In this document: positions 1 to 64,000 of the stretch, piece by piece | Layout: every line of letters starts with the position of its first letter | Position numbering within the stretch: position 1 is the first letter of the stretch | Source of the DNA: Lachnospiraceae bacterium | GTDB lineage: Bacteria > Bacillota > Clostridia > Lachnospirales > Lachnospiraceae | Assembly (NCBI GenBank): GCA_017431515.1 | Contig: JAFRKV010000023.1 | Coordinates: forward strand, 1-64,000 | DNA: 64,000 nt | Direction of reading: 5' to 3' | The notes under the pieces: model-generated | Told to the model about the DNA's origin: nothing | Seen by the model: only the letters and a program-made list of their open reading frames with translations | Databases searched by the model: none | Position numbers and translations under genes: made by a program

Positions 1-1
1 A

Positions 2-556
2 ATTGATAATATTATAAAAAAACTGGATATAGTCAAGACGGAAGAAGCAGTAAAAAAAATAAAAAAAGCCGGAATTGGAGAATTAACAGAGTATGGACGA
101 GTTGTACATGCAGAGATGGAGGCATTGCTGATGTGTGCTAGAAATAATAACTCTACAAGAGGCTGCTCGATGTATGTCACAACTTTTCCTTGTCATAACT
201 GTGCAAAGCACATTATTGCTGCAGGCATAGAGAGGGTATATTATATAGAGCCCTATCCCAAAAGCAAAGCTCTTGATTTTTATAAAATTGAGATAGGAAC
301 AAAAAACGAAGAAAAGAGACTGTTGTTTTCTGCATTTAGCGGGGTTGGACCACATCGTTTTATGGATTTGTTCTCTATGAGCTCTATTCTGTGGTATAAG
401 AGAACGAGAAAAGGACAAGATGGAAGGAAATTGAATTGGAGTAGAGAACAGGCAAAAATACGGAATCCAATGCCATTGCTTACATATATTGAAATAGAGA
501 GAAAAGCATACAAAGAGTATTTTGATAGATTAAAAAGAGTAAAAGGAGAATTGTGA
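2..556 (+). CDS. Anti-phage dCTP deaminase-like protein, C-terminal part (5' partial)
   Basis: The reading frame is open from base 2 to the stop at 554-556 and gives 184 visible residues, so the gene starts left of the window. It has the zinc-binding signature of the cytidine/deoxycytidylate deaminase fold: HAE at visible residues 36-38 (zinc His and catalytic Glu) and PCHNC at 63-67 (the two zinc cysteines), followed by the IERVYYIEPYPKSKA block. That combination is typical of the C-terminal domain of anti-phage dCTP/dCMP deaminases (AvcD/DCD type), which deplete deoxycytidine nucleotides during infection and carry an N-terminal P-loop domain. The N-terminal domain would lie outside the window and cannot be confirmed. 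Neighbours support defence: a complete Wadjet operon follows. A plain dCMP deaminase is the main alternative. The gene is clearly more AT-rich than the bulk of the window. Confidence 0.75.
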   Translation: MDNIIKKLDIVKTEEAVKKIKKAGIGELTEYGRVVHAEMEALLMCARNNNSTRGCSMYVTTFPCHNCAKHIIAAGIERVYYIEPYPKSKALDFYKIEIGTKNEEKRLLFSAFSGVGPHRFMDLFSMSSILWYKRTRKGQDGRKLNWSREQAKIRNPMPLLTYIEIERKAYKEYFDRLKRVKGEL

Positions 557-559
557 AAA

Positions 560-730
560 ATGGAAAAAAAGAATGAAGAACAGATTGGTACAAAAATAGA
601 GATGGATAAGGAAACGTATATAGAAGTTTGTAAAGAGATTGATACTTGGCCGAACTGGAAGAGAGCGGCTTATGAAGATTATTTCTCGGCTAATGCATAC
701 TCTGAAAGAGAGGCAACAGTTATTTGTTGA
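560..730 (+). CDS. Small 56-residue protein coupled to the deaminase gene
   Basis: ATG at 560 follows the deaminase stop by three bases, with a good ribosome binding site (AAAAGGAG, 541-548) inside the end of the upstream gene. The product is 56 residues, charged at the start (MEKKNEEQIG) and aromatic-rich in the middle (TWPNWKRAAYEDYF), with no signal peptide or membrane segment. I do not recognise the family. The tight spacing implies translation coupled to the deaminase, so it may modulate that enzyme or be a co-transferred accessory. It is AT-rich like the deaminase. It could be a chance ORF, but the RBS and spacing argue against that. Confidence 0.5.
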   Translation: MEKKNEEQIGTKIEMDKETYIEVCKEIDTWPNWKRAAYEDYFSANAYSEREATVIC

Positions 731-802
731 AAAATATGTAGTCAGAGAATAAATCTGACAAATAACCACGAAGCTGTAATAATTTTTATACTTTATTTGG
801 TG

Positions 803-916
803 GATTCACCAGAAGACTATGGAAAGACCTATATGATGGAATTTGAGGATGCGGCGTGAGAGTACAAGCATAGGAAGAAGGCGAATGAGGGACTATGTTT
901 AGCAGCCACTAAGTAA
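803..916 (+). pseudogene. Possible decayed coding remnant
   Basis: Between the small ORF and the Wadjet operon one frame reads protein-like (DSPEDYGKTYMMEFEDAA, stop at 857-859, then EYKHRKKANEGLCLAATK, stop at 914-916). There is no start codon with an RBS and an internal stop interrupts it. It looks like the tail of a lost gene, as often found at the edge of transferred defence genes. The family is not recognised and the call is tentative. Confidence 0.25.
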
Positions 917-949
917 AAAAGGCGCTTTCCGATGAGATCTATCTCGGAA
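915..949 (-). terminator. Weak candidate terminator of the Wadjet operon
   Basis: On the minus strand TTCCGA (949-944) can pair with TCGGAA (933-928) around an 11-base loop spanning the jetD stop codon, followed after seven bases by six U residues (920-915). The stem is short and the U-tract is displaced, so this is only a candidate. Confidence 0.3.
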
Positions 950-2165
950 TTGCTGTTTTTGATACCACCGCCTCCTGCTCCAATTTTCTTCCAATCTTCA
1001 GCATTTCTTGCAGAGTATCCGCATAAAACCCGGAAGCGATCAGGTTTTTGGCCTTTCTGCGGTCATTTTCTTCCAGCGGCTTCGTATCGTGATGGTATTG
1101 TTCAAGTAGTTCCTTTTCCATGTGATAAGGCAAAAAATCGAGACCACTTTTTGTACGCAGGTTTTTCAGGATCAGAAAACCATCCGGATCCAGATCACCG
1201 AAATGGAACCATTGCTTTTGATCTGCCATGGCGATTTTTTTCAAAAACGTTGTCTTGAGAATGCTGTGATAGCCCGCCAGATAAATGCAGAAGAAATCTT
1301 TTTCCGCGAATCGATGAAACGCCGTCATGTTTTCGATCGTCAGAATCCTTTTACTTTCCGTTTCGATACGGAGAATCGCGGCAATATACGAAGAGGAAAA
1401 GGCGAGTGGCAATCCTTCCGGCAGCTCCATCTTATTTCCATCCCGAAAAACAATCTTTGCGCGCCCTTTCACATAGACATAGCCGGGGTTTGTATAGATC
1501 TGATGGGCCTCCAAGATCAGCATCTGCCGCAGGCGATCCTCATTTTCGTCCTCCGGTAAGTCCGCATAGGTTCCGTACTTTCGCAGGATTTCACACACTG
1601 TTTTCCGGTAGGACTGTTCAAACAGCTTTGTGTCATGGAGCACTTCCAGGGAAAGCTCCCGCTCAAACAATTCCTCTCTGTTATCGAGAATCCGCGCCAT
1701 CAGGGAAAGATAGTTTTCGGCTCGATCTTTCCGGTATTTTGTGCGCCGACCGTTGGAAAGCAGTTCCAACTGGTCACGGCAGAAGGCTCCCAGCGCATCA
1801 TCCCGCTCCGCAAACGCTTCATACATCTGCTTTTCTGCCTGGTCGGTTTCTTTGCGCTCGCTGCGGTTTAACAGTGCATAATACGTCGGAATATTTTCCA
1901 CGACGGCAAAAAAAGCCTGTAACTCCCCCGTCTTTTTCCTCTGGATCAAAATCAGGCCTTCCTGTTCCAGGATCGAGACTTCGCGTTCAAATTCCTCGAT
2001 CTCTGCAATATCCGTAAAATTATCTGTATATGCAGGCCAGACTTCGCCCGGTTTTACGCGAAATGTCTGATTTCGCATGTTTTCACCACGATAGGTTTTG
2101 CTGGACTCATAACGATCCAGCAAAAGAGCCAGGATTCTTTTTTGATTCTTCGTGAGTTTATCCAT
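939..2165 (-). CDS. jetD: Wadjet anti-plasmid system protein JetD (DUF3322/DUF2220, TOPRIM nuclease)
   Basis: A 408-residue protein. Its C-terminal half has the TOPRIM-type DUF2220 signature: an acidic residue in LTIENMTAFH and the metal-binding GDLDPDG at residues 323-329. In Wadjet, JetD is the endonuclease subunit that cleaves closed circular DNA after the JetABC SMC motor has extruded it. The N-terminal half is mostly helical, as expected for the DUF3322-type arm. The ATG (2165-2163) overlaps the jetC stop by eight bases (ATGGATAA), so translation is coupled. It is the last gene of the operon. Identification is strong because all three partners lie upstream in order. Confidence 0.92.
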   Translation of the reverse strand: MDKLTKNQKRILALLLDRYESSKTYRGENMRNQTFRVKPGEVWPAYTDNFTDIAEIEEFEREVSILEQEGLILIQRKKTGELQAFFAVVENIPTYYALLNRSERKETDQAEKQMYEAFAERDDALGAFCRDQLELLSNGRRTKYRKDRAENYLSLMARILDNREELFERELSLEVLHDTKLFEQSYRKTVCEILRKYGTYADLPEDENEDRLRQMLILEAHQIYTNPGYVYVKGRAKIVFRDGNKMELPEGLPLAFSSSYIAAILRIETESKRILTIENMTAFHRFAEKDFFCIYLAGYHSILKTTFLKKIAMADQKQWFHFGDLDPDGFLILKNLRTKSGLDFLPYHMEKELLEQYHHDTKPLEENDRRKAKNLIASGFYADTLQEMLKIGRKLEQEAVVSKTAIPR

Positions 2166-5100
2166 TTTGGGGAACCGTCGATCCTTCTATCATTTTGGTG
2201 TATCTTCCGGAAGAAGCCAGACTGATGGTGTTGTCAATCGCTGCACCGATGCTTGCAATTTTTTCCGGGGGAGCCGCATACATGACCTGGAAATGATTAT
2301 CCTCCAAATAGCCAACCATCTGCTCGATCCGTTCTCTGGAAAGCGCCGCAAAAGCCTCATCAATAAACGCGAGCCGTGCGCATTCCGTATTTCTCGGATA
2401 ACACTGCATCAGGCTTGCTGCCAGGATGATGAAATACGGCGTCTGTTTTTCTCCGTTGCTTGCTGAACCCTGTTTTTTGGACAGATCCGATTCCACCTCG
2501 TTCCCGCCGCGTTTGGTGCGGATGCGCATATCATATTTGAAATACTTGCGATAATCGGTAAATTCACTCTCGTCCTGTTCCGCAAGAATCTTATCCATAA
2601 AGCTTTTGATATCATGAGCCAGTTCTTCATCCGCACCATTCATACTCTGGAGCATATTGACCGACCCGAAGTCGTTTAGCTTCCTGCAGATGCGAAAGAA
2701 TTCGCTGCGATCCTCGCGATCATCCATCATAAAGGAATAGGTATCGCTCCCGAAAGGAAGACGTCGCAGTTCTTCGTTAATGGCATCCACTTCTTTTTTT
2801 GCGTTGATGATGCTTTCATTCATCTCGGCGACAAAATCTGTCATGAAGCTGCTTTCCATCTCCCGCGCACAACTCTCCAATTTATTGGCAGCCTCCTCGA
2901 TGCGGACATTGGCAATGCTGTTTCTTTCCTCGTGGAAGAAGGGAATAAAAGAGACACCCCTTTTTTCCAGATTCATTCCCGCTGCACGTAGATAATCGAG
3001 CTGGGCATTCTCCATTTCTTCCTTTGCGCGGTCGCACTCTGTCCGCAAACGTTCCACCGTGTTCCTTTTGATCACAAGGATTTCTTCGGAACGCTGCCGC
3101 ATCTTTTCATAATCTGCCTTCATTTCCCGTTCCAGATCCGGATGTTCCATCAGAAACTCCTGATATTGGTTTTCCCGGACCAGGATCTCACCGGCGTTTC
3201 TCTTTTTATGTTCTTCTTCATCTTCCAGCGCTTTTTTGAGGTGCCCTTTCTTCTCATTCAGCTGATTTCCTTGTTCTGTCAGGTTATCCAGCTGCTTTTG
3301 AATACGGTTGACTTCCTCCAGAATCTGCAAAAAGCCGGGATCACTGGCAATGTTTTCCCGTTGCTTTTCTGTTTCCTGATATTCCTTTTCGTCAGCTTGA
3401 AGCCGGAAAGGTGCCAAAAACCGGTAATCCTTGACGCGGATATCAGCTTTCTGAATGGATTCCTGCCGGAGACGGATCAGCGCAAGCCGCTTTTCATCGC
3501 TTTGCATTTCCTGTTCCAGCGCATCTTTTTCTTTTTGATATGCTTTCGTTTGCAGTTCGACTGCGTCACTGCCGAGGAACATTCTGGTCTTCCCCATATC
3601 CATCATGGACGCCGCATAGCTTTTTGCCAGCATCCCATCGCGCATCAGGCCGCCCTTCGGGTGTTCGTGCAGTTCCTCCACCGTATCGCAAAGGATGATC
3701 CCGTTCAAAAGGTAATTCGCATATCGTCTTGCCGCTGCATTCGGAATGGTCAGCGCTTCTGCCGCGGATCCCTTTGTGATCTCCGTGGACGGGATCCGAT
3801 CCGTCAGCACAAGGTTCGTGGCGTGCAGCTTCTTTTCATTGATGATGCGAAGCGCGTCGACCACATAAGCATCATCCACGATCAAATAAAAACGCTTTCT
3901 TCCAAGAAATGTTTCAATTGCCTTTCTCCAGCCGGGATCGCTGACCTCCTGCACGAGTTCCGCAAAAAAGCGTACCCTGACATTTCCGTGAAGCCGGCTC
4001 AACTCTTGATGCAAAGTCTTACGCATTTCCTCTGCCCCATGCGGGAAGGGCAGGCGCCTTTTGCCCAATGCATCAAGGCATTTGACAAGTTCTGACAGTT
4101 GTTCCTTTTGTCCCTGTTGTTTTATGCGCAGCCGGCTGCTCTCATCCAGATACTGATTCACGCACGCGGTCAGTCTTTCACTCAGGGTTCTGATCTTTTC
4201 CTGCGTTTCTTCTGCCGTATAGCTGGTTTCCCCAAGTGCATCATACACCATTTCCGCTTCAGAATCGGCCGTCCAGTCTTCCTGAAGCTGCTCTTTCAGC
4301 TCCGAAATGGTTTTGCGCAGGTTTTTCAGGTTCTCAATCTCGCTTTTTGATTTTTCCATTTGCGCCTTCAAGGTACGCAGCTCGGCGTCGATGGCATCCA
4401 GGCTCTTGCGGATATCCTGAAATCCCTCCTGAGAGCGGATGTTGTCATAATGTTCCCGCACCTCCCGTTGCTTTTCGGCGGCCTCTTTGGAAGCTTCCTC
4501 CGTAGCAGCCAGATCAAATGCCAGTTTCTTCGAGCGGCGTTCGATCTCTTCCTTCTCATTTTTCGAAAATAACAGATCCTGATACTTCAGCATCAGCGTG
4601 CGATTGAGAAACTGACGGTAACGGTTTTCATATTCCTGCGTTTTTTTCTCTACCACATCCAGTTTGTCTCTGGAAATCTTCAGATTCTCATAAATCCCGC
4701 GAAATTCCTCGAAACGTTCTTTTTGCGCGCGCAGTTCCTTCAGCGAGTTCACATTTCCCGCTTCCAGTACACAGTTCTGGATAAACTGATCAATATTATT
4801 CTCCGGATTAAAGGCCATCATTTTTACCAGCTTGCTCCGGTATGTTTCCGCATCGCAGCGCATCCCCAGTGCACGGACAATCTGTGGCTTGGCTTTGTCC
4901 CGACTCAGGAAATCCTGCATTTTCAGGAGCTTTCCCTTTACCCTCAGCTGCTTCCGCGGAAAAACATAGAGCTTATGATCTTTTTCCTCCGCCATCACCA
5001 CGTCGGAAAGGGCAGTGTCCTTCAGGATAAACCAATACGGATTGCATTTGTCCGAGGGATTGGGTGATTCGATGCATACGCCGATCACGAAGGTTTCATC

Positions 5101-5403
5101 CTCTGTCTCGGAGGAAAACTCCATAGCGATATAACTGACGACTTCCCCGGTTCTTAAGAACTGATCTTTGCCATTGCTTTTTGTGTCGCCCCGCACGTAG
5201 CCCCGCACCGTTCTGTCGCGATCCTTTGCGGCCAGATTAAACTGCGTGTTTGCGGTAAGCAAATAACTCATTGCATCCAGGATGGTGGATTTTCCCGTGC
5301 CGTTCACGCCGGTAAACAGGGTGGAGCCGCGCATCTCGGCTACCTCGTTTTGAAAGCACGCCCACTGGATCAGCGCCAGTTTTCGGGCTGTTTTACGTTG
5401 CAT
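2158..5403 (-). CDS. jetC: Wadjet SMC-like ATPase JetC (MukB/SbcC-like)
   Basis: 1081 residues from the chosen start. It has an SMC-type split ATPase: Walker A GVNGTGKST at residues 32-40, an ABC signature-like SNGEKQ at about 982-987 and Walker B with catalytic acidics in FIDEAF (D1015/E1016). Between them lie long Glu/Lys/Gln-rich heptad-type coiled coils interrupted by a hinge-like globular section around residues 470-640. JetC is the DNA-loop-extruding motor of Wadjet, which detects small circular DNA. The frame is open 21 bases further upstream to 5424, but AGGAGG lies six bases before the ATG at 5403, so that start is preferred. It overlaps jetB by 11 bases. Confidence 0.93.
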   Translation of the reverse strand: MQRKTARKLALIQWACFQNEVAEMRGSTLFTGVNGTGKSTILDAMSYLLTANTQFNLAAKDRDRTVRGYVRGDTKSNGKDQFLRTGEVVSYIAMEFSSETEDETFVIGVCIESPNPSDKCNPYWFILKDTALSDVVMAEEKDHKLYVFPRKQLRVKGKLLKMQDFLSRDKAKPQIVRALGMRCDAETYRSKLVKMMAFNPENNIDQFIQNCVLEAGNVNSLKELRAQKERFEEFRGIYENLKISRDKLDVVEKKTQEYENRYRQFLNRTLMLKYQDLLFSKNEKEEIERRSKKLAFDLAATEEASKEAAEKQREVREHYDNIRSQEGFQDIRKSLDAIDAELRTLKAQMEKSKSEIENLKNLRKTISELKEQLQEDWTADSEAEMVYDALGETSYTAEETQEKIRTLSERLTACVNQYLDESSRLRIKQQGQKEQLSELVKCLDALGKRRLPFPHGAEEMRKTLHQELSRLHGNVRVRFFAELVQEVSDPGWRKAIETFLGRKRFYLIVDDAYVVDALRIINEKKLHATNLVLTDRIPSTEITKGSAAEALTIPNAAARRYANYLLNGIILCDTVEELHEHPKGGLMRDGMLAKSYAASMMDMGKTRMFLGSDAVELQTKAYQKEKDALEQEMQSDEKRLALIRLRQESIQKADIRVKDYRFLAPFRLQADEKEYQETEKQRENIASDPGFLQILEEVNRIQKQLDNLTEQGNQLNEKKGHLKKALEDEEEHKKRNAGEILVRENQYQEFLMEHPDLEREMKADYEKMRQRSEEILVIKRNTVERLRTECDRAKEEMENAQLDYLRAAGMNLEKRGVSFIPFFHEERNSIANVRIEEAANKLESCAREMESSFMTDFVAEMNESIINAKKEVDAINEELRRLPFGSDTYSFMMDDREDRSEFFRICRKLNDFGSVNMLQSMNGADEELAHDIKSFMDKILAEQDESEFTDYRKYFKYDMRIRTKRGGNEVESDLSKKQGSASNGEKQTPYFIILAASLMQCYPRNTECARLAFIDEAFAALSRERIEQMVGYLEDNHFQVMYAAPPEKIASIGAAIDNTISLASSGRYTKMIEGSTVPQNG

Positions 5404-6046
5404 CTTCGTCCTCCTCCGCCTCATCCTCGTAGAAATCCTTACCCTTTTTCACCTTCCGCATGCGTTCATCCGATTCAGCCGCAAAGCGTTTAAATTCCTC
5501 TGTGTCAAGCGCAAACTGCAGCGATGCAAACAAACGGATCTGGCATTCCGGACTGCCCAGTTCCCCATTTACCGCAATCAACTGATAGCGAGAGAAGAGA
5601 TCCAGCGTATCCCTGAGCATCCCTTTTCCTTCCATTTCTTCTTTCACGCCATACTTTTCCATCGCCTGCCGAAGATCAAAAACCGTAATGATGATCGGCC
5701 GCGCAAGGTTCCCCTCCCGAATCTGATCCACATAGATCGTCCACAGGCAGCACAGAACAATGCTCTCATATTTTCTGAATCGATGCCGGTTCACCACGAC
5801 GCCGTCATTCCTTCCGTTTCGAAGCATCGCCACCTTGTTATCCTGATCAATGACCACCTCATAGCCCATATAACTGAAATAGTCCGTGAACATTTCCTGA
5901 TGTTTCCTGACAAAAAAATACAGCTTCCGGTATTCCTCGCTTCGATCGCAGACAAGGAAGGTTTGCTTCAGAAGAATCCGGCAAACCTTTTGGAAGGTCG
6001 TTTTTTCGCTCATGACCAGCTCGTCATATTCCGCAATAAATCCCAT
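5393..6046 (-). CDS. jetB: Wadjet protein JetB (MukE-like, DUF4194)
   Basis: 217 residues, the usual size of the winged-helix MukE-like JetB/DUF4194 subunit, which binds the kleisin JetA and the JetC heads. The sequence is helical and soluble with no membrane segment, and ends in a very acidic tail (YEDEAEEDEDA). The jetA stop TAA is followed immediately by the jetB ATG (TAAATG, no gap), with AAGGTGG inside the end of jetA as ribosome binding site. The family assignment comes from size, position between jetA and jetC, and sequence character; no catalytic motif is expected. Confidence 0.88.
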   Translation of the reverse strand: MGFIAEYDELVMSEKTTFQKVCRILLKQTFLVCDRSEEYRKLYFFVRKHQEMFTDYFSYMGYEVVIDQDNKVAMLRNGRNDGVVVNRHRFRKYESIVLCCLWTIYVDQIREGNLARPIIITVFDLRQAMEKYGVKEEMEGKGMLRDTLDLFSRYQLIAVNGELGSPECQIRLFASLQFALDTEEFKRFAAESDERMRKVKKGKDFYEDEAEEDEDAT

Positions 6047-7456
6047 TTACACCACCTTTACCACAAATCTTCTCAACAACAGGCCGTTTGTTTCCAGATA
6101 TCCGTCTTTTGCCTCAATGGAAAAACCATTCTCCGCTGCATAGGCTACCGCGGAAAGCGTTGCCAGCAGATCCGTTTTTTTGGTCATCGGCAGATCCTCT
6201 GCGTTGATTTCCCGTCGTCCGTCAAGACACTTCATCAGATACTGCTTCATCAGTTCTTTTTCATACGGGTTATATGCTTCCCTTGCAAGCTGGCTTCTGG
6301 CCACTTCCAGCAGTTCGTCTGTCAGTTCCTCTATTTCTGCTTCCGTCACCGAGCTGATCGCTTTTTCTTTGCCCGGAAATCGAATAGACTCCGTGTCGAT
6401 GAATTCATTGCGGCTAAGGGTAAACAGACCGGTGAGTTCCTCCGGCAGCAAACCACGCATGGAGAGTTCCCGATACTCCTCCGCGATCGTTTTTATAGTC
6501 CGTTCCACATAGTTTTTCTCATCAATTTCACGGTTTCGAAGAAAACGCGCCCGGCCGATTCCCACCTGCAGATAAACATTGATCTTATGTTTAATGTCCT
6601 TCATGATCTTTTCATAATCCTCAAACAGAAACCGTTTCGTTTGATGAAAAAGCTCTTCCAGATATTCTTCGGCTTCTTCCCCGCTCAGTTCTTCTTCCTC
6701 TGCGCATTCGAGGATCATGTTCGCCATCAGCTCCTCCTTGGCGCTGATCTTGTCCAGTTCATTCCGGATCACGCCCCGGTAACGATAAACATTCTGCTGT
6801 CTTGTAAGTCTGGCGTATTCTTTCACAAAACTTCCATCGAAGTATTCGATTAAATGATCCGTCAGGGATTCGAAGGTTTCTTCCAGGATCATGCGCTCGA
6901 TAATCTTGCGGATATAGGTGGATAGTTTTTTCAGGGATTTGGAAAGGGATCTGGCTGCCTGACTGATGCTTTTGATTCCGTTGATATACGGATGCTCCTT
7001 CCATGGCTCCTGATTCATAAGGGTATTGTAAATTTGAATAATGTAAGCAGAGTATTCTTCCTTTTCCGGCTTTTGCACAGACAGCAAAAATTCCGCCAAT
7101 GCAAGGCCGTTTTCCGTCATATAGATGGCCTTCTCCAGCGTTGTGTCATCCGTTTCTTCCTCCAGCCATCCGATATGTTTGGATGCCATTTTTCGAATGA
7201 TCGCGTTGGCCAGATCCGAATAATTCTTCTCTGTCTCCTCATCCAGTACCAGAGATACCTGTTTGTCATACAAAAAAGAAGAGAGAATTTCCCGAATCTG
7301 TCGTCGATCCACCCGGTATGAAATCTCTCGTTCAAATTGATCATATATGAGAAGCAGACATTCAGAATAAATCTCCTGATTGCTTCCGCCAGCCAGAAGA
7401 TTAAAAAACCCTGACGGCAATGTTTGAAATACTGTGTAAGGATTCTCCCGCTTCAT
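6047..7456 (-). CDS. jetA: Wadjet protein JetA (kleisin/MukF-like)
   Basis: 469 residues, first gene of the minus-strand Wadjet operon. It starts with a stretch typical of JetA proteins (TVFQTLPSGFFNLL) and continues as an entirely helical, acidic, soluble protein. JetA is the kleisin that bridges the two JetC heads and recruits JetB. It resembles the JetA family formerly listed as DUF5716 more than the DUF3375 version, which would place this system outside the best-studied type I, but I cannot assign a subtype without a profile search. The upstream ribosome binding site is poor and the possible promoter lies very close to the ATG. Confidence 0.88.
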   Translation of the reverse strand: MKRENPYTVFQTLPSGFFNLLAGGSNQEIYSECLLLIYDQFEREISYRVDRRQIREILSSFLYDKQVSLVLDEETEKNYSDLANAIIRKMASKHIGWLEEETDDTTLEKAIYMTENGLALAEFLLSVQKPEKEEYSAYIIQIYNTLMNQEPWKEHPYINGIKSISQAARSLSKSLKKLSTYIRKIIERMILEETFESLTDHLIEYFDGSFVKEYARLTRQQNVYRYRGVIRNELDKISAKEELMANMILECAEEEELSGEEAEEYLEELFHQTKRFLFEDYEKIMKDIKHKINVYLQVGIGRARFLRNREIDEKNYVERTIKTIAEEYRELSMRGLLPEELTGLFTLSRNEFIDTESIRFPGKEKAISSVTEAEIEELTDELLEVARSQLAREAYNPYEKELMKQYLMKCLDGRREINAEDLPMTKKTDLLATLSAVAYAAENGFSIEAKDGYLETNGLLLRRFVVKVV

Positions 7457-7470
7457 TTTTCACTGTTTCT

Positions 7471-7500
7471 ATGGTACGATGTTAATGGTGTTAGGGTCAA
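7471..7500 (-). promoter_or_regulatory. Candidate promoter of the Wadjet operon
   Basis: Minus strand TTGACC (7500-7495), 18 bases, TACCAT (7476-7471). The predicted transcript would start around 7464, leaving a leader of under ten bases before the jetA ATG, which agrees with the lack of a clear ribosome binding site. The -10 box is weak. Confidence 0.35.
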
Positions 7501-7663
7501 AAGTCACATGTCTTCTTTTCCATACGCCGCAAACGGCAAGTGTATGCGGCTGCATGGAACAGGCACATTATAGCATAGTACGATTCATTTGGGAAACAGG
7601 GGCTTTCAGGATGTAAAAAAAAGGGTTCATATGTCCGGATACACGAAATAGATGCATAAATAA

Positions 7664-7715
7664 TGTTTACAAACACTAAAAACAGATATAAAATAGTGTA
7701 TGTAAATACTAAAAA
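7664..7715 (+). repeat. Tandem 19-bp operator-like repeat around the ATPase promoter
   Basis: Copy 1 (7664-7682) and copy 2 (7697-7715) match at 15 of 19 positions, consensus TGTWTRYAAAYACTAAAAA. They are spaced 33 bases centre to centre, about three helical turns. Each copy contains an imperfect dyad (GTTTACAAAC; GTATGTAAATAC). Copy 1 overlaps the -35 box and copy 2 lies at and just after the expected start of transcription, the usual geometry of a repressor operator pair. Confidence 0.5.
7666..7694 (+). promoter_or_regulatory. Promoter of the AAA ATPase gene
   Basis: TTTACA (7666-7671), 17 bases, TAAAAT (7689-7694), within strongly AT-rich DNA. The expected start is near 7701, leaving a ~60-base leader before the ATG at 7764. 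Confidence 0.5.
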
Positions 7716-7763
7716 ACGAACGAGAGCGATTCGTTTCCTAATTGCTGCAGATGGAGATACCAG

Positions 7764-8975
7764 ATGGAACGAGACGAATATGACTATATCCGGGACGCAT
7801 CACAACGGCGAATATTGGAAGTTTCCATGGGTCTTAGGCGTTTTCTGGAAAAAAAGATCGACTGGAGAGACCGCCTGATCGCCATACTGGGATCACGCGG
7901 GACCGGAAAAACAACATTGATCCTGCAGCATATCAGGGAATCATTTGACGTAGATCCCGATCGGGCACTATATGTATCTATGGATCATCTATGGTTTGAG
8001 ACACATAAACTTACCGAGTTGGTGGATTTTCACTACAAAAACGGAGGAACTCATGTTTTTATTGATGAGATCCATTATCTTGAAAACTGGCAGCGTATTC
8101 TAAAGAATCTTTATGATGAGTATCCGGCTTTAAACATCGTTTATACAGGATCATCACTTCTTAAGATTGAAGCCGATCACGGAGATCTCTCAAGGAGACA
8201 GATCGTATATCATTTGCCGGGGTTGTCATTTCGGGAATATTTGTATTTTGAGGGGTTGAAAGAAATCGACCCCATTTCTCTATCTGTACTGATCAAGGAT
8301 CATGTCAAAATCGCGACAAAGATTTTGGGAGATATCAGGATATTAAAGCATTTTTCTGATTACTTGAAAGACAGATATTATCCGTTTTATAAGGAGGTAT
8401 ATGCAGGGTACGGCATCAGGCTGTCGCAGATAACCAATCAGATCCTGGAGAGTGATTACCCTGCGGTGGAGAGCATCAGCTACTCAAGTATTCAAAAGAT
8501 CAAAAAAATGCTTTACATTTTGGCGCAGACTTGTCCCCAGACGCCGAATATGTCAGAGCTTTACAGTCAGCTTGATACAGACAGAAATCAGGGAATTAAG
8601 ATGCTTTATATTCTCGAGAGAGCGAATCTGATCAACTTGCTTTCATCGGAGAAAGCTTCTTTCAAAACCATGTCCAAACCGAACAGAATATACTGTGACA
8701 ACACGAATATCATGTATTCTCTTGCAGAAGAGATAAACACCGGCACGAAACGGGAGACATTCTTTCTCAATCAGCTAAGATCAGCCGGACATGTGGTTAC
8801 CTATCCAAAACAGGGTGATTTTATGGTTGACGGGAAATACCTGTTTGAAGTTGGCGGGAAAACAAAAAGCTTTGATCAAATCAAGGATATTCCGGACAGC
8901 TTTCTGGCGATCGATGATGTTGAGATCGGATGCGGAAATAAGCTTCCCTTATGGATGTTTGGGCTGTTGTATTAA
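7764..8975 (+). CDS. AAA family ATPase, AAA_14/DUF4143-like
   Basis: 403 residues. Near the N-terminus is a P-loop GSRGTGKTT, followed by a Walker B stretch [13 protein letters not shown] and a sensor-like VYTGSS, the hallmark order of the AAA_14 ATPases that pair with a C-terminal DUF4143 domain carrying a restriction-endonuclease-like fold (here [14 protein letters not shown] near the end). The molecular role of this very widespread family is not established. The start is set by GGAGA six bases before ATG 7764. The gene has its own promoter and operator-like repeats, points away from Wadjet, and is AT-rich compared with the sugar genes that follow, which fits a mobile or horizontally acquired gene. 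Confidence 0.8.
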
Positions 8976-8988
8976 AGGAGGAAACTCA

Positions 8989-10230
8989 GTGAAAAAAATC
9001 GCAATCGCAGGTACAGGATATGTGGGCATGAGTCTCGCGACTTTGCTGGCACAGCATAATCAGGTGACGGCAGTGGATATCGTGCCGGAGAAGGTGGAGA
9101 TGATCAATCGTCGGGAATCACCGATCGCGGATCCGGAGATAGAGGAATACCTGCGTGAAAAGGAACTTGATCTGACAGCTACTACGGATGGGGATGCGGC
9201 ATATCGGGATGCGGATTATGTGGTCATTGCGACTCCCACGAATTATGATAGCAAGCAGAATTTTTTTGATACCTCAGCAGTGGAGAGCGTGATCAATCAA
9301 GTGCTGGCGCTGAATGCAAAAGCCTATCTTGTGATCAAATCCACGATTCCGGTCGGATTTACGGAACGGATCCGGAAGCAGACCGGGTCGGATCATATCT
9401 TGTTCTGTCCGGAGTTTCTGCGGGAAAGCCGGGCGTTATACGATAACCTCTATCCCAGCCGGATCATCATGGGAACGGATCTTTCGGATCATGCGCAGAT
9501 GCAGGCGGCAGAAGAGTTTGCGGCATTGCTCAAGGAGGGCGCGATCAAAGAGAATATCGAGACATTGATCATGGGCTTCACCGAGGCAGAAGCTGTGAAA
9601 CTGTTCGCCAATACCTATCTGGCGCTGCGTGTCAGCTATTTCAATGAACTGGATACTTATGCGGAAGCGAAGGGGTTGGATACAAAGAGCATCATTCGAG
9701 GGATCTGCCTTGATCCAAGGATTGGGGACGCTTATAACAATCCTTCTTTTGGCTACGGTGGCTATTGTCTCCCGAAGGATACGAAGCAGCTGCTTGCGAA
9801 TTACCAGGATGTGCCGGAGAATCTGATCGAAGCCATCGTGGAGTCAAACCGTACCAGAAAAGACTTTATCGCGGATCAGGTGCTCCGTAAGGCGGGCTAC
9901 TATGATTACTATCAGCGGGGCGATTTCGATTCCAACGAAGAAAAAAGCTGCGTGATCGGGGTCTACCGGCTGACGATGAAGAGCAATTCTGACAACTTCC
10001 GTCAGAGTTCCATCCAGGGCGTCATGAAGCGGATCAAAGCAAAGGGCGCGACTGTGATCGTCTATGAACCTTCCCTTGAGGACGGCAGTACGTTCTTCGG
10101 CAGCCGGGTGGAGAATGATCTGGATCGATTCAAGGAAGAGTGTGACGTCATCATCGCAAACCGTTATGATAGCGTGTTGGATGATGTGGAGGAAAAGGTT
10201 TATACGAGAGACCTGTTCCGGAGAGACTGA
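8989..10230 (+). CDS. ugd: UDP-glucose 6-dehydrogenase / nucleotide sugar dehydrogenase
   Basis: Oxidises UDP-glucose to UDP-glucuronate with two NAD+, supplying surface polysaccharide precursors. The 413 residues show the N-terminal Rossmann motif GTGYVG (8-13), the FCPEFLRES block, the central dimer helix region [15 protein letters not shown] and the catalytic cysteine in [11 protein letters not shown] (Cys260). The start is GTG 8989, preceded by AAAGGAGG that begins at the stop of the upstream gene; the frame is open further upstream inside the ATPase gene, but that stretch is not part of the family. A dehydrogenase acting on another UDP-hexose is possible. Confidence 0.88.
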
Positions 10231-10277
10231 GAAATCGCAGGATCTATTATATTTTCGTATGAAAGAAAAGAGGAATC

Positions 10278-11999
10278 ATGGACTACAAAGCAATTTATGA
10301 ACAATGGTGCACCGACCCATATTTTGACGAGGAGACAAGAGCGGAACTGCGTGCCCTGCAGGGAAATGATGCCGAGATCGAGGATCGCTTCTATCGCAAT
10401 CTTGCTTTCGGCACCGGCGGACTCCGCGGTGTGATCGGAGCAGGGATCAATCGGATGAACCGCTACACCGTGCGAAAAGCGACGCAGGGACTGGCAAACT
10501 ATATCTTGTCTCAAAACGGGCAGGACAAGGGTGTTGCCATTGCCCATGATTCCAGAAGATTTTCGCCGGAGTTCACGGAGGAAGCAGCGCTTTGCCTGAA
10601 TGCCAACGGGATAAAGACCTATGTATTTGACAGCCTCCGCCCGACGCCGGAGCTCTCGTTTGCAGTGCGGGAGCTAAATTGTATCGCAGGAATTGTGATC
10701 ACAGCCAGCCATAATCCACGCGAGTATAATGGCTATAAGGTTTATTGGGAAGATGGCGCGCAGATCACGCCACCCCATGACAAGAACATCCTGGCTGAGG
10801 TGGAAAAAGTCACGGATTTCGCCGATGTGAAAACGATGCCAAAGGAAGAGGCCGTTTCGGCCGGGCTCTACCATGTGATCGGACCGGACTTGGACGACCG
10901 TTATATGGAGGAACTGAAAAAGCAGTCGATCCATCCGGAAGTGATCCGTGAAATGGCGAACGATATTTCCATCGTTTATACGCCGCTGCATGGCACGGGC
11001 AATCTCCCTGTGCGAAGAGTTCTGAAAGAACTGGGCTTTACAAAGGTATATGTGGTGCCTGAGCAGGAAGCGCCGGACGGGAATTTTCCGACCGTGGCCT
11101 ATCCAAATCCGGAATCTCCGAAGGCATTTGAATTGGCCTTGGCGTTGGCAAAAGAAAAGGATGCGGATATTGTGCTGGCAACGGATCCGGATGCAGACCG
11201 GCTTGGCGTGTACTGCAAGGACACGAAAGCCGGCGATTATGTGCCTTTCACCGGCAATATGTCCGGGATGTTGATTGCAGAGTATCTTCTGAAGGAGCGA
11301 AGGGCAACTGATTCGATGCCGGAAAACCCGGTACTGATAGAAACAATCGTGACGACGGATATGGCAAAGGTCATTGCGAAGGCATATGATGTGAAATTAG
11401 TTGAGGTTCTGACGGGCTTCAAATATATCGGAGAACAGATCAAGTTTATGGAAGAAGCAGGCTTTCGTGAGCATTATGTCTTTGGCCTCGAGGAAAGCTA
11501 CGGCTGTCTTGCCGGGACTTACGCCAGAGATAAGGATGCCTGTGTAGCGGTCATGCTGCTATGCGAAGTGGCTTCCTGGTACAAAAAGCAAGGCATGACG
11601 CTGTGGGATGCGATGCTAGCCATGTATGAGAAGTACGGTTATTACCGCGAGGGTTTGGAAACTTTAGAGCGTAAAGGCATCGACGGCGCGGCAGAGATCG
11701 AAAGGCGTATGACCGATGCGAGAGAGAACCCGCCGAAGGAGCTTGGGGACTATCAGGTGTTAGCTGTTCGAGACTATCTGAACGATACACGAACGGATCT
11801 CTCCACAGGCGCCGTGACAAAGACCGGTCTTCCAACTTCCAACGTCCTTTACTATGAACTCTCGGATGATGCATGGTGCTGCATGCGGCCCAGCGGCACG
11901 GAACCGAAGATCAAGTATTATTATGGCGTCAAAGGCGCTTCCCTCGCTGACGCGGATGAGAAACTGGAGAGGCTGAGGGAAGCGTTGGTGACCTCTTGA
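10278..11999 (+). CDS. pgcA: Phosphoglucomutase/phosphomannomutase (alpha-D-phosphohexomutase)
   Basis: 573 residues, the length of the long Gram-positive PgcA-type phosphoglucomutases that interconvert glucose-6-phosphate and glucose-1-phosphate. All four family motifs are present: the phosphoserine loop TASHNP with Ser144, the metal-binding loop DPDADR (303-308), the sugar-specificity loop GLEESYG and the C-terminal phosphate-binding loop RPSGTEPK (537-544). ATG 10278 has a GAGGA site. It lies 47 bases after ugd and would feed UDP-glucose synthesis, so the two probably act together for polysaccharide precursors. Whether mannose phosphates are also used cannot be read from the sequence. Confidence 0.9.
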   Translation: MDYKAIYEQWCTDPYFDEETRAELRALQGNDAEIEDRFYRNLAFGTGGLRGVIGAGINRMNRYTVRKATQGLANYILSQNGQDKGVAIAHDSRRFSPEFTEEAALCLNANGIKTYVFDSLRPTPELSFAVRELNCIAGIVITASHNPREYNGYKVYWEDGAQITPPHDKNILAEVEKVTDFADVKTMPKEEAVSAGLYHVIGPDLDDRYMEELKKQSIHPEVIREMANDISIVYTPLHGTGNLPVRRVLKELGFTKVYVVPEQEAPDGNFPTVAYPNPESPKAFELALALAKEKDADIVLATDPDADRLGVYCKDTKAGDYVPFTGNMSGMLIAEYLLKERRATDSMPENPVLIETIVTTDMAKVIAKAYDVKLVEVLTGFKYIGEQIKFMEEAGFREHYVFGLEESYGCLAGTYARDKDACVAVMLLCEVASWYKKQGMTLWDAMLAMYEKYGYYREGLETLERKGIDGAAEIERRMTDARENPPKELGDYQVLAVRDYLNDTRTDLSTGAVTKTGLPTSNVLYYELSDDAWCCMRPSGTEPKIKYYYGVKGASLADADEKLERLREALVTS

Positions 12000-12098
12000 G
12001 ATAGCAACCAAGTTGCCACATGTTCTTATGCGTCAAAGGTGATTTCAGGGTTGACGAACAACCAATAAATATGAAAAGTGAAAGGAGGACAGGATACC

Positions 12099-12722
12099 AT
12101 GAATAACAAAGCAATGTACAATCTTTCCTACGGACTGTTTGTTCTGACGGCAAAGGATGGTGAGAAGAGGAACGGATGCATTACAAACACGGCGATACAG
12201 GTGGCCTCCGAGCCAAACCAGATTTCTTTTGCGGTCAACAAGGCGAACTACACCCATGACATGGTGATGAAGACGAAAGTGTGCAATATTTCCGTGCTCA
12301 GCGAGGCGGCGGAGTTTGAGCTGTTCAAGCATTTTGGCTTTCAGTCGGGAAGGGATGTGGACAAATTTGCGGAGTTCGCGGACTGCAAAACAGCGGAAAA
12401 CGGCGTGCCCTATATCACGAAGGGGACGAATGCCTTTTTCTCCATTGAGGTCACCCAGACGGTAGATCTCGGCTCCCATACGCTTTTTATCGGCGTGCCG
12501 ACGGCGATGGAAGTGCTTTCCGATGTTCCTTCCGCGACCTATAGTTATTATCAGAGCAATATCAAGCCAAAGCCGGAGGCGGTTCGGCAGACGCCTGACG
12601 GGCAGACGGTGTGGCGCTGCAAGATCTGCGGATATGAGTATGTAGGAGAGGAGCTTCCGGAGGATTTCATCTGTCCGATCTGCAAACACCCGGCTTCGGA
12701 TTTTGAGAAGGTGACGAAATAA
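12099..12722 (+). CDS. hrb: High-molecular-weight rubredoxin: flavin reductase domain plus rubredoxin
   Basis: 207 residues in two domains. Residues 1-155 are a flavin reductase-like FMN-binding domain (NGCITNTAIQVAS, NYTHDMVMKT, SVLSE), and the C-terminus is a complete rubredoxin with CKIC at 174-177 and CPIC at 192-195 binding one iron. The same fusion is known from anaerobes such as Moorella as an NADH-linked electron carrier to flavodiiron oxygen or NO reductases. The start is ATG 12099 with AAAGGAGG at 12081-12088; a GTG 21 bases upstream lies before that site and is rejected. No flavodiiron partner is adjacent. A perfect-dyad terminator follows. Confidence 0.9.
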   Translation: MNNKAMYNLSYGLFVLTAKDGEKRNGCITNTAIQVASEPNQISFAVNKANYTHDMVMKTKVCNISVLSEAAEFELFKHFGFQSGRDVDKFAEFADCKTAENGVPYITKGTNAFFSIEVTQTVDLGSHTLFIGVPTAMEVLSDVPSATYSYYQSNIKPKPEAVRQTPDGQTVWRCKICGYEYVGEELPEDFICPICKHPASDFEKVTK

Positions 12723-12750
12723 AAAATAGAATATAAACGAGTACGAACAC

Positions 12751-12782
12751 GGGCGCAAATTTGCGCCCGATCGTTGTTTTTA
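12751..12782 (+). terminator. Rho-independent terminator after the rubredoxin gene
   Basis: GGGCGCAAATTTGCGCCC (12751-12768) is a perfect palindrome followed by a U-rich stretch (TCGTTGTTTTT). It separates the rubredoxin gene from the lysozyme gene. Confidence 0.75.
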
Positions 12783-12824
12783 TGGGAAAATTCAAAAAAG
12801 TTGCGAAAAGTCTCCAAAAAGGGC

Positions 12825-12853
12825 TTGCATTTATCTGGTACCTATGATACAGT
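12825..12853 (+). promoter_or_regulatory. Extended -10 promoter of the lysozyme gene
   Basis: TTGCAT (12825-12830), 17 bases, TACAGT (12848-12853) preceded by TGA (extended -10). The transcript would start near 12860, inside the inverted repeat 12859-12878, giving a leader of about 108 bases. Confidence 0.5.
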
Positions 12854-12858
12854 ACTAA

Positions 12859-12878
12859 GGTACTAGGAATATAGTACC
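12859..12878 (+). promoter_or_regulatory. Inverted repeat at the transcription start of the lysozyme gene
   Basis: GGTACTA (12859-12865) and TAGTACC (12872-12878) are perfect 7-base arms around GGAATA. A related GGTACC lies between the -35 and -10 boxes. Position at +1 fits a repressor operator or a 5' stabilising hairpin; which one cannot be decided by reading. Confidence 0.4.
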
Positions 12879-12967
12879 AGTATTCCGAGGAGTATCAGCA
12901 GATGTAGCGCAGTTAGGGATCGCAGTGAGCGATAAGCTGTCGTACATGATAAGAGGAGTATGAGAAA

Positions 12968-15364
12968 ATGATCTTCAAAAAAATCGCAGGAGGAATCGCA
13001 TTCATAGGGAAAAAGATCGCCGGTGTCGGTGTATCCGCCGTGCATAAGGTGGCGGGGATCGGACCGAAGTTTCTGGCGATGTCCACAGCGAAGAAAGTGA
13101 TCGCTGGCGTGGTGGCTACGGCAGTGGCCGGCGGCAGCGTGACCGGCGGTGTGGTGCTGGCAAAGAACACGGGATCGGGAAGTACGGAGCCGTTGGAGGC
13201 CGTTGTGGTGGAAAATACGGAATATCTGGCCTTCCTTGAGACTGAGAGCGAGATGGAAGAGCCGGAATTCATCATCGAGAGCGTGACGGAAGAGGAGGAG
13301 GTCAATGTGTCCGATCGTTCCGTCAAGCTGGTGGGCAGCTCCATGGAGAAGGATCTGAAGGTGAAGATCCAGAACAGTGAGTCCAAGGACATCACCGGTC
13401 AGGACTTCCAGATCACCGTGCAGAAAAAGGACAGCGGAAAAGAGAGCACCTACGATGACGAGGATAAGGACGGCATCATCTATATCAAGAGCATCGATGC
13501 CGGGGATTATAAGGTTTCCATGAAGGAAATGCCGGATTTTGATACGCCGGAGCCCATCAATGTGACCGTCAAGGATAAACTGGAATACAAAAAAGTCGAT
13601 GTGGCGGATGAGGTGAAACAGGACAGCCAGGTTTCCGCGGCAGAAGATGCGGAGAAAAACAACGCGCTTCCGGTGGAATCCGTGGCAAAGGATACGGTGG
13701 AAAACCTTCCTTCCGCGGTGACGCCTTCTGAAGTACCGGCGGCAAACGTCAATACTTCCGGTTTTGCAAAGGCATCTGCCAGCAGTGAGACCGGTACGAT
13801 CACCTTTGCGGCACCGACCGCAACGGTAGGCATCCGGATGCGGACGCTGCTTCGAACAGCGGAAGCACCGGCGGATCCCTCAACGACACCGGCAGACCCG
13901 ACACTGGGGGCAGCACCGTCTTCGGATCCGACACTGGCAACGACGACACCGGATTCGACAGCAGGAGAAACAACGACACAGGGCGCAGAGGCAGCTTCCG
14001 GCACAGGAACATCGACGCCGACGGATTCCGGAACGTCATCAGGAGAGGGGGCAACCAATTCCGCATCATCCGGAACGGAACAGTCCGCACAGACGCCGGC
14101 TTCCACGCAGACGGAGCAGGGTACAGAGCAGTCCACGCAGACACCAGAGACGCAGACAACCGAAACACCCTCTACGCAGACCACAGAGAAAACTACTGAA
14201 AAAGCAACAGAGAAAGCCACCGAAAAAGCCACGGAAAAGTCCACCGAGACCACGAAAAGCGCGGTAACGGTTTCCTATCCGAAGAGCATCACGCTCTACA
14301 ACGGCGGCGGAAGCGCGGCCACGACTTATACGATCGCATTGACGGTCAGCCCGGCTGCAGATGTGACCGCAAAATGGGCGGCAGATTCCGCTGCTTTTAC
14401 GGTTTCCGGATCGGGGCTGAAAGCAACGGTGACAGCCGGTAGTGCAGCAGCAACCGGTAAAGTGAATGTAACCCTGACCTACGGCGGAAAGACACAGACG
14501 ATTTCCATCCCGGTGACCATCAAGGACGTGGGTACCGTGGAACTGACGGATAAGTCCGGCAACAAGCTCTATAAGGACAAAGCCTGCACCACGGTGGCGA
14601 CACTGAAGGATTACAAGGACGGCGCTGTTTTCTATCAGCCCGCTTCCTATACCGGATGGCAGACCATCGGCGGCAAGACCTATTACTATGGTCCGGATCA
14701 TAAGCCGGTTACCGGCACCCAGACCATCGGCGGCGTACAGTACACCTTCGGCGCAGACGGCGCGCTGGCAAACAGCTCCGGCAGCCGCGGTATTGATGTG
14801 TCGAAGTGGCAGGGCAATATCAACTGGGCAGCAGTGAAGGCATCCGGCATTGATTTTGCGATTATCCGTCTCGGCTATCGCGGCAGCCAGACCGGCGTTC
14901 TGGTGGAGGATCCCACCTTCCGGAAAAATATCCAGGGAGCAACCGCGGCAGGACTTCGGGTCGGCGTTTACTTCTTCACCCAGGCCGTGACAGAAGCGGA
15001 AGCTGTGGAGGAAGCAAGTATGTGTCTCCAGCTGTGCTCCGGTTATAATCTGGCCTTCCCGATTTTTATCGACACAGAGGACGGCGCGAGAGCACAGGGA
15101 CTGGATCGTGGCACACGGACAGCGATCTGTAATGCGTTCTGCCAGACCGTTGCGAACGGCGGGCGTCGTGCAGGTGTCTATGCTAGCACCTACTGGTTCA
15201 ATAATATGCTGAACGCAGGCTCCCTTGGCGGATACACGATCTGGGTTGCGCAGTATGCGGCAGCCTGCCAGTACGGCGGAAAGTATCATATGTGGCAGTA
15301 CTCCTCCAAGGGCACGGTTTCCGGCGTGAGCGGCGCATGTGACATGAATATTTCTTATATGTAA
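12968..15364 (+). CDS. Secreted GH25 lysozyme with cell-wall-binding repeats and a long Thr/Glu-rich stalk
   Basis: 798 residues. A basic N-terminus and a Gly/Ala/Val-rich hydrophobic segment (about 41-62) anchor or export it. A β-sandwich-like region follows, then a low-complexity Pro/Thr/Ser/Glu stalk (about 295-435, with TEKATEK repeats), an Ig-like segment, two choline-binding-type repeats (GWQTIGGKTYYYG, TIGGVQYTFGADG) and a GH25 N-acetylmuramidase from about residue 607 (RGIDVSKWQG with Asp610; FIDTEDGA). It would cut peptidoglycan glycan strands at the cell surface, in remodelling or in attack on neighbours. ATG 12968 has AAGAGGAG upstream. The gene is monocistronic, with its own promoter and terminator. 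Confidence 0.88.
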   Translation: MIFKKIAGGIAFIGKKIAGVGVSAVHKVAGIGPKFLAMSTAKKVIAGVVATAVAGGSVTGGVVLAKNTGSGSTEPLEAVVVENTEYLAFLETESEMEEPEFIIESVTEEEEVNVSDRSVKLVGSSMEKDLKVKIQNSESKDITGQDFQITVQKKDSGKESTYDDEDKDGIIYIKSIDAGDYKVSMKEMPDFDTPEPINVTVKDKLEYKKVDVADEVKQDSQVSAAEDAEKNNALPVESVAKDTVENLPSAVTPSEVPAANVNTSGFAKASASSETGTITFAAPTATVGIRMRTLLRTAEAPADPSTTPADPTLGAAPSSDPTLATTTPDSTAGETTTQGAEAASGTGTSTPTDSGTSSGEGATNSASSGTEQSAQTPASTQTEQGTEQSTQTPETQTTETPSTQTTEKTTEKATEKATEKATEKSTETTKSAVTVSYPKSITLYNGGGSAATTYTIALTVSPAADVTAKWAADSAAFTVSGSGLKATVTAGSAAATGKVNVTLTYGGKTQTISIPVTIKDVGTVELTDKSGNKLYKDKACTTVATLKDYKDGAVFYQPASYTGWQTIGGKTYYYGPDHKPVTGTQTIGGVQYTFGADGALANSSGSRGIDVSKWQGNINWAAVKASGIDFAIIRLGYRGSQTGVLVEDPTFRKNIQGATAAGLRVGVYFFTQAVTEAEAVEEASMCLQLCSGYNLAFPIFIDTEDGARAQGLDRGTRTAICNAFCQTVANGGRRAGVYASTYWFNNMLNAGSLGGYTIWVAQYAAACQYGGKYHMWQYSSKGTVSGVSGACDMNISYM
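14183..14250 (+). repeat. Degenerate short tandem repeat coding a (T-E-K-A) stalk
   Basis: About five to six imperfect 12-base units (pattern ACNGARAARGCN) code T-E-K-A/T/S repeats in the lysozyme stalk. Such tracts change length by slippage; the units differ at third positions, so the array is not freshly expanded. Confidence 0.6.
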
Positions 15365-15377
15365 AACGCAGTGAGCA

Positions 15378-15412
15378 AGGGCTTCCTGAGAGATCAGGGA
15401 GCCCTTTTTCTG
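15378..15412 (+). terminator. Rho-independent terminator after the lysozyme gene
   Basis: AGGGCTTCCTGA (15378-15389) pairs with TCAGGGAGCCCT (15394-15405; one G-U) around a GAGA tetraloop, followed directly by a T run. A textbook intrinsic terminator. Confidence 0.9.
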
Positions 15413-15423
15413 TCTCGTCTGCC

Positions 15424-15452
15424 TTGGCACACTTTGAACATTGTGGTAAAAT
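15424..15452 (+). promoter_or_regulatory. Extended -10 promoter of the first MBOAT gene, possibly leaderless
   Basis: TTGGCA (15424-15429), 17 bases, TAAAAT (15447-15452) with TGG in front (extended -10). The expected start site, about seven bases after the -10 box, falls on or next to the ATG at 15459. No ribosome binding site is visible before that ATG. Confidence 0.6.
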
Positions 15453-15458
15453 GCAGCC

Positions 15459-16916
15459 ATGGTTTTTTCAACGATCTACTTCACATTTTTGTTTTTACCC
15501 ATACTGCTGGGCGTGTATTTCCTGGCAAAAGAACGCTACCGCAACGGAATCCTCCTTGTGGCCAGCATCTTTTTTTATGCCTATGGCGAACCGAAGTTTG
15601 TGTTCGTCATGCTGCTGTCGATCCTGATGAACTATCTGTTCGCGCTGGGGATTGGTGCTGCACGCAAAAAAAGCGGAGTCGACGGAAAGTTAGTCAAACC
15701 GGACAGCAGGATGAAGATCCTCCTGGTTGCGGACATCGCCTCCAACCTCAGTATCTTTTTCGTTTTCAAATACCTGGATTTTGTCATCGGTACCGTGAAT
15801 GCACTGGCGGGCGTTGATTTTCCGCTGAAAAACATCGCGCTCCCCATCGGCATTTCTTTTTTTACCTTCCAGGCGCTCTCCTATGTAATCGATGTCTATC
15901 GCGGCGATGCCGCACCCCAGAAGAATCTGGGCAAGGTGGCGCTTTATATTGCACTGTTCCCGCAGCTGATCGCAGGACCGATTGTGCGTTACAAGGAAGT
16001 TGCAGCGCAGATCGACCACCGGACGGTGACCTTTGAAGATTTCGGATATGGCGTGAAGCGTTTTATCCTCGGCTTCGGGAAAAAGGTGCTGATCGCAAAC
16101 AACATGGCGCTGATCGCGGAACCGATCTACGGTGTGCAGGAACCGGGCATGTATCCCATTGCCCTTCTCTGGATGGGAATGATCACCTATGGCATCCAGA
16201 TCTATTTTGACTTTTCCGGGTATTCCGATATGGCCATCGGCCTCGGGCGGATGTTCGGCTTCCGGTTTGAAGAGAACTTTAACTACCCCTATATCTCCAA
16301 GTCCTTTTCCGAGTTCTGGAGAAGATGGCATATGTCTCTTGGCCGGTGGTTTCGGGATTATGTGTATATCCCGCTTGGAGGTTCGCGGAAAGGCACGGGG
16401 CGGCAGGTGTTCAACCTCTTCGTTGTGTGGCTTCTTACCGGTATTTGGCATGGTGCCAACTGGACGTATATCGTTTGGGCGTTGTCCTTCTTTGTCGGAC
16501 AGATGTTAGAGAAATTCCTTGTGAAGCCGGAAAAGCGAAAGAATCCGCTGATTACGGTGCTGTGGACATTTGTGACCATCTTCGGCATTACCTTTCTCTG
16601 GGGCATCTTTACCGCGAAGGATCTGCCTTCCGGGCTGCATTACTGCGCCTGCCTTCTGGGCATCGGGACGGAAGACATCGGACTTCGCAGTCCGCTTGTG
16701 ATCAAAAATCTGCAGGAGTATTGGTTCTTCCTGCTCGCCGGCATTCTTTTCTGCACGCCGATCATCCCGGCTTTGGACCGCCTGACGGATCGCAGTGCGT
16801 TTCTGAAAAAAGCGAAGACGGTGGTCGTTCCGGTTGGCTACGTTTTGATCTTCCTCTGGGCAGTCAGTTATCTTTTGCTGGGAGCCCATAATCCGTTCAT
16901 CTATTTCAATTTTTAG
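15459..16916 (+). CDS. MBOAT family O-acyltransferase (AlgI/DltB-like), copy 1
   Basis: 485 residues with about ten membrane segments. It starts in the way usual for AlgI-like proteins (MVFSTIYFTFLFLPIL) and contains the family block SEFWRRWHMSLGRW, YIPLGGSRKG and the catalytic histidine in WHGANW (His331). These proteins move acetyl groups across the membrane to an extracellular SGNH partner that O-acetylates polysaccharides. No SGNH gene is adjacent to this copy; the nearest are at 25-27 kb beside the second copy. ATG 15459 is the family start but has no Shine-Dalgarno sequence, and the promoter sits just upstream. The substrate is unknown. Confidence 0.88.
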   Translation: MVFSTIYFTFLFLPILLGVYFLAKERYRNGILLVASIFFYAYGEPKFVFVMLLSILMNYLFALGIGAARKKSGVDGKLVKPDSRMKILLVADIASNLSIFFVFKYLDFVIGTVNALAGVDFPLKNIALPIGISFFTFQALSYVIDVYRGDAAPQKNLGKVALYIALFPQLIAGPIVRYKEVAAQIDHRTVTFEDFGYGVKRFILGFGKKVLIANNMALIAEPIYGVQEPGMYPIALLWMGMITYGIQIYFDFSGYSDMAIGLGRMFGFRFEENFNYPYISKSFSEFWRRWHMSLGRWFRDYVYIPLGGSRKGTGRQVFNLFVVWLLTGIWHGANWTYIVWALSFFVGQMLEKFLVKPEKRKNPLITVLWTFVTIFGITFLWGIFTAKDLPSGLHYCACLLGIGTEDIGLRSPLVIKNLQEYWFFLLAGILFCTPIIPALDRLTDRSAFLKKAKTVVVPVGYVLIFLWAVSYLLLGAHNPFIYFNF

Positions 16917-16938
16917 CCCCAGATCCAACGGATTATCG

Positions 16939-16967
16939 TTGTATTCTGCGCCTTTGCGTGATAAAAT
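16939..16967 (+). promoter_or_regulatory. Extended -10 promoter of the phosphosignalling module
   Basis: TTGTAT (16939-16944), 17 bases, TAAAAT (16962-16967) preceded by TGA (extended -10). The start would be near 16974, giving a ~33-base leader with AAAGGAG before ATG 17007. The -10 core matches those of the MBOAT and glf promoters. Confidence 0.55.
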
Positions 16968-17006
16968 AAAAAAAACTGTGCAAACAGTCAAGAAAGGAGA
17001 AGAGTT

Positions 17007-17636
17007 ATGATAGTAAGAGGGCTTAGCGGGGTTTTTGCAAACCAGACATTTCCGCTGAATGGAGTCATGGTGTTTGGGCGCAACGGCGCGTCCTGCCATG
17101 TGCTGTTTCCGGACAATACCAAGGGGATCAGCCGGATGCACTGCAAGATCGAGATGCAGGGAGGGCGTCCGATGATCACGGATCTCGGTTCTTCCTACGG
17201 GACCTATGTGAACGGGCTTCGGATCCCGCAGCATATCGCGACACCGTTGAATGACGGCGATTCCTTCTATCTCGGGGATCAGCAGAATCTGTTTTCCTTC
17301 ACGACGGAAGGAGAGGCCGTGGCCACGGGAACGGACGGACAGGCGGCTGCAGGGGCGCCGGTCTATACGGAAGAAAATAAACCGATCTCCATGTGGGGTT
17401 ATGTTGGCTGGGAGATTGTGTTTGCGCTTCCTCTGGTTGGTTTGATTCTGGCGATCGTGTTCTCCTTCGGCGGAACCCATAATATCAACCTCAAAAACTT
17501 CGCAAGAGCCAAATTTGCACTATGGATCATCGGGATCGCTGTCGGTCTGATCATCTTCCTGATCGTGCGCGCATCGATTATGTCGGCGTTTGGCGGATTA
17601 CTCGGCGGCGCGGGAAGCTTGATGTCGATGTTTTAG
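17007..17636 (+). CDS. FHA-domain membrane protein
   Basis: 209 residues. Residues 1-95 form a canonical forkhead-associated domain that binds phosphothreonine: the GR pair in MVFGRNG, the ISRMHCKIE segment with the phosphate-binding Ser/Arg and His, and SSYGTYVNG. After a short linker the C-terminal half has two hydrophobic segments (about 133-155 and 172-192) that anchor it in the membrane with the FHA domain presumably inside. It opens a run of seven genes for Ser/Thr phosphorylation. It likely recruits a phosphorylated partner, kinase or target to the membrane. The start has AAAGGAG at proper spacing and its own promoter. Confidence 0.85.
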   Translation: MIVRGLSGVFANQTFPLNGVMVFGRNGASCHVLFPDNTKGISRMHCKIEMQGGRPMITDLGSSYGTYVNGLRIPQHIATPLNDGDSFYLGDQQNLFSFTTEGEAVATGTDGQAAAGAPVYTEENKPISMWGYVGWEIVFALPLVGLILAIVFSFGGTHNINLKNFARAKFALWIIGIAVGLIIFLIVRASIMSAFGGLLGGAGSLMSMF

Positions 17637-17703
17637 AAGAAACGGATTTCGTGACATGTGACTTTTGGCGTGTAAAGCGCAAAACCACAAAAGGAGAACA
17701 ACT

Positions 17704-18348
17704 ATGGAAATGAAAAAATGCCCCAACGGGCACTATTATGATGCTTCGGTACATGCGAGCTGCCCTTATTGCGAAAATGCGGCAGGCGGCAACGTGACGC
17801 TTTCTCTGGATGGCAATGGCGGCGGAGCTGACGGTTCTGTGACGATGCCCTTGGGTTATTCCGGCGCAGCAGACGGCGGTTCTGTGACCATGCCCCTTAC
17901 CGGCGCGGCGCCTATGGGGGATGACGGCAGGACCATGCCTTTGCATCAGGCGATCAACCAGGCGGATCCGGACGAGGGACGCACGGTGGCACTGATCCAG
18001 GAGGATAAAGGGATCGACCCGGTGGTGGGCTGGCTTGTCTGCATCGATGGCAAGGAAAAAGGCCGGGATTACCGGATTCATGCGGATAATAACTTCATCG
18101 GCAGGAGCGATCGCATGGATATCTGCGTTCGTGGTGATGAGACCATCTCCAGAGAGAATCATGCGATCATCAGCTATGACATGGTCGATAACACCTATTA
18201 TTTCTCTCCCGGTGACGGACGCGCCATCGTACGGCTCAATGACAAGGCGCTGTTCCAGACAGCCAAGATTCAGGTAAACGACAAGATTACGATTGGCAAG
18301 ACCTCGTTCCTGTTTGTGCCGTTCTGCAGCGACGGCTTCCAGTGGTAA
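17704..18348 (+). CDS. Zinc-ribbon/FHA protein with a periodic threonine-motif linker
   Basis: 214 residues from ATG 17704 (AAAAGGAG 8-10 bases upstream). An N-terminal zinc ribbon (CPNGHYYDAS...CPYC, residues 6-23) is followed by a Gly-rich linker with five motifs of the form [V/R]-T-x-x-L at Thr32, Thr47, Thr62, Thr77 and Thr94, spaced 15, 15, 15 and 17 residues. The C-terminal FHA domain (about 108-208) has FIGRSD and TISRENH but lacks the usual Asn-Gly pair, reading VRLNDKA instead. FHA proteins of the GarA/OdhI class are phosphorylated on N-terminal threonines and then bind them with their own FHA domain; the layout here fits a multi-site version. That function is inference. Confidence 0.8.
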   Translation: MEMKKCPNGHYYDASVHASCPYCENAAGGNVTLSLDGNGGGADGSVTMPLGYSGAADGGSVTMPLTGAAPMGDDGRTMPLHQAINQADPDEGRTVALIQEDKGIDPVVGWLVCIDGKEKGRDYRIHADNNFIGRSDRMDICVRGDETISRENHAIISYDMVDNTYYFSPGDGRAIVRLNDKALFQTAKIQVNDKITIGKTSFLFVPFCSDGFQW

Positions 18349-19247
18349 CAAGCGTGTTTGGCCATCTGACGAAAAAAAAGAAGCGCGAACCGAAACAGGA
18401 TCTGCGCGATTATGAGGAGGATGACAATCGGACCCTTGCCCCGATGGCGACGGAGAATGAAACGATCAAAATCGCCGAGGGGGCTGAGGAGTGTCCGGTG
18501 TATGTCGCCAGCATTCACGACGTGGGACGGCGGAGCATGCAGCAGGATTCCTTTGGACTTTCCGACACGGAGGATGCCGCACTCGTAGAGAGCAAAGGCA
18601 TCCTCGCGGTGGTCGCGGACGGCATGGGGGGTCTGGAGGACGGCGAGCGCATGAGCCAGATGGTGGTCGTCAGCATGCTGCAGGGGTTTGACGCATCTTC
18701 CCCGGAGGTTCCGGGCGACACGCTGCTGCGGGATCTGGTAGATCTGGCCAATGACGCGGTCAATCAGGATCTCGGCGAGGAAATGATCGGGAAATGTGGC
18801 AGCACCGTGGTGGCAGTGATCATCAGGGAAAACCGGCTTTTCTGGATTTCCGTCGGTGACAGTCATATCTATGTCTACCGCAATGGGAAACTGGTGAAAA
18901 TGAACCGCGATCACAACTACGGCGCCCAGCTGGATGAAAGCGTGGCGCGGGGGGAGATCTCCATCGAGGAAGCGCTTTCCGATAAGCAGCGGGCGGCGCT
19001 GACCAGCTTTATCGGCATCGGCGATCTGGAACTGATCGACCAGAATGCAAACCCGGTGGGACTGGAAACGGGCGACCGGGTCTTGCTCATGAGTGACGGG
19101 ATTTACGGCACCGTGCCCTTTGAACGTCTCCGGGAGATCCTGGGACAGCCCTTAAAGCAGGCCTGTTTGTTGATCGAAAAAGAGATCCATGAGAAAAACA
19201 AGGTCAATCAGGACAACTACACCTGCGTGATCTTGGAGATGAAGTAA
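18342..19247 (+). CDS. PP2C-family Ser/Thr protein phosphatase, copy 1
   Basis: 301 residues with PP2C metal-binding motifs in order: VGRRSMQQDSFG, the DGMGG core at 93-97, ISVGDSHIYVYR, and the late aspartates in LLMSDGIYG and NQDNYT. Such phosphatases reverse the action of Hanks-type kinases. The probable start is GTG 18342, which overlaps the stop of the upstream FHA gene (GTGGTAA), so translation is probably coupled; a second GTG at 18354 is an alternative. About 45 extra residues precede the catalytic domain, starting with a basic KKKKREPK stretch. No membrane segment, so it acts in the cytoplasm. Confidence 0.88.
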   Translation: MVTSVFGHLTKKKKREPKQDLRDYEEDDNRTLAPMATENETIKIAEGAEECPVYVASIHDVGRRSMQQDSFGLSDTEDAALVESKGILAVVADGMGGLEDGERMSQMVVVSMLQGFDASSPEVPGDTLLRDLVDLANDAVNQDLGEEMIGKCGSTVVAVIIRENRLFWISVGDSHIYVYRNGKLVKMNRDHNYGAQLDESVARGEISIEEALSDKQRAALTSFIGIGDLELIDQNANPVGLETGDRVLLMSDGIYGTVPFERLREILGQPLKQACLLIEKEIHEKNKVNQDNYTCVILEMK

Positions 19248-19372
19248 ACATTTTTGAACGTATGCTCGGGTTTGGCGGATGCAAAGCGCCCTGTCAGGGG
19301 CGGGATCCCAAATACCGGAGTTTTTGTTGCGGTTAAGGAGCTGTGACAGATCCGTAAGGAGTTTTGCAAACC

Positions 19373-20101
19373 ATGGCAATCATCGACACTTTTTTTTATT
19401 CCGATCTGGGCGGCCGCGCGGAAAATGAGGATGCTGCCACGATCCTGGAGGAGCCCGGGAAAGGGCTGCTTGCGGTGATCGCAGACGGTCTCGGCGGTCA
19501 CGGCGGCGGCGCAAAAGCTTCCCAGACTGCCATGAGAAATGTGCTGGAACTGTTTTCTGCGGAAACGGTGAAAGAGCCGGCGGATCTCTCCCCCTGGTTT
19601 GAAAAGGCCAATCAGGAGGTGGCTGCGATGCAGACGCCGGACTGTAAAATGAAGACCACGATGGTGCTGCTCCACATCAAAGATGACATGGCGATGTGGG
19701 CGCATGTGGGAGACAGCCGGCTGTATCATTTTGTGAACGGGAAACTGACGGACCAGACCGTGGATCACAGTGTGTCGCAGATGGCGGTTTTCCGCGGAGA
19801 GATCACGGCAGACCAGATCCGGGGTCATGAGGACAGAAACCGGTTGACTTCAGCTCTCGGCGGCTCCGGAAAAATACGCCCGGAGTTGTCGGAGAAAGTG
19901 GCATTATCCGGCGCGGACCATGCGTTTCTGCTCTGTACGGACGGTTTCTGGGAATATGTCTATGAGGAAGAGATGACACAGGCGCTGCAGGATGCTTCTT
20001 CCGCACGGGACTGGATGGAAAAGATGGGGCAATGTCTGGTATCACACGCGAAGCCGGGGCATGACAACAACTCGGCGGCGGCGGTGATCTGGAAGGAATG
20101 A
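19373..20101 (+). CDS. PP2C-family Ser/Thr protein phosphatase, copy 2
   Basis: 242 residues, a minimal PP2C: SDLGGRAENEDA, DGLGG at 38-42, HVGDSRLYHFV, LCTDGFWEYV and a terminal GHDNNSAAAV with the last metal ligand. It is clearly diverged from copy 1 and lacks an N-terminal extension, so the two enzymes probably act on different substrates or at different places. The start is ATG 19373, 11 bases after AAGGAG; a TTG nine bases upstream sits too close to the site. A GC-rich hairpin in the 125-base gap before the gene does not have a U-tract. Confidence 0.88.
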   Translation: MAIIDTFFYSDLGGRAENEDAATILEEPGKGLLAVIADGLGGHGGGAKASQTAMRNVLELFSAETVKEPADLSPWFEKANQEVAAMQTPDCKMKTTMVLLHIKDDMAMWAHVGDSRLYHFVNGKLTDQTVDHSVSQMAVFRGEITADQIRGHEDRNRLTSALGGSGKIRPELSEKVALSGADHAFLLCTDGFWEYVYEEEMTQALQDASSARDWMEKMGQCLVSHAKPGHDNNSAAAVIWKE

Positions 20102-20144
20102 TCGGTGCGATCATGAAAAAGTAACAGGAGTTGAGGAGAGAGTG

Positions 20145-21836
20145 ATGAAACTGAGAAAACGAGGAGTGACATGGGTTCTGTCAGTGCTGCTGACCATGGT
20201 GCTGACCACGTCTGTGTTTGCGGAAGAAGCAGCGCCGGCGGTGGTTGTGCCGGATCAGAACCCGGAGACAGAGGAAGCGCTGCAGGTCAAACTGGATCAG
20301 TACACGGCGGAAGACGGTTTGTTGAAGCTGTATTTGAATCACAACCGCGGCGCGGACTTTCGTGTGGAGCCAGAGAATGTGAAGATCCTGTTCGGCGCCA
20401 ACGAGATGGAAGCCAATGGTGTCAAGACGCTGCAGGAAGATGGAACGCCGGTTTCCTACCGCTGCATGGTGGATGTGTCAGGCTCCATGAGCCAGAACCG
20501 GATTGATGAAGCGAAAACGATCATCAAGGATCTGGCGGCAAAGAAAAAACCGGGGGATACCATCTCCATCACAACGATGGGGAATGAACTCGTCTCCACC
20601 CCCTTTCTGTCGGATCCGGCGGAGATCAATACGGCGGTGGATGCCCTGACGCTGACAAAGGAAGACACGAATCTTTATTACGGGATCGTGCAGGAACTGG
20701 AGGCGTTAAAAACCTCCAATGATGTGGCGAGAAAACGGTGTCTTCTCATTTTTTCCGATGGTGCTGATGATCAGGCCACCGGCATCACGCAGGGGGAAGC
20801 GGAGACCGCGGTGCGGGAAAGCCATATTCCGGTCTTTACGGTGGGTCTCTTAAAGAGCGCGGACAATGAAAATGCCAGAGAGATGGCAAAGCTCCTCGGC
20901 AGTTTTGCGCGGATGTCCTCCGGCGGCAAGCATTTCGCTCCGGCACTTTCGGACGGAACCGATGAAACCATTGCACCCTCGATCATGGATGCCATCAACA
21001 GCTCTCTCGTGGTGACTAGCGACCTTTCGGACTGTGACGTGTCCGGCAAGGAAGTCGCGCTGAAGGTCAGCGTTTCCGATGCGGCGGGAGAGACTGCGGA
21101 GGATTCGGTCAACGTGCCGGAGAGCGAGATCAAGATCATTCAGGCAGAAGTGGAAAAGCTGGAGGCTTTGGCACCGGCGCCGGCACCGGAACCGGAGACG
21201 GAAGTTGAGGAGGTGCCGCAGGAGAAGATGATCCTGGGGCTTCCCGCAAAGACCTTTTATCTCATCATCGCGATCGTGGCGATTGCGGCTGTGGCGGCAT
21301 TTTTGCTCCTGTTCTTATTTCTCCGGAAAAAACAGCAATCGGACAACAACCCCGCGATGGATCATGGCAGCGAGGGAATGCAGTTTGGCGGCGGGATGCA
21401 GGACGGCCTCTCCGTTACACAGGGGATGCCGGACGGCGTGGCATTCGGCGGGATCGCGGCCGGATCCGGGGAAAGCAAAACGGTGGGTCTGGACAGTGCT
21501 GCGGCGGACGCTTCTGCAAATGCCGCCGGAAACAAATCTTACAAGATCACACTGTTTTGCATGGGAAAAGGAGAGGAAAAGAGTTACGACCTGACGCTGA
21601 AGGATCCGATCACAATCGGCCGGAGCGCTTCCAAGTCGTCCCTTGTCATCAAGGATACCGCCCTTTCCGGTCTGCACTGTACGATTCTTGGTAAGGACGG
21701 CATGGTGATGATCAAAGATGAAGGCTCCACCAACGGAACCTTTGTCAATGGCGTGCCCATCGAAGGGAACTTTGAACTGCATCAGGATGATATCATTCTG
21801 CTCGGTTCTTACGAGTACCGGATCACCTGGAAATAG
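20145..21836 (+). CDS. vWA - transmembrane - FHA signalling protein
   Basis: 563 residues. A signal peptide (ending near VFA-EE) exports an extracellular von Willebrand factor A domain (about 100-290) with the metal-ion site DVSGS at 110-114. A transmembrane helix (about 369-393, then RKKQQ) leads to a cytoplasmic tail with a Gly/Met-rich linker, the motif KTVGL (Thr446) and a canonical FHA domain (GR at 492-493, SGLHC, TNGTFVNG). It couples an outside adhesion-type domain to inside phosphothreonine binding. ATG 20145 is chosen; the preceding GTG 20142 is an equally possible start by spacing from GAGGAG. KTVGL resembles the RTVAL site of the zinc-ribbon/FHA protein. Confidence 0.85.
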   Translation: MKLRKRGVTWVLSVLLTMVLTTSVFAEEAAPAVVVPDQNPETEEALQVKLDQYTAEDGLLKLYLNHNRGADFRVEPENVKILFGANEMEANGVKTLQEDGTPVSYRCMVDVSGSMSQNRIDEAKTIIKDLAAKKKPGDTISITTMGNELVSTPFLSDPAEINTAVDALTLTKEDTNLYYGIVQELEALKTSNDVARKRCLLIFSDGADDQATGITQGEAETAVRESHIPVFTVGLLKSADNENAREMAKLLGSFARMSSGGKHFAPALSDGTDETIAPSIMDAINSSLVVTSDLSDCDVSGKEVALKVSVSDAAGETAEDSVNVPESEIKIIQAEVEKLEALAPAPAPEPETEVEEVPQEKMILGLPAKTFYLIIAIVAIAAVAAFLLLFLFLRKKQQSDNNPAMDHGSEGMQFGGGMQDGLSVTQGMPDGVAFGGIAAGSGESKTVGLDSAAADASANAAGNKSYKITLFCMGKGEEKSYDLTLKDPITIGRSASKSSLVIKDTALSGLHCTILGKDGMVMIKDEGSTNGTFVNGVPIEGNFELHQDDIILLGSYEYRITWK

Positions 21837-21898
21837 AGCGACTGTTCGGAACAGAGTTCTGAACAGTGATGAAAGAAACCAAAAGAAGGAAACGGATT

Positions 21899-24007
21899 AT
21901 GGACATCAATCAGTTATGCCCCCATTGCCTGTGTGAGATTAAAGACAAGGCGCAAAAAAAGTTTTGTGATTTCTGCGGAAAGCCGCTGGATCAGTTTTCG
22001 GAAGTCACGCATCAGCTGAAGCCCCTGACGATTCTGGCCGGCAAGTACATCATCGGCGATGTGCTCGGAGAAGGCGGATTCGGGATTACCTATATCGGAT
22101 TTGATCTGAATCTCGAAATGCGGGTGGCCATCAAGGAGTTTTATCCCAACGGCTTTGTAACCCGGGAAGCGATGAATACCACTGCCGTGACGGCGTATGC
22201 CGGTGCCAACATGCAGGCGGTGCAGAAATGGCAGGACAGTTTTATCAAGGAAGCCAGGAGTCTTGCAAAATGTTCCCATCTCTCCGGCGTGGTGGGGGTC
22301 AAGGACTTTTTTCAGGAAAACAACACGGCCTACATCATCCTTGAATACCTGGAGGGCACGGATCTCAAGAATTATGTCAAATCCCAGGGGGGCAAGGTCA
22401 ATATTGACTGGCTGATGACAGGACTCGAACCGGTGATTCAGTCTCTCGGAGAAGTCCACCGGCAGGGGATCGTGCATCGCGATATCAGTCCGGACAATAT
22501 CCGGCTCATGCCGGATGGCAGGATGAAACTCATGGATTTCGGCGCAGCGCGGGATTATACGGAGAGCGGCGAAAAAAGCCTTTCCGTGATGTTAAAGCAC
22601 GGCTATGCGCCGGAAGAACAATACCGCAGCAAGGGCGTGCAGGGCCCGTGGACTGATATCTACGCCTTGGCAGGCACCATTTACAAATGCATCACAGGGA
22701 TCACGCCGCCGGAAGCGGCAGAGCGGATCCGGAACGATGAACTGCAAAAGCCGAGCGCGCTGGGTGTATCGATCCGCCCGAAAGCAGAACAGGCTTTGAT
22801 GAAAGCACTGGCGGTCTATGCGGAGCAGCGGTATCAGAATATCGATGAATTCTACCGGGACATCTATGCCGGGATTGAACGGGTGTCAATGACAGTGGCT
22901 GGAAATGCCACGGTGGGCGTGACGGCGGGAGCAACTGTCGGTGCTCCGACAGCGACCTCCTCCACCACGTCCTATCGTCCGCCGGAAACGGCGCCGAAAC
23001 AGCAGAGCAACGGCGTGAATCTGAAGATCCTGATCCCGGTACTGGCAGGAGCAGGAGCGCTGGTGGTGGTGCTGATCGTGGTGGGTCTTCTGGCGCTGCG
23101 CGGACGTTTGACGAGAGTCATCACAGAGAGCACGCAGGATATGACGGCGGAAGCGGAGTATGAGGAGGAAGCCGCACCGGCAGCAGAGGAGTACTCGGAA
23201 CCTGCCCAGGAGGAAGCGGCGGCGCCGGTGGAAGAAGCACAGGAGGAAGCCGCCTTCGTACCGATCCCGCAACGGTCCTGGGATTATGCGGTTCCGCCGG
23301 ATGAGACCCCCAATGTCTTTATTTATGACGGGACGGTGGAAAACTATGAGAATGCGCTGAATCCGGCAGCATATGCGTTGAACGATGCGCATATGCAGGA
23401 ACAGGGGATTTATTTTGATTACTATTTCCCGTCAGACCTTTTTTATTCCATGACCTATGAGTATCACAACGCGCCCTGGGAAGAAAAGGATGAAGGCTGG
23501 GGACTCTACAATTTCCTTTACTGCCATGCCCAGGAGCTTACCGGGGGCGAATGCGACAACTTTAACCTCCATACGGCGATCAAAGCGGAGATCGGATATT
23601 ACGGTTCCAAGGGGACGACCATGGACTGCACCCTCTGGGAATATGAGGAAGACGAAAAAATGTCGGTGTCAAATTACCTTTCCGACCTGACCACCTTATA
23701 TGGCCAGTGCCTTGACAACGTGAATATCATCCGCACACCCGGCACGGACGGGGTGGTATGTCTGGAAGGGACGCGGGACGGCTACACCCATCGGATCCTG
23801 ATCGCGTTTGAGGACTGGGCGAAGCCGAAGTCTGTGATGAGGTTGTGGTTCACCTATCCAACGGAATGTGCCAATGAGGAGGAAGCGATCCAGAAAGCTT
23901 ACGTGGCGGAGTGCGTATACCGGATGTGCGCCTTCAGCGATTACCGGAATCATTGGGATGCAAACAACTTTATGCCCTATGAGGAATTCCGGGCGCAGTT
24001 TATGTGA
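21899..24007 (+). CDS. Hanks-type Ser/Thr protein kinase with zinc ribbon and extracellular domain
   Basis: 702 residues from ATG 21899 (AGAAGG upstream; earlier in-frame starts lack a site). An N-terminal zinc ribbon (C7/C10, C23/C26) precedes a complete kinase domain: glycine loop GEGGFG (57-62), Lys79 in VAIKEF, HRD at 193-195 in HRDISPDNI, and DFG at 213-215. A transmembrane helix (about 375-400) is followed by an acidic Ala/Glu-rich spacer and a ~230-residue extracellular domain of no family I recognise, without PASTA repeats. It is the only kinase among three FHA proteins and two phosphatases, so it is presumably the source of the phosphothreonines they read and remove. HRDIS in place of HRDLK is common in this subgroup. 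Confidence 0.88.
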   Translation: MDINQLCPHCLCEIKDKAQKKFCDFCGKPLDQFSEVTHQLKPLTILAGKYIIGDVLGEGGFGITYIGFDLNLEMRVAIKEFYPNGFVTREAMNTTAVTAYAGANMQAVQKWQDSFIKEARSLAKCSHLSGVVGVKDFFQENNTAYIILEYLEGTDLKNYVKSQGGKVNIDWLMTGLEPVIQSLGEVHRQGIVHRDISPDNIRLMPDGRMKLMDFGAARDYTESGEKSLSVMLKHGYAPEEQYRSKGVQGPWTDIYALAGTIYKCITGITPPEAAERIRNDELQKPSALGVSIRPKAEQALMKALAVYAEQRYQNIDEFYRDIYAGIERVSMTVAGNATVGVTAGATVGAPTATSSTTSYRPPETAPKQQSNGVNLKILIPVLAGAGALVVVLIVVGLLALRGRLTRVITESTQDMTAEAEYEEEAAPAAEEYSEPAQEEAAAPVEEAQEEAAFVPIPQRSWDYAVPPDETPNVFIYDGTVENYENALNPAAYALNDAHMQEQGIYFDYYFPSDLFYSMTYEYHNAPWEEKDEGWGLYNFLYCHAQELTGGECDNFNLHTAIKAEIGYYGSKGTTMDCTLWEYEEDEKMSVSNYLSDLTTLYGQCLDNVNIIRTPGTDGVVCLEGTRDGYTHRILIAFEDWAKPKSVMRLWFTYPTECANEEEAIQKAYVAECVYRMCAFSDYRNHWDANNFMPYEEFRAQFM

Positions 24008-24034
24008 TCGGCAGGAAAAGAAGGAGCATTTTTT

Positions 24035-25018
24035 ATGAAAATGAGATGGAAAGTCATCAGCGCCATGGTGTTGTGCATAATCTCTATTCTCTGGATGAGC
24101 GTGCCGGTGTTTGCAAAGACGCCGGCGGCGGATGCGGATTACATCATACTGGTGCTGGATATTTCCGGCACCGAGACGTTTACGGTGGAGGGGCAGGTCA
24201 TTTATGAGGCGGACACGGCGATTTCCGATGTCAAAAAAGCGGCGGGACAGTTTTTCGACCGGCTGAAAAATGCTCCCGGTGAGTATGATGTCGCCATTGT
24301 GGTCTATGATGACGAGGCGCGGACGGTGCTGGACTTCACGACTGATATCAATCAGATGAAACAGGCTGTGAACAGTCTTCAGACCGGCGGGCGCGACCGG
24401 AGCATCGCAGAGGGACTGGCGGCAGCGGGACTGATGCTGACGGAACTGCCGGAGGATGCAAAGAAAAGCGTCATTCTGTACACGACGGGCATGACGGATT
24501 GCGGCTCCTACAATTATGAGGGACATTACGACGAGAACACGATCGGCAGTTCCTGGGTATCCAGCGGAACGGACGTGAACCTGTACGCATACGCCAACAC
24601 CGCCTATGATACCGCATCCATCGTGAAGGAATACGGAAATCTTTATGCCATTGGACTTTTCCAGACCCTGGAGGGGATGCCTGCGGATGGGCAGGACATC
24701 GCTTCTTTCTTCCGGCAGACCGTGGAGGATCTCTCCAGTTCCCACGAATACGTCTTTGAAGCGGAGCGCCCGGATCAGATCGCGGATCTGTTCTCGGCGA
24801 TCGCAGGCCGGATCACGGGGGTGGGAGAAACGGATGTACCTGCCGTGAAGGAACAAAAGCCCGGACCGAGTCCCTGGCTCGTCTTTTTGATCATCCTGAT
24901 CGCAGCAGGTGCGGTGATCGGTCTGATCGCCTTGACCCGTGCGGACAAGCGGAGCATGGAGGATTTTCAGAAAACGAAAAACACCCTTTCGGAGAAGTTC
25001 CGGAATCTGAAGAAATAA
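24035..25018 (+). CDS. Membrane-anchored vWA-domain protein
   Basis: 327 residues. A signal peptide (cleavage near VFA-KT) is followed by a vWA domain with a variant metal site DISGT (42-46), a mid-domain Thr/Asp set, and then a C-terminal transmembrane helix (about 288-308) and a short basic cytoplasmic tail (RADKRSMEDFQK). The domain therefore faces outside. It closes the kinase/phosphatase run and probably binds a ligand or the other vWA protein. ATG 24035 has AAGGAGC upstream. It shares the fold but little sequence with the vWA-TM-FHA protein. Confidence 0.8.
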   Translation: MKMRWKVISAMVLCIISILWMSVPVFAKTPAADADYIILVLDISGTETFTVEGQVIYEADTAISDVKKAAGQFFDRLKNAPGEYDVAIVVYDDEARTVLDFTTDINQMKQAVNSLQTGGRDRSIAEGLAAAGLMLTELPEDAKKSVILYTTGMTDCGSYNYEGHYDENTIGSSWVSSGTDVNLYAYANTAYDTASIVKEYGNLYAIGLFQTLEGMPADGQDIASFFRQTVEDLSSSHEYVFEAERPDQIADLFSAIAGRITGVGETDVPAVKEQKPGPSPWLVFLIILIAAGAVIGLIALTRADKRSMEDFQKTKNTLSEKFRNLKK

Positions 25019-25028
25019 CAGCTTTCTT

Positions 25029-26183
25029 ATGAAACCGATACAACAAAAGATCCTGGCGGTGCTGTTTCTCGCTGTGCTGGTCGTGTTTGCGGTGGTGACG
25101 GATTTCAAGTACGTGGACTACTATGTCAACGACGTGACCTACAACGAGGAATGGATCCCGGATCTCGGAAAAAAGAATGAAACCGAATACATGACCTGTT
25201 TCTTCGGGAAGGATGCGCTGATCGATCTGAACGGCGGTGTGCAGCGGCTGCTTGGCACGCCGGAGATGAATGAAGTGGTGCGCCTGACGAACGGGCATCT
25301 GGCCATTCCGCATGTTGCGATCGCAGACGAGCGGCTCCTTGCGGAAGCGGATGATGTCGCCTATCTTTATGAGTACCTGAAGAAGCGGGACGTGCCCTTT
25401 CTCTATGTCGCGGTTCCGGACAAGATCTCCAAATTTGACAAAGCGCTCCCCGTCGGTTATGTGGACAGCACGAATGAAAATCTGGATCTGTTCCTTTCCA
25501 GGCTGTCTGAACGCGGCGTGCCGTATCTGGATATGCGGCAGGCTTTTTATGATGCGGGGTACAACCAGTATGACTATTTCTTCAAAACGGATCATCATTG
25601 GACCATGCCGGGAGGTTTTTTTGCCTATACGAAGATTGCGGAGTGGCTGCGGGACGAGGCCGGCGTGCCTGTTGACCCGCGTCTGACGGATCTCAATAAT
25701 TATACGGATACCTATTATGACAACGCCATCGTCGGCTCTTACGGGCAGCGCACCGGAAAGCTTTTTTCCGGGACGGAAGGGGTGGATGTGCTAACGCCGG
25801 ATTTTGAGACCTTGCTTTTCCGCCCATTTGACGGCGCCGAGGGAATCTTCACGGATGTGGTCGTGCGGCCGGACCGGATCGAACCGGGGCATCCGCAGCA
25901 TATTTACGATTCCATTTTCGAGTATTCCTTCAGCGGGTTTTATAACGAATTATCCGACAATGATGCGCGGATTATGATGATCTGCGATTCCTCCGGGAAA
26001 GTGGTCAATCCCTTTCTGGTGCTGTCAGTGCAGAACTTTGACGTCCTGGAAGCCTATTACCCGGAGAATCTCTCAAAGGAATACATTGAGAACACGCACC
26101 CGGATGCCATCATCCTGATGCAGAGTCCCGCCTTCCATCTTGGCGTGGACACGTCCTTCCATTACAGCTGGCTGCAGGATTAA
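25029..26183 (+). CDS. SGNH-hydrolase-like protein of the AlgJ/AlgX (DHHW) type
   Basis: 384 residues with an N-terminal membrane anchor (about 8-26). The signature FKTDHHWT (185-192), with the Asp-His-His of the AlgJ/AlgX acetyltransferase family, identifies it as the extracellular acetyl-accepting partner of an MBOAT transporter. It probably transfers acetyl groups from the MBOAT protein to a surface polysaccharide. It starts 10 bases after the vWA gene without a clear RBS and is followed by a second SGNH-type gene and the second MBOAT gene. A late CDSSGKVVNP block probably holds the Ser nucleophile. The polysaccharide is not known. Confidence 0.82.
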   Translation: MKPIQQKILAVLFLAVLVVFAVVTDFKYVDYYVNDVTYNEEWIPDLGKKNETEYMTCFFGKDALIDLNGGVQRLLGTPEMNEVVRLTNGHLAIPHVAIADERLLAEADDVAYLYEYLKKRDVPFLYVAVPDKISKFDKALPVGYVDSTNENLDLFLSRLSERGVPYLDMRQAFYDAGYNQYDYFFKTDHHWTMPGGFFAYTKIAEWLRDEAGVPVDPRLTDLNNYTDTYYDNAIVGSYGQRTGKLFSGTEGVDVLTPDFETLLFRPFDGAEGIFTDVVVRPDRIEPGHPQHIYDSIFEYSFSGFYNELSDNDARIMMICDSSGKVVNPFLVLSVQNFDVLEAYYPENLSKEYIENTHPDAIILMQSPAFHLGVDTSFHYSWLQD

Positions 26184-26208
26184 ACGGCAGTCCGTTAACC
26201 TGCCGTTT
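26182..26208 (+). other. Intra-operon stem-loop
   Basis: AAACGGCAG (26182-26190), starting within the stop codon of the AlgJ-like gene, pairs perfectly with CTGCCGTTT (26200-26208) around nine bases. There is no U-tract, so it is more likely an mRNA processing or stability element than a terminator. Confidence 0.4.
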
Positions 26209-26229
26209 GAGAGAAATAGAGGAGAGAAG

Positions 26230-27063
26230 ATGAAAAAATCAGTATTGGCGGTGATCGCGATTTTAGAGGCTGTCACCATTGTGATCGGACTGATCTATAT
26301 CAGTGTCCTGAGCAAACAAAAGACACCAATGCCAGGAACTACGGCGGGGGTCGTCCAGGAGACGGCGGAGGATATACGTGCGCAGTTGGAGGCGGTAGCT
26401 GGGGAGACAGAAGCAAAAGCTGTGGCTATCGGTACGGAAAAGGACACGGAGTTGAATGATCAGGATGTGCAGAATACAGGCGTCCGGCTTGACAACAAGA
26501 CCGGCGTCGAGAAGGGAACCTCCTATGAGGATCTGACCATCATCGGGGACTCCATCTCCCGCATGACAAAGGAGCAGGTGGAAGAGGCTCTTCCCGGTGT
26601 GGAGATCCACTCTATGTACGGGAAAACCGTGGATTATTCCATCGAAACGAATCCCTGCGGGCTGGAACTGGCGAAGCTTCTGGAGCTGGAGGGGCGGCTC
26701 AGAGACCGCGTGATCTTTGCCCTCGGCACCAATAATGTGGCGGCACTTTCCATGAATACCCTGACCCCGGAGATGTTTGCAAAACTCCATGAGATCACGG
26801 GAGACCGGGAGGTGTATCTGGTGACCGCCTATGACCTTTACGATCCGGCGGTTTATGATGAGAATAACCGGGTGATCCGGGAAGCCGCGGAGAAATATGA
26901 CGGATGGCATGTGATCGACTGGGCAAAGGCTGTGGCAGCGGAAGACCCGAAGAAGATCATCGAAGATGAGGGCGAGGCGGCCACGGGAAACTGCCAGGTG
27001 CACCCCACTGACCCGGCCGGCATTGCGCTCTGGGTCAAAACAATTTCGGAAGGGGTAAAGTAA
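26230..27063 (+). CDS. Membrane-anchored SGNH-hydrolase-like protein
   Basis: 277 residues from ATG 26230 (GAGGAGAG upstream; the longer frame inside the previous gene lacks a site and begins with non-family residues). An N-terminal membrane helix is followed by a spacer and an SGNH fold: IGDSIS with the nucleophile Ser108, the ALGTNN block and the catalytic-histidine region HPTDPAG (His258). The residue usually Asp three before that histidine is not Asp here (NCQVH). It resembles the C-terminal SGNH domain of OatA-type acetyltransferases and lies between the AlgJ-like and MBOAT genes, so it is a second candidate acetyl acceptor. Esterase activity is an alternative. Confidence 0.75.
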   Translation: MKKSVLAVIAILEAVTIVIGLIYISVLSKQKTPMPGTTAGVVQETAEDIRAQLEAVAGETEAKAVAIGTEKDTELNDQDVQNTGVRLDNKTGVEKGTSYEDLTIIGDSISRMTKEQVEEALPGVEIHSMYGKTVDYSIETNPCGLELAKLLELEGRLRDRVIFALGTNNVAALSMNTLTPEMFAKLHEITGDREVYLVTAYDLYDPAVYDENNRVIREAAEKYDGWHVIDWAKAVAAEDPKKIIEDEGEAATGNCQVHPTDPAGIALWVKTISEGVK

Positions 27064-27064
27064 C

Positions 27065-28462
27065 ATGGTTTTCAGTTCCATGATCTTTTTATGGGTATTT
27101 CTCCCGGTCGTGTTTATCCTGACCAGGATCCTGCCCCAAAAAACGCATAATATTCTGCTTTTGATCGCGAGCCTCCTGTTTTACGCATGGGGCGAGCCGG
27201 TCTATATTCTTTTGATGCTCTGTTCCATCACCATGAACTGGCTGTTCGGCCTGTGGATCGAGAAACAGAGGACGCCGCTGCCCCTGGCATTGAATGTGAT
27301 CTGCAATCTGGGGCTGCTGTTTTACTTTAAGTATTTTTCCTTGTTCACGGAGACCGTGAACGCGATCCTGAAACGGGAGGCAATCGCACCCCGGGACATT
27401 GCGCTGCCCATTGGCATTTCCTTTTTCACCTTCCAGGCCATGAGCTATGTGATCGACCTTTATCGCGGGAAATACAAGGCAGAGCATAATTTCCTTCATG
27501 TGGCGCTCTATATTTCCTTTTTCCCCCAGCTGATTGCCGGGCCGATCGTCCGCTATGTGGATGTGCATGAGCAGATCAACCACCGCAGGATCACTGCAGA
27601 AAAGACGGCGGAGGGCATTCGCCGTTTTCTCTACGGCCTTGCAAAAAAAGCGCTGATCGCAAACATTCTGGCGGAAAGCGCGGACGCGATTTATGCCCTG
27701 CCCATGGAGCAGATGACAGGGCTTCTTGCCTGGGCTGGTGCCATTCTTTACACCTTCCAGATCTATTATGATTTTTCCGGGTATTCCGATATGGCCATCG
27801 GCCTCGGAAAAATGTTCGGCTTTGATTTTCTGGAAAACTTCAATTATCCCTATCTGTCCACAACGGCAGGGGAATTCTGGCGGCGCTGGCATATCTCTCT
27901 CGGTGCCTGGTTCAAGGAATACCTCTACATCCCCCTTGGCGGCAACCGCAAAGGCACGGCGCGGACTTACGTGAACCTGATGATCGTCTTTTTTGTGACG
28001 GGTCTGTGGCATGGCGCGAGCTGGAATTTTGTGATCTGGGGCGTGTATTACGGTGTGCTGGTGGTACTGGAGCGCCTGTTTTACGGGAAATGGATGACGA
28101 AGCATCCTGTGGTGGGACACATTTACATGCCGCTGGTGTTTGTCTTCGGCTGGGCGATCTTCCGTGTGGACACCGGCATGACAACTCTGGCGGAGGTCGT
28201 GAAACGGATGCTGGCGCCCTGGCATTATACTGCCGGCGGCGTGGATCTTTCCACCCTGATTTCCAACCGCGCATGGCTGATGCTCCTGGCCGGCATCATC
28301 GGCTGCGGGATTTTGCAGTGGAATCTCGGAGAACGTCTGGGGTGGAAAAAACGGTGGAAACACAGTGTGCCGGAGTTCATTTTCTGCATCCTGATTTTCG
28401 CGGCTTCGCTGGTGACCCTTGCCTCCGGAACCTATAACCCGTTCATTTACTTCCGTTTTTGA
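27065..28462 (+). CDS. MBOAT family O-acyltransferase (AlgI/DltB-like), copy 2
   Basis: 465 residues, about ten membrane helices, start MVFSSMIFLWVFLPVV. It has GEFWRRWHISLGAW, YIPLGGNRKG and the catalytic His316 in WHGASW. Together with the two SGNH proteins immediately upstream it makes a complete O-acetylation unit of the kind seen for alginate and wall polymers. The start lies two bases after the upstream stop, with GGAAGGGG as binding site. It shares a stretch of 35 identical bases with copy 1 although the proteins otherwise differ a good deal. Confidence 0.9.
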   Translation: MVFSSMIFLWVFLPVVFILTRILPQKTHNILLLIASLLFYAWGEPVYILLMLCSITMNWLFGLWIEKQRTPLPLALNVICNLGLLFYFKYFSLFTETVNAILKREAIAPRDIALPIGISFFTFQAMSYVIDLYRGKYKAEHNFLHVALYISFFPQLIAGPIVRYVDVHEQINHRRITAEKTAEGIRRFLYGLAKKALIANILAESADAIYALPMEQMTGLLAWAGAILYTFQIYYDFSGYSDMAIGLGKMFGFDFLENFNYPYLSTTAGEFWRRWHISLGAWFKEYLYIPLGGNRKGTARTYVNLMIVFFVTGLWHGASWNFVIWGVYYGVLVVLERLFYGKWMTKHPVVGHIYMPLVFVFGWAIFRVDTGMTTLAEVVKRMLAPWHYTAGGVDLSTLISNRAWLMLLAGIIGCGILQWNLGERLGWKKRWKHSVPEFIFCILIFAASLVTLASGTYNPFIYFRF

Positions 28463-28488
28463 CGCGGTTGACGTCGTTATGATATGAT
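28459..28488 (+). promoter_or_regulatory. Promoter of the polysaccharide gene cluster
   Basis: TTGACG (28459-28464), 18 bases, TATGAT (28483-28488). The -35 box overlaps the stop of the upstream MBOAT gene. A second TTGACG/TATGAT pair in the same stretch is out of spacing. Confidence 0.5.
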
Positions 28489-28493
28489 AAGCA

Positions 28494-28511
28494 AGGCACG
28501 CGAACGTGCCT
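28494..28511 (+). other. 5'-end hairpin of the polysaccharide transcript
   Basis: AGGCACG (28494-28500), CGAA tetraloop, CGTGCCT (28505-28511): a perfect 7-base stem starting at the predicted first transcribed base and ending just before the AAGGAG binding site. It is probably a 5' mRNA stabiliser; without a U-tract it is not a terminator. Confidence 0.4.
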
Positions 28512-28525
28512 TTAAGGAGACCATC

Positions 28526-29461
28526 ATGGATAAAATAGCGGTTCTGATCCCATGCTATAACGAAAGCAAAACCGTGGAAAAGGTCGTCACGGATTTCAAA
28601 CGGGTGCTGCCCGAGGCGACGATTTATGTGTATGACAATAATTCCACCGACGGCACGGATGAACTTGCCCGCAAAGCGGGGGCTGTCGTGCGTTATGAAT
28701 ATCAGCAGGGAAAGGGCAATGTGATCCGCCGGATGTTCCGCGATATCGATGCGGAGTGCTACATCATGACGGACGGGGACGATACCTATCCTGCCGAGGC
28801 GGCGCCGGAGATGGTGGAGAAGGTGCTTCAGCGCCATGCGGACATGGTGGTGGGAGACCGTCTGTCCTCCACCTATTTTTCGGAGAACAAGCGGCCCTTC
28901 CATAATTTCGGCAACTCTCTTGTGCGCAGGACCATCAACGCCTTCTTTGATACCGAGATCAAGGACATCATGACGGGATACCGCGCCTTCAGTTATCAGT
29001 TCGTGAAAAGCTTCCCGGTGCTCAGCAAGGGCTTTGAGATCGAGACGGAGATGAGCATCCACGCGGCGGATAAGAATATGTTCGTGGAAAACGTGGTGAT
29101 TGATTACCGCGACCGTCCGGAGGGCTCGGTGAGCAAGCTCAATACTTATTCCGACGGCATCAAGGTGCTGATGACCATCGGCAACCTTTACCGCACCTAT
29201 CGGCCGCTTCGGTATTTCGGCATCATTGCCGCGATTCTCGCGATCCTTTCCGTGATCTTCCTGATCCCGGTTCTGGTCAGCTATCACCGCACCGGGCTTG
29301 TAAACCATTTTCCGACGCTGATCGTCTGCGGTTTTTCCATGCTGGCGGCGATCCAGGCGCTGTTTACCGGTCTGATGCTCCATACCATCGCAAAAAAGAA
29401 CCGGCAGGATTTTGAGATCCGGCTCTATGAGATTGCGGAACGGAGGGACAAACTGTCATGA
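28526..29461 (+). CDS. Polyprenyl-phosphate-type family 2 glycosyltransferase
   Basis: 311 residues from ATG 28526 with AAGGAG upstream. The N-terminal two thirds is a GT2 domain (IPCYNESKTVEKV, DNNSTDGT, and the metal-binding MTDGDDTYP), and the C-terminus has two membrane helices (about 228-250 and 262-285). This matches dolichyl/undecaprenyl-phosphate sugar synthases of the DPM1/GtrB type, which load a sugar on a lipid carrier for transfer outside. The sugar cannot be read from the sequence. The next gene, a large membrane protein, overlaps its stop (ATGA) and is the likely user of the lipid-linked sugar. Confidence 0.85.
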   Translation: MDKIAVLIPCYNESKTVEKVVTDFKRVLPEATIYVYDNNSTDGTDELARKAGAVVRYEYQQGKGNVIRRMFRDIDAECYIMTDGDDTYPAEAAPEMVEKVLQRHADMVVGDRLSSTYFSENKRPFHNFGNSLVRRTINAFFDTEIKDIMTGYRAFSYQFVKSFPVLSKGFEIETEMSIHAADKNMFVENVVIDYRDRPEGSVSKLNTYSDGIKVLMTIGNLYRTYRPLRYFGIIAAILAILSVIFLIPVLVSYHRTGLVNHFPTLIVCGFSMLAAIQALFTGLMLHTIAKKNRQDFEIRLYEIAERRDKLS

Positions 29462-31275
29462 ACGGTTCGATACCGGCAATGATTTTTTATCTTGCTTCTT
29501 TTGCCGTGCTGTTGAGCGGCTTTTTTTGCTATCCCAAGACAAAGGCGGAGGGCGGCACACATGTCTTTTACGGCATGACCTGGCTCCCGCTGACGGTGAT
29601 CCTGATCGAATGCTACAATGCATTTGTGGCGGCGATCATCAATCTTTTGCATATCCCCACCAACCTGGTGAGCATCGGGATTTTCGATCTCGCGGCAGGC
29701 GTGTTTTTCTGGATCCGGATCAAAAAAACCGGACGGAAACAAAGCTATCGCTGGAACCTCTATGACCTGATCTTTGCGATCCTTCTGGTGGGCTCGATCC
29801 TGATGATCGCGGCGCGTCATTACGGTCTGCCGGAGCTTGGCTGGAACTACCGCACCGTGGATCCCTCTGCGCGTTACCGCGAAGCGATGGAGTTTGTGAA
29901 TAACCAGGGCATCAGCCGGATGTTTTTTGCGCAGCTCCAGAACGGGACGGTGGTGGAGCTCTTCCGCCCGTTTCTGCGGTATGACTATTATTACAAGCTC
30001 TATGTGCTGAGCGACATTTTCCAGCTCATTCTGTCCGGCGCCATGTTTTACGGCGCTGTGCGGCCGTTGACGGAGCGTACCGGGAAACGGGATCATTTTG
30101 TTTCTGTCTTTTCCGTCATCCTGACGTTTTTCTACCTGTTCGGTTATCCGCTGAACAGCACACTTTACGGCTTCACCTATCTCGGCATGATCCTGTACCT
30201 GACGCTGGCGCTGTTTGTCGTGGCGGATCTCTTTTTGTCCGGGGAGGACATGCCGAAGTGGTTTTACCTGATCCTGCTGTCCCTCCTTTGTCATGCCTAT
30301 TTCCAGTGCTATGTGCTCTTTATGCCGGTGGCATTCCTGGCGCTGGGGCTTGCGATCTTAAAGAAGCAGCAGGAAAAGAAAAAGCTGATCTCTGTCGACA
30401 CGCTTGTGACGCTCCTGATCGTCTTTGTGCCGGCCATCGTGCTGGGACTCGTCTATACCTACATGGATGTGTTTGTGAATGACAATGTGGCGGTGGGTGA
30501 CGCATTTTCTGCGGAGGGCGCCATCTACCGGGATCTGTATTCCAACTTTGTGTTCTTTGCGCCGGTGGCGGTGATCGGTCTGATCCGCCTCTGGAAAACG
30601 AAAAAGAACCGGCTGCTTTCCTGGTTTGCACCGATTTTTCTGGTGTTTATGGCAGCGATGTTTGTGGTCAGCTACAAAACCGGCAAAATTTCCACGTACT
30701 ATTTCTTCAAGGATTACTATCTGCTGTGGCTTCTGGTCTTTGTGCTGATGATGGCAGCAGTTGCTTTTCTGGCGACGGACGGACGCAAGGTCATGACGGC
30801 GTACCTCTGCAGCTGGGCATTCATTGCCATCATGTTTTTGACGGGGCTGGAAAGCCGGATCGAGGGACATAACGCCTTGTTTGTCCCGGACCATAAATCC
30901 CAGCGTTACAATGACCTGCTCTGCTTCAACTGGAACACGCTTTCCGTCCCGACCTATTCCGAGGACAAAATGGATCTCATTCATTACGTCTATGAGCATC
31001 TGACCGCAGGCGGCGAAAGCACGACGGAAGTGCCGGTGGTGACGCGGCAGGAGGAGACGTACCTCTTTGAATCCATGACAGGGCAGCGTCTGGAGGATTT
31101 TGAATTCTGGCGCGGGCCGGGGCATCACGATGCCTTCCTGGAAAATGTGCAGGACTGCGACTACGTCTGTGTCTACACGGACAGCGCGCTCTATGAGGAA
31201 AATCAGAAGATGTTTGATTCCTGGGAGGTGGTGTATTCCACCCCCGCCGGGTATATTGCAAAGGTTGTGAAGTGA
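29458..31275 (+). CDS. Large multi-pass membrane protein, possible GT-C glycosyltransferase or polymerase
   Basis: 605 residues with about a dozen hydrophobic helices in the first 460 residues and a soluble C-terminal domain of about 140 residues (WNTLSVPTYSEDKMD to the end). I do not recognise a named family. Its ATGA overlap with a polyprenyl-phosphate GT2 gene and its place before the flippase suggest a GT-C-type transferase using the lipid-linked sugar outside the cell. No other polysaccharide polymerase is visible in the cluster, so a Wzy-like role is also possible. Confidence 0.6.
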   Translation: MNGSIPAMIFYLASFAVLLSGFFCYPKTKAEGGTHVFYGMTWLPLTVILIECYNAFVAAIINLLHIPTNLVSIGIFDLAAGVFFWIRIKKTGRKQSYRWNLYDLIFAILLVGSILMIAARHYGLPELGWNYRTVDPSARYREAMEFVNNQGISRMFFAQLQNGTVVELFRPFLRYDYYYKLYVLSDIFQLILSGAMFYGAVRPLTERTGKRDHFVSVFSVILTFFYLFGYPLNSTLYGFTYLGMILYLTLALFVVADLFLSGEDMPKWFYLILLSLLCHAYFQCYVLFMPVAFLALGLAILKKQQEKKKLISVDTLVTLLIVFVPAIVLGLVYTYMDVFVNDNVAVGDAFSAEGAIYRDLYSNFVFFAPVAVIGLIRLWKTKKNRLLSWFAPIFLVFMAAMFVVSYKTGKISTYYFFKDYYLLWLLVFVLMMAAVAFLATDGRKVMTAYLCSWAFIAIMFLTGLESRIEGHNALFVPDHKSQRYNDLLCFNWNTLSVPTYSEDKMDLIHYVYEHLTAGGESTTEVPVVTRQEETYLFESMTGQRLEDFEFWRGPGHHDAFLENVQDCDYVCVYTDSALYEENQKMFDSWEVVYSTPAGYIAKVVK

Positions 31276-31309
31276 TTGACGAAACCAATACGAAGTAGTT
31301 GGAGATAAG

Positions 31310-32557
31310 ATGAGAAGCGATCCCACAAAAGAATTATCTGTCAAAGCGAATATGATCTATAACACGGTAGGCGCCACCCTCTACTATTTCTGCATCTGGC
31401 TTGCCTCCGTTCTGATCGTTCGGATGTCCGGGTTTGAAGACGCCGGGATTTTTTCCCTTGCGATCACGGTCACGAACGCGCCGGCGGTGGTCAGTCTTTT
31501 TAATATGCGTAATTATCAGGCATCTGACCTGAAAGGGGAATACACGGACAAGACCTACATCACAAGCCGTACGGTCAGCAACCTGATCGCGCTGATCATC
31601 TGTGTCGGGATGATCCTGTTTTATCGCTATGATCTGATGAAGTCCATGACCGTGCTGGCCTACATGCTGTTTAAGGTCGTGGAAGGTGCGGCGGACGTGT
31701 ATTACGGCATCGATCAGAAAAAAGGACGTATGGACTATGCGGGGATTTCTCTTTCCATCCGCGGACTCGGGTCTTTTGCCGCGTTTCTCATCGTGTTCCG
31801 TCTGACAAACAGCCTCCTGATCTGCTTCCTCGTGATGACGCTGGTGTCCCTTTCGGTCGTGTTTTTCTATGACCGCCGGATGGTAAAGCCCCTTCTGGAC
31901 GGGCGGGAGACGGAAAATCTGAAAAAGCAGGTGTTTGCTCTGCTTTTGACCTGCCTGCCCCTGGCGGTGGTGTTTTTCCTGAACAACCTTTCCATCATGG
32001 TACCCCGGCTGGCGTTGGAAAGTTATTTCGGATCGGAAGTGATGGGGTATTATTCTTCCGTCAGTACGCCCACTGTGGTGGTACAGGTGGCAGCACAGAC
32101 GTTGATCGCGCCCCTTGTTCCCGGGTTGACGAGGCGTTTCCAGGGCAAGGACAAAAAAGGATTCTTAAAAGCGATCTGCGGTTTCTATCTGTTTGCGGCG
32201 GTGCTGACGGTGATCGCCGTGGTGCTGGCTCACTTTTTCGGGGAATGGCTGCTGATCACGTTTTTCGGGGAGGGGATCCTCCCGTATGTCTATCTGTTCA
32301 TTCCGATCCTGCTGATGTCGGTGCTGATTGCGGTGAACTGCAGTCTGTTTGCGATCCTGACGCTGATGCGGATCATCCGTCCCCAGTATGTGATCGGGAT
32401 TGCCGGGATCCTTGCCGCGATTGTGCTGTCCCTGACGATGGTAAAGACCATGTCCATGGATGGCGTGGTGTGGGCGACGCTGATTACGATCTTTATTCAG
32501 ACCGGGATCCAGATCGTGATGATGCTGTTCGGGATAAGGAAGCAGTTCCATGGGTAA
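31310..32557 (+). CDS. Oligosaccharide flippase of the MATE/PST type (Wzx-like)
   Basis: 415 residues with about twelve membrane helices. It starts with the conserved lead-in of this group (SVKANMIYNTVGATLYY) and ends after the last helix. Such proteins move lipid-linked repeat units across the membrane. TTGGAGATAAG precedes ATG 31310. It lies between the putative lipid-linked sugar pathway and glycosyltransferase genes, and its stop overlaps the start of the next gene by eight bases. Substrate unknown. Confidence 0.82.
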   Translation: MRSDPTKELSVKANMIYNTVGATLYYFCIWLASVLIVRMSGFEDAGIFSLAITVTNAPAVVSLFNMRNYQASDLKGEYTDKTYITSRTVSNLIALIICVGMILFYRYDLMKSMTVLAYMLFKVVEGAADVYYGIDQKKGRMDYAGISLSIRGLGSFAAFLIVFRLTNSLLICFLVMTLVSLSVVFFYDRRMVKPLLDGRETENLKKQVFALLLTCLPLAVVFFLNNLSIMVPRLALESYFGSEVMGYYSSVSTPTVVVQVAAQTLIAPLVPGLTRRFQGKDKKGFLKAICGFYLFAAVLTVIAVVLAHFFGEWLLITFFGEGILPYVYLFIPILLMSVLIAVNCSLFAILTLMRIIRPQYVIGIAGILAAIVLSLTMVKTMSMDGVVWATLITIFIQTGIQIVMMLFGIRKQFHG

Positions 32558-33968
32558 AGTCCGGAAAGTATGGGAAATCTACCGCCGGTACGGGATGCGG
32601 GGCTTTTTCAATAAACTCTCGGAAAAACTGCAGGCACCGTATCGGGATTATGATCAGCATATCAAAGAATATCTGCCTGCGGCGGAAGAACTGGAAAGGC
32701 AGCGGAAGGCCCAGGAGGCGTTTCCTTCTCTTCCCCGCATCAGTATCGTCGTGCCGCTCTATGAGACAAAACCTCTCTTTCTGGAGGAACTCCTGGACTC
32801 TGTCCGTCTGCAGACCTATCCGAAGTGGGAACTGATTCTCGCGGACGCAAGCCCCACAGACCGCACCGAAGAGGTGTTGCGTACCTATCAAACATCTTAT
32901 CCGGAGTTCGGCAGCGGAGAAGGAAGTGTACGTTACCGCCGGCTCGCTGAAAACGGCGGTATTTCCCGAAATACCAATGAAGGCCTGAAGGATATCACCG
33001 GTGACTTTGTCGCTTTTATGGATCACGATGATGTCTTGACGGAAAATGCGCTGTTTGAAGTGGCAGCGGCGATGAATGAACAGCCCGAAGGCCCGCGATG
33101 CCGGCTGTTTTACACCGATGAAGACAAGGCTGACGAGTCCCTTTCTCATTTTTCCCAGCCCCATTTCAAGAAAGACTTTGATCTGGAATTATTACGCACG
33201 AACAATTATATCTGTCATTTCCTCGTTCTGGAGAAGACCCTTTTGCAGCAGATCGGCGGGCTTCGTCCGGAATACGACGGTTCCCAGGATTATGATCTGA
33301 TCCTGCGTGCCGTGGAAGCGCTGGTTTTTCCGAAGGGGCATTATGATCCCGCCGGACGGGATCTGATCTGCCATATCCCGAAGATCTGCTATCACTGGCG
33401 CATGCATGCGGCCTCCACAGCAGGCGACAGCGCCAGCAAAAAATATACGGCCGGCGCCGGCCAGCGCGCGGTGGAAGCGCATTTTCAACGCCTTGGTATT
33501 GCGGCAAAGGTGGAGGAGCGGATTGAGGTCGGATGCTATCGGATCACCTATCCGGAGGCTTCAGAACAGGCTGGTTCCGATCCTTCCGAAAAGAGCGGCG
33601 TCTCTGACCTGCCGGAGACAGAAGAGTTTCAGGCATGCCTCGCCGACCAGATCAAGCCCCGTGACCCTTCCTGGAAAGAAAGACTTCTGGCCACCTGCAT
33701 GCAGGAGGGCGTCGGCGCAGTCTACGGCAAACTATACGGGAAAGATGGCCGTGTCGTCGAAGCGGGCGTGGAGAAAGGGCCTGACGGCACCCTTGTCCCG
33801 CAGTTTGCAGGCCTTCCCGGCACTTTCAAGGGATATGAACGCCGCGCAGTCCTAAAACAGGAAACAAGCGCTTACGACCCGCGCTTTGCGGTCATCCGCC
33901 CCGCTGTCCTGCGCCAGCCCGGCGCCCGCATCATTTTCGACCCGGATGTAGAGGCAGCCCTCTTATAA
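32550..33968 (+). CDS. Family 2 glycosyltransferase
   Basis: 472 residues. A GT2 catalytic domain lies at about 65-300: SIVVPLYETKP, ILADASPTDRT and FMDHDDV with the metal-binding DHDD. The C-terminal ~150 residues resemble the accessory region of long GT2 enzymes that extend rhamnan or teichoic-type chains. No membrane helices. Acceptor and donor are unknown. ATG 32550 overlaps the flippase stop, so the two are coupled. Confidence 0.82.
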   Translation: MGKVRKVWEIYRRYGMRGFFNKLSEKLQAPYRDYDQHIKEYLPAAEELERQRKAQEAFPSLPRISIVVPLYETKPLFLEELLDSVRLQTYPKWELILADASPTDRTEEVLRTYQTSYPEFGSGEGSVRYRRLAENGGISRNTNEGLKDITGDFVAFMDHDDVLTENALFEVAAAMNEQPEGPRCRLFYTDEDKADESLSHFSQPHFKKDFDLELLRTNNYICHFLVLEKTLLQQIGGLRPEYDGSQDYDLILRAVEALVFPKGHYDPAGRDLICHIPKICYHWRMHAASTAGDSASKKYTAGAGQRAVEAHFQRLGIAAKVEERIEVGCYRITYPEASEQAGSDPSEKSGVSDLPETEEFQACLADQIKPRDPSWKERLLATCMQEGVGAVYGKLYGKDGRVVEAGVEKGPDGTLVPQFAGLPGTFKGYERRAVLKQETSAYDPRFAVIRPAVLRQPGARIIFDPDVEAALL

Positions 33969-33974
33969 AAACAT

Positions 33975-34002
33975 TTGCAACAAATCCCGAAAATGGTAAA
34001 AT
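33975..34002 (+). promoter_or_regulatory. Internal extended -10 promoter before glf
   Basis: TTGCAA (33975-33980), 16 bases, TAAAAT (33997-34002) preceded by TGG (extended -10). It would allow glf and the genes after it to be transcribed apart from the first half of the cluster. Confidence 0.5.
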
Positions 34003-34041
34003 AAAAGCATCTCTGGGGAAAGTAAGATGGGGGGTGCTTTT
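34003..34041 (+). other. Leader hairpin before glf
   Basis: AAAAGCA (34003-34009), beginning at the end of the -10 box, can pair with TGCTTTT (34035-34041), which ends two T residues before the glf ATG. The G-rich ribosome binding region (GGGGGG, 34029-34034) lies inside the loop, so folding could hide translation start. Confidence 0.35.
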
Positions 34042-34043
34042 TT

Positions 34044-35144
34044 ATGTCGGATTTTCTGATCGTGGGTGCAGGCCTTTTCGGCGCTGTCTTTGCCAGACAG
34101 GCAATGGACGCCGGAAAAAGCGTGACGGTGATCGAAAAGAGAGACCACATCGGCGGCAATGTCTATACCGAGCCGGTGGAGGGGATTCATGTCCATCGGT
34201 ACGGGGCGCATATCTTTCATACGGATAACCGCGCTGTCTGGGACTATGTGCAGCGCTTCGCGGAGTTCAACCGCTATACCAATTCCCCCATCGCCAATTA
34301 CAAAGGCGAGATCTATAACCTCCCTTTCAATATGAACACGTTTCATCAGCTCTGGGGCGTCGTGACGCCGGAGGAGGCGATGGAAAAGATCCGTGAGCAG
34401 AAGGCCGCCCATGCGGTGGAGGAGCCGAAGAACCTGGAGGAGCAGGCGATCAACCTGATCGGCACGGATATCTACACGAAGCTGATCAAGGGTTATACCG
34501 AAAAGCAGTGGGGACGCAAGGCGACGGAGCTGCCGGCGTTTATCATCCGGCGTGTGCCGGTGCGTTTCACCTATGACAATAATTATTTCAACGACGCGTA
34601 TCAGGGGATTCCCATCGGCGGGTATACGGCGATGGTGGAAAAACTGCTGGACGGTGCTGATGTCCGGCTATCCACGGATTTCTTTGCCGACCGCGGCCGG
34701 TGGATGGAGGAAGCGGACCGGATCCTGTTTACCGGCATGATCGATGAATTCTTTGAATATCGATACGGAGAGCTTGCTTACCGGTCTCTGAAATTTGAGA
34801 CAGAAACCCTTTCCCAGCCCAATTATCAGGGCAACGCGGTGATGAATTTCACGGACGCGGAGACGCCCTATACCAGGATCATCGAGCATAAGTTTTTTGA
34901 TTTCTCGCAGCAGCCCCACACGGTGGTCACCTGGGAGTATCCGGCGCCCTGGAAGCGGGGAGACGAGCCCTATTATCCGGTCAATGACGAGGAAAATTCG
35001 GCCCTGTATGAGAAGTATGCGGCATTGGCAGCAGAGGAGCCGAAGGTGCTCTTCGGCGGACGTCTCGGGCAGTACCGCTATTACGATATGGATGACACGG
35101 TGGAAGCCGCCTTGAAGATGGCGGAGGAGATCGTACGGGATTGA
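34044..35144 (+). CDS. glf: UDP-galactopyranose mutase
   Basis: 366 residues, the standard Glf length. It converts UDP-galactopyranose to UDP-galactofuranose using reduced FAD. The N-terminal FAD-binding motif GAGLFGAVFA is followed by the family signatures EKRDHIGGNVY and HRYGAHIFHT, the WGRKATELPA block and the late GRLGQYRYYDMDD. Presence of glf indicates galactofuranose in the surface glycan made by this cluster. It has its own promoter and leader hairpin. Confidence 0.95.
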   Translation: MSDFLIVGAGLFGAVFARQAMDAGKSVTVIEKRDHIGGNVYTEPVEGIHVHRYGAHIFHTDNRAVWDYVQRFAEFNRYTNSPIANYKGEIYNLPFNMNTFHQLWGVVTPEEAMEKIREQKAAHAVEEPKNLEEQAINLIGTDIYTKLIKGYTEKQWGRKATELPAFIIRRVPVRFTYDNNYFNDAYQGIPIGGYTAMVEKLLDGADVRLSTDFFADRGRWMEEADRILFTGMIDEFFEYRYGELAYRSLKFETETLSQPNYQGNAVMNFTDAETPYTRIIEHKFFDFSQQPHTVVTWEYPAPWKRGDEPYYPVNDEENSALYEKYAALAAEEPKVLFGGRLGQYRYYDMDDTVEAALKMAEEIVRD

Positions 35145-35179
35145 CTGCAGAAATGATTCGCTGAGGGGATCTTGCAGTC
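35143..35179 (+). other. Stem-loop between glf and the priming transferase gene
   Basis: GACTGCA (35143-35149) pairs with TGCAGTC (35173-35179) around 23 bases, followed by AAAAAG. No U-tract is present, so it is not an intrinsic terminator; function unknown. Confidence 0.25.
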
Positions 35180-35201
35180 AAAAAGACACAGTTGAGGTAA
35201 C

Positions 35202-36611
35202 ATGTACAAAAAAGAGCGCAGGAGCTGGGTCAAGCACCTGGATTTCACAATTTTAGACATCATCTGCATGCTCGCGGCCTATCTGATCGCCTATGTGATC
35301 CGGATCGGTCTTTTTGACGTATACCTCTTCGGCGAGTACTTCCGGATGGGGATTATCCTGATCCTGCTGGACATCGCCGTCGTCTTTTTCTCGGAGCCGT
35401 ATAAAAGCATTCTCCGCCGCAATCGTTATCAGGAGCTGAAAGCGGCCATCATCCACTGTACGGTGGTGTTCCTCGGGCTGATCGTTTATATGTTTGCGAT
35501 CCAGCGTTCCTTCCTGTTTTCCAGACAGATCTTTTTCGCCTACTGGGGCATGTCCATCGTATTCGTCTTTGTCAGCCGGCTGATTTTAAAAAAACAGGTG
35601 CGCCGCCGGATCTTAAACGACAAAAACCGGAGCGTGATGATCGTTGTCACCACGGATGCGCTTTTGCAGGACTGTGTCAGCGACCTGAAAAAAATGGAAT
35701 ACACGGAGTTCACGGTCAACGGGATCGTGGTGATTGATGCGGACCGGAAAGGGGAAACCGTTCAGGGGATCCCTGTGGTGGCGAATACAGCGGATTTTTA
35801 CGAATACCTGAAGGTCAACGTGGTGGATGAGGTGTTCATCAACGGCAACACCATTGAGAGCAGCGAGGCGCTGTCCGACCGGCTTCTGGAGATGGGCGTC
35901 ACGGTGCATTATAATCTCGCCCATGAGTCCAAGCTTCTGCCGAACCGCGTGATCGAGCCCTTCGGCAGTTTCATGGTGATGACCAGTTCCATGCGGATTG
36001 CCCGTCCTTTTGAACTGATCGTGAAGCGCCTGATGGACATCGTCGGCGGGGTTGTGGGTCTTGTGATCTGCGGGATTTTGTTTTTGATCTATGCGCCGCA
36101 GATCAAAAAGCAATCGCCGGGGCCGGTGTTTTTCAAGCAGACCAGGATCGGGAAAAACGGCCGCCGGTTTCAGATGTACAAGTTCCGCTCCATGTATCCG
36201 GATGCGGAAAAGCGCAAGCAGGAGCTGATGGCGCAGAATGAAATGGACGAGATCATGTTCAAACTCCAGGATGACCCCCGCGTCTTTCCGGTGGGCAAAA
36301 AGATGCGGAAGTATTCGCTGGATGAGTTCCCGCAGTTCTGGAATGTGCTGAAGGGTGAGATGAGCCTCGTCGGGACGCGGCCGCCCACGGAGGACGAGTT
36401 CGCCCAGTATGAGTACTGGCACAAGGCGAGACTCGGCTTCAAGCCCGGGATCACGGGCATGTGGCAGGTCAACGGCAGAAGCAACGTAAAGGAATTTGAG
36501 GAGATCGTAGCCCTTGATACGTATTATATTTCGCATTGGAATCTGGGGCTGGATCTGAAGATCCTGTTTAAGACGGTTCAGGTGGTTTTGGCGGCCAGGG
36601 GGGCAAAGTAA
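35202..36611 (+). CDS. Undecaprenyl-phosphate glycosyl-1-phosphate transferase (priming enzyme)
   Basis: 469 residues: four N-terminal membrane helices, a soluble CoA-binding-like middle (about 145-270), one more helix, then the catalytic bacterial sugar transferase domain with KFRSMYPDAEKR, LVGTRPPTEDEF and KPGITGMWQVNGRS. This is the WbaP/WcaJ type, which starts a polysaccharide by putting sugar-1-phosphate on undecaprenyl phosphate at the inner membrane face. Which sugar is added is unknown. GAGG lies before ATG 35202. Confidence 0.92.
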   Translation: MYKKERRSWVKHLDFTILDIICMLAAYLIAYVIRIGLFDVYLFGEYFRMGIILILLDIAVVFFSEPYKSILRRNRYQELKAAIIHCTVVFLGLIVYMFAIQRSFLFSRQIFFAYWGMSIVFVFVSRLILKKQVRRRILNDKNRSVMIVVTTDALLQDCVSDLKKMEYTEFTVNGIVVIDADRKGETVQGIPVVANTADFYEYLKVNVVDEVFINGNTIESSEALSDRLLEMGVTVHYNLAHESKLLPNRVIEPFGSFMVMTSSMRIARPFELIVKRLMDIVGGVVGLVICGILFLIYAPQIKKQSPGPVFFKQTRIGKNGRRFQMYKFRSMYPDAEKRKQELMAQNEMDEIMFKLQDDPRVFPVGKKMRKYSLDEFPQFWNVLKGEMSLVGTRPPTEDEFAQYEYWHKARLGFKPGITGMWQVNGRSNVKEFEEIVALDTYYISHWNLGLDLKILFKTVQVVLAARGAK

Positions 36612-36618
36612 AGAAATC

Positions 36619-37782
36619 ATGCGGCATGTATATGTCATCGGGAGCAAGGGAATTCCCGCTAATTACGGCGGATTTGAAACATTTGTGGAGTGCCTGACGA
36701 CGAAAAAAAAATCGCCGGAGATCACCTATCATGTGGCATGCCTTGCCAAAGAAGAAGGAAGGGATACCTGGCGCAGCGTGGACTGTATCCGGATGACGGT
36801 GCCTGAGATCGGGCCCGCAAAGGCGGTGCTTTTTGATCGAAAGGCTTTTTTATTTGCCCTTTCCGAGATTGAAAAAAACGGATACAAAGATGCCGTGATT
36901 CTGGTGCTGGCCTGCCGGATCGGGATCTTTTTCCGGGGACTGATGAAGAAGGCGCATCGCCTTGGCGTCCGCATTTTTGTGAATCCGGACGGACATGAGT
37001 GGATGCGCTCCAAATGGAATGGCTTCATTCAAAAGTATTGGAAGTATTCGGAAGACCGCATGGTGCGGGAAGCGGATCTGATGATCTGCGATTCGAAGGA
37101 GATGGAGCGTTATATCCAGACGGAATACGCATCCTACGCGCCGAAGACCTGTTATCTTTCCTATGGCGCCGATCTGCCGCAGGAACCATCGAAGGATCTG
37201 TCCGCAGCACAGAATGCTTATACGGAGTGGCTTTCGGCACAGCAGGTGGAGGCAGGCGCCTATGCTCTGGTGGTCGGGCGCTTTGTTCCGGAGAATAATT
37301 ACGAAACCATGATCCGTGAATATCTTGCGGCGGACCTTTCCATCCCGCTGGTTTTGATCTGCAACGTGGAGAAAAACAAGTTGTATGAAAACCTGCAGGC
37401 ACGGTTTTTGATCGAAGGAAATCCGAAGCTCTGTTTCGCGGGCACCGTGTATGACGCTGCCCTTCTGACGGAGATTAGGAAAGGTGCGGCTGTCTATCTG
37501 CATGGCCATGAGGTGGGCGGGACGAACCCGTCCCTTTTGGAAGCGCTGGCCTGCACGGAGGTGAATCTCCTGCTGGATGTGCCCTTTAACCGGGAAGTCG
37601 GGGAAGAAGCGGCGCTGTACTGGACAAAGGAGGAAGGGAGTCTCGCGAAGCAGCTGGCCTTTGCGGTGAAGCTGTCTTTGCCCCAGAGAAAAGCCTTCGG
37701 CTGCCGCGCAAAGAACCGGATAAAGGATGCCTATACCTGGGATCGGATCGTGGAAGGCTATGAGGAGCGGTTTTTGGCATGA
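36619..37782 (+). CDS. DUF1972-type glycosyltransferase (Cps2T/rhamnosyltransferase-like)
   Basis: 387 residues of GT-B fold. The start (VIGSKGIPANYGGFETFVE) is the signature of the DUF1972 family to which streptococcal Cps2T beta-1,4-rhamnosyltransferases belong. A donor-site block HGHEVGGTNPSLLEALAC lies in the C-terminal half. It probably adds the second sugar to the lipid-linked primer made by the previous gene. ATG 36619 follows the priming enzyme stop by seven bases. No dTDP-rhamnose genes lie in the window, so the donor is uncertain. Confidence 0.82.
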   Translation: MRHVYVIGSKGIPANYGGFETFVECLTTKKKSPEITYHVACLAKEEGRDTWRSVDCIRMTVPEIGPAKAVLFDRKAFLFALSEIEKNGYKDAVILVLACRIGIFFRGLMKKAHRLGVRIFVNPDGHEWMRSKWNGFIQKYWKYSEDRMVREADLMICDSKEMERYIQTEYASYAPKTCYLSYGADLPQEPSKDLSAAQNAYTEWLSAQQVEAGAYALVVGRFVPENNYETMIREYLAADLSIPLVLICNVEKNKLYENLQARFLIEGNPKLCFAGTVYDAALLTEIRKGAAVYLHGHEVGGTNPSLLEALACTEVNLLLDVPFNREVGEEAALYWTKEEGSLAKQLAFAVKLSLPQRKAFGCRAKNRIKDAYTWDRIVEGYEERFLA

Positions 37783-38495
37783 TTTCAGTTGCGATGACAA
37801 CCAGAAACGGAGAACGGTATCTTGGGGCGCAGCTGGGTTCCATCCTGATCCAGCTGGAGGAAACGGATGAACTCGTCGTCTCCGATGACGGCTCCACGGA
37901 CGGGACACCTGCGATCCTGCAGGCGCTGGCAGACAAAGACCCCCGCGTCCGGCTGATCCAGGGTCCCCGCGAGGGGATCATTGCAAATTACGAACATGTG
38001 ATCCGCGCCTGCCGCGGGGAGGTTATTTTTTTATCCGATCAGGATGATGTCTGGAAGGAAGACAAAGTGAAGAAGGTGATGGACGCGCTTGAAAAGACCG
38101 GCGCGTCTCTCGTCATGCATGACGCTGCTGTCATGAACGAGGATCTGACGGAGGTGCTCTATCCGTCTTTTTTTGCGTTCCGGGGCTGTAAAAGCGGTTT
38201 TTTCGCAAGCCTTGTCAAGAACCGTTACATCGGCTGCTGCATGGCGTTTCGCGCCTCTCTCCGGGACGATTTTCTCCCGATTCCCCGGACGATCCAGATG
38301 CACGACCAGTGGATCGGCATGCAATGCGACCGCTATCACCGCGGCACGGTTCTTTTGCACGAACCGCTGCTGTCTTACCGCCGCCATGAGGAGGCCAATT
38401 CGGATTTCTCCCACAACTCTGTTCCGGTGATGATCCGGAACCGTTTCGTGCTCATGAAGGAACTTCTCCGCTTTAACAGAAAAAGCCCCTCATAA
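37779..38495 (+). CDS. Family 2 glycosyltransferase (RgpB/rhamnosyltransferase-like)
   Basis: 238 residues with an N-terminal GT2 domain: SVAMTTRNGERYLGAQ, VVSDDGSTDGT, and FLSDQDDVWKEDKV, the DxD-containing block characteristic of rhamnosyltransferase-like GT2 proteins. No membrane segments. The start overlaps the previous stop by four bases (ATGA). It is shorter than RgpB relatives (~300 residues), ending with KSPS; the C-terminal part may be truncated or the family member is short. A weak hairpin follows, without a good U-tract. Confidence 0.8.
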   Translation: MISVAMTTRNGERYLGAQLGSILIQLEETDELVVSDDGSTDGTPAILQALADKDPRVRLIQGPREGIIANYEHVIRACRGEVIFLSDQDDVWKEDKVKKVMDALEKTGASLVMHDAAVMNEDLTEVLYPSFFAFRGCKSGFFASLVKNRYIGCCMAFRASLRDDFLPIPRTIQMHDQWIGMQCDRYHRGTVLLHEPLLSYRRHEEANSDFSHNSVPVMIRNRFVLMKELLRFNRKSPS

Positions 38496-38544
38496 AGGGT
38501 TCGCTTACATTTTATATAAGCATCCATGCCGGGAAAGGCGATAG

Positions 38545-38573
38545 TTGACAAATACGCAATGGAATGATAGATT
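38545..38573 (+). promoter_or_regulatory. Promoter of the cobalamin operon
   Basis: Perfect TTGACA (38545-38550), 17 bases, TAGATT (38568-38573) preceded by TGA (extended -10). The start would be near 38580, about 20 bases before the riboswitch aptamer. Confidence 0.6.
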
Positions 38574-38597
38574 GAGTAAAGTTTCATAAGGATGGTA

Positions 38598-38770
38598 AAC
38601 GGTGCCGGCGGGTGTAACCGCGCCGGATAATAGGGAAACAGGTGCAAGACCTGTGCGATCTCGTCACTGTGAGTACGGAGTGGGATTGTCGTTCTGAAAG
38701 GAAGCCACTGGGGGAGCCCGGGAAGGCAGACGATCACATGAAGAGGTACGAGCCAGGAGACCTGCCGTTT
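38598..38770 (+). ncRNA. Cobalamin riboswitch aptamer
   Basis: All conserved blocks are in order: GGTGCCGGCGG (38601 on), GCCGGATAATAGGGAA (38622-38637), GGTG-CAAGACC stem, TCACTGTGA (38664-38672), the GCCACTG...GGGAAGGC helix (38703-38727) and a full B12 box AGCCAGGAGACCTGCC (38751-38766). It binds adenosylcobalamin or a related corrinoid and turns the operon down when B12 is plentiful. It sits upstream of terminator hairpins and 140 bases before the first gene, so control is probably transcriptional. Confidence 0.95.
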
Positions 38771-38824
38771 ATTGGTACGGGAAGACATTCCAAAGTCACG
38801 AGTCATTGGCTGTACTGCACGCAC

Positions 38825-38845
38825 AGGGCGTACTTTGTCCTTTTT
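38825..38845 (+). terminator. First, weaker terminator-like hairpin of the riboswitch leader
   Basis: AGGGC (38825-38829) pairs with GTCCT (38837-38841, one G-U) around seven bases and is followed by five T residues. The stem is short; it may be an alternative terminator or part of the antiterminator. Confidence 0.35.
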
Positions 38846-38857
38846 GCGGTCATCAAT

Positions 38858-38887
38858 ACTCACCCGGATTTTCAGGGTGAGTTTTTT
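38858..38887 (+). terminator. Riboswitch expression-platform terminator
   Basis: ACTCACCC (38858-38865) pairs perfectly with GGGTGAGT (38875-38882) around nine bases, followed by six T residues. It lies just before the AAAGGAGG site (38893-38900) of the first operon gene, the usual place for a B12-controlled terminator. Confidence 0.85.
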
Positions 38888-38910
38888 AATGTAAAGGAGG
38901 AACTACGAAC

Positions 38911-40548
38911 ATGAAAAAGAAGCTATGTCCGATTCTGCTGACGGGATTGCTGGCGGCTGCCATGCTGACCGGGTGTGCCCAAACAGGAGAGGCTGCGGGT
39001 ACAAAGGATACGGAGGCAAAGGCTTCCGAAGCGCCGGAGACAACGGAAGCGCAGGAAACGGATGGGCAGACCGACGAAGAGAAAGCCGCAGAAGTTGCAG
39101 CATTGATCGATGCCATCTATGTGCAGGAGAGGACGGATCAGACCGACGAACTCTGCGCACAGGCAAAAGCAGCATGGGACGCGCTGACGGATGCGCAGAA
39201 AGAACTGGTGGAAGGAGAAAATGCGGATCCGGATTATTTCGGCAGAGATACCGGAGACGCCTCCAAGGACGATCCGTTGAATGCTGACGGGATCGGAGAA
39301 AAGGAGATTCTTGTCGTAAGCTTCGGCACATCCTTTAACGACAGCCGCGCAGAAGACATCGGCGGTGTGGAGAAAGCCATTCAGGAAGCCAATCCCGATT
39401 GGGATGTGCGAAGAGCCTTTACGGCGCAGATCATCATCAATCATATTCAATCGAGAGACGGGGAAAAGATCGATAATGTGGAGCAGGCACTCACGCGTGC
39501 GGTAGACAATGGTGTCAAAACGCTTGTGATCCAGCCGACCCACCTGATGCATGGTGCGGAATATGACGAACTGGCAGAAGTTGTGGATGCCTATGCGGGA
39601 AAGATTGATGAGATCGTGATCGCGGAACCGCTGCTTGGAGAAGTCGGATCGGATGCCACCGCCATCAATGAAGACAAAAAGATCGTCGCGGAAGCCATTG
39701 TGGCGGAAGCGGTCAAGAATGCAGGGTATGACAGCCTGAAGGATGCAGCGAAAGACGGGACGGCCTTTGTCTTTATGGGACACGGCACCGCCCACACCGC
39801 AAAAGTCAGTTACAGCCAGATGGCGACACAGATGAAGGATCTCGGCTACGACAACGTCTTTATCGGAACCGTCGAAGGGGAGCCGGAGGAAACTGCCTGC
39901 GAAAACATCATCGCAGATGTGAAGGACGCAGGCTATCAGAAGGTCATTCTGCGCCCCCTTATGGTAGTGGCAGGGGATCATGCGAACAATGATATGGCAG
40001 GAGACGATGAGGACAGCTGGAAGAGCATGTTTACGGCGGACGGCTCCTTTGATCAAGTGGACTGCCAGATTGCCGGACTCGGAAGAATCCCGGAGGTGCA
40101 GACACTTTACGTCGCACATACGGCGGATGGGATCGGGAACCTTTCCTCCGCCGGTACGGAGGGTGCTGCGGCGGCCTCTGCAGATACGCTTGCAGACGGA
40201 ACCTATGACGCAAAGTTTACAACGGACAGCACCATGTTTAAGGTGAATGAAGCATGTCACGAGGGTGGCACTCTGACCGTTCAGGACGGGAATATGGTCA
40301 TCCATATCAGTCTCCCCTCAAAGAATATTGTCAATCTGTACCCGGGATTTGCGTCCGATGCGCAGAAAGAAGGGGCAGTGCTTCTGGAACCCACGGTGGA
40401 TACTGTGACCTATGATGACGGAACGACAGAGGAGGTCTATGGATTTGATGTGCCGGTGCCGTATCTGGACAAGGAATTTGACCTGGCTTTGATCGGGACA
40501 AAGGGCAAGTGGTATGACCATAAGGTGTCTGTATCCGTACGACAGTAA
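38911..40548 (+). CDS. cbiK: Surface-exposed (lipoprotein) sirohydrochlorin cobaltochelatase CbiK with extra C-terminal domain
   Basis: 545 residues. A lipoprotein signal (lipobox LTGC) sends it outside the membrane. A helical spacer (about 55-120) precedes a full CbiK chelatase domain (about 127-410): VVSFGTSFNDSR, THLMHG (His211/His214), FMGHGT (His291) and VAGDHANNDMAGD (His357). CbiK inserts cobalt into sirohydrochlorin. A C-terminal domain (about 420-545; FDVPVPYLDKEFDLAL, KGKWYDHKVSV) is of a β-sandwich kind common on clostridial surface proteins; I think it NEAT-like. It is the first gene after the B12 riboswitch. An extracytoplasmic CbiK with bound haem is known in Desulfovibrio, but how an outside chelatase serves a cytoplasmic pathway is unclear. 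Confidence 0.85.
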   Translation: MKKKLCPILLTGLLAAAMLTGCAQTGEAAGTKDTEAKASEAPETTEAQETDGQTDEEKAAEVAALIDAIYVQERTDQTDELCAQAKAAWDALTDAQKELVEGENADPDYFGRDTGDASKDDPLNADGIGEKEILVVSFGTSFNDSRAEDIGGVEKAIQEANPDWDVRRAFTAQIIINHIQSRDGEKIDNVEQALTRAVDNGVKTLVIQPTHLMHGAEYDELAEVVDAYAGKIDEIVIAEPLLGEVGSDATAINEDKKIVAEAIVAEAVKNAGYDSLKDAAKDGTAFVFMGHGTAHTAKVSYSQMATQMKDLGYDNVFIGTVEGEPEETACENIIADVKDAGYQKVILRPLMVVAGDHANNDMAGDDEDSWKSMFTADGSFDQVDCQIAGLGRIPEVQTLYVAHTADGIGNLSSAGTEGAAAASADTLADGTYDAKFTTDSTMFKVNEACHEGGTLTVQDGNMVIHISLPSKNIVNLYPGFASDAQKEGAVLLEPTVDTVTYDDGTTEEVYGFDVPVPYLDKEFDLALIGTKGKWYDHKVSVSVRQ

Positions 40549-40560
40549 AAAGGGGAAACC

Positions 40561-42144
40561 TTGCGAAAAAGAAGGGACATCTCAAAAAGAATCATAGGTT
40601 TGTGCGGCAGCGTGGCAGTCACGCTGCTGTGCTTTCTTTTGCTGACCTCCTGCGCGGCGCAGGGGGTTCCTTTGTCGTCCGGGGAAAAGGCGGAAGACGC
40701 TCCGTCAGAAGAGAGCGCATTATCTGTGGAGATCACCCTGGAGGGAGGTTCCGGAAAGGCCTGGATCGAATCCCCTGTTTCCGTGGAAAAGACGGAGGAC
40801 GGATACCTTGCCACGTTTGTCTGGAGCAGCGAAAACTATGATTATATGATCGTGGACGGCGTTCGTTATGAGAACGGGAATCCCTGGGGATCGTCCACCT
40901 TTACGGTGCCCGTAAAAAGTCTGGATATCCCGTTGTCTGTCATTGCGGATACGGTTGCGATGAGTAAGCCGCATGAGATCGAGTACACGATCCATTGGAA
41001 GACAGAAGGAAATGAGGAGAGTGCAGAAACCGGCAAGGAAGCGTCTTTTGCCGGGACACAGTCTTCTGCGGGATCCGGACAGAAACCCGATCCGGAGGGG
41101 CCGTCCTTTTCTTCTTTAGAGAAGACCGGAGAGATGCCCCTTTCCTATGCAAAGCAGTTTTCCGTGGAAGAATACGGTGATTACCGGCTGCTTCAGATCG
41201 GAGGATACGGCGCATATCTGGTTGTGCCGGAGGGTGCCCCTGTTCCCTCAGATCTGCCGGAGAATGTGACAGTATTACAAAAGCCCTTTGATAAAACCTA
41301 TCTTGTCTCCACGTCGGTGATGGATTTTATCCGCGCATTGGATTGTCTGCCCATGGTGCGTCTGACGGGAACAAAGGCGGAGGACTGGTATATAGAAGAG
41401 GCCAGGGAAGCACTTGAGAATGGAACCCTTCTTTATGCGGGGAAATATCGCGCGCCGGATTATGAACTGCTTTTGAGGGAGGGCTGCAATCTGGCAATTG
41501 AAAATACCATGATCGAACATGATCCGGCTGTGAAAGAAAAACTAACGGAATTGGGCATCCCGGTCTTGATCGAGACCTCCAGTTATGAGAGCCATCCTCT
41601 CGGACGACTGGAATGGATCAAAGTATACGGTCTTCTTTTTGACCGGGAGCAGGAGGCAAAGGATTTTTATGATGCCCAGCTGCGGCTGATCGAGCCGGTG
41701 ATGGAACAACCGCGGACGGACGTCACGGTCGCGTTCTTTTCCGTGACATCAGGCGGACAGATCACGGTACGAAAGCCGGGTGATTATATCTCGGAAATGA
41801 TCGCGCTCTCCGGCGGAACCTATGTGGCTCCTGCAGGAACCGGTGATGCGGCGCAGATGCTGTCAACCGTGAATGTGCAGTTGGAGGACTTTTATGCGGC
41901 AGCGCGGGATGCGGATATTTTGATCTACAACAGTACGATCGAAAACGAACTGGATACGGTAGATGAATTGATCGCAAAGAACGCTTTGTTTGCCGATTTT
42001 CAGGCAGTCAGGGAGAAAGAAGTGTACTGCACGGGAAAGGATTTTTTTCAGCAGGTCACGGGCATGGCATCGTTTATGGAGGATCTGCAGACGATCTTTA
42101 CGGGAAACGGACGGACATTGTCTTATCTGGAGAAGTTGCATTGA
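40561..42144 (+). CDS. ABC transporter substrate-binding lipoprotein (BtuF/TroA-like) with N-terminal β-domain
   Basis: 527 residues from TTG 40561 (GGGGAAA upstream; no ATG or GTG is better placed before the signal). Lipoprotein signal with LLLTSC. Residues about 45-160 form a β-rich domain (VEKTEDGYLATFVWSS, FTVPVKSLDIPLSV) resembling the C-terminal domain of the preceding CbiK. The rest is a class III binding protein (KPFDKTYLVSTSVMDFIRA, ENTMIEHDPAVKEKL, SYESHPLGRLEWIK). It should deliver a ligand to the FecCD-type permease next door; B12 control points to a corrinoid, cobalt chelate or other tetrapyrrole. The exact ligand is unknown. Confidence 0.82.
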   Translation: MRKRRDISKRIIGLCGSVAVTLLCFLLLTSCAAQGVPLSSGEKAEDAPSEESALSVEITLEGGSGKAWIESPVSVEKTEDGYLATFVWSSENYDYMIVDGVRYENGNPWGSSTFTVPVKSLDIPLSVIADTVAMSKPHEIEYTIHWKTEGNEESAETGKEASFAGTQSSAGSGQKPDPEGPSFSSLEKTGEMPLSYAKQFSVEEYGDYRLLQIGGYGAYLVVPEGAPVPSDLPENVTVLQKPFDKTYLVSTSVMDFIRALDCLPMVRLTGTKAEDWYIEEAREALENGTLLYAGKYRAPDYELLLREGCNLAIENTMIEHDPAVKEKLTELGIPVLIETSSYESHPLGRLEWIKVYGLLFDREQEAKDFYDAQLRLIEPVMEQPRTDVTVAFFSVTSGGQITVRKPGDYISEMIALSGGTYVAPAGTGDAAQMLSTVNVQLEDFYAAARDADILIYNSTIENELDTVDELIAKNALFADFQAVREKEVYCTGKDFFQQVTGMASFMEDLQTIFTGNGRTLSYLEKLH

Positions 42145-42145
42145 T

Positions 42146-43168
42146 ATGAATCAAAAGCGGTTTGTTTTCACAATCACAGGGTTATGCATCGCCATTTTTC
42201 TGCTTGCAGTGGTCAGCCTTTTTTCCGGAACCGTTGCAATCTCGGGTTCCGAACTGAAGGCAGTCTTGCTGGGTCAGGTAAAAGAGGGGATGCATGTCAA
42301 CATCCTGTTTCAGATCCGGCTTCCCCGGCTGATCGGTGCATTGGTGACCGGCGGGGCCCTGGCCCTTTCGGGTTATCTGCTGCAGACCTTTTTTCATAAT
42401 CCCATCGCGGGTCCGTTTGTGCTGGGGATTTCTTCCGGCGCAAAACTGACGGTGGCGCTTGCAATGGTATTTCTTTTATCGAAGGGGTGCCGGATCGGAT
42501 CCGCGGGACTGGTGCTGGCAGCCTTTGCCGGGGCAATGGCGGTCATGCTCTTTGTGCTGCTGCTTTCTCTGAGAGTGAGAAGCATGAGCATTCTTGTGGT
42601 CTGCGGTATCATGGTGGGCTATATTTGCGCTGCGGTGACGGATCTCGTGGTGACCTTTGCCGATGATTCCAATATCGTCAACCTCCATAACTGGTCGCTG
42701 GGCAGCCTTTCGGGGATCGGGATTCCGGAGGTGGAACTGATGTCCGGGATTGTGCTTTGCTGCTTTGTCTTTGTTCTGTTTCTGTCCAAGCCCATCGGCG
42801 CGCTCAGGCTGGGAGAGGCTTATGCCGCCGGTGTCGGGGTGAACGTGAAGCTTCTGCGTGTGTTTTTGATCCTGGCCTCGAGCCTTTTGGCAGCATGCGT
42901 GACAGCGTTTGTCGGTCCGGTTTCCTTTGTCGGCATTGCGGTTCCGCATCTGGTGAAGAGTGCCGCCGGGACCACCTCACCGTGGAAAATGATTCCGCTT
43001 TGCTTTTTAGGCGGAGCAGCGATCACCATGCTGTGTGATCTGATCGCCAGAACGGTTTTCGCGCCGACGGAAGTAAGCATCAGTTCGGTGACGGCGGTGC
43101 TGCTGGTGCCGGTGGTACTGTGGATCATGTTGAAAAAGAAAAAAGAAGGTGGTGGGTCTTATGCATGA
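42146..43168 (+). CDS. FecCD-family ABC importer permease (BtuC-like)
   Basis: 340 residues from ATG 42146, one base after the upstream stop; the longer frame inside the previous gene is not family sequence. About ten helices and the FecCD signatures RLPRLIGALVTGGALALSG, HNPIAGPFVLGISSGA and the ATPase-contact region FVGPVSFVGIAVPH. It forms the membrane channel of a vitamin B12/iron-siderophore/haem-type importer. Position between binding protein and ATPase domain and under the cobalamin riboswitch favours corrinoid or a cobalt tetrapyrrole. Confidence 0.92.
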   Translation: MNQKRFVFTITGLCIAIFLLAVVSLFSGTVAISGSELKAVLLGQVKEGMHVNILFQIRLPRLIGALVTGGALALSGYLLQTFFHNPIAGPFVLGISSGAKLTVALAMVFLLSKGCRIGSAGLVLAAFAGAMAVMLFVLLLSLRVRSMSILVVCGIMVGYICAAVTDLVVTFADDSNIVNLHNWSLGSLSGIGIPEVELMSGIVLCCFVFVLFLSKPIGALRLGEAYAAGVGVNVKLLRVFLILASSLLAACVTAFVGPVSFVGIAVPHLVKSAAGTTSPWKMIPLCFLGGAAITMLCDLIARTVFAPTEVSISSVTAVLLVPVVLWIMLKKKKEGGGSYA

Positions 43169-45515
43169 AGAGCAGGGAATCCGCACAGAAGTGCTCACCA
43201 TCGGATATGACAGCGATCTGATGAAAGAGATCACGTTTGCGGTCAAGAGCGGGGAGATCGTGAGCATCATCGGACCGAACGGCTGCGGAAAGTCGACCCT
43301 GTTAAAGACGCTGGCGGGACATCTGAAGGAAAGAGGCGGACTCATCTATCTGGATGGAAGAGAACGGGCCTCGTTTGAGAAAAAAGAGATTGCAAGACGT
43401 CTTTCCATGGTGATGACGGAGCGGATCCATCCGGAGCTGATGACCTGTCGTGAAGTGGTGGCGACGGGGAGATATCCCTATACGGGACATTTCGGCATCT
43501 TAAGCGCGTCGGATCAAAAGATCATCGAAGAAGCGCTTGATTCCGTGGATGCGCAGGAGATCGCAGACCGCCTGTTTTCCAATCTCAGTGACGGGCAGCG
43601 GCAGCGCATCATGCTGGCAAGAGCAGTAGCCCAGGAACCGGACATCCTGATTCTGGATGAACCGACCTCTTATCTGGATCTCAAATACCGGATCGAACTG
43701 CTGACAAAAATCAGGAAACTGGCTGCGCAGAAAGGCATCGCCGTGCTTTTGTCCATTCATGAGCTGGAGGCGGCCATGCGGATTTCGGATACGGTTGTCG
43801 CCATGAACCGTGAAGGGGTGCAAAGGATCGGCAATGCGGAGGAGGTTTTTACGGAACCCTTTATCCGGGCGCTGTATGGGATAGAAGATATGGATGTTTC
43901 CGTTTTGGGAAGCACCCCCTGGAGAATGTCCGGGAACCGTGAATCCGGCGAATCGGAAGCGGACATGCCGGGCAGGATCACGGAAGGCGCTATGGCATCT
44001 GCGCATAGGACGTTTGGCAATGCAAAAGTGATCATGGTGCAGGGAACGATGTCGAATGTGGGGAAGAGCCTCCTGACGGCGGCATTATGCCGGATTTTTA
44101 CGGAGGACGGCTATCGGACGGCGCCCTTTAAGTCACAGAACATGGCGTTAAATTCCTATGTTACGAAAGACGGATTGGAAATGGGAAGAGCGCAGGTCGT
44201 GCAGGCGGAGTGTTGCAGAAGAGAGGCGGCTGTGGAGATGAATCCCATCCTTTTGAAGCCGGTGAGTGACCAGCGGTCTCAGGTGATCGTGAACGGGCGA
44301 CCGGTTTCCAACATGAATGTAAAGGAATACTATGCCTACAAAAAGGACTGTATCCCCGTTGTGCTGGAGGCATATCAACGTCTTTCCGAAACATCGGAGA
44401 TCATTGTGGTAGAAGGCGCGGGATCACCGGCGGAACTGAATCTGAAGGAGGATGATATCGTCAATATGGGTCTGGCAGCGCTTCTTTCGGCGCCTGTGAT
44501 CCTGGTTGGAGATATCGACCGCGGCGGTATTTTTGCGCAGCTGATCGGGACGGTGGATCTTTTGGAAAAAGATGAAAGAGAGCGCATCGCAGGGCTGGTT
44601 GTCAATAAATTCCGCGGGGATGAGGCGTTTTTTGCCAAAGGGATCGAGATTCTTGAGACGAAAACAGGGAAACCTGTTCTCGGAACCATTCCCTGGCTGC
44701 CGCTTTCTTTTGAGGAGGAGGACTCCCTTGCCGACAGGCTGGAAAGACATGAAAAAAGGGACTTTCAGATCGCAGTGGTGCGCCTGCCGCATATGGCAAA
44801 TTTTACGGATTTCGCCACCTTCGATCAATTGGAGGAAGTCGGTGTTTCCTATACGGATCGTGCGGAGGACCTTGTCGACAGTGATCTCATCCTTCTTCCG
44901 GGAACCAAAAATACGATCGCGGATTTAAGATGGCTGAAAAAAAACGGATTGTATGACGTGATCCGTTCAGAGGCAAAAAAAGAAAAGCTGATCATCGGAA
45001 TCTGCGGCGGTTATCAGATGCTGGGAAAATGGATCCGTGATCCCGGGCATATGGAGTGCGGCGGTGAAGAAGCGGGACTCGGCCTTCTCAATACGGAGAC
45101 GGTGTTTGGGACAGAAAAGATCCGTACTGCGTTTGAAGGCATTGTTGAAGATGCGGAAAAAGGGCTTGCTGCTTTGCGGGGCTGCAGGGTCAAAGGATAT
45201 GAAATCCACATGGGTGTTACAGCGATCGGGGAAGGAACGCGTCATTTCACCTCCGGCGGCACCGGTTGCTGCAGTGGCACGGTGTTCGGCACCTATGTGC
45301 ACGGGTTTTTTGACTGCAGGGAGATTGCGGCGGGTGTCATTGAAGCAGCGGCCGCAAGACGCCGGAAAGTGGTTGATACCGGCAGACTGAAGGATTACAC
45401 GGACTACAAAGACACGCAGTATGCGAAGCTGGCATCTGCCGTAAGAGCGCATCTGGATATGAAAAGGATTTATGAGATGATGGGACTGCCTTATGACAAA
45501 AAAAGAACTGTTTGA
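43161..45515 (+). CDS. cbiP: Fusion of ABC importer ATPase and cobyric acid synthase CbiP
   Basis: 784 residues in one uninterrupted frame. Residues 1-255 are a FecE/BtuD-type ABC ATPase: Walker A GPNGCGKST (38-46), signature LSDGQRQR (142-149), Walker B ILILDEP (Asp166/Glu167). After a ~30-residue Glu/Ser-rich linker comes a full-length cobyric acid synthase from about 288: MVQGTMSNVGKS P-loop, KPVSDQRSQV, and a class I amidotransferase with Cys615 in GICGGYQMLG and His714 in TYVHGFF. It would both energise the importer and amidate adenosylcobyrinate diamide side chains b, d, e and g. ATG 43161 overlaps the permease stop. Start, linker and both active sites look intact. Confidence 0.9.
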   Translation: MHEEQGIRTEVLTIGYDSDLMKEITFAVKSGEIVSIIGPNGCGKSTLLKTLAGHLKERGGLIYLDGRERASFEKKEIARRLSMVMTERIHPELMTCREVVATGRYPYTGHFGILSASDQKIIEEALDSVDAQEIADRLFSNLSDGQRQRIMLARAVAQEPDILILDEPTSYLDLKYRIELLTKIRKLAAQKGIAVLLSIHELEAAMRISDTVVAMNREGVQRIGNAEEVFTEPFIRALYGIEDMDVSVLGSTPWRMSGNRESGESEADMPGRITEGAMASAHRTFGNAKVIMVQGTMSNVGKSLLTAALCRIFTEDGYRTAPFKSQNMALNSYVTKDGLEMGRAQVVQAECCRREAAVEMNPILLKPVSDQRSQVIVNGRPVSNMNVKEYYAYKKDCIPVVLEAYQRLSETSEIIVVEGAGSPAELNLKEDDIVNMGLAALLSAPVILVGDIDRGGIFAQLIGTVDLLEKDERERIAGLVVNKFRGDEAFFAKGIEILETKTGKPVLGTIPWLPLSFEEEDSLADRLERHEKRDFQIAVVRLPHMANFTDFATFDQLEEVGVSYTDRAEDLVDSDLILLPGTKNTIADLRWLKKNGLYDVIRSEAKKEKLIIGICGGYQMLGKWIRDPGHMECGGEEAGLGLLNTETVFGTEKIRTAFEGIVEDAEKGLAALRGCRVKGYEIHMGVTAIGEGTRHFTSGGTGCCSGTVFGTYVHGFFDCREIAAGVIEAAAARRRKVVDTGRLKDYTDYKDTQYAKLASAVRAHLDMKRIYEMMGLPYDKKRTV

Positions 45516-46575
45516 ATTACAGGGGAAGATGCCCGATCCCGAGGTGTACACAAAGATAAAGCAAAATTGGGATGCACTCGCGAAGCCCATCGACGGTCTC
45601 GGCGTGTTTGAAGAGATTCACTGCAGGATCGGCGCGATCAGACGGGAATGTCATCCCGACCTTTCAAAGAAGGAGCTTCTGATCCTCTGCGCAGACAACG
45701 GCGTGGTGGCGGAAGGCGTCACACAGACCGGACAGAAGGTGACGGCGCAGGTCGCATCGCTCATGGCGAAAGGAAAAAGCACTGTCGGGGTCATGGCAAA
45801 AAACTATCCGTTGTCCATCGTGCCGGTGGATATCGGGATCAACGGGATGCAGGAGACAGAGGGCCTGCTGTATCGCAAGGTGGCGTCCGGAACGGAGGAC
45901 TTTTTGAGAGGGCCGGCAATGACCGAGGAACAATGCCTGGCGGCGATTGAGATCGGCATGGAGCTGGTGCGGGACGCAAAACAGCGGGAGGTCGGCCTCG
46001 TCCTGACGGGAGAGATGGGGATCGGCAATACAACTACAAGCACAGCGCTGTTTTGCGCATTGACAGGTACAAACCCCGAGGAGGTTACGGGGCGGGGAGC
46101 GGGACTGGATGATGCGGGGCTTCAAAAAAAGAAGGCAGTGATCAAAGAGGCGCTGCGGTTTCACAATCTCACGGAGTCTGACAGGTCATTCAGCCGGGAA
46201 GCGGCTTTTGAAGCTTTATGCAGGGTGGGCGGTCTGGATCTGGCTGGGATGGCCGGCATTTTTCTCGGCGGGATGCAGTGCGGTCTGCCGGTTGTGATCG
46301 ACGGACTGATCAGTGCCGTGGCTGCGCTCACAGCAGAGCTGCTTTTGCCGGGCTGCAAAGCGTTTATGATTGCTTCTCATGCCGGAAAAGAACAGGGGTG
46401 CCAACGGGTGTTGAAGCTTCTCGGCCTCAGGAGCGTGATCGATGCGCAAATGGCGCTGGGAGAGGGGACAGGCGCCTTGCTGCTCCTTCCGATGCTGGAT
46501 ATGGTCTTTGCATTGTATGAGGAAGGAACAGACTTTGCTGATACGGAAATCGCGGAATACAAGAGGCTGGGCTGA
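45493..46575 (+). CDS. cobT: Nicotinate-nucleotide:dimethylbenzimidazole phosphoribosyltransferase
   Basis: 360 residues, the usual length. It makes alpha-ribazole phosphate from a lower-ligand base and nicotinate mononucleotide for the nucleotide loop of cobalamin. Family motifs include KPIDGLGVFEE near the start, TGEMGIGNTTTSTAL, VTGRGAGLDDAGL, and GEGTGALLLLPML with the catalytic Glu. ATG 45493 lies within the end of the previous gene (23-base overlap). No gene for making dimethylbenzimidazole is in the window, so the base may be another benzimidazole or taken up. Confidence 0.95.
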   Translation: MTKKELFELQGKMPDPEVYTKIKQNWDALAKPIDGLGVFEEIHCRIGAIRRECHPDLSKKELLILCADNGVVAEGVTQTGQKVTAQVASLMAKGKSTVGVMAKNYPLSIVPVDIGINGMQETEGLLYRKVASGTEDFLRGPAMTEEQCLAAIEIGMELVRDAKQREVGLVLTGEMGIGNTTTSTALFCALTGTNPEEVTGRGAGLDDAGLQKKKAVIKEALRFHNLTESDRSFSREAAFEALCRVGGLDLAGMAGIFLGGMQCGLPVVIDGLISAVAALTAELLLPGCKAFMIASHAGKEQGCQRVLKLLGLRSVIDAQMALGEGTGALLLLPMLDMVFALYEEGTDFADTEIAEYKRLG

Positions 46576-47105
46576 TGGTGGTGTTTGTGACGGGAAAACC
46601 GGACAGCGGAAAATCAAAGATCGCGGAAGACAGAGCTGTACAGATGGCAGAGGGAGATCTTTACTATCTGGCGACCATGAAGATCTGTGATGAGGAAGGC
46701 AAAAGGAGAGTGGAGAAACATCGTCTGCAGAGAGCCGGAAAAGGGTTTGTCACCATCGAATGTCTTTATGAGATAAGGCAGGTAATTGGGCGCCTCAGAT
46801 CACCGGCGAAAAGCACGGTGCTTCTGGAATGTATTCCGAATCTGGTTGCCAATGAGATGTTTGAAAACCCGGATCGATCCTTCCCGACGGCGGATGGGGT
46901 GGAAGCGTTTCTGGAACCTCTGTATAAGGAGATATGCGGTATGGCAAAAGAAATCGGAAACCTGGTGATCGTCAGTGCGGAATATGATGCCGTCTCAACG
47001 AAGGGGGAAAAAGCCACCGATGCCGAAACGGCAATCTATCTTTCCGCGATCAGTGCCATGAACCGGAGACTGACGGATCTTGCAGATGAGGTGGTGAGGA
47101 CATGA
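46575..47105 (+). CDS. cobU: Adenosylcobinamide kinase / cobinamide-phosphate guanylyltransferase, divergent CobU
   Basis: 176 residues, the CobU length. It phosphorylates adenosylcobinamide and then attaches GMP. The P-loop reads TGKPDSGKS where most CobU proteins have GGARSGKS, and YYLATMKICDEE with KHRLQR follows the family plan. The later conserved blocks are weakly kept: VSAEYDAVSTKGEKATD stands where VSNEVGxGIVP is usual. Position between cobT and cobS (ATG shares one base with the cobT stop, ATGA overlap with cobS) supports the role. Confidence 0.85.
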   Translation: MVVFVTGKPDSGKSKIAEDRAVQMAEGDLYYLATMKICDEEGKRRVEKHRLQRAGKGFVTIECLYEIRQVIGRLRSPAKSTVLLECIPNLVANEMFENPDRSFPTADGVEAFLEPLYKEICGMAKEIGNLVIVSAEYDAVSTKGEKATDAETAIYLSAISAMNRRLTDLADEVVRT

Positions 47106-47890
47106 GGCAGATATTTCGTTGGATGGCGTTTTCTCTGTCTTTGTATTCCAAAATTCCGATGCCGCGGTTTCCATGGGAGGAAAAGGACAGGAAAGGAAGC
47201 CTTCTTTTTTTCCCGCTGGTGGGAATTCTCCTGGCGCTGCTCATGTATGGCGCGGATTGGCTGCTTGTCCTGGCAGGCGCGCCGGTTTTTGTACGGGCAG
47301 TGGTGCTGACGATCCTTCCGATCGCCCTGACAGGCGGCTTTCATCTAGACGGGTACATGGATACCACGGATGCATTGTGTTCTTACGCGGAGCGGGAGAA
47401 AAAGCTGGAGATCTTAAAGGATCCGCATTGCGGCGCGTTTGCGGTCATCGGACTTGTCAAAACCGTGCTTCTGCTGGCGGCAGCCATGTATGTGATTGCC
47501 GGTGCCGGCGCGCTCCGATACTCTCTTGTACCGGGCGGGATCTTTGTGCTCAGCAGATGCTTTTGCGCAGTCATTTCCCTGCGGATAAAAAAAGCGAAGA
47601 CGGACGGAATGCTGTGTGAGGAGACAAAAGGAGCGGGAAAGGGAATCCTGACAGGCGTATGGGCTTTTCTGCTGTTGTCTGTCGCTGTCATGCTGGTGCA
47701 GGATTTTTGGCATGGCCTGTTGATTCTGGGGACGTATGTTCTGTCGGCCCTTTTTTATCGGCGGAAGATGCTGAAGGAATTCGGCGGGGTGACGGGGGAT
47801 ACCGCAGGATGGTTTGTTGTTTGCGCAGAGACATTTTCGTGCGCGGTATATGCGGCAAGTCTTCTGGTACAGCCGCTGTTTGCGGGATGA
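47102..47890 (+). CDS. cobS: Adenosylcobinamide-GDP ribazoletransferase (cobalamin synthase)
   Basis: 262 residues with about six to seven membrane helices. The signature GGFHLDGYMDTTDAL with its repeated acidic residues and the following KDPHCGAFAVIG block identify CobS, which joins adenosylcobinamide-GDP to alpha-ribazole (phosphate) at the membrane. The start overlaps cobU (ATGA). The length is normal and the motif intact. Confidence 0.93.
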   Translation: MRQIFRWMAFSLSLYSKIPMPRFPWEEKDRKGSLLFFPLVGILLALLMYGADWLLVLAGAPVFVRAVVLTILPIALTGGFHLDGYMDTTDALCSYAEREKKLEILKDPHCGAFAVIGLVKTVLLLAAAMYVIAGAGALRYSLVPGGIFVLSRCFCAVISLRIKKAKTDGMLCEETKGAGKGILTGVWAFLLLSVAVMLVQDFWHGLLILGTYVLSALFYRRKMLKEFGGVTGDTAGWFVVCAETFSCAVYAASLLVQPLFAG

Positions 47891-47904
47891 GAGGAGGTTG
47901 CGGG

Positions 47905-48531
47905 ATGAGGAGAACCTGCGTCCTGCTGCGCCATGGTCAGACGCCGGGTAACGTAAGGCGATGTTATATCGGCTGCGGAACGGATGAGGATCTGACGGAA
48001 GCGGCTAAACAGGCCGGATCACATGACTGTGCAGAGATCAGGAAGGTGTTTTGCGGAGTTTACGCCGTCTGTGCAAGCCCGATGAAGCGGGCATTATCAA
48101 CCGCCGCTTTTTTTACGGAACCGGAAAAGATTCTGGTTGTGGATGCACTTAAGGAAATGGATTTTGGACCCTTTGAGGGAAAGACCTATGAGGAACTGAA
48201 GGACAGATCGGACTACCTTGCATGGATCAATAGTGGCGGGGAGAAGACTCCCTTCGGGACGGAAAAGAAAGGGGACTTTATCAGACGAAGCACAGAGGGG
48301 TTTCAGGAGGCATTGGTCAGAAGCCTGCCCTGTAAGGATCTGGTTGTGGTCTGCCACGGCGGAACCATCATGGCCGTGATGTGTGAACTGACCGGAGGAG
48401 CGTATTTTTCATTTGCGGCGGAGCATTACGGGGGATACCGGCTGGAGTTGGAGCAGGAGGATGAAAGAGTACATTTGCTGTCATATGATCGCTTTGGCGG
48501 TCGGGTATCTTCTGGATCTTCTGATCGGTGA
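47905..48531 (+). CDS. cobC: Histidine phosphatase, alpha-ribazole phosphatase type
   Basis: 208 residues from ATG 47905 with GAGGAGG at 47891-47897; the frame is open upstream within cobS but has no site there. The phosphohistidine motif LLRHGQT, the second arginine in ASPMKRAL, the acid in EMDFGPFEGKTYEEL and the late His in VVCHGGT mark a phosphoglycerate-mutase-like phosphatase. In this position it most likely removes the 5'-phosphate from alpha-ribazole phosphate or adenosylcobalamin phosphate. The C-terminal end (SSGSSDR) overlaps the next gene. Confidence 0.85.
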   Translation: MRRTCVLLRHGQTPGNVRRCYIGCGTDEDLTEAAKQAGSHDCAEIRKVFCGVYAVCASPMKRALSTAAFFTEPEKILVVDALKEMDFGPFEGKTYEELKDRSDYLAWINSGGEKTPFGTEKKGDFIRRSTEGFQEALVRSLPCKDLVVVCHGGTIMAVMCELTGGAYFSFAAEHYGGYRLELEQEDERVHLLSYDRFGGRVSSGSSDR

Positions 48532-49441
48532 TCCGCACTGGTTTCCGCATCCGGTCAGATTCATGGGACGCCTGATCTCCTGTCTGGAGCAAAAATGGAA
48601 CCAAAACCGGGTGGCCGGCGGGGTATGGATGACTGTTACGGTGCTGCTTGTCACCGGTGTTGTCACATCCGTTCTTTTTTTCGGAAGCTATTGTTTGCAT
48701 CCGGTCATTGGGATGATCATGGAAGCGGCACTGACCTGTATGGTCCTGGCGGCAAAAAGCCTGTGGGTGGAAAGCAGACCGGTGTATCTGGCATTGGAAA
48801 GCGGCGATCGTAACGGCGCAAGGAAGGCGCTCTCCGGAATTGTCGGACGCGACACGGAGCGGCTTGATAAGGACGGGATCACGCGGGCTGCCGTGGAGAC
48901 CGTGGCGGAAAATACATCGGACGGCGTCATCGCCCCGCTGTTTTATGTCTTCTTTTTCGGGCCGGTTGGCGGGATGCTCTATAAGGCCGTGAACACCATG
49001 GACTCCATGGTGGGATACCGGAATGAGCGGTATCTTTTCTTCGGACGCGCGGCGGCGAAACTGGATGATGCGGCAAATTTTCTTCCGTCGCGTCTCAGCG
49101 CGTTTCTGCTGATGCTGTCCGCAGGGATTCTCCGGATCGGATCAAAGGAGTATCATCCCATTTTGGCCGGAAGAATCTGGAAAAGAGATCGTTTTCGCCA
49201 TCAAAGTCCCAACAGCGCGCAGACAGAAAGCGCCTGCGCGGGAGCACTCGGGATCGTTCTCGGCGGGAATTCGTATTACGGGGGAAAGCTTGTGGAAAAG
49301 CCTTTGCTCGGAGACCCGCTGCGTCAGATTGAAACAAAGGACATCAAACGCGCCGCGGGATTGATGCTTGTTTCGGAGTGCTTGATGATGGCAGCTGCAG
49401 AGACAGGACTATGGGTTTTGTATCAGCTGTGGTCATTCTGA
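48461..49441 (+). CDS. cbiB: Adenosylcobinamide-phosphate synthase CbiB
   Basis: 326 residues from ATG 48461 (GGAG with seven-base spacing); an in-frame ATG at 48485 gives 318 residues and matches the family N-terminus (MIALAVGYLLDLLIGDPHW) equally well. CbiB attaches aminopropanol phosphate to cobyric acid at the membrane. Motifs: GDPHWFPHPVRFMG, SGIVGRDTERLD, ETVAENTSDGVIAPLFY and NTMDSMVGYRNERY. It overlaps cobC by at least 47 bases. Multiple hydrophobic helices as expected. Confidence 0.9.
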   Translation: MKEYICCHMIALAVGYLLDLLIGDPHWFPHPVRFMGRLISCLEQKWNQNRVAGGVWMTVTVLLVTGVVTSVLFFGSYCLHPVIGMIMEAALTCMVLAAKSLWVESRPVYLALESGDRNGARKALSGIVGRDTERLDKDGITRAAVETVAENTSDGVIAPLFYVFFFGPVGGMLYKAVNTMDSMVGYRNERYLFFGRAAAKLDDAANFLPSRLSAFLLMLSAGILRIGSKEYHPILAGRIWKRDRFRHQSPNSAQTESACAGALGIVLGGNSYYGGKLVEKPLLGDPLRQIETKDIKRAAGLMLVSECLMMAAAETGLWVLYQLWSF

Positions 49442-49467
49442 AGGAATGGGATCGGGAGGAGCTGAGC

Positions 49468-50541
49468 GTGCAGCATGGAGGAGATATCTATCGTAATAAG
49501 GTGGAACTGGATTTTTCCGTCAGTCTGAATCCGGTTTCACCACCGGAAGCGGTGGCGGCTGCTTTAAAGGAGAGCATGGGTCATGTGTCGTGCTATCCGG
49601 ATTTACTGCAGACAGAAGTGAGACAGGCGATTGCCGCGTCTGACGGGGTGACAGCGGAGGAAGTGCTGGCGGGAAACGGCGCGTCAGAGCTTCTTTCGGC
49701 TGTGGTCGCATATTTGCACCCCCATCAGGTGACGTTACTGGAGCCGGGTTTTTCCGGATACCATCATGCGCTGCGGCAGTGGGAGGATTGTAAAATCAGG
49801 GAAGTCACGATGGAAGCATCGACGGATCCTGCCGGACAGCTTTTTTCCATCCTGTGGGAGGGCGTGGAGACAGAGGTGCTGTTTCTTGCAAATCCCTGGA
49901 ATCCGCTGGGCGTGAATCTGGAGGATACGCTGCTTATGCAGACGCTCTCCCGCGCGGAACGGCAGGGGACGCCGATGATTTTGGACGAGAGTTTCTTTTG
50001 GCTTTCGGATGCGGCGGAAAGAGTACCTTCAAAAGCGGGAACGTGGATCCGGCAGTTTCCGAACCTTTTTATCATCCGCTCCTATACGAAGATTTTTTCC
50101 ATGCCGGGTGTACGGATGGGGTATCTTTTGTCACAACCGGACAATTGTAAAAAGGTGCAAAAAAAACTTCCGGAATGGAATCTTTCGATACAGGCACAGG
50201 AGCTGATGCCGGTGTGCGCACGGATCCTGGGGGAGGGAAGTTTTCTGCGGGAAACGATGGCATACATCAAACGGGAACGTTCCTTTCTACAAAAGGAACT
50301 AACGGAAAGAGGGTTCCTTGTGTATCCGGGTGATACGGTGTTTCTGCTGTTTCGGGGTCCGGAGACCCTTTTTGAACTTCTTTTGAAAAAAAAGATTATG
50401 ATCCGTCCTGTGCAAAATGGACAAAAGCAAAACAGAACCCTTTACCGGATCGCAATAAAGGATCATGAGAGCAATCTGAGGCTGTTGCATTGTTTGGATG
50501 AGGTGCAAAAAAATGACAGAACTGACACCGGAAGAAATTGA
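49468..50541 (+). CDS. cobD: L-threonine-O-3-phosphate decarboxylase (CobD-type, PLP-dependent)
   Basis: 357 residues. It makes aminopropanol O-2-phosphate for CbiB, which is encoded just upstream. The start is taken as GTG 49468, seven bases after GGGAGGAG, giving the family beginning QHGGDIYRN; the open frame extends upstream into cbiB but is not conserved. Class I/II aminotransferase features: GNGASELLSA, NPWNPLGVN, DESFFWLSD and the PLP lysine K208 in SYTKIFSMPGVRMGYL. Histidinol-phosphate aminotransferase is the look-alike, ruled less likely by context. Confidence 0.88.
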   Translation: MQHGGDIYRNKVELDFSVSLNPVSPPEAVAAALKESMGHVSCYPDLLQTEVRQAIAASDGVTAEEVLAGNGASELLSAVVAYLHPHQVTLLEPGFSGYHHALRQWEDCKIREVTMEASTDPAGQLFSILWEGVETEVLFLANPWNPLGVNLEDTLLMQTLSRAERQGTPMILDESFFWLSDAAERVPSKAGTWIRQFPNLFIIRSYTKIFSMPGVRMGYLLSQPDNCKKVQKKLPEWNLSIQAQELMPVCARILGEGSFLRETMAYIKRERSFLQKELTERGFLVYPGDTVFLLFRGPETLFELLLKKKIMIRPVQNGQKQNRTLYRIAIKDHESNLRLLHCLDEVQKNDRTDTGRN

Positions 50542-51142
50542 AAAACGAAGTTTTGCGATCATTGAGAGCGAACTGAAGGAGCAGGGCGTGACATTGTGTC
50601 CGGAAACCGCACCGGTTGTCATGCGTTGTATCCATACGACAGCGGATTTTGAGTATGCAAAGACGCTGCGGTTTTCCGGTGGAGGAATCCGGATCCTGCA
50701 GCAGCTGATCCAGGACGGCGCGGATCTGGTAACGGACACTAATATGGCTTATACGGGAATCAACAAACGGGTACTGCGGCAATACGGGGGAGAGATCCAT
50801 TGTTTCATGGCGGAAGAGGATGTGGCCGAGATCGCGCGGCAAAAGGGCGTGACAAGGGCAAGCGTCAGCATGGAAAAGGCCATGCATTCTTCCAAACCGA
50901 CCATTTTTGTGGTCGGGAATGCGCCGACAGCATTATTGACACTCTGGGAGCATTATCAAAAAGGGGATTACACGCCGGCCTTTGTCATCGGCGTGCCGGT
51001 GGGGTTCGTGAATGTGGTGGAAGCAAAGGAACGCATCCTGCAAAGTGATCTTCCCTGTATCGTCAATCAGGGAAGAAAAGGCGGCAGCAACGTGGCGGCT
51101 GCCATTGTAAATGCGGTGCTGTATTCCATGGGGGAACGATAG
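50513..51142 (+). CDS. cbiC: Cobalt-precorrin-8 methylmutase CbiC
   Basis: 209 residues from ATG 50513 (AGGTG upstream), overlapping cobD by 29 bases. Family motifs: PEEIEKRSFAII, VMRCIHTTADFEYA with the catalytic His, TDTNMAYTGINK and NAPTALLTL. It moves the methyl group from C-11 to C-12 to give cobyrinate. Length is typical of CbiC. Confidence 0.93.
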   Translation: MTELTPEEIEKRSFAIIESELKEQGVTLCPETAPVVMRCIHTTADFEYAKTLRFSGGGIRILQQLIQDGADLVTDTNMAYTGINKRVLRQYGGEIHCFMAEEDVAEIARQKGVTRASVSMEKAMHSSKPTIFVVGNAPTALLTLWEHYQKGDYTPAFVIGVPVGFVNVVEAKERILQSDLPCIVNQGRKGGSNVAAAIVNAVLYSMGER

Positions 51143-51143
51143 G

Positions 51144-52256
51144 TTGAAGCTGAGAAACGGGTTTACAACCGGAAGCTGCGCGGCGGCTGCGGCAAAGGCT
51201 GCGACGGAAATGCTGCTGACAGGAAGTGATCTTGCTTCCGTGGAGATCCAAACGCCTGCGGGGATCGCATACCACCCTGCGGTGGAGGCGGTCAGCAGGG
51301 AGGGGCAGACTGTCCGCTGTGCGGTGCGAAAGGATGCGGGGGACGATCCGGATGTGACGAACGGAACCCTTATTTTTGCAACGGTGGGGTTTCTTTCATC
51401 GGATGGAGAACCGGTGCAGATTGAAGCAGGGGAGGGCGTCGGGACGGTGACGAGACCGGGGTTGGATCAGCCGGTCGGGCAGCCTGCGATCAATTCCGTA
51501 CCGCGAAAGATGATTACGGAGTCCGTCAGGGAAGTGATGGATGCGTTGGACTGTAATCGGTCTGTGCGCGTGGTGATTTCCGTGCCGGAGGGGAAGAAAC
51601 TGGCGGCGCGTACCTTCAATCCGCGGCTCGGGATCGAAGGAGGGATTTCCAACATCGGAACCACAGGTGTGATTGAGCCTATGAGTACAAAAGCGCTCCT
51701 TGCCACAATTCGCGCGGAGCTTTCCCAGCGGAAGGCGGAGGGGGCGGAAATAGCCATCGTTTCGCCCGGCAATTACGGACTCGCTTTCCTGAAAGAGCAT
51801 TACGGATACGACCTGGACAAGGCCGTGAAATGCTCCAATTATCTCGGAGACACCATTGATCTGGTACGGGAGGCCGGTTATCCGGGGATGCTGCTGATCG
51901 GACATGTGGGAAAACTGATCAAGCTTTCCGGCGGGATCTTCAATACCCACTCCAAAGAGGCGGACTGCAGGATGGAGCTGCTTGCCGCCGCAGCCGCAAA
52001 AAGCGGAGGGGAGCTGTCCTTGCTGCAACGGATTTTATCCTGTACGAATACGGAGGAAGCCTGCGCGTATCTGAAAGAAGCAGGCATTTTAAAGCAGACA
52101 TTTGCGGAAGTGATGACTCGCATTTCTTTTTATACGAAAAAAAGAGCGCAGGGAAAAGTCCACGTGGAGTGCATTGTTTTTTCCCTGAACCATGGGGTGC
52201 TGGGGGAAACAGAGCACGCAAAGGAGTATCTCGGAAAAGGGGAATGTCATGATTGA
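51144..52256 (+). CDS. cbiD: Cobalt-precorrin-5B C1-methyltransferase CbiD
   Basis: 370 residues from TTG 51144, one base after the cbiC stop; this start gives the family N-terminus KLRNGFTTGSCAAAAAKA. A longer frame begins in cbiC but adds non-family residues. CbiD methylates C-1 in the anaerobic route and is a marker of that route. Further motifs: GVGTVTRPGLDQPVGQPAIN, PRLGIEGGISNIGTTGV and IGHVGKLIKLSGGIFNTHS. The TTG start may keep expression low. Confidence 0.93.
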   Translation: MKLRNGFTTGSCAAAAAKAATEMLLTGSDLASVEIQTPAGIAYHPAVEAVSREGQTVRCAVRKDAGDDPDVTNGTLIFATVGFLSSDGEPVQIEAGEGVGTVTRPGLDQPVGQPAINSVPRKMITESVREVMDALDCNRSVRVVISVPEGKKLAARTFNPRLGIEGGISNIGTTGVIEPMSTKALLATIRAELSQRKAEGAEIAIVSPGNYGLAFLKEHYGYDLDKAVKCSNYLGDTIDLVREAGYPGMLLIGHVGKLIKLSGGIFNTHSKEADCRMELLAAAAAKSGGELSLLQRILSCTNTEEACAYLKEAGILKQTFAEVMTRISFYTKKRAQGKVHVECIVFSLNHGVLGETEHAKEYLGKGECHD

Positions 52257-53019
52257 TTTTGTGGGAGCCGGACCCGGTGCGATCGACCTGATTACGGTCC
52301 GGGGAAAGACATTGCTGGAAAAAGCGGATGTGGTGATCTATGCGGGAAGCCTCGTGAATCCGGCGCTTTTATCCTATACGAAAGAAGGCGCACAGCTTTT
52401 TGACAGTGCGAAGATGACATTGGAAGAAATTCTGCGGGTCATGATTGAGGCAGATGCTGTGGGAAAGAACGTGGTGCGCCTGCAGACCGGGGATCCGAGC
52501 CTTTACGGCGCGATTCGGGAACAGATGGATGCATTGGAGAAAGAAGGGATTTCCTATCGATCCTGTCCCGGTGTTACCGCGGCATTCGGCGCTGCGGCCG
52601 CCTGTGATCTGGAATACACCCTGCCCGGTGTGACGCAGACCTTGATCCTGACCAGAATGACTGGAAAAACAGCTGTGCCGGAGCGGGAGGAAATCCGCTC
52701 GCTTGCCGCACATCAGGCATCTATGGCAATCTATCTGAGCGCAGGGATGTTGAAGGTGCTGTCAGCGCGCCTGACAGAGGGGGGCTATCCTCCGGAGACG
52801 CCGGCATTGCTGGTCTATAAAGCGACCTGGCCGGAGGAAGCGATCTATCCCTGTACGATTGCAACGCTGCCGGAAACAGGGGAGCGGCATCAGGTAACGA
52901 AAACAGCATTGGTGCTTGTGGGCGAGGCGCTTCGCACAAAGGATTATGAAAGGTCAAAACTGTATGACCCCGCATATACCACGCTCTTTCGTACCGGCAG
53001 TGATGGAGGAACCGCATGA
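52249..53019 (+). CDS. cbiF: Cobalt-precorrin-4 C11-methyltransferase CbiF
   Basis: 256 residues from ATG 52249 with AAAGGGGA upstream, overlapping cbiD by eight bases. A tetrapyrrole methylase: VGAGPGAIDLITVRG at the start, YAGSLVNPALL, LQTGDPSLYGA and CPGVTAAFGAAA. CbiF/CobM adds a methyl group at C-11. The YAGSLV and SLYGA blocks separate it from CbiL, CbiH and CobA-type methylases. Confidence 0.93.
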   Translation: MIDFVGAGPGAIDLITVRGKTLLEKADVVIYAGSLVNPALLSYTKEGAQLFDSAKMTLEEILRVMIEADAVGKNVVRLQTGDPSLYGAIREQMDALEKEGISYRSCPGVTAAFGAAAACDLEYTLPGVTQTLILTRMTGKTAVPEREEIRSLAAHQASMAIYLSAGMLKVLSARLTEGGYPPETPALLVYKATWPEEAIYPCTIATLPETGERHQVTKTALVLVGEALRTKDYERSKLYDPAYTTLFRTGSDGGTA

Positions 53020-54050
53020 GGAAGATGGCAATCTGTTTCTCCCGGGCAGGAAGGGAGCTTATTCAAAGACTCCGCCGGGCAGAAAAGGAGAAGGGGCTGG
53101 ATCCTGTGGAAGGATATGATTCGACGCGACAGGATGATGCAGCGGAAACCAAAACAATCGGGGAACGAACCGGAGATGGTCTCCTCCCTTATCAGGGAAC
53201 CGTGGAGGAATGGGCTCAGATGGCCGCGGAAATCCACGCCTGTGCGATCTTTGTCGGCGCCACGGGAATTGCGGTGCGTGCGGTGGCGGGGATCGCCGCG
53301 GACAAGCTGACGGATATTCCGGTGATTGTGATCGATGATCAGGGCGAGTTTGTGATCCCGCTGCTTTCCGGACATGCGGGAGGCGCCAACCGGATTGCCA
53401 TGACGCTTGCGGCGCTTCTTGATGCGGTTCCGGTCATCACCACCGCGACGGATCTGCACGGCGCGTTTTCCGTCGATGTGTTTGCCGGAGAACACCGGTT
53501 AACCATCCGGAACCGGGACGGGATCAAACGGGTTTCTGCCAAGGCATTGGAAGGAAAACCCGTCACGCTTTCCATCAAGCATTTCCCGCCGGAGTCTCCG
53601 GTGGATGTGATTGTGGCAGATGAAACAGACCGGGAATATACGCTGCTTTTATCACCGAAACCCTATGTGCTCGGGCTCGGCATGAGAAAGGGAAAAGATC
53701 CCGGTGAGACGGAAGCTTTTGTGAAACAGTGTCTGGAGCAGCACGGCATCTCGATGGAGGAACTCTACGCAATCGGCACGATTGATCTGAAGGAGCGGGA
53801 AGAGGCGATCCGGCGCCTTTCCAGAAAATACCGGATACCGGTCCTGAGCTTCGATACGGCGCTGCTGGACCAGGCAGAAGGGGAATTTACTGCTTCGTCA
53901 TTTGTGAAAGAGACTGTCGGTGTGGACAATGTCTGTGAGAGAGCCGCCAGCCTTGCAGCAGGCCCTCAGGCTGTCCGGGTAATCGGAAAAACAAAGGGAG
54001 ATGGTGTGACGCTGGCTGTTTATCGAAGGAAAGAGGGATTGTATGTCTGA
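53016..54050 (+). CDS. cbiG: Cobalt-precorrin-5A hydrolase CbiG
   Basis: 344 residues; ATGA overlap with cbiF. CbiG opens the delta-lactone and releases acetaldehyde, contracting the ring. Family features: FVGATGIAVRAVAG, DDQGEFVIPLLSGHAGGANRIA and the C-terminal CobE-like half starting at VLGLGMRKGKDP. Length and domain order are normal. Confidence 0.93.
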   Translation: MRKMAICFSRAGRELIQRLRRAEKEKGLDPVEGYDSTRQDDAAETKTIGERTGDGLLPYQGTVEEWAQMAAEIHACAIFVGATGIAVRAVAGIAADKLTDIPVIVIDDQGEFVIPLLSGHAGGANRIAMTLAALLDAVPVITTATDLHGAFSVDVFAGEHRLTIRNRDGIKRVSAKALEGKPVTLSIKHFPPESPVDVIVADETDREYTLLLSPKPYVLGLGMRKGKDPGETEAFVKQCLEQHGISMEELYAIGTIDLKEREEAIRRLSRKYRIPVLSFDTALLDQAEGEFTASSFVKETVGVDNVCERAASLAAGPQAVRVIGKTKGDGVTLAVYRRKEGLYV

Positions 54051-54813
54051 AATTTTTGTGGTGGGGATCGGACCGGGTGATCGGATTTACCGGACTGTGC
54101 AGGCGGAGCAGGCGCTGGAGAAAAGCAGCGTTCTGGTGGGGTATGGCCCTTATCTGGAACTGCTCCGGGCGGATTTTCCGGAAAAAGAGTATTTCGCCAG
54201 CGGCATGCGACAGGAAAAGGAGCGGTGCAAAAAGTGCATCGATTTTGCAGCAGAGGGTAAAACGGTTGCCCTTGTCTGCAGCGGTGATGCGGGGGTCTAT
54301 GGGATGGCCTCGCTCTTGCTGGAAACAGCGGGAGAGCTTCTGCCGGAGGGGGATTGCGCGGATATCCATCGGCCGGAAATAACGGTTATCCCGGGGGTGA
54401 CAGCAGCGCTTTCCGGAGCGGCCGTACTCGGAGCACCTTTGGGGCATGATTTCTGCGTGATCAGCCTGAGTGACCTCCTGACACCGTGGGATGTGATCGA
54501 AAAGAGGCTGCGTTGCGCTGTGGAAGGGGATTTTTGTATCGCACTGTATAATACGGGCAGCCATCACAGAAAAGAGCATCTGAAACGGGCTTGCGCAATC
54601 CTATCGGAAAGCCTGCCGCAAGACCGGCTATGCGGGGTGGTAAGGAAGATCGGAAGAGAGGGAACGGAGGAGACGTTGTGCACGTTGCAGGAATTGTCGG
54701 TGTTTCCGGTGGATATGCTTGCGACGGTATTTATCGGCAATTCCATGACAAGAGAGATTCACGGCCGGATGGTGACACCAAGAGGGTATGATGCAGGGAT
54801 CGAATCAGCATAA
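54043..54813 (+). CDS. cbiH: Cobalt-factor III / precorrin-3B C17-methyltransferase CbiH
   Basis: 256 residues, overlapping cbiG by eight bases. A tetrapyrrole methylase with the CbiH/CobJ pattern: VVGIGPGDRIYRTVQAEQAL, LVGYGPYLELL, VCSGDAGVYGMASLLLE and IPGVTAALSGAAVLGAPLGHDF, followed by the LYNTGSHHRKEHL block. It methylates C-17 and closes the contracted ring. No 4Fe-4S C-terminal extension is present. Confidence 0.93.
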   Translation: MSEIFVVGIGPGDRIYRTVQAEQALEKSSVLVGYGPYLELLRADFPEKEYFASGMRQEKERCKKCIDFAAEGKTVALVCSGDAGVYGMASLLLETAGELLPEGDCADIHRPEITVIPGVTAALSGAAVLGAPLGHDFCVISLSDLLTPWDVIEKRLRCAVEGDFCIALYNTGSHHRKEHLKRACAILSESLPQDRLCGVVRKIGREGTEETLCTLQELSVFPVDMLATVFIGNSMTREIHGRMVTPRGYDAGIESA

Positions 54814-56842
54814 AACAAGAAATATCATTGTGTTTGCGGGAACCACGGAGGGAAGAATCCTTTCCGATCGATTGTGTGAGAGCGGCATCACACATCTGGT
54901 ATCCGTCGCGTCAGGCTGCGGAAGTGAGATGCTTGGGGAACATGAGTCCAGGACAGTTCTGACAGGCAGGATGGACGAAGAAGAGATCATAGCCTGTCTG
55001 AAGCAGCACGGGTTTCATGAGGGGGATTTTTTGGCGGATGCGACGCATCCTTACGCAACCGGTGTGACAAAGAATCTGCAAAGAGCGGCGGAACGCACAG
55101 GAGTCACCTATCTGCGCATCGCAAGAAAAAGCATGGATGTTGGGGATCATGATGTCCGGCTTTATGAGACCATATCCACCTGCGCGAAGTCGGTAAACCT
55201 CCTGTCCGGTAACATTTTGCTTGCCACGGGAAGCAAAGAACTGGAGCAATTTTGTGCCGAAGTATCGGAGGATACGATCGGCAGAACCTATGTCAGGGTG
55301 TTGCCGACAGAGGAGAGCATTGCCGCCTGCAAACGATGCGGTATCGATATTGCGCATATTCTGGCGCTGCAGGGTCCTTTTACGGAGGAGTTGAATACGG
55401 CACTTCTCCGCCAGTATCGGATCGCACACATGATCACCAAGGAGAGCGGTACAGAGGGCGGATTCCCGGAGAAGACAAAGGCGGCCCGGAAGGCAGGCGT
55501 GATGCTGCATGTGCTTACCAGACCGGCAGATCCGGCGGGAGTGACGTTGGAACAGGCATACAGGACTCTTTCCGGAACGGAACGAAACGACGGAATCCGG
55601 AGAAGGGTTTCGCTCATCGGGATCGGCATGGGGACGGAGGCGACGCTTACGGTAGAAGCGAAGGAGCTCCTCGCAAAGGCAGAGGCGCTTTTCGGCGCGC
55701 CCCGTCTTTTGCCGGAGCAGGACTTTCGGCAGATTTTTCCGTTTTACCGTCCGGAGGAGATCATTCCGGTTTTGGAAGAGCATCCGGAGTGGAAGGAGAT
55801 CGCAATCCTGTTTTCCGGAGACAGCGGGTTCTTCAGCGGCGCCAGGAGTATGCATGCCGCTTTAAAGGAGCGGATGCCGGAACTGACCGTTCAACTGATC
55901 CCGGGGATCAACAGTGTCGCTTTTCTCGCGGCGCGTCTGGGGGAAAGCTATGAGGACGCGGCGATCGTCAGCCTTCACGGCAGAAATACCCCCGGACAGA
56001 GGGGCGTTCTGCTGGAGAAGATCCGGCGGCATCGGAAGACATTTGTACTGGCGGCGTCCACAGAAGAGGCGAGAGAACTGGTTCGTCAAATGAAGGAAAA
56101 CGGGATCCGTGCAGAGGTTCTGATGGGGTGCGACCTTTCCTATGAGAACGAACGGATCATAACCGTCGACACGGATGGCGATGAATGGCCGGAGATGCCG
56201 GAGGAGACCACACTGCTGACTCTCCTGGTGAAAAATGCGGATCCGAAGAGCCGGCTGCTCCTGCCGGTTCTTCCGGACAAAGCCTTTATCCGTGGAAATG
56301 TACCGATGACAAAGGCGTGCATACGGCATGAAAGCATCCGGCGGCTGCAGTTGAAGGAAGGAGAACGCCTGTATGATATCGGCGGCGGGACGGGTTCTGT
56401 AACGATCGAAACCGCATTGCTCCATCCGTCGCTGCAGGTGTTTTCTGTCGAACAGAACAGGGAGGCCTGTGCCCTCATTCGGGAAAACTGCAAACGGCAC
56501 AGGTGTACGAATGTTACGGTCGTGGAGGGAGCAGCACCGGAGGCATTGACGGGGCTTCCGGCGCCGGATGCGGTTTTCCTCGGCGGCACCGGCGGGAGAT
56601 TACGGGAGATCCTGTCGGCATTGGGGAAAATGCGAAGCGGTATACGGATCGTGATGAATATGGTGACGCCGGAGACAATGACGGAGTGGATGGAGCTGCA
56701 ACGGGAGATCTCCGTGCAAGAGGAAGAGATGGTTCAGTTGACAGTCAGCACCTTCCAACGGGTCGGGGAGCACAGCATGCCGCATACGGACAATCCGGTG
56801 ACGATCGTGAGTTTTGTTTTGGAAGGGAGTGCGCCGGCGTAA
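54788..56842 (+). CDS. cbiJET: Triple fusion CbiJ-CbiE-CbiT
   Basis: 684 residues covering three pathway steps. Residues about 1-258 are cobalt-precorrin-6A reductase CbiJ (IIVFAGTTEGRILSDRL, DATHPYATGVTKN). About 272-475 is the C5-methyltransferase CbiE (SLIGIGMGTEATLT, FSGDSGFFSGARS, IPGINSVAFLAA). About 487-684 is the C15-methyltransferase/decarboxylase CbiT (GNVPMTKACIRHES, the SAM site DIGGGTGSVTIE, FLGGTGGRLREIL). CbiE-CbiT fusion equals CobL and is common; the added CbiJ puts reduction and both methylations on one chain. Tandem ATGs at 54788 and 54791 lie within the end of cbiH. Confidence 0.92.
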   Translation: MMQGSNQHKTRNIIVFAGTTEGRILSDRLCESGITHLVSVASGCGSEMLGEHESRTVLTGRMDEEEIIACLKQHGFHEGDFLADATHPYATGVTKNLQRAAERTGVTYLRIARKSMDVGDHDVRLYETISTCAKSVNLLSGNILLATGSKELEQFCAEVSEDTIGRTYVRVLPTEESIAACKRCGIDIAHILALQGPFTEELNTALLRQYRIAHMITKESGTEGGFPEKTKAARKAGVMLHVLTRPADPAGVTLEQAYRTLSGTERNDGIRRRVSLIGIGMGTEATLTVEAKELLAKAEALFGAPRLLPEQDFRQIFPFYRPEEIIPVLEEHPEWKEIAILFSGDSGFFSGARSMHAALKERMPELTVQLIPGINSVAFLAARLGESYEDAAIVSLHGRNTPGQRGVLLEKIRRHRKTFVLAASTEEARELVRQMKENGIRAEVLMGCDLSYENERIITVDTDGDEWPEMPEETTLLTLLVKNADPKSRLLLPVLPDKAFIRGNVPMTKACIRHESIRRLQLKEGERLYDIGGGTGSVTIETALLHPSLQVFSVEQNREACALIRENCKRHRCTNVTVVEGAAPEALTGLPAPDAVFLGGTGGRLREILSALGKMRSGIRIVMNMVTPETMTEWMELQREISVQEEEMVQLTVSTFQRVGEHSMPHTDNPVTIVSFVLEGSAPA

Positions 56843-56892
56843 GAGAGACGGTAGGAAACGGACTGTAAAAAGCCGTAGAACGGGACACGGGA

Positions 56893-58290
56893 ATGGAAAC
56901 ACGGGAAAAAACACAAAACCGAATCCTGATCGCCGCCCCCCGAAGCGGGAGCGGAAAGACACTGGTTACCTGCGGAATTCTGCACTATCTGAAAGCACAG
57001 GGGCTCTCGCCGGTGTCCTTAAAATGCGGACCGGATTATATCGATCCCATGTTTCATAAGACGGTTTTAGGCGTGGAAAGCGGCAATCTGGACTCGTATT
57101 TTATGGATGCGGATACGCTGCGGCGGACGATGGCGGAGGCGGAAGGAGACTGCGTCTGCATCGAAGGCGTGATGGGCCTGTATGACGGTGTGTCGCCGGA
57201 TGGCATCGCGGGTTCTTCTTATGAGGCTGCCTCTTTGACAAAAACGCCGGTTCTTTTGCTCGTAGACGCAAAAGGAGCTGGGCGGACCCTGCTTTCCATG
57301 GTAAGAGGGATTCTGGAAGAGGATGAAAACCATCTGATCGGCGGGATCCTCTTTAACCGGATGTCTGAACGGTTTTATGCAAAGATTGCGCCTGTGGCGG
57401 AGCGCGAATGGAGACAGGCGGGATTCGATGTGAAACTGCTCGGATTCCTGCCGGAGCTTGCGGATGTAAGGATCGAAAGCCGTTATCTCGGGCTGCAGCT
57501 TCCGGAGGAAGTGAGAGGGCTTTCGGAGCAGATCAAAACGGTTTCGGAGGCGCTTTCCGCTCATTGCGATATGCCGGCCATGCTTGAGATGATGTCCGGC
57601 GCAGTGCCCCTGCATGCGGAGTGTATGAGGATAAGAGATGCTGCGCCGTCGGATCAGCCGATTCTGGCAGTGGCTTATGACAGCGCGTTTTGCTTTTACT
57701 ATCGGGAGAATTTTGCGCTACTGCGTGCATGCGGCGCACGCATCGTTTTCTTTTCTCCTTTGTCGGATACCGGTCTTCCGGAGGGAGCAGCAGGCCTGCT
57801 TTTGGGCGGCGGTTATCCGGAGTTATACGCCGCAAAACTCAGCGCAAACAAGGAGATGCTCCATTCCATACAGGGAGCGGTCTCATCCGGCATGCCCGTG
57901 CTTGCGGAGTGCGGCGGCTTTTTGTATTTGCATGAGTCGCTCAAAGACAGCACCGGGAAGGTCTATCCGATGGCCGGTGTTGTGAAGGGGAGCTGTTATC
58001 CCGCAGGCCGGTCTGTGCGCTTTGGATACTGCGAAGTCGTAAACGGAAGAAGTGAAGAAGATCAATTTCTCATCGGATTGAAAGGCCATGAGTTCCACTA
58101 TTATGAAAGCACCGCCCCGGGAGATCGATGCATCCTCAGGAAAACATCATCGGGCGAGCAGCAGTCTGCCTTGGGCGGAGCAGGATGTCAGCTCTGGGGC
58201 TTCCCCCATTTCTATTACCCTTCGCACCCGGCTTTTGCAGAGCATTTTGTAAAAAAAATGAAGGAGTATTCGAACACGCGGCCGGTTTGA
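56893..58290 (+). CDS. cbiA: Cobyrinate a,c-diamide synthase CbiA
   Basis: 465 residues, normal CbiA length. It amidates the a and c side chains with ATP and glutamine. N-terminal P-loop APRSGSGKTLVTCG, then KCGPDYIDPMFH and EGVMGLYDG; the C-terminal class I amidotransferase has its Cys in LAECGGFLYL and the late His in GHEFHYYES. It starts 50 bases after the triple fusion, the largest gap inside the operon, and is the last gene. No clear terminator follows; instead a promoter begins in its stop codon. Confidence 0.94.
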   Translation: METREKTQNRILIAAPRSGSGKTLVTCGILHYLKAQGLSPVSLKCGPDYIDPMFHKTVLGVESGNLDSYFMDADTLRRTMAEAEGDCVCIEGVMGLYDGVSPDGIAGSSYEAASLTKTPVLLLVDAKGAGRTLLSMVRGILEEDENHLIGGILFNRMSERFYAKIAPVAEREWRQAGFDVKLLGFLPELADVRIESRYLGLQLPEEVRGLSEQIKTVSEALSAHCDMPAMLEMMSGAVPLHAECMRIRDAAPSDQPILAVAYDSAFCFYYRENFALLRACGARIVFFSPLSDTGLPEGAAGLLLGGGYPELYAAKLSANKEMLHSIQGAVSSGMPVLAECGGFLYLHESLKDSTGKVYPMAGVVKGSCYPAGRSVRFGYCEVVNGRSEEDQFLIGLKGHEFHYYESTAPGDRCILRKTSSGEQQSALGGAGCQLWGFPHFYYPSHPAFAEHFVKKMKEYSNTRPV

Positions 58291-58315
58291 CAGAAACGCC
58301 CCTTTATCGTAAAAT
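58287..58315 (+). promoter_or_regulatory. Near-consensus promoter of the LCP gene
   Basis: TTGACA (58287-58292), which contains the cbiA stop TGA, 17 bases, then TAAAAT (58310-58315). It matches the consensus at 11 of 12 positions. The start would be near 58322, giving a ~73-base leader. Confidence 0.75.
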
Positions 58316-58394
58316 TACCCTTGTGTGTATCAAATTTTAGAGGAACAGCATTCCTGTGCAAGAATGATGTTCAGAGGAATTAAAGAGGAAAGCA

Positions 58395-59834
58395 ATGTCA
58401 AATCAACCCCCGTGGAAGACGTCCCCGAAGGGAGGGCGCCCGCAGAATGGTTCGAATAGAACGTCGAATGACCAGCGACGCAGCAGTTCGACGCAGAGTC
58501 ACAGCAGACCATCCGGCAGCAGAAGCGGCAGCCCCCAGGGGCGCAGCGGATCTTCGCAGGGACGCAGCGCCGCTCCCCAGAGCAGAAATCCGCAGGCGAG
58601 ACGGCCGGAGCAGACCAGAGGACAGGCTCCGAGACCCGCTCCGAAGAAGAAGCCGACCCGGAAGAAACGTAAGAAAAAGATCGCGATTTTCGTGGTGGAG
58701 ATGATCCTCCTGTCGCTGCTGCTTTTGATTCTGGTGGCCTATAACAAGATCGGATTCGGCCGCATTACCCATGAGAGCATCAAGATCGGGGATCTCGATA
58801 TCAACGAACTGGATTCCGAGACGAAGGAGTTGCTGGACGGCTATACGACCATCGCTTTGTTCGGTATCGATAACCACGACGCCGGGAATTTCAGCAACGG
58901 GCGGACGGACACGATCATCATTGCCTGTATCAATAACGATACGAAGGAAGTACGGCTTTGCTCGGTGTACCGTGACACGTATCTGAATATCGGAGACGGC
59001 GTTTATACCAAGTGTAACGCGGCTTATCAGGAAGGCGGGCCACAGCAGGCCATCTCCATGCTGGATAACAACATGGACCTGGATATCACGGATTACATCA
59101 CGGTAGATTTCAACGCGATGGTGGATATCATCGATCTGCTGAACGGCATTACACTGACCATCACCCAGGAAGAACTGGAGGCGATGTGCGGGACGCACCG
59201 TGTCGGGACGGATGAGGCCGGCAACCCGATTTATGAGCAGTCCGAAAATTACCTGGAGACGGTGGCGGAGGCAGCGGGACAGAAACCGGATTACAACCTC
59301 GTTGCGGGGACCCAGAACTGCTCCGGTGTGACGGCAGTGGCGTACTGCCGCGTGCGTTATACGTCTGGGGATGATTACCGCCGTTCGGAGCGCCAGCGCG
59401 AGGTGATCGGCCAGATTATCGCAAAGGCGAAGCAGTCAGATGCGGATACGTTGGTGAAGATCATCAACACCGTGTTCGGAGAGATTGCGACCAGCTACAG
59501 CAATATGCAGCTTTTGACCATGGCATCCCAGTTTGCGAGCTATGAGCTTGTGGATTCGGCGGGATTCCCCTTCTACAAGAATACCAAGAGCGTCGGAAAA
59601 TCCGGAAGCTGCGTGATTCCGTGTGATCTGACGGATAATGTGAAGCATCTGCACGAATTTTTGTATCAGGATACCTCCTATACGCCGACGGATACGGTGG
59701 AGGCGATCTCAAAGGAGATCACAAACAAGACGGGCTACACAAGAGACGATGCAGATGACCGGCTCTACGGCAGTGTCGTGCCGGGCGCGGATGGAGCCGC
59801 GGTGGATCCGGCTGCTGTACCGGCCGCAGAATAA
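58395..59834 (+). CDS. LytR-CpsA-Psr (LCP) family cell-wall polymer ligase
   Basis: 479 residues. A Ser/Gln/Arg/Pro-rich cytoplasmic tail (about 1-93) ends in a basic patch (KKKPTRKKRKKK), followed by one membrane helix (about 94-118) and an extracellular LCP domain: ALFGIDNHDAGNFSNGRTDTI, LCSVYRDTYLNI, VDFNAMVDIIDLLNGI and YCRVRYTSGDDYRRSERQR. LCP proteins move wall teichoic acid or capsule from undecaprenyl carrier to peptidoglycan, which suits the polysaccharide cluster 20 kb upstream. ATG 58395 has AGAGGAAAG upstream. The long low-complexity tail is unusual in length and could be a phosphorylation target. Confidence 0.92.
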   Translation: MSNQPPWKTSPKGGRPQNGSNRTSNDQRRSSSTQSHSRPSGSRSGSPQGRSGSSQGRSAAPQSRNPQARRPEQTRGQAPRPAPKKKPTRKKRKKKIAIFVVEMILLSLLLLILVAYNKIGFGRITHESIKIGDLDINELDSETKELLDGYTTIALFGIDNHDAGNFSNGRTDTIIIACINNDTKEVRLCSVYRDTYLNIGDGVYTKCNAAYQEGGPQQAISMLDNNMDLDITDYITVDFNAMVDIIDLLNGITLTITQEELEAMCGTHRVGTDEAGNPIYEQSENYLETVAEAAGQKPDYNLVAGTQNCSGVTAVAYCRVRYTSGDDYRRSERQREVIGQIIAKAKQSDADTLVKIINTVFGEIATSYSNMQLLTMASQFASYELVDSAGFPFYKNTKSVGKSGSCVIPCDLTDNVKHLHEFLYQDTSYTPTDTVEAISKEITNKTGYTRDDADDRLYGSVVPGADGAAVDPAAVPAAE

Positions 59835-59853
59835 GGAAGGAACGTTAAGGCAG

Positions 59854-59888
59854 AAACACTGATTCCGAAGGGGGTCAGTGTTTCGTTT
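59854..59888 (+). terminator. Candidate terminator after the LCP gene
   Basis: AAACACTGA (59854-59862) pairs perfectly with TCAGTGTTT (59875-59883) around twelve bases, followed by CGTTT. The stem is good but the U-tract is short, so read-through into glmS is likely; no separate glmS promoter is obvious. Confidence 0.5.
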
Positions 59889-59909
59889 ACAAATTGAGAG
59901 GAAAAGAGT

Positions 59910-61742
59910 ATGTGTGGAATTGTAGGGTATGTCGGAAAAAGTCAGGCAGCGCCGATCCTTCTGGACGGACTTTCCAAACTTGAGTACCGGGGGTATGATT
60001 CCGCCGGAATGGCGGTTTATGACGGGAAGGAGATCAAGATCGAAAAGGCGACGGGGCGATTAAAGGTCCTGTCCGAGCTCACCCATGACGGCGGGACGAT
60101 GCCGGGCACCATCGGGATCGGGCACACCCGTTGGGCGACCCACGGAGAACCCAGTGACAGCAATGCGCATCCGCATTTTAATACGGACCGGACCATCGCT
60201 GTGGTGCATAACGGCATCATCGAAAACTACCTGAAGCTCAGGAATACTCTGACGGAAAAAGGATATCAGTTCTGCTCCGACACGGATACCGAGGTCGTGG
60301 CGCATTATCTGGACTATTATTACAAAAAATACAACGACGCGCTGACCGCAATCGTGAAGGTCATTCACCGTGTGGAGGGCGCTTATGCGCTGGGGATCAT
60401 TTTTGCGGATCAACCGGACTGCGTTTATGCGGCGCGCAATGACTCGCCGCTGATCGTCGGAAAAGGAAAAGACGGCAATCTCATCGCCTCTGATGTGCCG
60501 GCGGTGTTGAAATACACCCGGGATGTGTACTTCATTGAAAACGGCGAGATCGCTGTGCTGACCGGAGAGAAGATCGATTTTTACAATGTGGACGGTGATC
60601 CGGTCGAGAAGGAATCCCGCCATATTGACTGGGATGAGAGCGCTGCGGAAAAGGGCGGCTACGAGCATTTCATGCTGAAGGAAATGTATGAGCAGCCGAA
60701 GACCGTGCGGGATACCCTGACTCCCCGCGTGAAGGACGGAGAGATCACGATTGAAGAGCTTGGCATGTCGGATGAGGAGATCAAAGCCGTGGAACGCGTC
60801 CACATCGTGGCCTGCGGTTCCGCATATCATACCGGTGTGACCGGAAAATACGTGATCGAGGGAATGGCAAGGATCCCCGTGGAGGTGGATCTGGCGTCGG
60901 AGTTTCGGTACCGGGATCCGCTGCTGAACGAAAAAGATCTGGTCATCGTCATCAGCCAGTCCGGCGAGACGATGGATTCCCTGGCGGCGCTGCGGGAAGC
61001 GAAGGAAAGCGGCATCATGACCCTTGGCATCGTAAACGTGGTCGGCAGTTCCATCGCGAGAGAGGCGGACAAGGTGATGTATACCTGGGCCGGCCCGGAG
61101 ATCGCGGTTGCCACCACAAAAGCTTACAGCGCCCAGCTGATTGCCCTTTACCTCCTGGCGATGAAGTTCGCGGAGGTCAGAGGCACCGTCACAAAAGAGG
61201 AGATCGCCGGAATGATCCGGGATTTAAAACGGCTGCCGGATCAGATCGAGCTGCTTCTTAACAACAAGGAGCGGATCCAGAAATTTGCAAACCGTTATGT
61301 GGCGGCAAGAGAAATCTTTTTCATCGGACGCGGCATCGACTACGCGATTGCGATGGAAGGATCTCTGAAGCTGAAGGAAATTTCCTATATCCATTCCGAG
61401 GCCTATGCAGCTGGGGAACTGAAGCACGGGACCATCTCCCTGATTGAGGACGGGACGCTTGTGGCAGCCATCGCGACCCAGGACAGGCTGTTCAAGAAGA
61501 CCTTGAGCAATATGGTGGAGGTCAAGACCCGCGGCGCCTTTGTACTGGCCGTGACGAATGAGGGCAATACCGAGATTGAGAAAGCGGCGGATTATGTGAT
61601 CTACATTCCGCAGACCAATCCTTATTTTGCGGATTCCCTTGCCATCGTGCCGCTGCAGCTGTTTGCATATTACGTCTCCGTCGGGAAGGGCTGTGACGTG
61701 GATAAACCGCGGAATCTGGCAAAATCGGTAACAGTGGAATGA
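59910..61742 (+). CDS. glmS: Glutamine--fructose-6-phosphate aminotransferase (isomerising)
   Basis: 610 residues, standard GlmS. It makes glucosamine-6-phosphate, the entry to peptidoglycan and polysaccharide amino sugars. The N-terminal nucleophile is Cys2 (MCGIVGYVG), with GHTRWATHG and HNGIIENY in the glutaminase half; two SIS domains follow (CGSAYHTGV, SQSGETMDSL, GRGIDYAIAMEGSLKLKEI) and the conserved end LAKSVTVE. GAGAGGAAAAG precedes ATG 59910. The 75-base upstream gap is too short for a glmS ribozyme, so that control is absent here. Confidence 0.97.
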   Translation: MCGIVGYVGKSQAAPILLDGLSKLEYRGYDSAGMAVYDGKEIKIEKATGRLKVLSELTHDGGTMPGTIGIGHTRWATHGEPSDSNAHPHFNTDRTIAVVHNGIIENYLKLRNTLTEKGYQFCSDTDTEVVAHYLDYYYKKYNDALTAIVKVIHRVEGAYALGIIFADQPDCVYAARNDSPLIVGKGKDGNLIASDVPAVLKYTRDVYFIENGEIAVLTGEKIDFYNVDGDPVEKESRHIDWDESAAEKGGYEHFMLKEMYEQPKTVRDTLTPRVKDGEITIEELGMSDEEIKAVERVHIVACGSAYHTGVTGKYVIEGMARIPVEVDLASEFRYRDPLLNEKDLVIVISQSGETMDSLAALREAKESGIMTLGIVNVVGSSIAREADKVMYTWAGPEIAVATTKAYSAQLIALYLLAMKFAEVRGTVTKEEIAGMIRDLKRLPDQIELLLNNKERIQKFANRYVAAREIFFIGRGIDYAIAMEGSLKLKEISYIHSEAYAAGELKHGTISLIEDGTLVAAIATQDRLFKKTLSNMVEVKTRGAFVLAVTNEGNTEIEKAADYVIYIPQTNPYFADSLAIVPLQLFAYYVSVGKGCDVDKPRNLAKSVTVE

Positions 61743-63022
61743 AAAAGTTCGGAAAGACGTTGTTAAAAACTTTTGCGATCGCGTTGGTTTTCGGGATCGT
61801 GGCGGCCTCTGCCTTTGGCGGCGTGACCTATTTTCTGGGGGAGCAGTTTGACATCACGCCTTTTGTGATCCGGGAAGAAGCATATGCGGACGCACCCGGC
61901 GGGGAGGCGGAGGAAACGGCGGACCCCGGAGAGACCGAGGCCGAGACGGAAAATGCCTCCCCACAGGAGGAAGCCGGACAGATCGAAGAGGCAGCGGGCT
62001 CTGTGGCGGTGGCGGATCCCGCAGGAAAAAGCGATGCCGACCTGGTGGAGGAAGTGATGCCCGCCATCGTGGCGATCACCACCATGAGCACCGTGGAATA
62101 CAGCACCATCTGGGGCGAACGGGGCACTTATGACAGCGAAAGCGCCGGCTCCGGGATCATTATGCTGCAGGATGAGGACAATCTTTATATTGTGACCAAT
62201 GCCCATGTGGCAGAGGGAGCCAATACGCTGGTAGTGCAGTTCATTGACGGGAGCGATGCGGAAGGAGCGCTGCGGGGCTCCGATACCACAAGAGATCTTG
62301 CCGTCATCGAAGTGCCGCTTGCGGAGATCGATCCGGAGACCCTTTCTGCCATCCGTGTGGCACCGGTGGGAGACAGTACCGCACTTCGGGTGGGAGATCC
62401 TGCCATCGCCATCGGCAATGCCCTCGGCTACGGCCAGTCGATCACAAAGGGCGTCATCAGCGCGCTGGATCGCGAGGTGACGGCGACCGACAGCCAGACC
62501 GGCATATCCATCATGAACCACTGCATTCAGACGGATGCGGCCATCAACCCCGGCAATTCCGGAGGAGCTCTTTTGAATGCCAAGGGGGAAGTGGTCGGGA
62601 TCAACGAGATCAAGTACACGAGCACCGACGTGGAAGGCATCGGCTATGCGATTCCCATGGCGACGGCAATGCCCGTGATTGAACAGATCATTGCCCGGGA
62701 GGTCGTGCCGGAGGAACGGGCGGCGTTCCTCGGCATCCAGGGAATCGAGATCACACAGGAGGATGCGCAGCGGTATCAGATGCCCCTGGGGATCTATCTT
62801 GCCCAGGTGGGTGAGGGAACCGCAGCGGAGCAGGCGGGGCTGCAGTCCGGCGATATTATGACTGCCATCGATGGCAATGATGTCTCGACACAGGAGGCCT
62901 TAAGCCGCACCATGAGCTATTACGCCGCCGGCGATACCGCAGAGGTGACCTATATGCGCGCGGACAACGGGAAATACATCGAGCACCGGACGAAAGTAAC
63001 GTTCGGCAGCAGAAATGATTGA
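61739..63022 (+). CDS. HtrA/DegP-type membrane-anchored serine protease with PDZ domain
   Basis: 427 residues. One N-terminal membrane helix (about 10-32), an acidic Glu/Ala-rich spacer (about 48-95), a trypsin-like S1C protease domain with the triad His156 (NAHV), Asp186 (TRDLAV) and Ser274 (GNSGG), and a C-terminal PDZ domain (about 330-420). It degrades or refolds misfolded exported proteins. The ATG lies across the glmS stop (ATGA), so it is co-translated with glmS. Confidence 0.93.
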   Translation: MKKFGKTLLKTFAIALVFGIVAASAFGGVTYFLGEQFDITPFVIREEAYADAPGGEAEETADPGETEAETENASPQEEAGQIEEAAGSVAVADPAGKSDADLVEEVMPAIVAITTMSTVEYSTIWGERGTYDSESAGSGIIMLQDEDNLYIVTNAHVAEGANTLVVQFIDGSDAEGALRGSDTTRDLAVIEVPLAEIDPETLSAIRVAPVGDSTALRVGDPAIAIGNALGYGQSITKGVISALDREVTATDSQTGISIMNHCIQTDAAINPGNSGGALLNAKGEVVGINEIKYTSTDVEGIGYAIPMATAMPVIEQIIAREVVPEERAAFLGIQGIEITQEDAQRYQMPLGIYLAQVGEGTAAEQAGLQSGDIMTAIDGNDVSTQEALSRTMSYYAAGDTAEVTYMRADNGKYIEHRTKVTFGSRND

Positions 63023-63040
63023 TTTGACAGGAAAGGAAGC

Positions 63041-64000
63041 ATGATGAAAAACAGAAGAAAGGTAACTGTATTTCTTGCCATTCTGATGGCATCCATCATC
63101 GCGCTGGCGGTGATTATGGGAGCGTTGTTCCTGGTCAGCCTGAACCGGCAGAACCAGCTGGCACAGCAGATTTCGGTGCTGACCACGGAAGTGGAGGGGC
63201 TGAATACGAAGTTGGCTTCACTGACGGGATCTTCCGTTGAAAAGACGACGGAGTCTCCGACGGGAGAGGTTGTGACAGCTGCGACAGAGACCGAAGCCGT
63301 TACAGAGACAGAGACGGAAGGCTATCAGGGAATGTATGATCCGGATACCTTTAATTATCTGGCACTCGGCAACAGTATCACGAAGCATACCGTTTGCGAT
63401 TACTGGTGGGGCACCTGGGGGATGGCTGCAACCAAGGCGGAGAAAGACTACCCGCACCTGTTGGCAGGGAAGCTTGCAAACTACTTCGGACCGGTGACCA
63501 TGCAGATCCTCAACATCTCCACCTGGGAGACACAAAGCTATGACCGTGCACAGACCTTATCTCTTCTGGATAATTATCTGGACGATACGTTAAATCTCGT
63601 CACGATTCAGCTCGGTGAAGATTGCTATGATATGACAACCTTTGAAAACGATTATATCGAGCTGATCAGATATATTCAGGCACGTGCACCGAATGCGCAC
63701 GTGATGGTGCTGGGAGATGTATGGAATTTCCCGCCGAGAGATGAACTTAAGATAGCGGCCTGTGTGAAAGCCGGTGTGCCGTATGTGGATCTGTCAGAGA
63801 TCCGGGACAATCCGGCTTACCAGTGCGGTCTCGGTACGGTTGTATACGGAGATGACGGGCAGCAGCATACCGTGGAGCATGCCGGTGCGGCAAAGCATCC
63901 GGGTGACTCCGGACATCAATATATGGCGGATAAGGCCTATGCAGCGTTGAATTATTGGGATGATACGGCGGGGGCGACGGCAGTGACAGTTGAGGGATCT
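63041..64000 (+). CDS. Membrane-anchored SGNH-hydrolase-family protein (3' partial)
   Basis: The frame is open from ATG 63041 (a second ATG at 63044; GAAAGGAAG upstream) through the window edge, 320 residues without a stop. A membrane helix (about 8-33) and a Thr/Glu-rich spacer (TETEAVTETETEG) are followed by an SGNH-type domain: LALGNSITKH with the nucleophile Ser in block I, a QLGEDCYD block in the GxND position, and HPGDSGHQYMA near the end, which may hold the catalytic Asp/His. It resembles GDSL-type esterases acting on surface glycans. It is the third SGNH-like protein in the window. The C-terminus lies outside. Confidence 0.78.
   Translation, partial: MMKNRRKVTVFLAILMASIIALAVIMGALFLVSLNRQNQLAQQISVLTTEVEGLNTKLASLTGSSVEKTTESPTGEVVTAATETEAVTETETEGYQGMYDPDTFNYLALGNSITKHTVCDYWWGTWGMAATKAEKDYPHLLAGKLANYFGPVTMQILNISTWETQSYDRAQTLSLLDNYLDDTLNLVTIQLGEDCYDMTTFENDYIELIRYIQARAPNAHVMVLGDVWNFPPRDELKIAACVKAGVPYVDLSEIRDNPAYQCGLGTVVYGDDGQQHTVEHAGAAKHPGDSGHQYMADKAYAALNYWDDTAGATAVTVEGS

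Follow-up and report, generated by a model that had tools for sequence, protein, structure and literature searches.

Why should the ATPase of a membrane importer and a soluble enzyme of cobamide synthesis be encoded as one protein? In the window (the whole 64,000-nucleotide stretch of Lachnospiraceae DNA analysed here), a BtuD-type ATPase and the cobyric acid synthase CbiP form a single intact ORF on the + strand, running from an ATG at 43161 or a GTG at 43149 to 45515, with 784 residues counted from the ATG and no internal stops. Its parts are:

43161..45515, + strand, BtuD-CbiP fusion (784 aa; Pfam, NCBIfam, alignment)
43161..43922, + strand, ABC ATPase (BtuD/FecE-type) domain (about residues 1-254; ABC_tran)
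43923..44018, + strand, variable linker at the junction (about residues 255-286; alignment)
44019..45512, + strand, CbiP (cobyric acid synthase) domain (about residues 287-784; NF001989)

Pfam places ABC_tran at residues 22-170 (7.4e-33), CbiA at 291-514 (1e-22) and GATase_3 at 536-720 (2.6e-45). The CbiP half passes both the NCBIfam equivalog NF001989 (604 bits against a cut-off of 273, residues 289-774) and TIGR00313 (480 bits against 310). The ATPase half is matched best by BtuD/FecE-like NCBIfam models, both below cut-off (NF008409, 201 bits of 375; NF007082, 180 of 537), and reaches no named equivalog cut-off (BtuD, FecE, haem ATPase) among the best 25 families listed; it is therefore given no specific substrate name here. 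Across the 12 CbiP fusions aligned, G38, P39, N40, G41, G43, K44 and T46, SDGQ at 143-146, D166, E167 and H200 of the ATPase half are invariant, which I take to be the Walker A motif (G38-T46), signature, Walker B and H-loop. Residues C615, H714, G301, K302 and S303 of the CbiP half, presumably the glutamine amidotransferase Cys and His and a P-loop, are likewise invariant. Judged by these alignments both halves retain their catalytic residues, and the sequence-only reading was right to see one chain with both active sites intact.

The source genome is a draft assembly (62 contigs, 82% complete), which is what an assembly or sequencing artefact has in its favour; the chance of one is nonetheless negligible, being refuted by the presence of the CbiP fusion in 14 genomes, the window's own and 13 others. 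One of them, a congener (genome G301, 99% complete), has a fusion 86% identical to the window's along its whole length (locus L059 is identical to it, so the two were counted once), and fusions L060 and L061 share no more than 63% identity with any other. The worry that a stop had been lost at the junction is thus not borne out by relatives: some do have the two genes unfused in the same order, but these represent the state before the neighbours merged and do not point to a mistake in the window's sequence. A tail-less unfused ATPase with an overlapping CbiP gene occurs in G337, G034, G184 and G353. Several candidates were rejected as fusions, namely G169, G269, G174, G297 and G009 (long open frames, but BtuD and CbiP are separated by one or more stops), G443 from another family (two ORFs) and L109 from Bacteroidota (two ORFs, although the match spans 7-774). 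In its own genome the window's fusion is the sole CbiP found, and a second BtuD of comparable score was not found. The literature searched for such fusions yielded no description of one, in line with the sequence-only reading; this is a pairing of two known families that is new as a fusion.

Do the two halves stay together in the cell? Among the aligned fusions, residues 251-286 average 13% pairwise identity, whereas the domains on either side average 48% and 58%; the linker ranges from 17 to 48 residues. An internal start or proteolysis might separate the halves and make the fusion physically inconsequential, and the window does have an ATG in frame at residue 278 (282 when counted in the longer ORF), preceded by GGAAGG. 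This ATG is missing in the congener, however, and Met stands at the stand-alone CbiP start position in none of the 12 fusions (read from the alignment), so an internal CbiP start was dropped; the linkers are also too divergent for a conserved protease site, and separation is very improbable.

What, then, does this ATPase fuse to, and what does it lie beside? The census covered 397 genomes and comprised 144 importer-type BtuD rows (E no higher than 1.0e-53) from 143 of them. Sixteen of the 144 are fused, 12 to CbiP, two to CbiD, one to CbiC and one to CbiA; the CbiA fusion is cut by a contig end, and the other non-CbiP fusions (CbiC and both CbiD) are Pfam-confirmed. The gene next to the 128 unfused copies, defined as a reference protein recognised within -100 to +150 bases of the ATPase, is CbiP in 29, CbiD in six, CbiA in five, CbiC in three and others in nine, while 72 have another or no recognised neighbour and four lie at a contig edge. 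All four fusion partners are therefore ordinary neighbours. Other neighbours have merged in such operons, including CbiP-CbiC (L049, L050), CobD-CbiC (L044) and CobD-CbiP (L097), and in the window CbiJ is joined to two methylases. An ABC ATPase-CbiK fusion was seen in 11 of 20 loci examined and in L064, Pfam-confirmed in three loci; as a second fusion of a transport ATPase to a cob enzyme, it hints at more than chance. These ABC-CbiK fusions come mostly from the same bacterial family as the BtuD-CbiP fusions.

The rest of the operon bears on what the importer carries:

38583..38783, + strand, cobalamin riboswitch at the operon head (Rfam RF00174, 109.2 bits, full model)
38911..40548, + strand, exported CbiK-type lipoprotein with a putative C-terminal NEAT-like domain (Pfam CbiK 131-406, 3e-71)
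40561..42144, + strand, BtuF/IsdE-like substrate-binding lipoprotein with a putative N-terminal NEAT-like domain (Peripla_BP_2 250-494, 2.4e-26; start codon uncertain)
42140..43168, + strand, BtuC/FecCD permease (Pfam FecCD, 4.6e-73)
45493..46575, + strand, CobT, the next gene, which overlaps the end of the fusion (Pfam DBI_PRT, 1.1e-112)
46575..53019, + strand, CobU-like, CobS, CobC, CbiB, CobD, CbiC, CbiD, CbiF (profile matches)
53016..58290, + strand, CbiG, CbiH, CbiJ-CbiE-CbiT, CbiA (profile and domain matches)

CbiB, CbiD, CbiF, CbiH (281 bits) and CbiA/CobB (378 bits) score above a cut-off, and CobS, CobC, CobD and CbiC are best matches under the cut-offs shown. The gene at 46575-47105 has no profile match and is presumed CobU-like, in keeping with its place in homologous operons. 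CbiJ-CbiE-CbiT is a single fused ORF of 684 residues in which CbiE and CbiT were assigned by position and methylase domains.

I think it rather probable that the fusion is the bifunctional product of two once-separate neighbouring genes merged through adjacency, a tether with no dedicated hand-over, and that the importer's cargo is a ring tetrapyrrole. The N-terminal half would be the ATPase of a BtuFCD/FecBCD-type importer, presumably BtuC2D2, whose FecCD permease and Peripla_BP_2 binding protein genes it adjoins, and the C-terminal half a conventional cobyric acid synthase that serves, as elsewhere, the corrin pathway whose genes lie downstream. The merger would have arisen in a tightly packed, riboswitch-headed cob operon, the ATPase joining whichever pathway gene came next (CbiP, CbiD, CbiC or CbiA). 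Its likely consequences are co-expression and membrane tethering, with the loose tether keeping about two CbiP copies on the cytoplasmic side of each importer if the assumed stoichiometry is right. The earlier placing of CbiP at the inner face of a BtuCD-like importer thus fits a fusion gene that lies behind a BtuC/FecCD permease. Of the physical coupling proposed with it, the tethered bifunctional protein is likely, and a dedicated transfer of cargo from importer to CbiP is not.

The same reading had CbiP joined to the importer so that an incomplete corrinoid would be amidated on arrival. The substrate of CbiP is an intracellular intermediate made by the ring enzymes (CbiC/D/F/G/H/J/E/T) and CbiA, all of which the window encodes. 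By established chemistry the commonly salvaged corrinoids, cobinamide and cobalamin, come with their side-chain amides in place. These points, the unconserved linker and the relatives in which CbiD, CbiC or CbiA takes the place of CbiP behind this ATPase make amidation on entry improbable, even though the domain order, the operon and the kept catalytic residues are compatible with it and uptake of cobyrinate diamide has been proposed elsewhere, one passage of a review placing cbrUVT under that heading (PMC8123684).

What is imported is better indicated by what these genomes lack. SUMT and CobN were not recognisable at model cut-offs in any of the 12 CbiP-fusion genomes searched, and CbiL was not found at its cut-off in nine of the 12; in all 11 such genomes searched for CbiK, the exported lipoprotein encoded alongside this importer is the only one. 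Since SUMT is missing throughout and the only CbiK is exported, an early tetrapyrrole is the more likely cargo than an incomplete corrinoid, a compound for the ring rather than one awaiting amidation. Given these absences and the exported CbiK, the lipoprotein and the importer may together supply an early cobalt-tetrapyrrole from outside. In a draw of 299 genomes, all ten fused importers belonged to genomes lacking SUMT; the corresponding figures were 40 of 99 for unfused importer genomes (p 0.0002) and 22 of 35 for unfused copies adjoining a cob gene (p 0.042), kinship being ignored in both tests. Dependence of the cell on the importer could favour fusion. This distribution, the four different pathway enzymes found as partners and the parallel ABC-CbiK fusion with its three Pfam-confirmed loci agree with a membrane assembly line, in which the importer delivers a tetrapyrrole for the whole corrin and selection, not adjacency alone, keeps enzymes at the entry point. 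Yet the partners act at unrelated steps and follow gene order, the linker is unconserved, and there were perhaps just four or five events once kinship is considered, so that I regard such an arrangement as doubtful, if worth keeping in mind.

Merger of neighbours, the reading preferred here, leaves the number of events to be asked. In the BtuD tree the CbiP fusions fall in two groups, and forcing them together is rejected (p 0.028), but the constraint is not rejected when the unfused G292 is added (p 0.46, 45-row test); the gene after the G292 ATPase is peptidase-like (by reading), not CbiP. The CbiP tree allows a single clade of fusions (p 0.805). Because the BtuD constraint tests disagree and the CbiP tree allows one clade, the trees point to one or two origins, and a firm single origin was dropped.

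The CbiK lipoprotein has a lipobox (LTGC, residues 19-22) and the motifs MGHG and AGDHA, which I assume to be active-site His motifs; among its relatives, an exact-pattern search did not find MGHG in G308. Its nearest solved structures by sequence are CbiK (1qgo) and the haem-binding FetB (9b86), and it falls below the NCBIfam CbiK equivalog cut-off (186 bits against 400), for which reason it is not classed as a chelatase; it may instead, in FetB-like fashion, serve haem uptake. The binding lipoprotein has the lipobox LTSC. Pfam NEAT (PF05031) matches neither window protein, and in homologues it is weak (L177, 1.3e-5, 26 bits of 32.8; L046, 0.022; L044, 0.087) or absent (L043, L045, L175). A broader and tentative proposal, which I hold to be possible rather than probable, is that these Lachnospiraceae make cobamides from an early isobacteriochlorin of their neighbours (sirohydrochlorin/factor III): the CbiK lipoprotein would insert cobalt outside the membrane, the NEAT-like domains would hand the metallated ring to the binding protein, and import by BtuFCD would be the first committed step, a gate whose ATPase is fused to pathway enzymes (CbiP in the window). 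If true, this would give tetrapyrrole precursor salvagers the importer they require, and it would exemplify extracellular metal insertion feeding a cytosolic pathway.

Since this ATPase has several alternative partners, function should be deduced from a single fusion only with caution. Of greater weight is the operon, a testable candidate for how bacteria without the first corrin steps come by a ring, and for why the only CbiK they have bears an export signal.

Compared with BtuFCD/FecBCD importers (BtuD, FecE, FhuC), the window's system likewise has a binding protein, a FecCD permease and an ATPase with ABC motifs, but its ATPase is fused to CbiP and lies under every ABC-model cut-off among the best 25 families listed, and its binding protein has an extra, putative NEAT-like domain. 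As in CbiP/CobQ (NF001989, TIGR00313), there is a full-length domain above both cut-offs with catalytic residues kept; the N-terminal ABC ATPase is the difference. The ABC-CbiK fusion also joins a transport ATPase to a cob enzyme, but its ATPase seems CbiO-like and its CbiK seems to be without an export signal (both by reading). Exported CbiK-like proteins include the periplasmic CbiK of Desulfovibrio and IhtB of Porphyromonas. The window's copy, with its export signal, belongs like FetB (PDB 9b86) to the CbiK family by sequence; unlike FetB and those two proteins, it lies under a cobalamin riboswitch within a cob operon and is the genome's only CbiK found. Finally, PMC6461909, on tetrapyrrole precursor salvagers, describes bacteria, mostly Firmicutes, with early steps missing and the ring complete, whose ALA dependence was tested. 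The fusion genomes are similar in missing an early step (SUMT, 12 of 12) and having ring and nucleotide-loop genes, and differ in that their ring set is incomplete (SUMT missing in 12 of 12, CbiL in nine of 12). They are likened to salvagers and not classed as such, because CbiL is absent in nine of the 12 and only an exported CbiK is present (11 searched); going beyond that account, a candidate importer can be named for them.

The fusion is one uninterrupted gene within a cobalamin operon. It lies 3' of a cobalamin riboswitch followed by a CbiK-type lipoprotein, a BtuF-like binding lipoprotein and a FecCD permease.

43161-45515, + strand: BtuD-CbiP fusion, single ORF of 784 codons
3' of the fusion, in order: CobT, CobU-like, CobS, CobC, CbiB, CobD, CbiC, CbiD, CbiF
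After CbiF, in order: CbiG, CbiH, CbiJ-CbiE-CbiT fusion, CbiA

Several of the downstream cob gene names rest on best matches under model cut-offs, and the CobU-like gene is presumably CobU, named for its place in homologous operons. A single ORF of 684 aa (54788-56842) also joins CbiJ to two methylases, taken from their position as CbiE and CbiT. By Pfam and NCBIfam, the first third of the fusion is an ABC ATPase and the remainder a full cobyric acid synthase, the latter scoring far above curated NCBIfam cut-offs. The ATPase part is most like FecE, BtuD and ATPases of haem transport, yet it scores below every NCBIfam cut-off shown, and I therefore assign it no substrate name. The fusion is its own genome's sole match to the CbiP part, and the remaining ABC matches there reach at most 85 bits, versus 1755 for the fusion.

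Two of the four genomes of the genus match at 1e-40 or below, this one and its congener G301 (86%), and both are fused. Matches were found in 193 of 299 genomes of the family at 1e-40 (CbiP-only matches counted in), in 190 of 398 across the phylum at 1e-100, and in 247 of 397 at 1e-35 with the ATPase part alone as query. Among the phylum matches listed, the only row other than this genome's that covers both domains, in genome G443, is actually two ORFs and was rejected as a fusion. An ORF census of every listed ATPase match with E ≤1.0e-53 (144 rows, 143 genomes) revealed 16 fused importer ATPases, joined to CbiP (12), CbiD (2), CbiC (1) or CbiA (1, ending at a contig end). Three named records, all from Lachnospiraceae, also carry the CbiP fusion: L059 is identical to G301, and L060 and L061 are two more, neither sharing over 63% identity with any other. 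The same domain order, for which the sequence-only reading had proposed a survey, thus occurs in 14 genomes in total. The 128 unfused ATPases extend more than 80 residues beyond the ABC domain in 100 cases and do not in 28. In 100 of the 144 importer ATPases the chain runs on for about 90-160 residues past the ABC domain (e.g. the unfused L055:7677-8777, - strand), and in the one unfused protein scanned (G009) no Pfam family was found in this tail.

Five family members have the identical gene order as separate genes with at least one stop in between, and in other relatives tail-less ATPases overlap or almost touch CbiP. The 3' neighbour of unfused ATPases, scored only if it matched one of the reference proteins nearby, is CbiP in 29 cases, CbiD in 6, CbiA in 5, CbiC in 3 and others in 9; of the remainder, 4 are at an edge and 72 have a different neighbour or none that was recognised. 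All four fusion partners are therefore genes also found adjoining unfused ATPases. Linkers of the 12 CbiP fusions span 17-48 residues with a mean pair identity of 13%, the corresponding values being 48% for the ATPase and 58% for CbiP, and the start Met of stand-alone CbiP is kept in none of the 12 (by reading the alignment). Sequence trees allow that the CbiP fusion may have arisen once or twice. Other neighbours have also merged in such operons (CbiP-CbiC, CobD-CbiC, CobD-CbiP).

The 11 CbiP-fusion genomes searched for CbiK have one apiece, adjoining the importer, and in G307, outside that search, the importer-linked CbiK is a lipoprotein too. By reading, all 12 upstream CbiKs have a lipobox (in G301 a spurious site further upstream matched the pattern as well). 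The sole CbiK found in this genome (38911-40548) carries a lipoprotein signal and lies under a cobalamin riboswitch. Putative NEAT-like domains lie at its C-terminus (40186-40545) and at the N-terminus of the BtuF-like protein (40651-41064); in relatives the pair forms a separate lipoprotein or is joined to BtuF. In the 12 CbiP-fusion genomes, nine of them at least 90% complete, CobN was not found, any CbiX matches map within the linked CbiK genes, and no SUMT exceeds the cut-off. The top SUMT match here is the genome's own CbiF, and those of the other 11 score in the same range (147-165 bits, cut-off 185). CbiL is above cut-off in two (G190 and G080), just under it in G307 (156 versus 163 bits) and represented by matches of at most 38 bits in the other nine.

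Does this pattern extend beyond the fusions? Across the 299 genomes (40 left out, 22 of these with SUMT), SUMT is absent in 25/36 whose sole CbiK is importer-linked (same contig, within 9.5 kb) and in 2/56 with CbiK elsewhere and no importer (Fisher 6.8e-12, kinship uncorrected). It is also absent in 7/39 with an importer and CbiK elsewhere and in 113/128 without CbiK. Importer presence comes from the ATPase-part search, assumed to span the same 299 genomes; G135, among the 2/56 exceptions, carries an importer-type ATPase at 3 kb from its CbiK that fell just below the threshold used, and at least one CbiK classed as elsewhere (G091) is a lipoprotein. The importer, exported CbiK and NEAT-like domains in SUMT-less genomes, together with retention of the ring enzymes from CbiH onward, suggest that an early ring may be supplied from outside the cell. 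Against such a supply, the CbiK lipoprotein is under the chelatase cut-off and about equally near haem-binding FetB (126 bits) and CbiK (129 bits), SUMT is present in 11 of the 36 genomes with only importer-linked CbiK, and the identity of the NEAT-like domains is tentative. CbiL also counts against it, being missing from most fused genomes, so that the entry compound there would need to be factor III-like.

The sequence-only reading proposed that CbiP, tethered to the importer, could amidate an imported incomplete corrinoid or cobyrinate on entry. The physical tether survives, but four different ATPase partners, a featureless linker and internal production of the CbiP substrate by encoded enzymes argue against a dedicated hand-over to CbiP. 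A milder coupling, in which fusions hold pathway enzymes near the gate, has some support: 10/10 fused importers are in SUMT-less genomes versus 40/99 unfused, although few independent fusion events underlie this contrast.

Neither BtuD-CbiP nor ABC-CbiK fusions appear in the titles and abstract openings searched, mostly of non-subscription literature, or in the portions available of PMC3541065, PMC7689651, PMC8123684 and PMC6593275. ABC ATPase-CbiK fusions (553-603 aa) occur in 11 (L283-L288, L290-L294) of 20 loci fetched, 16 of those 20 having been chosen for long frames, and in L064; Pfam confirmed the architecture in L064, L284 and L290. CbiK is also fused to a CbiH-like methylase in G059 and to porphobilinogen deaminase in G081 (loci L289 and L297). 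Finally, the available part of PMC6461909 names no importer for the precursors of tetrapyrrole precursor salvagers, a class already published there.
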